Source: Candidatus Enterococcus ferrettii
Lineage (GTDB): Bacteria; Bacillota; Bacilli; Lactobacillales; Enterococcaceae
Length of the DNA: 35,723 nt
Assembly (NCBI RefSeq): GCF_017377655.1
Contig: NZ_JAFREL010000084.1
Span: forward strand, 1-35,723
Reading direction: 5' to 3'
Shown: in pieces, positions 1 to 35,723 of the stretch
Layout: each line of letters starts with the position of its first letter
Position numbering within the stretch: the stretch's first letter is position 1
The notes under the pieces: model-generated
The model's database searches: none
What the model saw: only the letters and a program-made list of their open reading frames with translations
What the model was told of the DNA's origin: nothing
Made by a program: the position numbers and the translations under genes

Positions 1-40
1 ATACTTATATAATACAAGCAGGATGTGAAAGAACTATGAA
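1..40 (-). promoter_or_regulatory. Promoter of a small-RNA copy (A), body off the window
   Basis: This is the first of four related minus-strand promoters. A TATTAT -10 lies at 9-14 and two half-sites, TTCACA (24-29) and TTCATA (35-40), are separated by 5 bp, giving an 11-bp period. The half-site nearer the -10 is 9 bp from it, the same spacing as in the other copies. The transcribed body would lie before base 1, so only the promoter can be described. It was assigned by alignment with copies B, C and D. Confidence 0.5.
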
Positions 41-150
41 TGAAGTGTTGGAAAACTTTAAAAAATGTTTCTATGAGATAGTTGCTGTTTTCCTTCAGCT
101 GAAAGATGCGATCAATTTTTCTGCATATATTGAAATCAAATTAATAAAAT

Positions 151-225
151 AAAAAAAGCCTGTCAGTGGGTGGCCGACAGGCAAGGAGTTAAAAATGAAA
201 AAGTGTTAGGGTTGTTTGTTGGTAT
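151..225 (-). ncRNA. csRNA-like small RNA, copy B
   Basis: This is a predicted minus-strand transcript of about 75 nt. It starts just downstream of a TATTAT -10 and ends in a rho-independent terminator: stem halves GCCTGTC and GACAGGC (158-182 in plus coordinates), followed by seven U (157-151). The central unpaired part reads CAUUUUUAACUCCUU, a perfect antisense of a Shine-Dalgarno plus start codon. Read on the plus strand it therefore mimics a ribosome-binding site followed by ATG-AAA-AAG-TGT-TAG. The same body recurs at copies C and D with only a few changes. The arrangement (direct-repeat box, short body with anti-SD/anti-AUG, terminator) is that of streptococcal csRNAs. Transcription and function are inferred, and the exact 5' end is approximate. 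Confidence 0.6.
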
Positions 226-231
226 ACTTAT

Positions 232-263
232 ATAATACAAGCAAAATGTGAAAAAATTGTGAA
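232..263 (-). promoter_or_regulatory. Direct-repeat promoter of small RNA copy B
   Basis: The -10 TATTAT (232-237) has no convincing -35 hexamer. Instead two TTCACA half-sites (247-252 and 258-263) are spaced by exactly 5 bp, with the nearer one 9 bp from the -10. An 11-bp direct repeat replacing the -35 is the usual mark of an OmpR-family response-regulator-activated promoter. CiaR uses TTTAAG-N5-TTTAAG in streptococci. Which regulator binds here is unknown. Confidence 0.5.
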
Positions 264-398
264 TGAAGTGTGGGAAAACCATAAAAACTGAAAAATCATG
301 CTATGTAATTTCACGCCATAATTGTTCTCTTGGTTTGCAGACAGACACTTAATAATCAATTGTATTTCTAGATTATTTCCTGTGAGAGTAAGATAGCT

Positions 399-475
399 AA
401 AAAAAGAGCCTGTCGGTGGGTGGCCGACAGGCAAGGAGTTAAAAATGAAAAAGTGTTAGGGTTGTTTGTTGGTAT
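399..475 (-). ncRNA. csRNA-like small RNA, copy C
   Basis: This is the second complete copy, on the minus strand. The terminator stem is GCCTGTCGG/CCGACAGGC (408-432) with a 7-nt loop, followed by a U-rich tail (407-399). The antisense-to-SD segment AACUCCUU and the CAUUUUUAAC stretch are identical to copy B. The 5' body (ACCAACAAACAACCCUAACAC) is also conserved, while the DNA between copies is unrelated, so selection appears to act on the RNA body, terminator and promoter only. Promoter and transcript ends are inferred. Confidence 0.6.
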
Positions 476-481
476 ACATAT

Positions 482-513
482 ACAATACAAGAAAAATGTG
501 AAAGAATTGTGAA
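482..513 (-). promoter_or_regulatory. Direct-repeat promoter of small RNA copy C
   Basis: The -10-like TATTGT is at 482-487. TTCACA half-sites are at 497-502 and 508-513 with 5 bp between them. Spacing to the -10 is 9 bp, identical to copy B. Confidence 0.5.
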
Positions 514-740
514 CGAAGTATTGGAAAACCATAAAACTTGAAAAGAGTTTAACTATATAGGTCCTGAAAAACTCATTTTTCCCCAGAATGATAAGAAATA
601 GAGTCAATATCAAAAAAACGCTCTAATAAACTTCATCATATATCTTTAAGTTTCTGGAAAATTGACTTTTCTTCCGGATTTTAACAAACCTAACCAATAG
701 ATTGATCTAACCTAATAATCCACAAAACAACAGGACTGAC

Positions 741-818
741 AAAAAGAAAGCCTGCCGATGGGTGGCCGGCAGGCAAGGAGTTAAAAAATGAAAAAGTGTT
801 AGGGTTGTTTGTTGGTAT
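741..818 (-). ncRNA. csRNA-like small RNA, copy D
   Basis: This is the third complete copy. Its terminator stem is GCCTGCCG/CGGCAGGC (750-774). Compared with copies B and C, both sides of one base pair changed (T to C on one arm, A to G on the other), so pairing is kept, which argues for a functional RNA hairpin. The anti-SD segment is conserved, with one extra U before the anti-AUG. It lies directly downstream of the Mga-family gene that ends at 917 on the same strand, but it has its own promoter-like box. Confidence 0.6.
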
Positions 819-824
819 GTCTAT

Positions 825-856
825 ATAATACAAGCCAAATGTGACAGAATCATGAT
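825..856 (-). promoter_or_regulatory. Direct-repeat promoter of small RNA copy D
   Basis: The -10 TATTAT is at 825-830. A half-site GTCACA lies at 840-845 and a more diverged one, ATCATG, at 851-856. Spacing is the same as in the other copies, but the distal half-site is degenerate, so this copy may respond more weakly. Confidence 0.4.
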
Positions 857-916
857 CAAAGAATAGGAAATCGATGAATTTTGTTCGCTGAATTTTTCTT
901 TTTCTTTAACGATTTC

Positions 917-2425
917 TTATGACTTCGCATTTGCTCGGTTTTTCTGACCATAAATTTCTCGCAGCTTCGTGTATAGAGGGATGAGATCTTTTTCTTTGTA
1001 ATTATGATCGAGAACATAAATCGGCAGCTTTGATTTTTCGCTTCGTAACAGCATGGAAGAGCTGATGATTAAATCATAGTCCTCCTTCAAGGAAGCATCA
1101 TAGGGTTCTGCCTGAACAAAACGCAGGTCATCCAAGAAACGGTACAGCTCCCGAACAAACAGGGCATTATGCTCCATGGCAATCCCAAGCCTTAAATTCT
1201 GAGCATAAGGAAATTGATTGAAGCTGGGCATCAGTAAGTGTTTGAAGGATTTTCCTAGCAGGACACGAATGGAACTTATGAACTGATAGTCAGGATTTTC
1301 ACCGGCTGTTTGCATGAAATTCATAATGTTTTGTTCTAATACATGTTCACCATAAGACTGATTTTGACTCGGCTTAAACACCATACTCATAATATTTGGA
1401 AAGGGTTGCCGGAAGACATAGTAGGCAAAAGTTATGTTTAACAGATTGCCGACAATCAAAGGATCATCCAAAATCTCTGGCTTGTCCGGAAATAGAGTCT
1501 TTTTACCAAAACGGCGAAATTCATTCACAAAAGCATTCACTGGGTTTGGACGGGTATCAAAATCATGGATCGTTTGCTTCAGACTGCTGTCATCACGAAT
1601 AGTATAAAAAGGAGCATAATGAGACAGAAAATAAATGAAACTGGTCTCACCCTTTAATTGTCTAGTGGTTAATGGCACGTCAATAATTTTTCCTAGTGAA
1701 GCAAAATCATAATAAGGATTGTCCTTCATCAAGAAATTGTAGCGGGAATCATATTTAGTGAAATGTTGTTTGTTTAGACGTAATAGAGAAATTCCCGCAA
1801 ATAAACGCAATTCCCGCACGCCGAAATAGGTACGAGACAGCGGAAAATAGGATTGAAAGGCTTCAACAGATTGATCTACTAATTGTTGATTAACCTCCAG
1901 AGGATAATCTAACCCTCGAGTTCCTAACCATAAAATATCAAACAACGCAATTCGAATCAGCCGTTCATCTCCAGACATTCCTGCTTCGGTGTAAGTAAAA
2001 CGCAAGTTAAAGGTTTTTAAATAGCGTTTCAACCGGTTGATTTTACGGGAAATAGTGGAGCGGCTGACAAAATACTCATCGCAAAAAGCTTTAATTGTAG
2101 GTGTTTCTTCATTTAAAAAATACAAGATGTATTGAAAAGGTACAGACTGTTTCAATAAGTGATAGCGATACTCATCAACGGTAGCTGAAAGATTGTCTAA
2201 ATTAATCTTTCCGGCCCGCATCATGATACTCTCGTGTTCCGGATGGATATCTTTTAATTCTTGGTCAATTTCATTTAGTTCAATTACTGTTTGCTGGTAG
2301 TTTAGATCCATTTCTTCAGATAATTGATTGACTGGAAAAATTTGCATACTGGATTGATTCAAATAGCGGAAAATTTTAAAACGTAGAAGGAGCGATGAAT
2401 CAAGCATCAGTTCTTCATAAAGCAT
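917..2425 (-). CDS. Mga-family transcriptional regulator
   Basis: The protein is 502 aa, the usual length for Mga/AtxA-type regulators. An N-terminal winged-helix segment (about residues 20-60) is followed by a second helix-turn-helix at about 105-155 (FVSRSTISRKINRLKRYL), then long helical regions typical of the PRD-like domains, and a C-terminal EIIB-like part. The start is supported by AAGGAGG about 9 nt upstream. Mga-type proteins activate surface and virulence genes, and PRD-domain phosphorylation by the sugar PTS controls several of them. Whether that holds here is not visible. The gene is separated from a second Mga homologue by a channel gene and has the small-RNA array downstream. 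Its targets are unknown; the WxL operon is a candidate. Confidence 0.85.
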   Translation of the reverse strand: MLYEELMLDSSLLLRFKIFRYLNQSSMQIFPVNQLSEEMDLNYQQTVIELNEIDQELKDIHPEHESIMMRAGKINLDNLSATVDEYRYHLLKQSVPFQYILYFLNEETPTIKAFCDEYFVSRSTISRKINRLKRYLKTFNLRFTYTEAGMSGDERLIRIALFDILWLGTRGLDYPLEVNQQLVDQSVEAFQSYFPLSRTYFGVRELRLFAGISLLRLNKQHFTKYDSRYNFLMKDNPYYDFASLGKIIDVPLTTRQLKGETSFIYFLSHYAPFYTIRDDSSLKQTIHDFDTRPNPVNAFVNEFRRFGKKTLFPDKPEILDDPLIVGNLLNITFAYYVFRQPFPNIMSMVFKPSQNQSYGEHVLEQNIMNFMQTAGENPDYQFISSIRVLLGKSFKHLLMPSFNQFPYAQNLRLGIAMEHNALFVRELYRFLDDLRFVQAEPYDASLKEDYDLIISSSMLLRSEKSKLPIYVLDHNYKEKDLIPLYTKLREIYGQKNRANAKS

Positions 2426-2582
2426 CCTATTTTCCTCCTTTACAGGCTTAGTAGCCGAGACTTGTCTACATTGTACTTTATTTGTTAAAAACTGTCAGTT
2501 TATAGGTACGAAACCGCTATAAAAGATTAAATTTATGCAGGAAATGTTTTTTTCGTGTATGCTGTGGATGAAGGTGATAAAC

Positions 2583-3167
2583 ATGACAAAATCAAGGCTC
2601 GAAGCATTTACCGACGGGGTGGTCGCGATTGTTTTGACCGTCTTAGTCTTAGATATTCAGATTCCAGATCCGCCAACGTTTGCTTCTCTTTACAGTATAT
2701 TTAATACATTGTTAGCCTATGTGGTCAGTTTTGTTTTTGTAGCAGTGATTTGGGTGACGCACCATCGCGTTATGCAAATGGCCGAGAAAATAAATTATGG
2801 TGTAATTTGGGCCAATATTTTTTGGCTGTTTTGGCTAACTCTGTGTCCAGCAGTTACCAGCTGGGTAGGTCGTAACCCTAACCAATTTTGGCCTGAATTG
2901 GCGTATGTAGTCGTATATGGTATGTGGAGTTTTTCCTTCAGTATATTCTCAAAAAAAGTAATTCAAGCTAATGATCCCAATAGTCACGTAGTGAAGGTTT
3001 TAAGTCGCGATAAACGCGGCCGCTTGTCGATGATTATTAATTTAATTTTATTGGCTGGCGTATTTATTTATCCGGCAGTCGGTATGTTGGGACGTTTTTT
3101 GGTGTCTGGCTTGTGGGTAGTTTCGTATCGCAAAGCGGATGAGTATTATCATAAGATATTCAAATAA
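2583..3167 (+). CDS. TMEM175-family (DUF1211) membrane channel protein
   Basis: The protein is 194 aa from the ATG at 2583. That start is preferred because AAGGTGA lies 6 nt upstream and because the family signature RLEAFTDGVVAIVLTVLVL then begins at residue 4, as in relatives (R-x3-F-[ST]-DG). In-frame ATGs at 2535 and 2568 would add up to 16 unlikely residues. Several hydrophobic segments follow, consistent with the six-helix repeat of bacterial TMEM175 potassium channels. The gene is monocistronic, divergent from the upstream Mga gene, and ends in a terminator shared with the convergent gene. A role in potassium conductance is family knowledge, not shown here. Confidence 0.85.
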   Translation: MTKSRLEAFTDGVVAIVLTVLVLDIQIPDPPTFASLYSIFNTLLAYVVSFVFVAVIWVTHHRVMQMAEKINYGVIWANIFWLFWLTLCPAVTSWVGRNPNQFWPELAYVVVYGMWSFSFSIFSKKVIQANDPNSHVVKVLSRDKRGRLSMIINLILLAGVFIYPAVGMLGRFLVSGLWVVSYRKADEYYHKIFK

Positions 3168-3171
3168 AAGA

Positions 3172-3203
3172 CTGTAAAGCAACCTGCTTTACAGCCTTTT
3201 TTT
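3172..3203 (+). terminator. Rho-independent terminator after the TMEM175 gene
   Basis: A 10-bp perfect stem, CTGTAAAGCA/TGCTTTACAG, with a 3-nt loop is followed by seven T (3197-3203). The last codons of the convergent Mga gene (stop at 3189-3191) lie inside the hairpin, so the hairpin is also coding on the other strand. Confidence 0.85.
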
Positions 3204-4640
3204 GTGGCAGTTTTCTTCGTAGCATGCAAATAAGTTTTCAAGCTCTTCAGTAGTAGGATAGAGCGAAAAGCTGATAATCGTTTTATCAGAGACCACTAAA
3301 CCCTGTATGTTGGTCACAATTATCTCATCAGAGACAATGGTGGGCAGCTGGGTAAGGTTCTCAAAAGTATTAATCACTGTAACAGAGAACTTGTGAGGGA
3401 AAATGGTTTGAATTAGTTCTTTGATCATATCAAGATGTTCGCTATCCGAATCAAATACTAAAGAAATAGCCAGCTTTTCAGCATTTTTCCGCAGTTCGGA
3501 CAGCAGATTGGGCCAATGAGTAATCAAAATATAAATATAGGTATGCAAAACATGAGTCTTCAGGTGAGGATAAACTGCCCAAAATAAATCCTGCAGCGAC
3601 TGAATAAAAGAACTATTGAACTTCGAGGCTTCTCTGATAAAAACAGATTGACTGTCGTACAAAATATAAGGTGGACCAATTTGCAGATTTGAAACATTGC
3701 ATAGATCCACTAAAATTTTATCAAGAAAATTTTCTGCGGAAATATTGAAGTATGCTTCAATTTTGTGGATAATCTCTTCAAATTTTTGTTTTCTTTCTTT
3801 TAACGAAGGATTTTGATCTGCCTTATCCAGCAATTCTTGATAGGAAAAAATAAATCCATCTGAGATGACTGCATCAATAAAGTCAAGATAACGATTACTT
3901 TTCAAGGCAAAACCAAGATTACTCCTCAAGCTGCTAGTAGAAAAGGCAGATAAAAAGCTGGGACGCTGGAAATAGGTTTCCTGAGAAACAGACGGCTTCA
4001 ACACCTTGCGATCCGCTCGATGAAAAATGATCAGCAGCCATACTTTCACTCGGAAGAAATCTGGAAAGGACAGAGGAACCGCTCGTTTCTTCATAGTTTG
4101 TTTAATTATTTTTTCAACAAATTGAACGCGATGCTCGCTAAACAAGAAGGTACAATCACTGTATTTTTCCATGAACAGATGGATCATAAAATTACAAATC
4201 TGCTTTTCATCTCCGGTAAAATCTAGAGTTGAGGGATCGATTTGGAAATCTCGCATTGCGAGAATTTTATTTATTTTCCGTAAAAGTCTGCGCAAAGTTG
4301 AGCGACTGATAAATAATTTGTCGGCTAAGTCATCCAAAGTTAGAGTTTCCAAAAAAACAAGCTCAATCAATTGGAATTCGGGGCTGGCTGTTAAAATTTT
4401 TTGATAACAATAACTAACTGATAAATTGGAAGGGAGAATCAATTTCACAGGTCCTTCGGCTATTTTTTGAATGCGAATAGAATAAAAAAGCTCATTACTA
4501 TACTCAATCAAAGCAGTCAAAGTTCGAGTGTTTACCTGCATGGCTTCTTGAAGCTGAAGAAAAGTTGCAAAATTTTTTGTCTGCAGCAGTTCTAATAACT
4601 GTAAAAGATTCTGTTCTCTGGTTGCTAACAATTCTCTCAT
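3189..4640 (-). CDS. Mga-family transcriptional regulator, divergent from the WxL operon
   Basis: The protein is 483 aa. An N-terminal helix-turn-helix lies at about residues 20-60 (LQEAMQVNTRTLTALI). A second, more canonical one lies at about 100-135 (LADKLFISRSTLRRLLRKI) and is followed by TGDEKQI, a motif position also seen in the first Mga protein (SGDERLI). The remainder is helical PRD-like sequence. GGAGTGAGG precedes the ATG. The gene reads away from the WxL operon across a ~280-bp region that contains an inverted repeat, so it is the best candidate regulator of that operon. The target is inferred from position only. Confidence 0.85.
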   Translation of the reverse strand: MRELLATREQNLLQLLELLQTKNFATFLQLQEAMQVNTRTLTALIEYSNELFYSIRIQKIAEGPVKLILPSNLSVSYCYQKILTASPEFQLIELVFLETLTLDDLADKLFISRSTLRRLLRKINKILAMRDFQIDPSTLDFTGDEKQICNFMIHLFMEKYSDCTFLFSEHRVQFVEKIIKQTMKKRAVPLSFPDFFRVKVWLLIIFHRADRKVLKPSVSQETYFQRPSFLSAFSTSSLRSNLGFALKSNRYLDFIDAVISDGFIFSYQELLDKADQNPSLKERKQKFEEIIHKIEAYFNISAENFLDKILVDLCNVSNLQIGPPYILYDSQSVFIREASKFNSSFIQSLQDLFWAVYPHLKTHVLHTYIYILITHWPNLLSELRKNAEKLAISLVFDSDSEHLDMIKELIQTIFPHKFSVTVINTFENLTQLPTIVSDEIIVTNIQGLVVSDKTIISFSLYPTTEELENLFACYEENCHKKRL

Positions 4641-4672
4641 GAATTCCTCACTCCTATCCTCTATGCGCCAGT

Positions 4673-4694
4673 TTCTACAAATCTGTATGTAGAA
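4673..4694. promoter_or_regulatory. Inverted repeat, possible operator between regulator and WxL operon
   Basis: A perfect 7-bp inverted repeat TTCTACA-N8-TGTAGAA lies 33 bp upstream of the Mga-family start codon, directly next to a TTGACT hexamer (4696-4701). Its place in the divergent promoter region suggests an operator, but the binding protein is unknown. Confidence 0.4.
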
Positions 4695-4810
4695 GTTGAC
4701 TCATTTTAACCCTCCAAGTTTTATATACTTGTGGAACTAGCCGAAACACTTCCATCTTTATTGTAAAACAGGAGCCAGCTTTTAGAAACCAAGGTGCATT
4801 TTCAAAGAAG

Positions 4811-4828
4811 CCGGGACATATGTCCTGG
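4811..4828. promoter_or_regulatory. 18-bp near-perfect palindrome in the WxL operon leader
   Basis: CCGGGACATATGTCCTGG has a perfect 12-bp core (GGACATATGTCC, 4814-4825), one G-T position, then two further pairs. It lies about 95 bp before the start codon of the WxL operon's first gene. Short matching segments flank it (GAGCC near 4772 and GGCTC near 4851). It could be a dimeric protein site or part of a structured leader; the sequence does not decide which. Confidence 0.35.
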
Positions 4829-4922
4829 ATGTTCGTGGGGTCTCTTTGTTAGGCTCTAAAAAGAATTCGGCAAGCCAATCGTCGTTTTCAATAATTTTTG
4901 ACAAAAGCTAGGGGGGATGCCA

Positions 4923-7900
4923 ATGAGAAAAAGCTGTACACTTTTTTTAACTGTTCTTTTGTTGCTAACTGGAGTGAATCAGTCGATTGCTTTAGCAGTG
5001 AATACTTCAAATGAAGGGCAAGTTAATGAAGGAATTATTGAAGATCCAGAGACACCTGTACAGCAAACAAGCGAATCGACTATTGACTCGACTGAAGATC
5101 ATACAACAGCAGCGAGCGAAGAGGAAAAAGTGCAAGCGTCAATCGAACCCGATGAACCAGAAATCGGCACGTCTTCAAAAAAAGAAGAGCAGCAAGAAAA
5201 ACAACCGCAGATAAGAGCAGTGGAAGCAGAAGCAACAGTCGGTTCTCAAAAAGAGCTTACTCAAGCACTGGATGATGGTGCCAAAAAAATCAAGGTGAAT
5301 CAAAGTATCCAGTTAGTTGATAGTGATGTCAACATTAGGGATGAGGTTGTCATTGATTGGGGAGGCTATCAACATAATTTTGGGATAAACAAGATTTTTA
5401 TCCGAGAAGGTAATTTTGACGTAACGTTTATTAATTTTAAAGTACATGGGGATCATAATGGAACGAGCAACGGATCGGTGATTCAAAATCATGCACTCAT
5501 TTATGGAAATAATGAACATGATTTTCTCAATCGGCCTTATAACTTTACGGGGCGCTTAATTTTCAAGGGAAGCTTTGATGTAGTTAACAAGACGGCGAGT
5601 ACAGTGGCTCGAGTGCCAGAAGGACAAGTGGAATTCCAAGGAGCAAGTGGAAATATAGATATGTGGCCTAAACGTGAGGGGGAGGCATCTTGGACCAATC
5701 CTGGTTGGATATATACTATTCGATCTAAATCTCTGATTGTCAATAACAGTCATTTAACAGCGAATTCTCTTCCAAAATTTTACGGCCGGTTAAATTCCGA
5801 CAATGGGGAGGAGGATGGATTAGGCTTGACTGTTACCGGAGGCTCCACCTTAGATTTTCACAATGAATCAGGCGTCTCAGGGAACTGGGAGGGACAAATT
5901 GTCGAATCAGATGTAAACGGCTTCCAATTAAATTTGGATCAAGGCAGTTCATTGACAGTAACCTCTGACATCAAAATTACGGAGCAAGCCAATGCCGGAA
6001 TTATTCAGCTAAAAGGGAATAATTCTAAAATCAATGTTCAAAACAATGCTCAGCTGGTTATCAACTCATCGTTTACCGCAGGCTTAAGAATTGCTGGACA
6101 AAACAGCAGCCTGCATGTAGCAACCGGTGGGAAAACAACCATTCAGCAAAAAGGAGATAATAATCAATCCTATAATGCGGGAATTCGGATGGCTGAAGCT
6201 GGGTTGACTATTACGGTTACAGATAAAGGATCAAATCTAAGCGTGTTTAAAGAAAGCGGAAGTACCTCAGCGATTCGCTTTGAGAGCGGCGATCAAGCCT
6301 TAAATGTCCAAAATGGTGCTTCATTGGAGGTAACCAATTTGGGAGACAATCAACTACATTCAACTGGGGAAGATCGGGGGAGCCAGGCAGTGCAGTTCGT
6401 AGATACCTCCTCTTGGTGGGGCTCCATTTTTAATCCAACCTCATCCTCCTTCAAGGTTGATGGTAAAAGCTCAAACATTAAACTGCATGCCCAAGGAGGA
6501 TCGGTCGTTGATGCCAGCGGCTCAATGGGCTTGAACTTTAGTGCCAGCAAAGACACCTTCTTAGACTTAGTTGGTGAAACGAATGCCGCCAACAAAGGTA
6601 TTGTCAGCGGCAAATGGGTAAAGGTCAAGCTGGACAATCCGATGTACTTTGATTTTCAGAACAAACGGAAGGGAACAAAAGAAGATTCAGGAGCTTTTTT
6701 ATTTCAAGGAAACCAAGACTCTACATTAGACATTAAAAACTCTGCCACCTCCTTTTGGTTAAAAAAGTCAGCCTACCAAGGAAACGTTGAAGGTGATCCG
6801 ATTGTTTCTTATCCAAGAGCAGACCTTTCCTTTAGGGATGCTGATTTAAGAGCCTTTGTGTCTTCTTCTATTCCAATTGGTATTGCTGAAATAACCGGTT
6901 CTGGAGCGATGATGAATGTGAATCGTATCAGCTCCAACAATCAAGAACCGGTCGTTGATCAATTGGTGACACCGACAAATGCTGACCAGCGAATCTATGG
7001 TCACGTTTCTGTTCCAGAGGGGGTAAATTCTGATTTTAGGGATGCTTGGACCAATGAAGTTAGGCTTCAGGTGCAGGTTACTTATGCAGCAGCAAATCAG
7101 CAACCACAAATATTAGAGATTCAGACCAAGAATGCCCTATCTGGCTACAATCCTTGGGGGGAGGAAAAACCCGCGGGCGGATTTTTTGAAGCGATACTTC
7201 CAGATGGGCAATTTTTAAATGAAGGAGATGTCGTTCAGGTGATTTCGGCTAGTCGAATCTCTAATGGGTTAGCAGTAACCGAGTTGAATACCCCAAAGAA
7301 AACGGTAGATGTTATACCTCCCGAACCAGCGAAGGTGGCAGTAGATAGCCTGCAGTTTTATTCCTCCACTGTTACCGGAAAGGGTAGTGCAGGGAATAAG
7401 GTGGCTCTTTGGATTAATGATCAGCTTCATTCCGAGACATTGACCGAGATTACGAATGAGGGAGACTTCGAAATTACTATTCCAGCAAATGCACTAAGCT
7501 TCGGAGACAAGGTGGATGTCGTTGAATACGACACCGCTCCGGAAGTCAGTGATTTATTGGACCGACCAGTTACCAATACAGAGTTGGGAAATCGAAATCC
7601 AGTAGAGCAAGCCCTGACTTACCATGACAAAACGTTTGAGCCGGCTCCTCGATTATTGGTGTACGGAGATGTGGAGTTAACTATCCCTTCCAGTATTTCT
7701 TTTGGATCAATTAAGCGAACGGGAATTACCTCAACAACCTTCGCCAGCTATCAAGGGGAATTAAAGGTAACTGATGAGCGGAAGAATAGAGAAGGCTGGC
7801 AACTGCGTTTAAAACAAAATGCGCCTTTTGTTAACAAAGAGAATCCAGAAATAAGTTTGGAAAACGTTCTGTATTATCAGCAGGCTGGAGAACAGCATTT

Positions 7901-8075
7901 AATCGACAATAACTATCTTGAAATTGCTAGTGGAAAAAATAGTAATCCTAGCTCAGTAGAATTGAGTGATCGTTTAGGAGATCTTATGCTTATTCTTGAT
8001 TACCAGAACCAGCAGCTGGGCAATTTTACCACGGAATTGAACTGGGAGCTGGCCGATGTACCAACCAATAATTAG
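4923..8075 (+). CDS. Large secreted WxL-domain surface protein
   Basis: The protein is 1050 aa. The ATG at 4923 is chosen over the in-frame ATG at 4917 because AGGGGGG (4910-4916) then sits 6 nt away and the product starts MRKSCTLFL. A signal peptide covers about residues 1-26. An acidic S/T/E-rich linker runs to about 95. Residues about 105-700 are rich in short N/G/V-containing repeats that look like a parallel beta-helix. An Ig-like segment lies near 790-870, and a C-terminal WxL domain carries its two hallmark tryptophans at 959 (WQLRL) and 1041 (WELADVP). WxL domains bind peptidoglycan non-covalently. It is the first gene of a five-gene operon with the sortase substrate, two other WxL proteins and the DUF916 partner. 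The ligand of the beta-helix part is unknown. Confidence 0.85.
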   Translation: MRKSCTLFLTVLLLLTGVNQSIALAVNTSNEGQVNEGIIEDPETPVQQTSESTIDSTEDHTTAASEEEKVQASIEPDEPEIGTSSKKEEQQEKQPQIRAVEAEATVGSQKELTQALDDGAKKIKVNQSIQLVDSDVNIRDEVVIDWGGYQHNFGINKIFIREGNFDVTFINFKVHGDHNGTSNGSVIQNHALIYGNNEHDFLNRPYNFTGRLIFKGSFDVVNKTASTVARVPEGQVEFQGASGNIDMWPKREGEASWTNPGWIYTIRSKSLIVNNSHLTANSLPKFYGRLNSDNGEEDGLGLTVTGGSTLDFHNESGVSGNWEGQIVESDVNGFQLNLDQGSSLTVTSDIKITEQANAGIIQLKGNNSKINVQNNAQLVINSSFTAGLRIAGQNSSLHVATGGKTTIQQKGDNNQSYNAGIRMAEAGLTITVTDKGSNLSVFKESGSTSAIRFESGDQALNVQNGASLEVTNLGDNQLHSTGEDRGSQAVQFVDTSSWWGSIFNPTSSSFKVDGKSSNIKLHAQGGSVVDASGSMGLNFSASKDTFLDLVGETNAANKGIVSGKWVKVKLDNPMYFDFQNKRKGTKEDSGAFLFQGNQDSTLDIKNSATSFWLKKSAYQGNVEGDPIVSYPRADLSFRDADLRAFVSSSIPIGIAEITGSGAMMNVNRISSNNQEPVVDQLVTPTNADQRIYGHVSVPEGVNSDFRDAWTNEVRLQVQVTYAAANQQPQILEIQTKNALSGYNPWGEEKPAGGFFEAILPDGQFLNEGDVVQVISASRISNGLAVTELNTPKKTVDVIPPEPAKVAVDSLQFYSSTVTGKGSAGNKVALWINDQLHSETLTEITNEGDFEITIPANALSFGDKVDVVEYDTAPEVSDLLDRPVTNTELGNRNPVEQALTYHDKTFEPAPRLLVYGDVELTIPSSISFGSIKRTGITSTTFASYQGELKVTDERKNREGWQLRLKQNAPFVNKENPEISLENVLYYQQAGEQHLIDNNYLEIASGKNSNPSSVELSDRLGDLMLILDYQNQQLGNFTTELNWELADVPTNN

Positions 8076-8087
8076 GAGGGAACAACA

Positions 8088-8363
8088 GTGAAGAAATGCC
8101 GCTATTTATGGCTGCTGCTTTTGCTGATGTTCAGTGCTGTATGCGTAGCTGATCACTCAAAAGCAGCAGTCTCAATCGGAGAGGTTACCTTCGATACTGC
8201 TCAACCCGCAGTTGGAGAGCCTTTAGAAAAAAATAAAACAGAAGCCGCACCTGCGATAAAGAATTATCCTAAGACGGGAATGCTGGAAAGCGTTACTTTT
8301 AATGTGATCGGTCTTTTGCTCTTTCTGACAGCTCTTTGCTTCATGAGGAGGCAGCGTGAGTGA
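8088..8363 (+). CDS. Small sortase-anchored protein (NYPKTG motif)
   Basis: The protein is 91 aa with a GTG start behind AGGAGGG. An N-terminal signal peptide spans about residues 1-27. A short mature part leads to a sorting signal: NYPKTG, a 20-residue hydrophobic segment and a positive tail (RRQRE). The motif is YPKTG, not LPxTG. Small LPxTG-type proteins of this size are regular members of WxL operons. The stop overlaps the next start by 4 nt, indicating coupled translation. Its role in WxL complexes is unknown. Confidence 0.8.
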   Translation: MKKCRYLWLLLLLMFSAVCVADHSKAAVSIGEVTFDTAQPAVGEPLEKNKTEAAPAIKNYPKTGMLESVTFNVIGLLLFLTALCFMRRQRE

Positions 8364-9070
8364 ATAAAAAGATCATTTCTTTCGGATTCTGCCTGCTCAT
8401 TTTGCTCTTTCCAGGTGTGGTTTTTGCTCAACTAGATAACTATCAAACATCAGGATTGCTTGCTGTTACAGCTAATGAGGGTGAGACAGCTCTTTTAAAT
8501 CCGTTAAACCCTGCTCAAGAGGTGATTGTTAAAGACCCCATTAGTGGAGCTTCCTTCAGTAATGGTGAGAAAGGCCTGTTAACGATTGATTACATCTCGA
8601 ATTTCAAATTTAGCGAATATGAGAAAACTCGCGATGGCCAGCTCAGCTTCCATTCAGAAAAACAACCTGCAGTCATTAAGGAAACTCAGCAAGAAGAAGA
8701 CTTGCCCTTGTTCATTCAAATTTCTGATACTCGCGGTCAGTTGGGAGGCTGGGAATTGCTGCTGCATCAGGATCATCAATTCACTTCAGACCAGATGAAC
8801 GTATTAAATGGAGCACAAGTGGAGTTAGGGGAGGGACGGCTGAATGATAACAGCACAGGCCACCAAGAGGATATAGTGCCTGCAATGTTACTTCATCCGG
8901 ATGGAGAAGCAGTTTATGTAACAGACAGCTCCAAGTTTCAAGGGACGACCGCTTTTGTTTATTGGAAGCCAACGGCAGTTCATCTGACGGTGCCAAGTCA
9001 ATCAGATAAAGGCGATTCAAATTATCGGACATCCTTCCACTGGCAGCTGGCGGATGTTCCTCAGGCATAG
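8360..9070 (+). CDS. WxL-domain surface protein
   Basis: The protein is 236 aa with a GTG start overlapping the previous stop (GTGA) and AGGAGG 8 nt upstream. A signal peptide ends near residue 24 (VVFAQ). Most of the mature protein is one WxL domain. It has the conserved opening (GLLTIDYISNFKF), the first motif GGWELLL near residue 132, and the terminal HWQLADVPQA. The length is typical for compact WxL proteins. It is expected on the cell wall together with the other operon products. Confidence 0.9.
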   Translation: MNKKIISFGFCLLILLFPGVVFAQLDNYQTSGLLAVTANEGETALLNPLNPAQEVIVKDPISGASFSNGEKGLLTIDYISNFKFSEYEKTRDGQLSFHSEKQPAVIKETQQEEDLPLFIQISDTRGQLGGWELLLHQDHQFTSDQMNVLNGAQVELGEGRLNDNSTGHQEDIVPAMLLHPDGEAVYVTDSSKFQGTTAFVYWKPTAVHLTVPSQSDKGDSNYRTSFHWQLADVPQA

Positions 9071-9079
9071 GAGGGATTT

Positions 9080-10087
9080 ATGAGAAAAGGAATACTAAGC
9101 TGTCTACTGCTGTTGCTGCTATGTTTGCCAGTAAGAGCCGCAGCGGATTCAGAGTTCAATTTTTCTGTCCAATTTGCATTGCCTGAAAATCAGGTGGATC
9201 AGGACAAAACCTACCTGGATCTAATGGTAGAACCAGGCAGTGAGCAGGTAGTAGATTACACGATCAGAAATGATACGGAAAATGACTTAACTATAACAGT
9301 GGCGGTTCATCCAGCTACTACCAACGGAAATGGCGTAATTGAGTATGCACGCGCACCTGAGTTTACGGATGATAGCCTGCAGCATAATTTAGTGGATCTA
9401 GTATCTTATGAGAAAGAGCTGGTGGTTCCTAAGCAATCCAGTATCCAGCAGCAGCTCATAATTACCGCTCCTGATGAAGCTTTCACTGGAATTATTGCTG
9501 GAGGAATTACTTTTCAAGAAAAAAATACCTCCAGTGTTAGTGAAACAAATGGGGTAGGAGTGACGAGCACATTTTCCATGACTAAAGCTATTTTGCTGAG
9601 AAACAAATCTGAGGCTGTATCGCCAGAATTAGAGTTGAAGAGAGTTTCACCAGAATTAGTGAATGCACGAAGTATTATTCAAGCGATAATTCAAAATGAT
9701 CATCCAGCCTATCTTTTCGACAGCACCTTTGATATCACACTTGAAAAAAGTGGTACCGCCGAACCATTTTACGAAACAACGGTGGAGAATATTTCTATTG
9801 CACCCAACTCGACCTTTGGGTATCGAATTCCTCTCGATGGAAAAACACTGGAGTCTGGCAACTATACACTTTCTATTCAGGTTGCAGGGGCAGAAAAAGA
9901 ATGGCATTTGGAAAGGGATTTTCAAGTATCGGCTAGTCAATCAGAACGTCTAGCTGCAGAAGATGTGGACATCCAAGAGAAAACACCTGATTCCTCAGGA
10001 TATATTTTCCTGGGATGGGGACTTGTTTTACTGATGATGTTCCTCATTGGAAAATTTATTATAGCGAAAAATAAAGGAGAGAAATAA
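9080..10087 (+). CDS. DUF916/DUF3324 WxL-interacting membrane protein
   Basis: The protein is 335 aa. A signal peptide (about 1-22) is followed by the DUF916 region (opening FSVQFALPENQVDQDKTYLD, a typical start) and the DUF3324 region (about 160-290). One transmembrane helix near 308-328 (YIFLGWGLVLLMMFLIGKFI) has a short basic tail. This architecture is that of the WxL-interacting protein, which is membrane-anchored and binds WxL proteins in Enterococcus. GGAGG precedes the ATG, and the gene sits between two WxL genes with almost no spacing. Confidence 0.92.
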   Translation: MRKGILSCLLLLLLCLPVRAAADSEFNFSVQFALPENQVDQDKTYLDLMVEPGSEQVVDYTIRNDTENDLTITVAVHPATTNGNGVIEYARAPEFTDDSLQHNLVDLVSYEKELVVPKQSSIQQQLIITAPDEAFTGIIAGGITFQEKNTSSVSETNGVGVTSTFSMTKAILLRNKSEAVSPELELKRVSPELVNARSIIQAIIQNDHPAYLFDSTFDITLEKSGTAEPFYETTVENISIAPNSTFGYRIPLDGKTLESGNYTLSIQVAGAEKEWHLERDFQVSASQSERLAAEDVDIQEKTPDSSGYIFLGWGLVLLMMFLIGKFIIAKNKGEK

Positions 10088-10089
10088 GT

Positions 10090-10845
10090 ATGAAAAAATT
10101 ATCGATGGTAAGTATGCTGTTCATTTCATTTGGTTTATTAGGAGGAGCATCTGGAATTTTTGTTGAAGCTGCTGAGAATGATGCATCTACCCCAGCAACA
10201 GCTACGATTGAAAAACCAGACGAAAACGATCCAAATGACAATGGATCGGAAGGAGACGATTCAGGAAATCCTACAGATCCTGATGATGATTCTGGCTTTA
10301 ATCCCGATAACCCTAATACCGGGACACCAGGTTTATTACGAATTGACCATGCCCCCTCTAGCTTTAATTTCGGGACGATCAAAATCGGAAGCAAGCAAAC
10401 AAAATTTGCTGCATTGGAATCAGGAACAGCTACGGATGGCACAGCGAAGGAAGTACCAAACTATGTAAAAGTAACTGATAATACCGGGAATTTTGCTGGT
10501 TGGGAATTATCTGTATCCCGCACGGAGTTTGTTAATCAGGAGGATGAGGCACAAACCTTGGATGGCACAACCTTGAGCTTTAAACATGCTTATGCGAATG
10601 CAGGATCAAAAGGTGAAGGAATGCCCTCTACCGTAGCCAGTGAAACAGCTATTCCGGTAGATGCAAAAACCGTATTAGTCCAAGCAAATGAAAATGAAGG
10701 TATGGGTGAGTGGTACTACGTATTAGGTGCTACTAATGAAGAAGGTGCTCAAGCTGTTGCTTTAGACGTACCAGTAAAAAAATACACAGCAGGCAGCTAT
10801 ACATCTACGCTAAATTGGAACCTGACTGATGCACCAAATGCGTAA
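10090..10845 (+). CDS. WxL-domain surface protein
   Basis: The protein is 251 aa. A signal peptide (about 1-28) is followed by a low-complexity acidic D/N/P/G linker (about 30-78) and a full WxL domain. The domain opening is LLRIDHAPSSFNFGTI, the first motif GWELSVS is near residue 139, and the end is LNWNLTDAPNA. The gene begins 2 nt after the previous stop and is the last of the operon, followed by a strong terminator. Linker composition and domain length match well-studied small enterococcal WxL proteins. Confidence 0.92.
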   Translation: MKKLSMVSMLFISFGLLGGASGIFVEAAENDASTPATATIEKPDENDPNDNGSEGDDSGNPTDPDDDSGFNPDNPNTGTPGLLRIDHAPSSFNFGTIKIGSKQTKFAALESGTATDGTAKEVPNYVKVTDNTGNFAGWELSVSRTEFVNQEDEAQTLDGTTLSFKHAYANAGSKGEGMPSTVASETAIPVDAKTVLVQANENEGMGEWYYVLGATNEEGAQAVALDVPVKKYTAGSYTSTLNWNLTDAPNA

Positions 10846-10906
10846 TCTGATACATTGACTGATCCAGACGGAACGATGTCTTAATAACTAAAATAGTATG
10901 GGAGAA

Positions 10907-10939
10907 GTTTAAAAAGAGCAGCTCTTTTTAAACTTTTTT
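10907..10939 (+). terminator. Strong terminator of the WxL operon
   Basis: The 13-nt arms GTTTAAAAAGAGC and GCTCTTTTTAAAC are separated by one base (the innermost pairs must open to make the loop) and are followed by six T. It separates the WxL operon from the regulators downstream. Confidence 0.9.
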
Positions 10940-10963
10940 CATGGCTCAAAACAGGTGATAACT

Positions 10964-11641
10964 ATGGCTCGTTTAATCAGGGACCCACGTTTAATTGATT
11001 ATTACAAGTCCCTCGTAGATAGTAATTTTAGCAGCGAACTAACGATGGAGCTGTATGAGTTTCACGGCAATGAACAATTGATTTCTGAGCAGGAAGAGGT
11101 TCCTGGTTTGTACTATTTAGTAGCAGGAGAAGTAAAAGTTTATACCTTGCTGGAAAATGGGGAGGAGTTCTTGGCAGCTTTAAATACCGCCCCGGAAATT
11201 TTTGGCGAAATCGAATACTTTCAGGACTGTGAGGCACTGTTTAATGTTGAAGCAATTGGACAAGTCTATGCCTTCTTCATAAGTAAGAGTGAATTGAACA
11301 GATTTCAGAATGATCTTCAGATAATTAAGCTATTAACGGAGAAATTATCCAGAAAGCTGTATCTAAAATCCAACAACAGCATTATTCATTTAAATCTGAC
11401 AATCGATGGCCGGATTGCAAATATCATCTACTACAAGATGAAGAGAGAGCGTTCACTGTGTATTACTTTAGATATTGCCCAAATAGCCGCAGTTGTGAAC
11501 TCCTCTTACCGTCATGTGAATCGGGTTCTTCGGAAATGGGAGAAGAAAAAGATTATCAAACGAGAAGGAAAACATATTCACATTTACGATAAAGGCTTTT
11601 TTAAGTATTATGCATTAGATAAAACCTATCAGTTTCAATAG
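10964..11641 (+). CDS. Crp/Fnr-family transcriptional regulator
   Basis: The protein is 225 aa. The ATG at 10964 is preferred over the in-frame GTG at 10955 because that GTG is part of the ribosome-binding site AGGTGA. The N-terminal cyclic-nucleotide-binding-like beta-barrel spans about residues 15-115 (GLYYLVAGEVKVYTLLENGEE). A long dimerisation helix follows, then a C-terminal winged helix at about 140-215 (IAQIAAVVNSSYRHVNRVLRKW). No cysteine cluster for an Fe-S centre is seen, so it is not Fnr-like in sensing. It lies after the WxL operon terminator and precedes a second regulator by 19 nt. Its effector and targets are unknown. Confidence 0.85.
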   Translation: MARLIRDPRLIDYYKSLVDSNFSSELTMELYEFHGNEQLISEQEEVPGLYYLVAGEVKVYTLLENGEEFLAALNTAPEIFGEIEYFQDCEALFNVEAIGQVYAFFISKSELNRFQNDLQIIKLLTEKLSRKLYLKSNNSIIHLNLTIDGRIANIIYYKMKRERSLCITLDIAQIAAVVNSSYRHVNRVLRKWEKKKIIKREGKHIHIYDKGFFKYYALDKTYQFQ

Positions 11642-11660
11642 TTTCAGAGGAGGTGAAAAA

Positions 11661-12362
11661 ATGAGTCAGGTAATTATCTTAACGAGTAATCTTTATTCAG
11701 AGCAAACCTTAGAGCAAGATTTGAAGTTTTTAGGGCACGAGGTATTCTGTACTAGTAAGATGATTCTTAACCCACAGTTCTTGAGCTTGAACAAACAATT
11801 ATTCAATCATTTTGACTTCGTCTTTCTTAGTGAGACTCTTTCGGAAGAGCATGCCTATCATATTGTCCAAATGCTAAATTTGTTTTCAATTGTTAGTATA
11901 AGAAAGGTTAGCCAGATACCAACCAAACAAAAGGAAGCTGAATGGAAAGCTCAAGGGATCATGCAATGGTTAATGAACACTGCTGCGATTGAAGAGCTTC
12001 GGGAAAAAATGACAGCTGCCAGCGGAATACATAAAATTAAGGAGAGTTCTCCTTATAGTACAGATATTTTAGCAGAGGAGCAGGTACTTTTTCGCTTTCG
12101 CTGGACGAAAACGGAGCAAAAGATATTGGATGTTTTACTAAAAAACAAGGGTGCTGCTATAACAAGAGATCGGTTATGTGAGGAAATTTGGGAATCTGGC
12201 AATACAAACTCAAGACTAAGTCAGCTGTCTTATACAGTCAATCATTTAAAAAGAAAGCTGCGTAATTCTGGGATAACGGAGGAAATGATTAAAACTGTTT
12301 GGGGAGAAGGATACCAAATTAATCCTCATTTTACAGAGCTGTTAAGTCAGCTAAAAAACTAA
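11661..12362 (+). CDS. OmpR-type winged-helix regulator with degenerate receiver
   Basis: The protein is 233 aa with GAGGAGGTG upstream. The C-terminal half (about 145-225) is a clear Trans_reg_C winged helix (TRDRLCEEIW, then YTVNHLKRKLR and VWGEGYQI). The N-terminal ~110 residues have the alternating pattern of a receiver domain but lack its chemistry. The expected acidic pair near the start is replaced by LTSN, and the phosphoacceptor position reads FDFVFLSE, with Ser57 where Asp is expected. No histidine kinase gene is nearby. It is probably a phosphorylation-independent orphan regulator co-transcribed with the Crp/Fnr gene. Control of the WxL operon is possible but not shown. Confidence 0.8.
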   Translation: MSQVIILTSNLYSEQTLEQDLKFLGHEVFCTSKMILNPQFLSLNKQLFNHFDFVFLSETLSEEHAYHIVQMLNLFSIVSIRKVSQIPTKQKEAEWKAQGIMQWLMNTAAIEELREKMTAASGIHKIKESSPYSTDILAEEQVLFRFRWTKTEQKILDVLLKNKGAAITRDRLCEEIWESGNTNSRLSQLSYTVNHLKRKLRNSGITEEMIKTVWGEGYQINPHFTELLSQLKN

Positions 12363-12365
12363 GAA

Positions 12366-12400
12366 GCAGGCCTGAAATCAACAAAAGATTTCAGGCCTGC
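12366..12400. terminator. Bidirectional terminator between convergent genes
   Basis: A 14-bp perfect stem (GCAGGCCTGAAATC/GATTTCAGGCCTGC) with a 7-nt loop lies between two convergent genes. The tails are short (TTTA on the plus strand, TTCTT on the minus strand), but the stem is very stable. Confidence 0.8.
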
Positions 12401-12413
12401 TTTATGGTTGTTA

Positions 12414-13157
12414 TTATGGTTCTGGATGAAGTACCCGACGCAGGAATTCTTTGGTACGGGCTTCCTTTGGTCGAACGAAGATGTCCTCTGGTGAGCCTTC
12501 TTCAGCAATCAAGCCTTGATCCATGAAGATGACCCGATCAGAAACTTCTTTGGCAAAGGCCATTTCGTGAGTTACTACGACCATGGTTAAGCCAGATTCT
12601 GCTAAGTTTTTCATGATGCTTAACACATCACCAACCATCTCTGGATCTAGGGCAGAGGTTGGTTCATCAAACAACATTACTTCAGGATTCATTGACAATG
12701 CACGAGCGATGGCCACCCGTTGTTTTTGACCACCGGATAATTGAGCGGGTTTAGCATCAATGAAACGAGCCATTCCAACTTTTTCCAGGTTTTCAGTCGC
12801 TACCTTGCGAGCTTCCTCTTCGTTGCGTTTCAGCACCGTTAATTGGCCGCTCATACAGTTTTGTAAAACATTCATGTTGTTAAACAGGTTAAAGGATTGG
12901 AAAACCATGCCTAAATGAGTACGATATTTTGGCAGGTTATAGCCATCCGCTAAGACGTTTTCACCTTTATAAAGGATTTTCCCGCCAGTCGGTGCTTCTA
13001 GTAAATTAATGCAACGCAGGAATGTTGATTTACCAGAACCGGATGCCCCGATAATGGTCACAACTTCGCCTTTATTCACGGTCATATTAATATCTTTTAA
13101 GACGAGGTTATCGCCAAAGCTTTTTTTCAAGTGTTCGATTTGAATAATGCTGTCCAT
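12414..13157 (-). CDS. Amino-acid ABC transporter ATPase (probably lysine)
   Basis: The protein is 247 aa, a GlnQ-type ATPase. Walker A is GASGSGKST (about 37-45), the Q-loop is VFQSFNLF, the signature is LSGGQKQR, Walker B is [12 protein letters not shown] and the H-loop is VVTHE. AGGAGG precedes the ATG, and it starts 17 nt after the permease gene, so the two form an operon. The lysine riboswitch upstream of that operon points to lysine as substrate. The fold and family do not specify the amino acid. Confidence 0.93.
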
Positions 13158-13174
13158 AAGAATACCTCCTAAAA

Positions 13175-14773
13175 TTATTTGTCTGCTTCAATTGCAACGT
13201 CGGTTTCTTCTAAACGTGCGTAAGCATCTGGGCCATCCATTTTCTTCTCGACAAGGCGCAATAGACGAGTGGCTGAGAAGGTTAAGACAAAATAAATTAC
13301 ACAGATAATGAAGTAGGTTTGGAAGAACAGATAGTTGGTTCCAGCCGCGGATTTCCCTTGGAAGAACAACTCAGAAACAGAAATAATACTTAAAACAGAA
13401 GTATCCTTGATATTGATTACCAATTCATTACCAGTTGCCGGTAAAATGTTGCGTAATACTTGTGGCAACACCACTTTGCTCATGGTTTGTCCATGAGTCA
13501 TCCCAATCGCGTGAGCTGCTTCAAACTGGCCTTTATCAACCGAGTAGATACCACCACGGACAATTTCAGACATATACGCTCCAGTGTTAATTGAAACGAT
13601 GAACAAAGCAGCGGCGGTTCGGTTCAAGTCGATTCCGAAAGCCATCGCAATTCCATAGTAGATAACGGCTGATTGAACGATCATTGGTGTACCGCGGAAA
13701 ATTTCGATATACGCATTCAGCAGCCAGCCAACCACCTTTTGCATACCGCGTTTGGCGCTATTTTTTGATTCAGGTATAGTCCGAAAGACCCCGATTAACA
13801 AGCCGATTCCAGTACCAACAGTCGTACCAACAATTGCTAACAACAGAGTCATACCTGTTCCTCTTAAGAACATCATGCCATTTTGTTTCAAGATACGGAT
13901 AAATACATTTTCTTGCTTGCCGCTTTCTGTAGTAGATTCTTCGCTAGCCGGCTGATTTTTAATCGCCTGATCCATAATATCCGTACGTTCATCAGCAGAA
14001 ATAGTGCTTAAAACCTGATTTACTTCAGATAATAAAGGATCACCTTTACGCATACCTACAGATACCTGCACGTCCTCTGGGTTAGTCTGGAATCCTTGTC
14101 CCTCTGGAAACTCTACCATGTTCAAATCTGGATTTACTGATTCAACGGTGACCCCTTCAGGACGTTCACCGACATACCCATCAATCGTACCTGATTCTAG
14201 GGCAACTCGCATAGCAGGGAAGTTATCCATGGCCTGCTGTTTGTTTACATTAGGAATTTGATCAATAACGCCATAATGGAACGTACTTAGCTGGGCAGTA
14301 ATTTTTGCTCCAGAGAAGTCTTTTAAGGAAGTAGCTTTTGCATATTTGGAATCCTTGCGAGTAATAATAACTAGCTGTGATTCATAATAATCATCAGAGA
14401 AGTCAATTTCCTTACGTCGTTCCTCCGTCGGTGACATCCCTGCAATAACGGCATCAATTTTGCCTGATTGTAAGGCTGGCAACAGGCCATCCCATTCAGT
14501 CTTAACGATGACCAGCTTACGATTCATTTTATCAGCGATTCTCTTTGCAATCTCGACGTCGTAACCACCCGCATAGGATTTATCTCCTTGGATTTGGACC
14601 GCGCCGTTGCGATCATCCTTTTGCGTCCAGTTAAATGGAGCATAGCCGGCTTCCATGCCGACCCGCAGTTCTCCTTCTGGTGTTTTATCATCTGCCTGTG
14701 ACACCAGCGGCAGACCTAGAAATGATACAAACAAAGCGATAAATGCGATAACTGAAAAAAATCTTTTGTTCAT
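13175..14773 (-). CDS. Fused substrate-binding protein/permease of a lysine-regulated ABC importer
   Basis: The protein is 532 aa. The ATG at 14773 follows GGGGAG and begins a proper signal peptide ([18 protein letters not shown]); an upstream extension would run into the riboswitch terminator. Residues about 35-280 form a solute-binding domain of bacterial family 3 ([15 protein letters not shown], then [15 protein letters not shown]). Residues about 295-520 are the permease domain with the EAA-type loop ([21 protein letters not shown]). Fusion of binding protein and permease is common in Enterococcus and Streptococcus amino-acid importers. Regulation is by the riboswitch in its 5' leader. 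Confidence 0.92.
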
Positions 14774-14841
14774 GTTTTTCTCCCCTTTACTATGATAAAC
14801 GAGACAGGTGCCTGTTCTTGCGAAGTAAATCCAACAAAAAG

Positions 14842-14870
14842 AAAAAAGCCGCCAGAAAACAAAGGCCGCT
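14842..14870 (-). terminator. Riboswitch expression-platform terminator
   Basis: On the minus strand AAGCGGCC pairs with GGCGGCTT, with one G-G mismatch, across a short loop, followed by six U (14847-14842). It lies between the lysine aptamer and the start codon at 14773, so it is the likely regulated terminator. Confidence 0.7.
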
Positions 14871-14880
14871 TGCAACTATA

Positions 14881-15082
14881 AGATGTTCCTCTCACAAAAC
14901 ATAGCGCAACTTAGCATCACTGCTAAGACAGTCCGCAAGTTATTCGCTTGCGTCCCAACATACAGAACAAAAAGAGAATTCTGTACATTTCGGCGAAACT
15001 TCCTAGACCTGCTTCTTCATGTCTCTTGCACTCCACAGGATTAATAAGCTTCGCGACCTCTACCTCATTGATTGAGGCATCT
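14881..15082 (-). ncRNA. Lysine riboswitch (L box)
   Basis: In the ~200-nt leader I read on the minus strand, in order: GGUAGAGGUCGCGAAGC (15064-15048), AGGAAGUUUCGCCGAAAU (15006-14989), UUGGGACGCAAGC, ACUGUCUUAGCAGUG and GCUAUGUUUUGUGAGAG. These are the conserved blocks of the lysine riboswitch in the right order. P1 can be closed by AGAUG (15082-15078) and CAUCU (14885-14881). High lysine would favour the downstream terminator and switch off the ABC importer. Ends are approximate. Confidence 0.92.
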
Positions 15083-15105
15083 CGTATTTAGTTATTGTAG
15101 GTTAC

Positions 15106-15134
15106 AGTCTAAAGGCTAGCTGAATAAATGTCAA
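15106..15134 (-). promoter_or_regulatory. Sigma-A promoter of the riboswitch-transporter operon
   Basis: TTGACA (15129-15134) and TAGACT (15106-15111) are separated by 17 bp on the minus strand. Transcription would begin near 15099, just before the aptamer. Confidence 0.75.
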
Positions 15135-15848
15135 TGGGAAGGAAATAGAAAACGAAGGTTATTTAAACCTGTTTGAAAATCAGGTATGTTTTCTGGAAAA
15201 TTGTTTGTTCAAAAAGTAGATTTTCAAGAAATTAAGCAATACAAAAGTACTTTTGATACTTCTGACTTGTACGAGTTTTCCAAAAGATTGAATAAGTGCA
15301 GGTAGGTTATATGTGATTTATTTATATACTATTTTTGCACAGTAAAAACTTCTAATCTTTATTTTTAGTGTTGAGTAATTTCATCTGAATCTCGTAGTTG
15401 ATAGGGAGAAGAATCTCGTTATACTACCGATTATGAACCGAAAAGAGTCTTTTATGATGAAAAACCTCTTCTTATTCCTAAATATTTTATACTTTTATTA
15501 ATATGCCTTTTTTATTAATATTTTACTTTTTTTAATGAAGAGTGGCAGGTCTACTGATTTCACAAAAAATGAGGCTGTGTTTGAGTAGATATTTCAGCGT
15601 TTATGGCGCAAATAACTTGCATGTGTGAGAAAAAGCAAAAGAAATCAATGAGTTATATTTTTGCACAGATTGTTTCGTGCATAGTGGGTAAATTGAAAGA
15701 GGTGGGAGATGAAGTTTGTTGGTAGTTACTATATTTTTTCGTTTTGAAAATAAGCTGCATTATTTTAATGGTTACTGGTGAAATGACGAAAAGTGAAGAG
15801 CTATTTGTTGGTCTCTTCGCAAATGAACTTTGAAGGAGAGGTGATTAA
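15135..15848. other. AT-rich intergenic region upstream of the sortase operon
   Basis: This stretch of ~700 bp has no convincing gene. It contains a 14-bp palindrome CAAAAGTACTTTTG (15242-15255). A 13-bp direct repeat TATTTTTGCACAG occurs twice (15330-15342 and 15656-15668). A 12-codon reading frame at 15709-15747 sits behind AGGTGGGAG and could be a leader peptide or chance. No standard promoter could be fixed with confidence. The length and the repeated motif suggest regulatory content for the sortase-Rhs operon. Confidence 0.4.
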
Positions 15849-16523
15849 TTGAAGCGATTCCTTACTTTTATTTTAATACTAGGCATTCTATGTTTCTGTT
15901 GGGTTAAGGTGACTCACTTAAATGAGTTGTCAATGGAGGCAGCTTCTGAAAAAACGCTTAGTTCTCTCAGCAACGACAAAGAAGTCTATGCATACTTGCA
16001 TGTTGAGGATACGAATATTGATTATCCTGTTGCACAGCATCCAACTGATGACAGCTACTATCTCAGCCATGATATCGATCATAACGAATCGATCTATGGC
16101 GCAATTTTTACAGAACGAGTAAATGCAAAGGATTTCAATGATTTGGCAACTATTATTTATGGTCATGCCACACAGGATGGGACTATGTTTGGCACACTAT
16201 CATACTTTGCGGATCCTGAATTTTTTAACAAAAATAAGCGAGTTACCGTCCAAACACAGCAGGAAAAGATCTCTTATGAGGTTTTTGCGGCATACAGTTT
16301 TACCGATGAACACATTTATCATACGTTTCATCTAGAAAATAAGAATGCCGTAAATGCTTATTTTGGGCAAATCAAAGAGTTTTCTGTAGAGCTAGGTGGG
16401 AATTATCGTGAAATAAAGAGAAAACCTACTGACAGGCTATTAATTTTATCTACTTGTGATGCGGAAGATGGGGGGAGAAGATTTGTTGTTCACGCGATTG
16501 AAAGAGAAAGAAGACCAGTTTAA
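15849..16523 (+). CDS. Class B-type sortase
   Basis: The protein is 224 aa with a TTG start at 15849, chosen because AAGGAGAGGTGA precedes it and the product then opens with a membrane segment (MKRFLTFILILGILCFCW). The class B pattern is visible: NIDYPVAQ and YYLSHD, then GAIF, TIIYGHATQDGTMFG with catalytic His106, LSTCD with catalytic Cys203, and GRRFVVHA with the conserved Arg at 210 or 211. The domain is compact. Class B sortases usually anchor heme-uptake or pilus proteins; none is adjacent. The next gene starts inside its 3' end and the Rhs gene follows, so it is probably co-transcribed with them. Its substrate is unknown. The NYPKTG protein at 8088 is one candidate. Confidence 0.85.
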   Translation: MKRFLTFILILGILCFCWVKVTHLNELSMEAASEKTLSSLSNDKEVYAYLHVEDTNIDYPVAQHPTDDSYYLSHDIDHNESIYGAIFTERVNAKDFNDLATIIYGHATQDGTMFGTLSYFADPEFFNKNKRVTVQTQQEKISYEVFAAYSFTDEHIYHTFHLENKNAVNAYFGQIKEFSVELGGNYREIKRKPTDRLLILSTCDAEDGGRRFVVHAIERERRPV

Positions 16524-17133
16524 AAATCAATTAAAGATAGCGCCAAAAAGACTCTATTTTTTTATGTATGTTTTAGGTTTGATGTTTTATGGAATGGGCA
16601 GTTACTTATTTTTAAATGAGCTGTTGGTTTCTATGTTTGATGCTAACAGGAACGCCAATCTATTTTATGTTTTAGGTGTTTTAACGATAAGTGCAGGTTT
16701 AGGCCTGTTGCTATTTCTATTTTACCAGTTCTATAAACGCGTTTCGTCCAAGGACAAGGCACGCGTAGCAATTAGAAATTACGTACTGGTGGTTCTAATT
16801 TCCGGAGTTGCCCTTGGATTAATTGGAGAGGGGATTTATCGGTCCACAGCCATGAGCTATGAATGGGTGAAGAGCTTCATTTGGGTCGTGACCACTTATA
16901 TACAAGGAGTTTTACGGTTTGTTTTTATCTATTATTGTCTCACTCTCCTGTTAGAGAAACCCTTTAGTTGGAAAAATCCATTATTAAAAAAAATGTTACT
17001 GGGTGTATTTCTACTATTAAGTATATCTATAGGGATTAGTCTGGCTTTCCCAATGATGGGTTCGTTAGCGATGTTTATTGCTGACTTAGTTATTGCAATA
17101 GGAGTTGTTTATAAGGAATTGATCCGATCTTAA
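16486..17133 (+). CDS. Six-helix integral membrane protein of unknown function
   Basis: The frame is open from 16456, but the only ribosome-binding site (GGGGGGAG, 16470-16477) points to a TTG at 16486 or 16483. The gene thus overlaps the sortase gene by about 38 nt. The product of about 215 aa has a short charged N-terminus and six hydrophobic segments (about 17-40, 50-73, 88-110, 125-148, 162-182 and 186-208). No domain is recognised. Tight packing between the sortase and the Rhs toxin suggests a role in assembly, export or regulation of one of them; this is inference. Confidence 0.7.
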   Translation: MFTRLKEKEDQFKNQLKIAPKRLYFFMYVLGLMFYGMGSYLFLNELLVSMFDANRNANLFYVLGVLTISAGLGLLLFLFYQFYKRVSSKDKARVAIRNYVLVVLISGVALGLIGEGIYRSTAMSYEWVKSFIWVVTTYIQGVLRFVFIYYCLTLLLEKPFSWKNPLLKKMLLGVFLLLSISIGISLAFPMMGSLAMFIADLVIAIGVVYKELIRS

Positions 17134-17155
17134 AAATTTTGTTAGGGGTAAAGGT

Positions 17156-20100
17156 ATGAAGAAAATAGTAGGAAATTTTGTTAAGTATGTCATGTTGGTA
17201 AGCTTGTTAATGGGGAGTATGCCCATTTCATATGCGGAGGATATTAAAGAGGCCGTTGATCAAAGCAAGGCAGAAAATTATTACAAGGATACGATTGAGA
17301 GCGTTCAGGAATCTGTTATTCCTGATGCAGGAAATTCAGTTGAGGTTCCTTCTACTGAAGAGGTAAAGGAAACAGGTCAGTCTTCTAGTGAGCAGTCGGA
17401 AGAGGAAGTTAAAACCCCACCGGAAGAGTCAACGGAAAATAAAGCTGAAGAACCAAAAGACTATGAGGTTCGCTTACCAGAAGTAGAAGAGAAAAAGAAT
17501 AGTATCGAAGAAGAAGCTTTAAGAGAAAAATATGGCGAACCGATTTTAGTAGATGGACAAGAACAAATTTATAAAGTGGATGAAACACATTTCATCACTT
17601 ATATCAGTGGAGATGTAAAAACGTACAAAGATGACGAGGGAACGGAAATACCTGTTGATTTAAGTCTGATAACCGACAATCAAGGTGATGAAACAGTCTT
17701 TAAACCGAATGGTAGTCCAGTAGATGTTGTGCTGCCTAGTAAAGTAGATAAAAATCAAGGGATTCAAGTTTCTAAAGGAAAAGATACATTAGAGTTAATT
17801 CCTAAAGATGTGACCTATGAAAATGCCACAGTAAAAGAAAATGCTCTTTTGTACAACAATGTCGATGAAGCAGATGATGTCCAGTATACAATTACTGATA
17901 ATGGTGTCAAAGAAGAAATTATTTTGGAGGAATGGCGAGAGAAGCATCAGTTTACTTACTATTTTTCTTCTGATAAATACTCAGCAACTGTAGAAAACAA
18001 TCAGGTTATTATTACTAGAAAAGGGAAAAAGGAAGTTCTGTTTGTATTGTCTGCACCTGTAATGATCGATAATGCTGGGGAAACGAGTGATGAGATTCAG
18101 TTAAGCTTAAAAGAACAAAAAGATAAGTATGAACTGACAATTGACGCAAGTGAAGAATGGCTTAAGGATACGAATCGAGCATATCCTGTTCGAATCGATC
18201 CTACAGTAACGGTTCCGACTGAAAACCTGATTGATACGGTAACCAGTTCTGTTCATGGAACCTATCAGGGACGTGGCTATGGGTATGTTGGATATATCAC
18301 ACAAGCAATGACCGGTATATGGAATGCTAAGGACGTAGGTCGTACCAGGATCTATACCAAAGTAAACTATGATTTTTCGAAGATTCCGAAAGAAGCAAAA
18401 ATCGATAATGCTAGTTATAATTTGTACCAATATATCCAGTATCCTCAAACCAATGCAACGTTTTCCAGCTACAAGCTTACTCAGGATTTTGATATTAACG
18501 CATTGACTTGGGATAATTCTGTAGGTTTATCGCAAGAACCCACAGGTGAAAATGCGATTAGTTCGGCAAAGCATGGAATGCACAGTTTTGATATTCGAGA
18601 TGCGGTAAACAGCTGGGTTCAAGGAACAAGTCCAAACTATGGAATCGTTGTTCAAGCAACTAATGAAAATGATTATGGTGGAGCCTTCTATACAACTTAT
18701 TCAACTGGTGGCCCAGGACAGGTAGACTTCACTCCGGATAAACGACCAAGTATGACGATTAATTGGTCGATTCCTGATCCGATTGATGCAAATTATCCAC
18801 TTAAGGATACTTCTGTTGCACTTCGTTCTATGATGCTGACAGACAAAAGCGGGAAACTGCAGTTCAAAGGAGTTTTTGCTGATGGTCTTACTACCCCGGG
18901 CGCAATTGTTGATTTTGAGTTAAGTGATCCAAGTAAGAGTTATCATGGGCAATCTTATGCGAGCTATTCGTACAAATATCCTGATTCCAGTCCATTTGAT
19001 ATTCATTTTGAAAAAGGGACAACAAGGTACAAAGATAAGTTGTCAAACTGGCAGACAGTGGGTCCATTTACTCATCCTGACTTTAATAAGGTGTATACAA
19101 TAGATGCCGAGAGTAAAAAGGATGGAAATAGCAGTGGGAAAAAGAATAGCGAGAAATTCGTTATCTATAAAGTCACTCAATACGACACTCTTCCTAAAAT
19201 AGCAGCCTATTATGGTGTTCCGCTGGCTCAGATTGTTTACGATAATCGCGTGCAGGATATGCTTCTTTTGAGCAACAATACGCTCTTTATCCGTAATCCG
19301 AAAAAGAATGCTGATAAGCCCTACAATCCGCCGAAGCTTTCTGATGGAACAAAAGAGGATATTGATAGTTTACTAATGGGGCGAGGTCTTCACTGTGAGT
19401 TTGGCTTCGAACCAATTAACCTAAACACTGGGAACTTTTATTTAGATCGTACCGATGTATCGATTCCGAGTTTTACTAGCGACTTCGAGATAACCCGTTC
19501 ATACAATTCTAAAGGGGCAGATTATAATAGTCTCTTTGGTCGAGGATGGTCGTTTGCCTACAACGAGCAGGTAACCAGTGATGAAAAAGGCAATCTTTAT
19601 TATACGCGGACCGATGGCAGTATCTTAAAGTTTAAAAAAGAGGGCAACAAGTATGTGGCGCCTGAAGGTTACGACTTAACTCTGTCAGTGAAAGATAAAG
19701 AAACAAAAGAAGCCGATTTTGGCAATGGAAAAGAAAAATACACTGTCAAAGAATACCATATTACAGATAGTGAAAATCAAGAAAAAATCTTTAATTATTT
19801 TGGTCTTCTGGCGAGTCAGAAAGATGAAAAAGGGAACGTTACTAAGCTTGATTATAATAAGAATGCACAATTAACAGCAATCACTGATCCTACAGGAGCT
19901 CTTTACAATGTTTCAATGAACGAAGAAGGGTATATCGGAAGTATTACTGTGCCTAATGGGTCCAAATTAACTTATGAATATGATGACAATGGACATTTGA
20001 CCAGTTTTACTGATTCAACGGGTGTAAAAACTCGTTATGAGTACAACAAAGAAGGCCTGATGACTGCTTGGTATGATGGAAATGGCACTAAGATTATTGA

Positions 20101-23100
20101 AAACACGTATGACAAAGAAGGCCGTGTCGTAAAACAGGTAGATGGCACAGGCGCAGTTTCTACTCTTGAGTATAGTAACGGGCAAACACTTACAACGGAT
20201 GGGAATGGAAATAGTACCACCTATCATTATGATAAGCAATACAGGACAACGGGAATCGATTATCCTGATGGAACAAGTGTCTCTAACACCTATGATGCAG
20301 CTAACCGGCTGACGAGTGAGACAAATGAAGCAGGTCAGACCACTAGTTATACCTACGATGACAATGGAAATATCCTAACTGAAACACGATTTGATGGTGC
20401 TGTAAAGCAAGCAACCTATGATGCAAAAAATCATATTACCAGTGAAGTTGACTTCGACGGCAAGAAAACACTCTATACGTACGATGGCTCTGGTAATTTA
20501 AAAGCTATTCAAATCAATGATCGTCCGAGTACAGCTTTTGAAGTAGATAAACAAGGACGTGTGACTAGCACGACCGATTCTGAAGGAAATACAACATCTT
20601 ATGGTTATTCCGGGGCATTCCTAAATAAAATAGTGAATCCCCTTAAAGGGACAACCACTATTGACTATAATTCTCATGGTCTTCCAGTTAGTATGACGAA
20701 TCCTTTAGGTGGAGTTACAACGCTAACCTATGACAATGAGGGACGGAAAACCAGTGAAACTACACCAGATGGGCAGAAGACCGCTTATACCTTTGATGGT
20801 GCTGGTCAAGTGATCGCTCAAACTGACGGAAATGGCTTTACTTCGAGCTATACCTATAATGCAGTTGGAAACCCCTTGACCAAGATAAATGGCGAAGGCG
20901 GCAGCTATTCGTATGTCTATGACGGTGTCGGCAATAGAATCCAAATGACCGATGCTGAAGGGAATAGCACCACTTATGTCTATGATCAGCGGAACCGTCT
21001 ATTAAGTGAAACAGATGCTGCTAGTCAAACGTTGACCTATCAAAGAGATGCACTAGGACGACTGCTAAGCGATACTAATGAAGCTGGAAATAACAGCACA
21101 TATACCTATGACGAAGTAGCTAATCAAATCGCAACCATCACGGATCCATTAAATCAGGTAACCAGCAATACCTATGATGCCTCCGGTAATATCATTAAAA
21201 CGGAGCATCCTGATGGAACCCAAGTGATCATGGAATATGATGATCTAGGTCAAGTGATTAAGAGTACTGATGAGGCCGGAGTAGTCTCTACTTATGAGTA
21301 TGATGCTAATGGTAATAAGCTAAGTGAAACAGTAGACGGGCGAACTACCAGCTATACCTATGACTCATTGGGAAATGTAACTCAAGTGACTCATCCCAAC
21401 CAAGAAATAAATACGTACACCTATGATTCAATGGGAAATATTTTATCTTTCACTGATGCTCGAGGGAAGAAAACTTCTTATACGTATACAAAAGGCGGCG
21501 CATTGGAAACAATTACTGACGCACGTGGGAACAAATCATCGATTTCTTATGATGGCAACGGCAACCAGGCGAGTGTTACTGATGCAGCAGGTTACACAAC
21601 CAGCACTGCGTATAACGGTCACAATCTCCCAGCAATTGTAACGGATGGATTAGGAAATAAAATAACCTATTCCTATAATCAGATAGAACAAATAACCAGT
21701 TCCACAGATGCTCTTGGCAACCAAAAGACTTATTCCTATAACGAACTCGGTTATCCAACAGCTATCACAGATGAGAATGGGAATGTTCACAAGCTATCCT
21801 ACACCCCAACAGCTCAAACAGAAAAGATCGAGAAACCAGATGGGACAACCTTAACTAACAGCTACGATGCTCTTGACCGATTGGTGAAAGAAACACATTC
21901 GAACGGTTTAGTCACTGAGTACGACTATGATGCAAGTGATCGAGTGGTTCATGTGAAGGACAATCAGGGGTTAGATGAGACATATACCTACAATAATCAC
22001 GGCAAACGTCTCACAGAAACTAATAGTCTAGGTGAAACCACTACGTATGCTTATGACACTCAAGGTAACTTACTCAAGGTAGAATATGCCGATAAAACAA
22101 GTGAAGTCTTCACCTATGATGACATGGGGAATATGTTAACCTCGACAGATGTTGAAGGAAAACTAACGACGTACAGCTACGATAAAAATGGCAATCTTAA
22201 AGAAGCAACAGATGCCAAAGGACGGATAACCTCCTACACTTATGATGATATTAATCAAATTGTGACAGAAACGAATCCAGCCGGAGGAGTCATTACCTAT
22301 ACGTATGATGTACTGGGAAATGTATCGAGCATCACCGATGAAAAGGGTGAAAAAACCAGTTATGGATACGACGCCAATCAAAACTTAATCCTTTATACAG
22401 ATGCAAAAGAAAATACAACAGCATTAAAATACGATCCATTGAATCATCTAATGGAGAAAGTCAGTCCAACAGGAGCCGTACAAAGTTATTCGTATGACAA
22501 TCTGGGCAATCCACTGACAGAAACAAGTGGAGAAGGAAATACGACCAGCTATACCTATGACGAAATGAACCGCTTGGCAAGTGTTACAAAACCAACGGGT
22601 GGTGTAAGTCAATATACCTATGACCAAACGGGCAGTCTTCTGTCGGAAACTGATGAGAATGGGCACCAAACAACCTATGAGAACGACCTTTATGGACAAG
22701 CGATGAGTCGTACTTTGCCAACTGGTGCCAAATATAGCTATGCCTATGACAAGCTTGGGCGCTTAAGTCAACAGACAGCACCTAAAGGATTGTCTCAAGA
22801 TTATAGCTACGATGTGTCTGGCAATTTGATTCAGCAAGAAGATCAATCAAAACGTACCACCAAGTACACCTATGATGAAGCTGGACGACTGCTTACCACC
22901 ACTGATCCTGCTGATTTAACCACTACTTTTGACTATGATGAAGCTGGAAATTTAGTTGAAGCAGTAAGCCCTAGCGGTATAAAAACAAATTATAGCTATG
23001 ATGTGTTAGATCGCTTGGAAACAGTGACTCAGCCAACCGGTCGCCAAACAGCTTACGAGTATGATCCTGTGGGACAATTAACCACAAGAACAATTAATGG

Positions 23101-26100
23101 CAAACGCAAAGAAACCTACAAATACGATCCAAATGGGAATCTTACAGAAACCGTTAATCCATTAGGACAGGTAGCCACCAATAGTTATGACGAAGAAGAC
23201 CGTTTAATCGCTGAGACAGATACAGCTGGACGAATCACAACGTACAATTATGATAAAGACAATCGGTTAACAAAGGTAACCTCCAGCGAAGGAGCCTTCA
23301 ACGAATTTGCTTATGATGGGAATGATAACCTAACCAACGTTACTTCTGGCGGACAGCGGGTAAACAGCTATAGTTATGACAAGGCTGACCAATTAATCGA
23401 AGCAACTACTGGGACAGGGGATAAAGCCTCTAAAACTAGTTATGCCTATGATTCGGTCGGAAATGTAACTGAAATTACTAATGGAAACGGCAAAGTTACG
23501 AAGTACAAATATGATGAATTATCCAATGTAATCGAAAAAGTAAACAGCTTGGGGGATACGACGAAGTATACCTACGATGTAGATAATCGTCTGGACAGTG
23601 TTAAGCAGGCTAATGGAAAAACAATCAACTACGATTACAATAAATTAGATCAGCTTCTGCAGGTGAACTACTCTGAAAAATCTGAAGGAACGGTTATGTA
23701 TACGTATGACGCAGAAGGTCGTCGGGTATCGATGGATGATCTGACCGGTCAAACGAATTATGAGTACAATGAGGAAGATGAAATCACTGGTGTTCGTCAA
23801 GGCGATGGTAGTCTAATCAAGTACGACTACGATGATTATGGAAATATCGAGAAACTAACCTATGCGGATGGATCAGAAGTTAAATACAACTACGATGAAT
23901 TAGATCGTCTAACAAAGGTAACTGATAGCGATAATAAAACGACCACCTATGAATACGACGAAGCAGGAAACATGACGAAGATCAAACGTAAGGATGGCAC
24001 GGTCTCAACCCTAAGTTATCGCTTGGATAATCGAGTGGAGAAAATCGTCCATCAAGATAAGAAAGGAAAAACAATTGCCTCTTATCAGTACGCTTACGAT
24101 GCAGATAATTATGTTTCTGAAGAAACGATTACTCAAGATGGCAAAACTATCGTTCAAACCTATGAGTATGACAGTCTTGGTCAAGTTGCTCAAATGACGG
24201 TCTCTGATAAGAAGAAAAAGAATGAGTTAGCCAGCTACGCATATTCTTATGATCTAGCTGGAAACAAACTAAGCAGCACGGAAACCATCGATGGGAAAGA
24301 ACAAACGACTAATTTTACGTATGATGACAATAATCGATTGATCAGTATGGAAAATTCTGAACAAACCATCCGTTATGAGTACGATAAGAATGGTAATCGG
24401 ATTAAACAAAGCGGTACCGACGAAGTATTAGATTATATCTATGATACGGAAAATCGTTTGCTTGCGGTAAAAGATAATCAAGGTCTCCTGATGGCAGCTC
24501 TGTATGATGGGGATGACAATCGCGTGTTCACAGCCAGTCGAACAGAAGACGAAACAGCCTATCAGCTCTTCAAACGAAAAGAGAAGGACGCAAAGAACGC
24601 TTCTTCAAGCGAATCAGCCACTTCGTCTAACACGATTCCTAACACTGGTGGCAGAAAATCACCGAAAACAAGTCCAAATGGGGAAGAAAATTCACTCTTC
24701 TGGTACGGATTTAGCGAGAATGTTATTCAAGGAATTTCAAGTCTGCCAGAAACAGTCGGTAATCTTTGGATGGATATCTTTGACACGGTCTCACATGCGT
24801 ATCATCAAAAAATTGCGAAGGATCGGGCAAATGAGGAAGGGATTGTTGTTAATCCGCCAAGCTTAGGCAACCTGCCAGGTGAAGGCGAAGTGACCTACTC
24901 TTCTGAGGTACAGGAAGTATTGATTCCTTATACCACTCGAGAGGACAGCTATAACTATTACGAAGTACGAAACTACGTAAATGATGTTAACCAAGAAAAT
25001 ACGCAAGTACTTCAAACGTATGATGACGAACTAAAAGCACGCGAAACTTATACCTATGGGAATGAACGACTGAGCTGCATGAATGAACAAACGAAGGAAG
25101 AGTATCAATATCTAACGGATGCTAGAGGCAGTGTGACAGGCATGACGCAGGATGGAGAGCTCAACAGTACAAACAGCTATTCAGTATTCGGAATGCCAGA
25201 AGAAGTAGATGATGCTGGAAATCCGTACGGTTATACAGGTGAAGCACAAGACATAACAGGGTATAATTATCTAAGGGCACGCTACTACGATAGTCAAACC
25301 GGAACCTTCCTTACTCAAGATAGTTACGAAGGCGAAGAAGACAACCCGCTAAGCCAAAACGGCTATACCTATGTCGAGAACAATCCGATTAATTATACGG
25401 ATCCGACTGGGCATAAGAAGAATATTTTCCAGCGTGCATGGTCCAATGTGAAGAAAAAAGCAAGCAATGCATGGAACAGCACGAAAAAATTCGTAAGTAA
25501 TGCATGGAACAGTACCAAAAAATTTGTAAGTAACGCATGGAACAGTGCTAAAAAATTTGTTGGTAATGCTTTTAACGGTGCTAAAAATGTTATCAGCAAA
25601 ACTTTGACTGGGGTACAAAATTTCCTTTCACCAGCGGTAGCCAGAAACTATGCAGCGGGATACAGTTCTTCTTTCGGAGGTTACTATCCAACTGCAGCTG
25701 GAGCACCAATTAGTTACGGTCATAATAGTTATGCTCAGCAAGAAGCGTTTCAAACTTCTCAGCGTCAACAATATGTTAGCAGTGCCTATGCTAAGGCTAC
25801 TGGAAATAAGGGTATTCCTAAGACCAAAGAAGGAAAAAACTTATTCCAAAATTGGAATGATAGTCTAAGGGAAACTATAGAAAAATTCTGTGGAGTTTCC
25901 AAAAGGTATGAACGTCAAAAACAAGCAAAATTGAATCCTTCTAAAATGCCAACTACTAAAGGCGAAATACTGAGAGATTATCATTGGTCAACGAACTCTA
26001 ATATGTATGTTCATACTAAAACTGGAATTCCTTCACCTGAAGTAACTAGTTTATACAATAGACTTATTGCGGAAGAGAGTGCTCCGAAAAAAAATTCGTA

Positions 26101-26707
26101 TTTAGAGTTTTACACTAAAATGTTACAAACTGGGAAACATCCGATTACGGGCAAGGCTATTACAGAGGCAGAGCGAACGAATGCAAAGATTATGACATGG
26201 GGAATTGCCCTTCAACCTATAGCAGGAGCGATAGCACTATCAAAATTACCACAAGCAAATACTTCATCAGGCAAGAAAGCCAGTGGGGCTGGAAAAACGA
26301 GTAAAGAAGTTGAAATAATTAATAAGAATGGTAGCCCTCTTGGAGAATTTGATGAAATTGATTTAAACAAAGGGATCTTTTATGAAGACAAAACTGCAAA
26401 AGGTTTAGATGTAGTCAATCCTAAAACGGGATTTCCAACTCAGACACCACAACAATTTGCAGATAAACAAATTTATCAAAAAACTGTAAATAGAATTAAA
26501 AACTTAGATATTGCAGATGCTACTAGACCGACAGTAAATGGTAGCCAGTCTATTCCTTCTTTGCAAGAGATAAAGGGAATTAAAAAGTTTGTATTTAGGC
26601 TCGATGGTAATAGTGGTGAATTGCAAAGTGCTGTAAATCAAAGTATTAAAAAATTACAATCTGAATATCCAGATTATACATTTGAAGTTATATTTGGAGG
26701 TAAGTAA
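17156..26707 (+). CDS. Giant Rhs/YD-repeat polymorphic toxin with PD-(D/E)xK-like tip
   Basis: The protein is 3183 aa. It has a signal peptide (1-27, ending SYA), an acidic E/S-rich linker, a DNRLRE-type domain (about 355-538) and a LysM-like segment (about 666-716, YKVTQYDTLPKIAAYYGVP). A DUF6531-type opening follows (about 743-830), then a long YD-repeat shell (about 938-2460), a linker (about 2465-2570) and the Rhs core ending in DPTGH (2752). A conserved pre-toxin region leads to a variable tip from about 3037. The tip shows FDEID and YEDK (residues 3065-3069 and 3076-3079), compatible with a PD-(D/E)xK nuclease. Domain order resembles B. subtilis WapA, a contact-dependent toxin. The immunity gene follows after 3 nt. 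No wall-sorting signal is seen; wall contact may come from the LysM-like part. Confidence 0.9.
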   Translation: MKKIVGNFVKYVMLVSLLMGSMPISYAEDIKEAVDQSKAENYYKDTIESVQESVIPDAGNSVEVPSTEEVKETGQSSSEQSEEEVKTPPEESTENKAEEPKDYEVRLPEVEEKKNSIEEEALREKYGEPILVDGQEQIYKVDETHFITYISGDVKTYKDDEGTEIPVDLSLITDNQGDETVFKPNGSPVDVVLPSKVDKNQGIQVSKGKDTLELIPKDVTYENATVKENALLYNNVDEADDVQYTITDNGVKEEIILEEWREKHQFTYYFSSDKYSATVENNQVIITRKGKKEVLFVLSAPVMIDNAGETSDEIQLSLKEQKDKYELTIDASEEWLKDTNRAYPVRIDPTVTVPTENLIDTVTSSVHGTYQGRGYGYVGYITQAMTGIWNAKDVGRTRIYTKVNYDFSKIPKEAKIDNASYNLYQYIQYPQTNATFSSYKLTQDFDINALTWDNSVGLSQEPTGENAISSAKHGMHSFDIRDAVNSWVQGTSPNYGIVVQATNENDYGGAFYTTYSTGGPGQVDFTPDKRPSMTINWSIPDPIDANYPLKDTSVALRSMMLTDKSGKLQFKGVFADGLTTPGAIVDFELSDPSKSYHGQSYASYSYKYPDSSPFDIHFEKGTTRYKDKLSNWQTVGPFTHPDFNKVYTIDAESKKDGNSSGKKNSEKFVIYKVTQYDTLPKIAAYYGVPLAQIVYDNRVQDMLLLSNNTLFIRNPKKNADKPYNPPKLSDGTKEDIDSLLMGRGLHCEFGFEPINLNTGNFYLDRTDVSIPSFTSDFEITRSYNSKGADYNSLFGRGWSFAYNEQVTSDEKGNLYYTRTDGSILKFKKEGNKYVAPEGYDLTLSVKDKETKEADFGNGKEKYTVKEYHITDSENQEKIFNYFGLLASQKDEKGNVTKLDYNKNAQLTAITDPTGALYNVSMNEEGYIGSITVPNGSKLTYEYDDNGHLTSFTDSTGVKTRYEYNKEGLMTAWYDGNGTKIIENTYDKEGRVVKQVDGTGAVSTLEYSNGQTLTTDGNGNSTTYHYDKQYRTTGIDYPDGTSVSNTYDAANRLTSETNEAGQTTSYTYDDNGNILTETRFDGAVKQATYDAKNHITSEVDFDGKKTLYTYDGSGNLKAIQINDRPSTAFEVDKQGRVTSTTDSEGNTTSYGYSGAFLNKIVNPLKGTTTIDYNSHGLPVSMTNPLGGVTTLTYDNEGRKTSETTPDGQKTAYTFDGAGQVIAQTDGNGFTSSYTYNAVGNPLTKINGEGGSYSYVYDGVGNRIQMTDAEGNSTTYVYDQRNRLLSETDAASQTLTYQRDALGRLLSDTNEAGNNSTYTYDEVANQIATITDPLNQVTSNTYDASGNIIKTEHPDGTQVIMEYDDLGQVIKSTDEAGVVSTYEYDANGNKLSETVDGRTTSYTYDSLGNVTQVTHPNQEINTYTYDSMGNILSFTDARGKKTSYTYTKGGALETITDARGNKSSISYDGNGNQASVTDAAGYTTSTAYNGHNLPAIVTDGLGNKITYSYNQIEQITSSTDALGNQKTYSYNELGYPTAITDENGNVHKLSYTPTAQTEKIEKPDGTTLTNSYDALDRLVKETHSNGLVTEYDYDASDRVVHVKDNQGLDETYTYNNHGKRLTETNSLGETTTYAYDTQGNLLKVEYADKTSEVFTYDDMGNMLTSTDVEGKLTTYSYDKNGNLKEATDAKGRITSYTYDDINQIVTETNPAGGVITYTYDVLGNVSSITDEKGEKTSYGYDANQNLILYTDAKENTTALKYDPLNHLMEKVSPTGAVQSYSYDNLGNPLTETSGEGNTTSYTYDEMNRLASVTKPTGGVSQYTYDQTGSLLSETDENGHQTTYENDLYGQAMSRTLPTGAKYSYAYDKLGRLSQQTAPKGLSQDYSYDVSGNLIQQEDQSKRTTKYTYDEAGRLLTTTDPADLTTTFDYDEAGNLVEAVSPSGIKTNYSYDVLDRLETVTQPTGRQTAYEYDPVGQLTTRTINGKRKETYKYDPNGNLTETVNPLGQVATNSYDEEDRLIAETDTAGRITTYNYDKDNRLTKVTSSEGAFNEFAYDGNDNLTNVTSGGQRVNSYSYDKADQLIEATTGTGDKASKTSYAYDSVGNVTEITNGNGKVTKYKYDELSNVIEKVNSLGDTTKYTYDVDNRLDSVKQANGKTINYDYNKLDQLLQVNYSEKSEGTVMYTYDAEGRRVSMDDLTGQTNYEYNEEDEITGVRQGDGSLIKYDYDDYGNIEKLTYADGSEVKYNYDELDRLTKVTDSDNKTTTYEYDEAGNMTKIKRKDGTVSTLSYRLDNRVEKIVHQDKKGKTIASYQYAYDADNYVSEETITQDGKTIVQTYEYDSLGQVAQMTVSDKKKKNELASYAYSYDLAGNKLSSTETIDGKEQTTNFTYDDNNRLISMENSEQTIRYEYDKNGNRIKQSGTDEVLDYIYDTENRLLAVKDNQGLLMAALYDGDDNRVFTASRTEDETAYQLFKRKEKDAKNASSSESATSSNTIPNTGGRKSPKTSPNGEENSLFWYGFSENVIQGISSLPETVGNLWMDIFDTVSHAYHQKIAKDRANEEGIVVNPPSLGNLPGEGEVTYSSEVQEVLIPYTTREDSYNYYEVRNYVNDVNQENTQVLQTYDDELKARETYTYGNERLSCMNEQTKEEYQYLTDARGSVTGMTQDGELNSTNSYSVFGMPEEVDDAGNPYGYTGEAQDITGYNYLRARYYDSQTGTFLTQDSYEGEEDNPLSQNGYTYVENNPINYTDPTGHKKNIFQRAWSNVKKKASNAWNSTKKFVSNAWNSTKKFVSNAWNSAKKFVGNAFNGAKNVISKTLTGVQNFLSPAVARNYAAGYSSSFGGYYPTAAGAPISYGHNSYAQQEAFQTSQRQQYVSSAYAKATGNKGIPKTKEGKNLFQNWNDSLRETIEKFCGVSKRYERQKQAKLNPSKMPTTKGEILRDYHWSTNSNMYVHTKTGIPSPEVTSLYNRLIAEESAPKKNSYLEFYTKMLQTGKHPITGKAITEAERTNAKIMTWGIALQPIAGAIALSKLPQANTSSGKKASGAGKTSKEVEIINKNGSPLGEFDEIDLNKGIFYEDKTAKGLDVVNPKTGFPTQTPQQFADKQIYQKTVNRIKNLDIADATRPTVNGSQSIPSLQEIKGIKKFVFRLDGNSGELQSAVNQSIKKLQSEYPDYTFEVIFGGK
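19970..24540 (+). repeat. YD (Rhs) repeat array
   Basis: About 4.6 kb encodes back-to-back repeats of roughly 21 residues of the form Y-x-YD-x2-GN-(x)n-T-(x)n-G. By length this is on the order of seventy units. Such arrays form the beta-sheet cocoon that encloses the toxin tip. DNA identity between units is moderate, so the array is old and not a recent expansion. There are no spacers of CRISPR type. Confidence 0.9.
25466..25597 (+). repeat. 33-bp tandem repeats in the Rhs pre-toxin region
   Basis: Four consecutive 33-bp units encode NAWNS-T/A-KKFV-S/G, the last one diverged (NAFNGAKNVIS). The displaced second copy of this region has three units (27516-27614). The region is amphipathic and lysine-rich. 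Confidence 0.85.
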
Positions 26708-26710
26708 AAT

Positions 26711-27043
26711 ATGTCAATCGGTATTATAATTGATGAACCAAAAAATGAGGAAGAACAATTATTTTTTATTCCAGTTGCAACAGAAGAATTTTTTACTAAC
26801 TATTGGCTAAAAGCTTCTAACGAATTACAATTGATTTGGGTTCCTATTTTTAAAACAGGAATAGTGATTGAAAAAGAAGATATTCCAGTAATTACAAAAG
26901 AGTTAGAACTTGTTAAGGGATGGACAGAAAAAAATATTATAAATATAGATATAAAAAAATGCTTGAAAAAAAGAATAAATTGTATTTTAGAAAATTTACC
27001 AAAAGCATTTGAGAAAGAAAATATAAAGCTATATGTAGGATGA
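26711..27043 (+). CDS. Presumed immunity protein for the Rhs toxin
   Basis: The protein is 110 aa. It begins 3 nt after the toxin stop, and its ribosome-binding site (GGAGGT) overlaps the toxin's last codons, so translation is coupled. Composition is acidic at the N-terminus (DEPKNEEEQ) and lysine-rich later; it has no signal peptide and should be cytoplasmic. I do not recognise the family. Assignment rests on position: in polymorphic toxin loci the gene directly after the tip encodes the neutraliser. Confidence 0.75.
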   Translation: MSIGIIIDEPKNEEEQLFFIPVATEEFFTNYWLKASNELQLIWVPIFKTGIVIEKEDIPVITKELELVKGWTEKNIINIDIKKCLKKRINCILENLPKAFEKENIKLYVG

Positions 27044-27052
27044 TAATAAAAA

Positions 27053-28646
27053 GCAAGTATTTCAAACGTATGATGATGAACTAAAGGCTCGCGAAACCTA
27101 TACCTATGGGAAAGAACGGCTCAACTACATGAATGAACAAACGAAGGAAGAGTATTAACATCTGACGGATGCCAGAGGTAGTGTGACAGGCATGACGCAG
27201 GATGGAGAGCTTAACAGCACGAATAGCTATTCAGTGTTCGGAATGCCAGAAGAAGTAGATGATACTGGAAATCCGTACGGTTCCACAGGTGAAGCACAAG
27301 GCATAACAGGGTATAATTATCTAAGGGCACGCTACTACGATAGTCATACCGGAACCTTCCTGACTCAAGATAGTTACGAAGGCGAAGAAGACAATCCACT
27401 TAGTCAAAATGGGTATACCTATGTTGAGAATAATCCGATTAATTATACGGATCCGACTGGGCATAAAAAGAACATCTTCCAGCGTGCATGGTCGAGTGTG
27501 AAGAAAAAGGCAAGCAGTGCATGGAACAGTACCAAAAAATTCGTGAGCAACACATGGAACAGCGCTAAAAAGTTTGTTGGTAATGTTTTTAACGGTGCTA
27601 AAAATGTTGTCAGCAAAACTTTGACTGGGGTACAAAATTTCCTTTCACCAGCGGTAGTCAGAAATTATGGAGCGGGATATAGTTCTTCTTTCGGAGGCTA
27701 CTATCCAACTGCAGCTGGAGCACCAATTAGTTACGGTCATAATAGTTATGCTCAGCAAGTAGCGTTTCAAACTTCTCAGCGTCAACAATATGTTAGCAGT
27801 GACTATGCTAAGGCTACTGGAAATAAGGGTATTCCTAAGACCAAAGAAGGAAAAAACTTATTCCAAAATTGGAATGATAGTCTAAGGGAAACTATAGAAA
27901 AATTCTGTGGAGTCTCCAAAAGGTATGAACGTCAAAAACATGCAAAATTGAATCTTCCTAAAATGCCAACTACTAAAGGCGAAATACTGAGAGATTATTA
28001 TTGGTCAACGAACTCTAATGTGTATGTTCATACTAAAACTGGAATTCCTTCACCTGAAGTTGTAAGTTTATACAATAGACTTATTGCGGAGGAAAGTGCA
28101 CCGAAAAAAAATCCGCACTTAGAATTTTATACTAAAATGTTGCAAACTGGGAAACATCCTGTCACGGGCAAGGCTATTACAGAGGCAGAGCGAACGAATG
28201 CAAAGATTATGACATGGGGAATTGCTCTTCAACCTATAGCAGGATCAGTAGCATTGTCACAATTATCAAATACCTCTCCTAAGACAGATTTTGGCGCAGA
28301 GAATCCTGTATCTGGGCAAGATTGGAATAATTATTTTAAAAATAAATATGGTGCTGCAGATGTTAAGTGGAAACCTAATTCGTTAGAAGATATTATTTCT
28401 AATCCTGAAAGATTATACGGGAGTACTAAAAATGAAATCAAATCTATACTAGGAGATGGGTGGACTGAAGCGTCATATGGTTCAGCAGGTAATGGTTGAA
28501 AGTTCACTAATGATGGTGATGGAATACATGGAGGTTCATATTATGGATTTTCAACGGGAGATACTGGTAAAGTTAAAGTTGTTGGAGAAGATTATATAGA
28601 TTTTTCAAATGATAAAGCAACTATTATAAAACTTGGAGGTAAATAG
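27053..28646 (+). pseudogene. Displaced Rhs C-terminal module with a different, nonsense-broken toxin tip
   Basis: From 27053 to about 28268 the sequence repeats 25003 to about 26265 of the main Rhs gene at high identity (end of core, DPTGH, pre-toxin), with one fewer 33-bp unit. It then diverges into a new tip. There is no start signal. An in-frame TAA (27156-27158) replaces a CAA of the parent. The tip (SGQDWNNYFKNKYGAADVKW onward) is cut by TGA at 28497-28499, but the same frame continues 48 more codons (KFTNDGDGIHGGSYYG to IIKLGGK) to TAG at 28646. The lost codon is probably Trp. It is a silent reservoir cassette or a broken orphan toxin, not an expressed gene. The tip family is not identified with certainty. 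Confidence 0.85.
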
Positions 28647-28649
28647 CAG

Positions 28650-29030
28650 TTGAAAAGATTATCATTAGGTGAAAAGTTTGATTGGTTTATAGATACTTTA
28701 AATAAAAGCGGCATGTTCATTCTAGATTTATCTAATAAAGAGATAGAAACATTTGTTTTTGAAGATTTAATTGTGGGTGTCACTTCTTTTTTTAGTAAGA
28801 ATAATTTAATTGAGTTGAAAGAGAATGGATTAATTGATGGAGATATTGAAGAAAAGGCTTATCTTCTCAGAGAAAAAATATTAAGTATTGATAATACGGA
28901 TTTATGGAATGTTGATAGTGTAAGACAAAGTTCTGAGTGGTTGGACATATTTGAATTATCTGATGAGTTGAAGAAACTGCTTTATAATAGATGGTCAGAT
29001 GAGGAAATAAAATACTTGAAAACAATATAA
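28650..29030 (+). CDS. Presumed immunity protein of the displaced Rhs tip
   Basis: The protein is 126 aa with a TTG start, 3 nt after the end of the readable toxin frame. GGAGGT overlaps the toxin's last codons, the same arrangement as the main toxin/immunity pair. The product is acidic, cytoplasmic and helical (SEWLDIFELSDELKKLLY). Unlike its toxin it is intact, as expected if it still protects against kin carrying the active tip. The family is not recognised. Confidence 0.7.
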   Translation: MKRLSLGEKFDWFIDTLNKSGMFILDLSNKEIETFVFEDLIVGVTSFFSKNNLIELKENGLIDGDIEEKAYLLREKILSIDNTDLWNVDSVRQSSEWLDIFELSDELKKLLYNRWSDEEIKYLKTI

Positions 29031-29043
29031 AAAGCAAAATAAG

Positions 29044-29076
29044 AAAGAGGAGACGGCAATTTCGTCTCCTCTTTTG
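29044..29076 (+). terminator. Terminator after the second immunity gene
   Basis: A 10-bp stem AGAGGAGACG/CGTCTCCTCT, extended by two A-T pairs, has a 7-nt loop and is followed by TTTTG. Confidence 0.85.
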
Positions 29077-29090
29077 TGTATAAAGTCTTC

Positions 29091-29180
29091 TTGAGAGATT
29101 TTCTACTTCAAATATTCGTAGAAAAAGATTTTTCCGAAGAAATACAGGATATAATGAATTCAGTGATTAATTGGAAGTAA
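29091..29180 (+). pseudogene. Short remnant, possibly the end of an immunity gene
   Basis: An open frame of 29 codons (LRDFLLQIFVEKDFSEEIQD and so on, ending INWK then TAA) has no ribosome-binding site and lies between a terminator and another broken gene. Its composition resembles the C-terminus of a small acidic protein. It may be chance. Confidence 0.25.
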
Positions 29181-29208
29181 ACGTTTGTTGAATGAGGGCA
29201 TTAAGAAT

Positions 29209-29502
29209 ATGGATTATTGCTGTGTAACTATGGGTAATTTTGCAAAACAAGATAGTGGGGAAGATTAGGAGATATATCAGAACCTGGACATGTTAATCGT
29301 CTATACTTCAAAGTTCAATGAGTATGGACTGATAATTCATGATGAAGGAGAATCATCGATACAAATAAATAATTGTCCCTGGTGTGGTCAGAGATTACCG
29401 GTATCCAAACGCGATTCGTGGTTTGAGGAGTTAGAGAATATAAGCATAGAGGCTTTTAGTGAAGAACACATTCCTAAGAAGTTCAAAACGGATGACTGGT
29501 AG
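29209..29502 (+). pseudogene. DUF6980-like small cysteine protein, interrupted by a stop
   Basis: Reading from ATG 29209 gives MDYCCVTMGNFAKQ, then TAG at 29266-29268, then in the same frame a run that includes LIVYTSKFNEYGLIIHDEGE and NNCPWCGQRLP, ending KTDDW (stop 29502). The N-terminal CC pair and the CPWCG knuckle match, as I recall it, the DUF6980 pattern, which would put both parts in one protein of 97 codons. The ATG at 29290 has no good ribosome-binding site. Small cysteine-rich proteins of this kind are frequent in Rhs immunity arrays. It could still make the C-terminal 70 residues. Confidence 0.6.
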
Positions 29503-29615
29503 AGAAAGATATAAATACCAAAAGATACCTTGAATATTGAAAAATTCCAGGTCATATTAGGACTTACTGATGATAAACTTAGAGAATAATTTTGTACCAA
29601 AGGGGACTAGATAAT

Positions 29616-30214
29616 ATGATTGTAAAAGTAATTTCTTACAATGGAAATAGAGATATTACTGTAAATAAGCTCTATCCGGTTCTTATGAAAAAGAGAATGA
29701 AATTAGAATAGTTGATGATTTTGGAGGATTATCAATTTATGAACTCAAGAGTTTTCAAGTCTACAAGGAAAACATCGGTTTGTATATTAAGGATACGAAC
29801 TCTATAGTTTATGAGCTAATTGATTATCCTGAATTTTTGGAGAATTTCTATAATGACGATAAAAAAGCCAGGAATGATTTAGACAAGAGCCAATTAAAGA
29901 TATTTGAAGAGGGCTTAAATGCGGATGAACTCACTGATTTAATTGCTTCAGATGATTATTCTAGTGATGAAAGAATCGTATTCATTAGAGCGATAGAGAA
30001 CAAAATAACTAACGAATCAGCAAAAATATTAGCTGAAAACTTTCAAAAAAATCATAACGTAGAACCAGAATTATTGTTGTCTATCTGTGAGCTTCTATCT
30101 AAATATCAAAACCAAGAAGTATATGATTTATTTCTAAAGTATATTAGCGATGATGCAATCAATGATGATTCTGTTCAAAATATAATTATTGATTATTTTA
30201 ATAACTATGAATGA
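29616..30214 (+). pseudogene. Immunity-like gene with a 1-bp frameshift
   Basis: ATG 29616 behind AAGGGG opens MIVKVISYNGNRDITVNKLY and so on, which runs out of frame after PV (about 29681). The frame continues with one base missing as YEKENEIRIVDDFGGLSIYE and then to the stop at 30214. The joined product would be about 199 aa: an N-terminal beta domain and a helical, HEAT-like C-terminal part (ELLLSICELLSKYQNQEVYD). The internal TTG at 29780 has no ribosome-binding site. It is best explained as a recently frameshifted gene of the immunity array. Confidence 0.65.
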
Positions 30215-30380
30215 AAGGGAAAAATCCGCTAATCAACTGTTATTATGAGAGTAAAGACCTTACCAATAGTTGAAAACTAGATATATACTATTCGTTAAAT
30301 AAAATCTCGAAGAGGTCTTATAAATTTTTGAGGATGGATTTATTGAACTATCTAATCCATTTAGAATATGAGATCTAGCA

Positions 30381-30426
30381 TAAAACAGACTATTTGTTTG
30401 CATCAAGCAATAAATAGTCTGTTTTA
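30381..30426. terminator. Long inverted repeat, probable bidirectional terminator
   Basis: Perfect 15-bp arms TAAAACAGACTATTT and AAATAGTCTGTTTTA enclose a 16-nt segment that can pair further (TTGC/GCAA). A/T runs at both outer ends suit termination in both directions. The rest of 30215-30556 holds no gene that I can support. Confidence 0.7.
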
Positions 30427-30556
30427 ACTAATAAGCAGTGATCAAATTAACGCTTGCGAAGGAAATGCTAACATCACTATCTTAGATAATATTCTTTCAG
30501 AAAGATGAGTTGATAAAGCAGATTTTGAATCAGCAGCAAACACTAGGAGGAATATC

Positions 30557-30739
30557 ATGCTTTATAGATGCGATTGCTGTGGTAATTATACTTTAATAGA
30601 GGAAAGTGATGATATATGTCCGGTTTGTGGGTGACAAGAGGATATAGTACGAAAGGAAGATCTGGATTTTGTGGGCGGAGCAAATAATGATAAGAGAGAA
30701 GGAACCTATAATGAAGATGGGCAACGAATCAGAGATTGA
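30557..30739 (+). pseudogene. CPCC-type cysteine-rich protein, broken by TGA
   Basis: ATG 30557 follows AGGAGG at 6 nt. The frame reads MLYRCDCCGNYTLIEESDDI, CPVCG, then TGA (30632-30634), and continues QEDIVRKEDLDFVGGANNDK to a second stop at 30739. The spacing of the cysteines and the later GGAN match the cysteine-rich CPCC family, in which a Trp follows the second knuckle, so TGG became TGA. CPCC proteins are common in toxin-immunity arrays. Only a 25-residue peptide would be made. Confidence 0.7.
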
Positions 30740-31364
30740 CATTCAGGATGGGAAGATCCCTGAATTAGAAAAAATGGATTTTTCATCTAGCAGTTTTGAT
30801 AATGAAGTTTATAAATCATTTTTCAATACAGAAGATTATGTTGAATTAGTGAAGGAAGCGACAAGGCATAAAAAAAGTGCAATATTAGATGTATTTAATG
30901 AAACTATGCAGATAGGAGACCCGAGACTTGATCTATTGTCAAATGAATACTTCAGACTAAGTCAAGAATATAAGTATTTATCTTTTTTTGAGAGAGTATT
31001 TGAAATAAATGATAACGAAGCTTATATAGATTTGGGAGGTGAAGATGACAAGAGTAAGATAACTAAAATAATGGACAGACAATGCGAAGGATTAGATAAG
31101 ATAGATAGACTAATTTATGTGAATCAAATCGATGTAATGAATAATGGTAACAATTATATATATAAGATTGAAAATATAAATCTTTTAAAACTATTTATCA
31201 AATGTTTTCTTCGAGAAAAAATATGGAACAGTTTATACTTTAACTCACATCCTATGATGCTAATCTCCAATTATGACCTGAGTCTCCCAATTATTATTGA
31301 TAATGATAAAGATAAAAAACTTTATGAAAAAATTGCAAATGAGAACAATGTATTTTTAAGATGA
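30711..31364 (+). CDS. Hypothetical acidic protein, probable orphan immunity protein
   Basis: The product is 217 aa from ATG 30711 (AAGGA 7 nt upstream). The frame is open from a GTG at 30669 and an ATG at 30687, so the start is uncertain. It overlaps the end of the broken CPCC frame. The sequence is acidic and helical, with no signal peptide or membrane segment (SNEYFRLSQEYKYLSFFERV). The family is not recognised. The role is inferred from its place in a run of small immunity-like genes behind an Rhs toxin. Confidence 0.6.
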   Translation: MKMGNESEIDIQDGKIPELEKMDFSSSSFDNEVYKSFFNTEDYVELVKEATRHKKSAILDVFNETMQIGDPRLDLLSNEYFRLSQEYKYLSFFERVFEINDNEAYIDLGGEDDKSKITKIMDRQCEGLDKIDRLIYVNQIDVMNNGNNYIYKIENINLLKLFIKCFLREKIWNSLYFNSHPMMLISNYDLSLPIIIDNDKDKKLYEKIANENNVFLR

Positions 31365-31407
31365 TTTAGGGTTTTCAATTGTAACTGTTGGGAATAGCTT
31401 TTAGTCT

Positions 31408-31587
31408 ATGTTCACTGCAGCGACGACAGCTTCAGTAGCAATAGCTGCGCATGCTACAACAGTCTTAGGACTAACTATTCAAAGTATGAAGAACGGGAGT
31501 AATTATAGTTCCGGATCAGGCAAGAAAGCCAGTGAGGCTAACTTTGATTTGAAAAATCCAAATTCTTTGGATATTTATACTTATTAA
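31408..31587 (+). pseudogene. Remnant of a third Rhs toxin tip
   Basis: A 59-codon frame with alanine-rich start (TAATTASVAIAAHATTVLGL) contains GSGKKASEANFDLKNP. The GKKAS element also occurs at the start of the main Rhs tip (SSGKKASGAG), and the DNA around it (31518-31533) matches 26268-26283. There is no ribosome-binding site. It is probably the boundary of another displaced tip, truncated after about 15 residues of toxin sequence. Confidence 0.55.
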
Positions 31588-31637
31588 CTGATTAATGTGT
31601 ATAAGATATCATGAAGAAAATAGGCAGGAGGAAAAAG

Positions 31638-31991
31638 ATGCGAACCAAAATGAAGCTTTCCGCTCGTAGTAAAACAGATGCGAACATAATGTTGTTGGTG
31701 TGTATTATTGGATTATTGGACTCTTTAAAAAGTGGGATATTAGCAATAGAAGAATGTGAACAATACCTCTTTAGCCCATATACTTTAGAAGTTTTGCGAA
31801 GAAAAGGGACAGATAAAAGAATTATCGACATTGTACATTTAGGAACGGAGTTGGAAGATATAGAGTCCTTGTTACCAGACAGATTAGAAGCTAACATACA
31901 AGAATTATATGATAATGCAAAGGAATTATTGAAGGAAATTAAACCAGAAGGAATCTATTATGGTGAAGAAAAATGGTTGGACAAAAAATGA
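31638..31991 (+). CDS. DUF3969-family protein, probable immunity protein
   Basis: The product is 117 aa from ATG 31638, chosen over ATG 31611 because AGGAGG lies 6 nt upstream. Features typical of the family are KTDANIMLLVCIIGLLDSLK, YLFSPYTLEVLRRKG and DIVHLGTELEDIESL. DUF3969 proteins are small cytoplasmic proteins found in Firmicute toxin loci. It directly follows the third toxin-tip remnant and may be the partner of that lost tip. The gene is intact. Confidence 0.75.
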   Translation: MRTKMKLSARSKTDANIMLLVCIIGLLDSLKSGILAIEECEQYLFSPYTLEVLRRKGTDKRIIDIVHLGTELEDIESLLPDRLEANIQELYDNAKELLKEIKPEGIYYGEEKWLDKK

Positions 31992-32079
31992 TTACGGCAA
32001 TGTCCTACCAAGTAGAATGAGTCAAAATATAATCGTTAGATCGAATAGTTTTTCTTCATTTAATCATTAGGAGGTACAT

Positions 32080-32772
32080 ATGCTAAATCACAAATTTTAT
32101 AAATACGATGAAAATTTTCAGATTGATTCTGTGCAAGAGGAAGATTTTATTCGAATATCGAATCGTCTGATAGAGGACTTAAAAAGTTGCTTGAGTAGAC
32201 ATGTATTCACCGAATACAATTTGGGAGATAAAGTTTATGGACTAAGTAAATATAACACATTACTTGATAAGGAAGATATCCTATATCTTCAAAATTGTCT
32301 GGCTTTAAAAGGTAGTACTTCATCAGAATACGTAAAATTCAGGTCATTCTTAGAAGACTGTCTTTCTAATGGAAAACAAGTACTGCATGAAGATGGTAGT
32401 CCATTGACGGGAGGCCTTATTCATGATTTTATCCTATGTAAAGAAGTACCCGATGATCTTGACCCGAGAAAATATAAAAGTATCAGCATTAAAATTCAAG
32501 ATCAGTTTATTCTTGATAATTATGATGTTTTCAAGGATGTAGACATGTACTGTAATAACCTGGATAATTTGGAACAAGGATTCAATTATCATGGGATAAC
32601 CATCATTACTCCTGAGATAGCTGAAAAAATCCTTCAAACAGGACGAACTTTTTTGAAGGGAAATAAATCAGAGCAGGCTGAATATTTTGTAGGTGATGAT
32701 TGGGAAATTCTAAAGCAAGTCTTGGAAACGGCTATAGCTGATGATCAATTTATTATTCATTTTGGAATCTAA
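32080..32772 (+). CDS. Hypothetical protein in immunity array
   Basis: The protein is 230 aa with AGGAGG 6 nt before the ATG. It has no signal peptide or membrane helix, is acidic, and has mixed alpha/beta composition (NYHGITIITPEIAEKILQTG). No family is recognised. It is followed after 24 nt by a lipoprotein gene and lies in a region of codon use and AT content like the other immunity genes. A role as immunity or associated protein is inferred from context. Confidence 0.65.
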   Translation: MLNHKFYKYDENFQIDSVQEEDFIRISNRLIEDLKSCLSRHVFTEYNLGDKVYGLSKYNTLLDKEDILYLQNCLALKGSTSSEYVKFRSFLEDCLSNGKQVLHEDGSPLTGGLIHDFILCKEVPDDLDPRKYKSISIKIQDQFILDNYDVFKDVDMYCNNLDNLEQGFNYHGITIITPEIAEKILQTGRTFLKGNKSEQAEYFVGDDWEILKQVLETAIADDQFIIHFGI

Positions 32773-32796
32773 TATTGAAAAAGAAAGGCTACTAAC

Positions 32797-33546
32797 ATGA
32801 AAGCGTTTAGAATGAAGCAATGCGTAATTACTTTTTTTCTTCTGGTTGCTATTTTAAGTGGCTGTTCACTAAAAAGACCACCAAGGGAAATGCCAGTAAA
32901 GAAAGATCCTTCTATTGAAACACATGTAGATCAAAGTGGTGGACTTTCTGATTACATTATAGGAGAGGCAAAATTTGAGATAAAATCAGTAACTTCTATC
33001 AGAGAGGATGGCATAAGAGATCAAGTTACGGTAGATGGGAAAAATTTTGATCTAAGCATTCCAGCATCAATCACTGATAAAAATCTGAAGTTCAAGGTGA
33101 TCTTTAAAAACGGAAAAAGAGCTAATTTTGAAATTGAATTGCCCAAGAGAGAACCAATTGATTCCTATGATACTTTTGCTGATCAGATGAATGAGACTAT
33201 CAACGATATGGATGAAAATGTCGAAACTAGATTTCCTAGTACGTTCGAAGATGGTACTTTTATTGCCGATGATAAAAATGATGCCCAAACTTGGGTTCAT
33301 ATTCAGGAGGGAAAATTACTTGGACTATCTATGATTGCTGGAGAGGAAGCAGCAACACCAGAACTAGCAGCTATCACCGTATCTTTTATACTGAACTATG
33401 AGGTCGATAATGATAAGGTATTTGCAGCTTTTAATGATTTGTTTGAGACTGGAGAAGCAAGCACGGTCACTTCAAATGGTTACCAATTTACATTTGATAT
33501 TTATGACTACAATTTATACATTGATATAATTAAGTCGGTTGATTGA
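32797..33546 (+). CDS. Lipoprotein of unknown function
   Basis: The protein is 249 aa. A type II signal peptide ends in the lipobox LSGC with Cys23. The mature part is acidic and has a segment that looks like a beta-rich domain (DQVTVDGKNFDLSIPASITD), then a helical region (FADQMNETINDMDENVETRF). The gene lies between two cytoplasmic immunity-like genes and stops within 18 nt of the next start. A surface lipoprotein in an Rhs immunity array could act at the membrane, as lipoprotein immunity factors do in some systems; this is inference. Confidence 0.75.
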   Translation: MKAFRMKQCVITFFLLVAILSGCSLKRPPREMPVKKDPSIETHVDQSGGLSDYIIGEAKFEIKSVTSIREDGIRDQVTVDGKNFDLSIPASITDKNLKFKVIFKNGKRANFEIELPKREPIDSYDTFADQMNETINDMDENVETRFPSTFEDGTFIADDKNDAQTWVHIQEGKLLGLSMIAGEEAATPELAAITVSFILNYEVDNDKVFAAFNDLFETGEASTVTSNGYQFTFDIYDYNLYIDIIKSVD

Positions 33547-33563
33547 AAAGGAGACTACAAGCT

Positions 33564-33908
33564 ATGAGACCGAATAAAAAAATACTTGAATTCTACAATG
33601 AACAATCAAAGTTTGGGTATATAGAGTCGTTAGCGATGTGCAAGCTTATCGAAGCTGAAGAAATAACTATTAATCTAAGAATAACTTTTTTTAGCTACCC
33701 GTATATTATTGGAGATAGAAAAATGGTGGTAAATTTTATCGGCATCAAAGAGTTGAAGCTAAACGAACTAGAGGGACTGTATAAAACAGTTTTTTCTATT
33801 ACTGATATAAGCTCATACCAATTGGAAAATATACGATACACAATAGTGGAAGAAGAACACAATGTACTGCGTTTCAACTGTAGAGATTTTAAAATTAGTT
33901 TTATTTAA
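33564..33908 (+). CDS. Small hypothetical protein, probable immunity protein
   Basis: The product is 114 aa from ATG 33564 (AAGGAG 10 nt upstream). A TTG at 33543 would overlap the lipoprotein stop and has no site. The protein is cytoplasmic and beta-rich, ending ENIRYTIVEEEHNVLRFNCR and a few more residues. The final F-x-C-R-D-F pattern is common in small proteins of Firmicute toxin loci. It is the last recognisable gene of the array. Confidence 0.65.
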   Translation: MRPNKKILEFYNEQSKFGYIESLAMCKLIEAEEITINLRITFFSYPYIIGDRKMVVNFIGIKELKLNELEGLYKTVFSITDISSYQLENIRYTIVEEEHNVLRFNCRDFKISFI

Positions 33909-33935
33909 AGTGTATGAGCTTTTTTATATCAGTTT

Positions 33936-34001
33936 TTATGATTTGCTCGATAGAGTATATTCTATTGTGGTGTATATTGAAAGCGGCAACAAATGTTTCA
34001 T
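33936..34001 (-). CDS. Possible 21-residue peptide
   Basis: A small minus-strand frame (MKHLLPLSIYTTIEYTLSSK plus one residue) has GAGGAG 9 nt upstream of its ATG, and a TATAAT (34041-34046) with a TTGGCA 15 bp further upstream. It may be a peptide, a truncated type I-toxin-like gene, or the remnant of a longer gene whose promoter survived. No terminator is obvious. Confidence 0.35.
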   Translation of the reverse strand: MKHLLPLSIYTTIEYTLSSKS

Positions 34002-34040
34002 AAAGATTCACTCCTCAAAAATGATCTAAACCTTGACACT

Positions 34041-34067
34041 ATTATAATTCAAAGTCAGGTTTGCCAA
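34041..34067 (-). promoter_or_regulatory. Promoter-like elements upstream of the small minus-strand ORF
   Basis: A consensus TATAAT (34041-34046) has TTGGCA (34062-34067) 15 bp upstream. The spacer is short for sigma-A, so strength is uncertain. Confidence 0.35.
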
Positions 34068-34113
34068 GTAGTGTTGTACTTAGATTGTACATTAGGAGAC
34101 AGAAACGTACTTT

Positions 34114-34371
34114 CAACAAAAGGGGAGATTATTAAAAGAAAATAAGCATTTAGAAAATGAAATAGAATTTTCTTGTTTCTGTAAAGATTGTGCAGGTGAT
34201 GGTGCTAGAAGGGAGAGACTCCACTCACTTTTGGAGCGTGAATACATAAATTTCCAAGCATTTAAAACAATAGAGGCTTCCATAGTTGGGATAGATAGCT
34301 ATATTCGTTGGTCCAATAGGAATCAACTTTTATTAGTTGCTCAATTAATTTGGAAAGCCTTTTTTTACTGA
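34114..34371 (+). pseudogene. IS3-family transposase remnant with internal deletion
   Basis: A continuous frame without a start codon begins with RLLKENKHLENEIEF, the coiled-coil typical of the end of IS3-family OrfA. It then passes directly to ERLHSLLEREYINFQAFKT and SIVGIDSYIRW, the C-terminal part of OrfB (ERFHS-L-K-E-Y and YI-W-N patterns). The DDE catalytic core between them is missing, so this is a deletion fusion of the two ORFs. No flanking inverted repeats could be identified. Confidence 0.55.
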
Positions 34372-35210
34372 AAATAACTATTTCTCTTTTCTGTTCCAAC
34401 TCTTGACACAGAAAACAAAAACATCTGTCGGAGTATCCGTCATAAAATCCCTGATGTTACCTAAAAATGTGCGGTATTCTAGCTTCAACAGAGAGGTGAA
34501 TTGCTTTGACGAGAACTACTGAATTGAATATAAAAAGTTTTTAGTTAATTCGGAATTTTTTGTGCTGGACAAAGTATAGATTTATAACAAAAAAATAGAA
34601 GGAAGAAAAAAACTGTTGGGTACTATTTTATTATTAAGCAGGTAGGGTGTTAATGAGGAACGGATTTTATCGCTAAAAAAAATGAATGATTTATCAATCA
34701 TTTTTTTACAGGTGGACCACGTCTAACTCTGGTTGCCTTTTCTTTCAGAATAATTACAAATAGGATTCTCATGGCAGCATCCAGCAATGCTGCTTTTGCT
34801 GGAATTGGATTAAAAACGTTATCCCAATAGAAAGGATTGGTATCTGTACAGTCAACATTGAGTGCATTTAACGCATTATATTTAGCAGATCATAATGTAG
34901 GTTAGGATAATTGAAATAGTAAACGATAGATCCTGGTACTATTACTGCAATATAAATAGACATTTCACAAATGATCTTCGAATTTTCCAGTGGAAGAATA
35001 TCTGAAATCCCAACGAAAGAACAGGTAGCTTATTCATTACCCTAACTTCTCTCTGTTGCTAATTTACACACGAAGTAAGGGATTACTCTGACACGCCTTT
35101 AGCTCTCAAATCATCAGTTGCCATCAAAAGAACTTGTGTCGTTACCCATTTTAAATAGGAACGTGTGAATTAACCAATAGAATATTCCCGTCATGCGATA
35201 TCTAAAGTAC
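34372..35210. other. Non-coding, decayed AT-rich stretch
   Basis: No supported gene lies in this stretch of ~840 bp. It holds a weak terminator-like hairpin (34685-34707), a 7-bp inverted repeat GCAGCAT-N6-ATGCTGC (34774-34793), and open frames broken by several stops (for example around 34771-34904). It looks like old mobile-element or cassette debris. Confidence 0.6.
34685..34707 (+). terminator. Weak terminator-like hairpin
   Basis: A 7-bp AT-rich stem AATGATT/AATCATT with a 4-nt loop runs into seven T (34701-34707). A matching A-run on the other side would make it bidirectional. Confidence 0.4.
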
Positions 35211-35719
35211 AGTTCTGTTACAAAGTTAAAAATAAGTCGTACTTGGATATTCTTGACGATAGATTAGGCAGGAAATTCTACTAACATCTTTACTTATGTA
35301 CAGACTGAAAAGCCAAAAAGAGTTCCTTCTTTTTGGCTTTTTGTATATTCCTTGAAAAGTTTCCAAGACCCTCAAACGTAGACAAAGCTGTTCGAATATC
35401 TTGGTAAGATTTACTCCGACGCTTAATTTGGGGATGATCATACTCGTCCAAGTATTGGAGAGTATTTAGCAGTATGTCGTAGTATAGGAGACATTTTTTT
35501 AAAGTATTACTAATTGAGAGGGCTGTCTCGGCTACTAGAACGTATGGTTCTCTGAATTGTTTCTTCAGCCGTTTCAAGAATGTATGTGCAGCTTATGTAT
35601 CAGTTTTTTTGTAGCCAACTAACTAAAATTAATCCGTTTGTGTCAATCACACAATATTAATAGTACTGTTTTCCTTTTAACCTAAATATGAGCTTGTTAA
35701 GAGTCTTTGTAACAGAACC
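35211..35719. mobile_element. Internally deleted IS6-family element (IS1216/IS257-like)
   Basis: The ends are inverted copies of GTTCTGTTACAAAG (35212-35225, and its reverse complement at 35705-35718), close to the IS6-family terminus GGTTCTGTTGCAAAG. The span is 509 bp against about 800 bp for a full element, and the minus strand holds only the C-terminal part of the transposase. The element is therefore deleted internally and inactive, though ends of this kind could still be used by a transposase supplied from elsewhere. Confidence 0.85.
35290..35670 (-). pseudogene. IS6-family transposase, C-terminal remnant
   Basis: The intact part (35290-35577) reads KRLKKQFREPYVLVAETALS, then YLDEYDHPQIKRRSKSYQDI and RTALSTFEGL, matching the C-terminal half of IS6-family transposases (KRLVKQF, then DHRPVKRR, then RTA-T-KG). 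Upstream, pieces such as IDTNGLILVSWLQK are still readable but out of frame, and a TAA replaces the Gln of DTQAA. The N-terminal helix-turn-helix and first catalytic Asp are absent, so no active protein is made. Confidence 0.8.
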
Positions 35720-35723
35720 TGTA

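Follow-up and report, generated by a model that had tools for sequence, protein, structure and literature searches.

Tandem genes for predicted anti-start small RNAs, family-wide in Enterococcaceae-like genomes, with an operator layout also found before htrA

Multicopy small RNAs (sRNAs) that pair with translation start regions have been described in streptococci and in Listeria. The streptococcal csRNAs, as presented in PMC4438229, PMC3091779 and PMC12826053, exist in several copies, expose an unpaired anti-Shine-Dalgarno (anti-SD) and anti-start-codon stretch, stand behind a direct-repeat N5 operator and share a regulon with htrA. They are under the control of CiaR (Halfmann 2007 and Marx 2010, as cited in PMC4438229), whose operator is TTTAAG-N5-TTTAAG, and they fold into two stem-loops with about 40 unpaired nucleotides between them, the nonamer [A/C]UCCUAAA[A/C] being given as typical (PMC4438229). 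CiaR activates htrA in pneumococcus (PMC12826053), and CiaRH is described in PMC3091779 as reported only in streptococci. In Listeria, LhrC1-5 form a five-copy family that is controlled by a two-component system (LisR), binds ribosome-binding sites and targets the adhesin LapB (PMC4132741), and LisRK is named among the systems linked to htrA (PMC12826053). For the enterococci, the dRNA-seq study PMC7724050 presents E. faecalis sRNA_112 and E. faecium sRNA_005 as a conserved pair whose starts were mapped and in which nucleotides 1-50 are highly conserved, also in Melissococcus and Tetragenococcus, and sRNA_109/sRNA_093 as similar to Rfam sRNA_084; the portions of that study describing these RNAs mention neither a multicopy regulon nor a link to htrA. 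Among the papers listed by open-access literature searches, none dealt with an enterococcal multicopy anti-start sRNA family tied to htrA.

We analysed a 35,723-nt stretch of an Enterococcus-like genome (the window), at the start of which a first-pass annotation had noted a tandem array of csRNA-like genes. We consider it likely that these are tandem genes, distributed family-wide in Enterococcaceae-like bacteria, for predicted RNAs of about 75 nt that would silence translation by pairing with SD and start codon, and that their operator layout also precedes htrA.

The array and its genomic setting

The minus strand carries three complete units (Table 1), each with a promoter box, an anti-AUG/anti-SD core and a terminator. 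This had been proposed before and was borne out by the terminator scan, the predicted folds and the matches to a covariance model (R1) and a promoter model (R2, described below). The fourth copy, said to be cut by the window edge, is present too, but contributes only its promoter. The three complete units are built alike. A direct repeat TTCACA-N5-TTCACA, which has diverged further in the third unit, is separated by 9 nt from the -10 box TATTATATAAG; downstream come 43-44 unpaired nt and then a G+C-rich hairpin with U behind it. The A of AUACCAAC is the expected first base of the transcripts. Within the unpaired stretch lies CACUUUUUCAUUUUU(U)AACUCCUU, which is complementary to AAGGAGUUA(n)AUGAAAAAGUG. 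Five terminator-like sites were found in positions 1-3000 against 2.0 expected (sd 1.3), three of the five being the array hairpins. A simple sigma-70 scan did not list the array promoters and found no excess (9 against 9.8 expected), as these promoters have a -10 box but the direct repeat in place of a -35 hexamer.

Table 1. Predicted features of the array and the adjoining gene (window positions)
Feature	Position	Strand	Evidence and remarks
Promoter/operator of the incomplete copy at the contig edge	2-40	-	TTCATA-N5-TTCACA, -10 TATTAT; R2 E 5.6e-5; BLAST piece 1-63
Predicted sRNA gene, copy 1	151-225	-	~75 nt; R1 97.7 bits; fold z -5.95, first 43 nt unpaired; 5' end expected at 225 (A of AUACCAAC); a 5-U tract separates anti-AUG from the AAC of anti-SD
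Operator and -10 box, copy 1	225-263	-	TTCACA-N5-TTCACA-N9-TATTAT; R2 E 2.4e-9; operator pattern with 0 mismatches; overlaps expected first base
Intrinsic terminator hairpin, copy 1	158-182	-	Terminator scan; compensatory stem changes at 8/8 pairs, 38 sequences
Anti-AUG/anti-SD core, copy 1	183-203	-	Complement of AAGGAGTTAAAAATGAAAAAG
Predicted sRNA gene, copy 2	401-475	-	5 U; R1 99.9 bits; fold z -6.02
Operator and -10 box, copy 2	475-513	-	R2 E 2.4e-8
Intrinsic terminator hairpin, copy 2	408-432	-	Terminator scan
Anti-AUG/anti-SD core, copy 2	433-453	-	
Predicted sRNA gene, copy 3	741-818	-	6 U, one more than copies 1 and 2; R1 93.4 bits; fold z -4.27
Operator and -10 box, copy 3	818-856	-	First half-site divergent, ATCATG; R2 E 2.2e-5
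Intrinsic terminator hairpin, copy 3	750-774	-	Terminator scan
Anti-AUG/anti-SD core, copy 3	775-795	-	Longer U tract
Mga-type regulator gene adjoining the array	917-2425	-	PF05043 61.9 bits; same neighbour in G005; listed as a neighbour of the array

The plus strand might instead be the functional one, with its strong ribosome-binding site and four-codon ORF (MKKC) acting as a peptide gene or decoy leader, and AAGGAGTTAAAAATGAAAAAGTGTTAG is indeed present in 3/3 complete window copies. We regard this as very improbable: the terminator and the operator/-10 layout point to the minus strand, the invariant block runs on through positions without coding logic, and the frame is not conserved. The MKKC ORF that had been noted in each copy holds for the window but is not a family trait, MKKC-stop occurring in 35 of 54 distinct RNAs of the family.

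BLAST of the array's own genome gave seven places, four in this contig (C141), two at the end of contig C147 and a solitary one on C77. Downstream of prs (NCBIfam), the C147 end carries one complete copy and then a second copy of which the 3' part is present. The relative nearest by these copies, G005, has five of them in a row, within about 1.3 kb and flanked by the same two genes, prs and the Mga-type one. Since C147 ends in prs plus copies and G005 has the contiguous five-copy arrangement, the C147 end is probably adjacent to the start of this contig, and most likely the array consists of five copies split over the two contigs by a break inside the repeated RNA. A second Mga-type regulator gene lies at 3189-4640 (-) of the window (NCBIfam NF053736 AcpB/EbpR/MafR, 225.7 bits against a cut-off of 130).

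Spread, conservation and probable kinship of the RNA family

BLAST with the array as query found matches in 40 of 60 genomes, the own genome included. By family, these were 36/37 genomes of the own family, f1 (that is, 35/36 relatives), 3/3 of f8 and 1/1 of f5; genomes of f2, f3, f4, f6, f7 and f9 in this 60-genome set gave no match. G008, the one f1 genome without a match, shows a promoter-model site on a contig that ends at ...CATACCAA, and its sRNA copy was therefore probably cut. The covariance search that had been suggested for finding more copies gave R1 matches in 58 of the 295 genomes of the order (f1 45, f8 12, f5 1). The earlier description of a tandem family in an Enterococcus-like genome was thus right but too narrow. 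Copies also occur on 17 plasmid records (16 Enterococcus, 1 Vagococcus), 15 of them predicted conjugative. One conjugative E. faecium plasmid has two shortened tandem copies beside a tRNA gene (L148 4869-5108, NZ_CP064407.1), and a phage-labelled E. faecalis record with a copy (L147, OR846601.1) appears, from its housekeeping-type ORFs, to be host chromosome. We take genome G021 to be E. faecalis because it and L147 carry an identical copy.

In an alignment of 38 sequences the first ~43 nt of the RNA were near-invariant, the consensus fold was a single helix, the terminator stem, and all eight of its pairs had changed on both sides. Five copies were folded: the first 43-44 nt were unpaired in four, while the fifth, with 8 U, had an alternative centroid fold. 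The spacers between copies are unconserved, as had been claimed; the conserved part, however, is not the RNA alone but also the ~40-45 nt of its promoter. Multiple copies, also on conjugative plasmids, are what a plain intergenic repeat or mobile element lacking RNA function would give, an explanation to which we attach almost no weight given the compensatory stem changes, the position-specific conservation against unconserved spacers, and a promoter spacing that is fixed over 98 promoters. We conclude that the units are genuine and conserved genes for predicted sRNAs, csRNA-like in design.

The siblings differ in the U tract between anti-AUG and anti-SD, which counts 5, 5 and 6 U in the three window units against 8 in the copy on C147. 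Over 28 loci groups, lengths of 6 (40 copies), 5 (28), 7 (6) and 8 (1) were counted, where the same copies may recur in overlapping loci, and lengths were mixed in 11 of the 23 groups with more than one copy. Calculated duplex energies favoured one sibling RNA for single genes by several kcal/mol. As SD-AUG spacing varies between mRNAs, siblings with different U tracts would favour different mRNAs, and we infer that target preference would follow U-tract length.

No part of the window sRNA copies reached the gathering score of an Rfam family. A permissive search matched the three window copies to RF02846 Ref84 (Enterococcus sRNA 84) over 1-87/87 on the RNA strand at 28.0-28.5 bits; copies of relatives scored at most 38.8 bits, and neither these nor the window copies attained the gathering cut-off of 52. 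RsaOG matched two copies at a similar E-value (24.0 bits), so the Ref84 score by itself says little. Ref84 and the window family nevertheless have in common the 5' end UACCAACA.ACAACC, a U-rich tract, the anti-SD ACUCCUUU and a terminator, whereas the internal hairpin of Ref84 is absent from the window copies. The common start and anti-SD make kinship likely, which suggests that the family is related to this catalogued but uncharacterised enterococcal sRNA. In variant copies (L204 932-1027 (-) and L038) a second anti-SD (ACTCC) lies in an apparent small hairpin, as in the Ref84 model. Set beside the family by their description in PMC7724050, sRNA_112/sRNA_005 and sRNA_109/sRNA_093 are likely members of it.

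As for the csRNAs, the proposed design stood in part. Own promoter, terminator and, in predicted folds, an unpaired region with anti-SD and anti-start codon are all there, but in place of the CiaR operator the family has TTCA[CT]A-N5-TTCA[CT]A in 98 promoters, in place of two stem-loops a single terminator hairpin, and by eye the nonamer is absent from its consensus. On the features listed in PMC4438229 we would therefore place the family as csRNA-like in design but outside the csRNAs, by its other operator and single hairpin. LhrC resembles it by description; the LisR-responsive positions given for LhrC lie upstream of -53 (PMC4132741), whereas the repeats here lie at about -39 to -23 and replace a -35.

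A promoter operator and its layout before htrA

The sRNA promoters carry a direct repeat of 11-bp period, TTCAYA-N5-TTCAYA, 9 nt before the -10 box, a feature new here. Over 98 sRNA promoters, one of them misregistered, the TCA triplets of both half-sites, 11 bp apart, were conserved at 94-99% per base and the TA of the -10 box at 99%. TTCACA-N5-TTCACA prompted a phosphate reading, from the B. subtilis PhoP consensus (Pho box), which was dropped once the sites before htrA emerged. A composite operator pattern, allowing at most one mismatch, matched in 26 of 37 genomes, and the reversed pattern gave 0 in every genome. Matches outside sRNA places were confined to one recurring site in each of 14 genomes and one site each in G021, G039 and G044, the last three followed by anti-start RNA-like sequence.

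We built R2, a sequence-only model of the 40-nt promoter, from 49 promoters without any RNA body and ran it on 34 genomes. From the matches listed, 20 without a known RNA were taken and, with L115, made up a follow-up set of 21 sites. An anti-AUG/anti-SD core lay within 110 nt downstream in 11 of these 21, compared to 34 of 3804 windows drawn at random from these loci, and in 9/9 of those with E<1e-3; at L218 a core visible by eye was missed by the strict core expression. Of the remainder, L216 was cut by a contig end, L223 preceded htrA, L224 and L226 preceded membrane-protein genes (FtsX at the cut-off for L226; no Pfam family for the L224 gene), and five (L219, L220, L221, L227, L228) had neither RNA core nor operon and looked like chance. 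Divergent anti-start RNAs were found in this way in families f1, f4, f8 and f9. One f4 locus (L207, genome G039) has two tandem RNA units in which the start, ATAAGCATACCC, is the same and the core is another, CTTCATAAATCTTTCTCCTCC, still anti-AUG plus anti-SD.

An htrA gene was found in 59 of 60 genomes, and the best 30 of these 59 loci, all from f1, were used for the upstream test. A TTCATA-N5-[TGA]TCAAA-like repeat with TAGACT about 9 nt on occurred within 200 nt before the start in 29/30, compared to 0/1127 windows of the same loci, by a regular expression written after the htrA upstream sites had been viewed. The thirtieth locus is that of the own genome, where the contig ends 80 nt upstream. 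The htrA sites differ in detail from the sRNA ones (half-sites TTCATA/TTCAAA, -10 TAGACT), and on the sRNA promoter matrix most scored -15 to +12, far below the sRNA promoter median of 36 but clearly higher than the means over windows, about -20 to -32. Trypsin_2 and PDZ domains mark the L223 gene as HtrA-like; its best NCBIfam models are HtrA, below cut-off in a cut-short frame, and in G044 (family f9) an R2 match lies 49 nt before the htrA match. These data support, at the level of sequence, a regulon-type operator whose layout the sRNA promoters share with htrA.

Which regulator reads this layout was considered next to the recurring operator site. In 14/14 genomes that site lies upstream of one gene for an OmpR-type response regulator of 223-224 aa, at 27 nt (13 genomes) or 34 nt (1), and in the 13 cases where it was located, an ABC-transporter gene is divergent from it. 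A two-component system with the operator in its own promoter could thus govern both itself and the sRNAs (in L069, response regulator 5506-6177 and kinase 4466-5506). Orthologs (at least 63% identity) occur in the own genome, 18/19 g1 relatives, 2/2 g2 and one each of g11 and g16; the operator stands in the regulator promoter in 17/17 g1 loci with a located start (2 unlocated) and, by eye, in degenerate form in 2/2 g2 loci, and was not seen by eye before the gene in g11 and g16. Among the best 30 of 68 OmpR-type matches in the own genome, some of which are by eye not regulator genes, the operator expression hit only the known locus. Set against this, 14 of the 36 sRNA-bearing f1 genomes, G021 included, gave no ortholog at E<=1e-60 and still have the operator. 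This distribution weakens the system as sole, autoregulating regulator and makes it unlikely to control the sRNAs; being missing from these 14 genomes and lacking the operator in g11 and g16, the response regulator has the look of one member of the regulon or of a regulator particular to a lineage, not of a universal one.

The half-sites before htrA also bear some resemblance to TTTTCATA, a B. subtilis CssR octamer. CssR is not claimed as the regulator, and the accessible part of PMC6057675 gave no comparable consensus. CroR was considered because RNA data place htrA in its regulon, as stated in the review PMC12826053. Its published motif, given in PMC9426447 as TTTATTAA, is not the sRNA operator, and TTTATT occurs in 5/30 htrA upstream regions and is absent from the G021 locus; we rejected CroR on this mismatch and hold its control of the sRNAs to be improbable.

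Targets and the proposed regulon

An exact target pattern (AAGGAGTT-A(n)-ATGAAAAA, searched as AAGGAGTT-A(4-7)-TG-AAAAA-type ATG sites) had only three matches in 37 genomes outside the sRNA places, which were compared by eye. These lie in G000, G005 and G019 at one orthologous gene for a surface-type protein with a signal peptide, the start region of which is identical while the upstream leader has diverged, in close relatives where the coding side is constrained anyway. The G000 protein had 0 Pfam families above cut-off, and that of G019 matched Flg_new_2 (InlB-like repeat) at 22.9 bits, below the cut-off of 23.6. In the own genome, the exact pattern with up to three mismatches gave 8 matches, 3 of them sRNA loci, and a looser pattern 17 (5 sRNA loci) compared to 3 for the control, counts that real SD-ATG starts inflate.

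The pairing search against gene starts that had been suggested was run on a sample of 378 (400 kb plus the window), where the surface-protein gene ranked 3rd by duplex energy with its best sibling RNA. Genes with a signal or transmembrane segment (crude call, n=54) paired more strongly than the others (median -16.1 versus -14.4 kcal/mol, p=0.003) and made up 11 of the top 40 versus 14% overall. However, 15 of 60 composition-shuffled RNAs matched or exceeded this difference; a bias towards secreted proteins is therefore not established, and this modelling supports such a preference weakly. Of the translation-silencing regulon on MKK-start (secreted) proteins first imagined, the operator shared with htrA speaks for the regulon, and the secreted class as its target is weakly supported.

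The RNAs could also act mainly as a protein or RNA sponge. The CCAACAAACAACCCUAACAC segment in their 5' part is near-invariant, as conserved as the anti-start core, and the loop CCACCC of the C-rich terminator is kept in most window-group copies. That these, and not start-codon masking, are what matters seems rather unlikely to us, however, as the promoter-only model re-finds the anti-AUG/anti-SD core in divergent RNAs with a differing 5' segment, and a gene with the exact target exists.

Under the preferred reading, start-codon masking, an OmpR-type response regulator would bind the 11-bp-spaced repeats under envelope or secretion stress and would switch on htrA and the sRNAs together. In selected mRNAs, they would mask start sites of the AAGGAGUU-A(n)-AUGAAAAA type, including that of the signal-peptide-bearing surface protein; sibling copies with 5, 6 or 8 U would suit mRNAs of different SD-AUG spacing, and tandem copies would add RNA dose. 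Tentatively, with somewhat less than even confidence, we propose for enterococci and neighbouring Lactobacillales families a regulon of envelope/secretion stress that couples HtrA to tandem anti-start RNAs with graded U tracts, through an operator unlike that of CiaR or CroR, such that stressed cells may cut the synthesis of exported proteins while clearing misfolded ones. Envelope-stress small RNAs lower outer-membrane protein load, and the proposed regulon would be a Gram-positive counterpart. If so, one of the most widespread enterococcal sRNA types without assigned function (Ref84-like) would gain a circuit: a first candidate target, a rule of pairing and a regulator in common with htrA. 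Multicopy anti-start RNAs would then be tied to an htrA-linked envelope response in streptococci (csRNA), in Listeria (LhrC) and in enterococci alike, and the operator before htrA would offer a direct way to the regulator.

The rest of the window holds several features of its own. By eye, positions 4917-10845 (+) form a cluster of surface/secreted-type ORFs of WxL-type look, several with MKK or MRK starts. A lysine riboswitch (RF00168, 88.2 bits) lies at 14894-15070 (-), upstream of an amino-acid ABC transporter operon. A 3183-aa YD/RHS-repeat-like protein is encoded at 17156-26707 (+), and at 27183-28499 (+) its C-terminal core recurs in a second, shorter version that ends in another tail and is accompanied by small ORFs; judged by eye, the pair is arranged as in polymorphic effector/immunity clusters.
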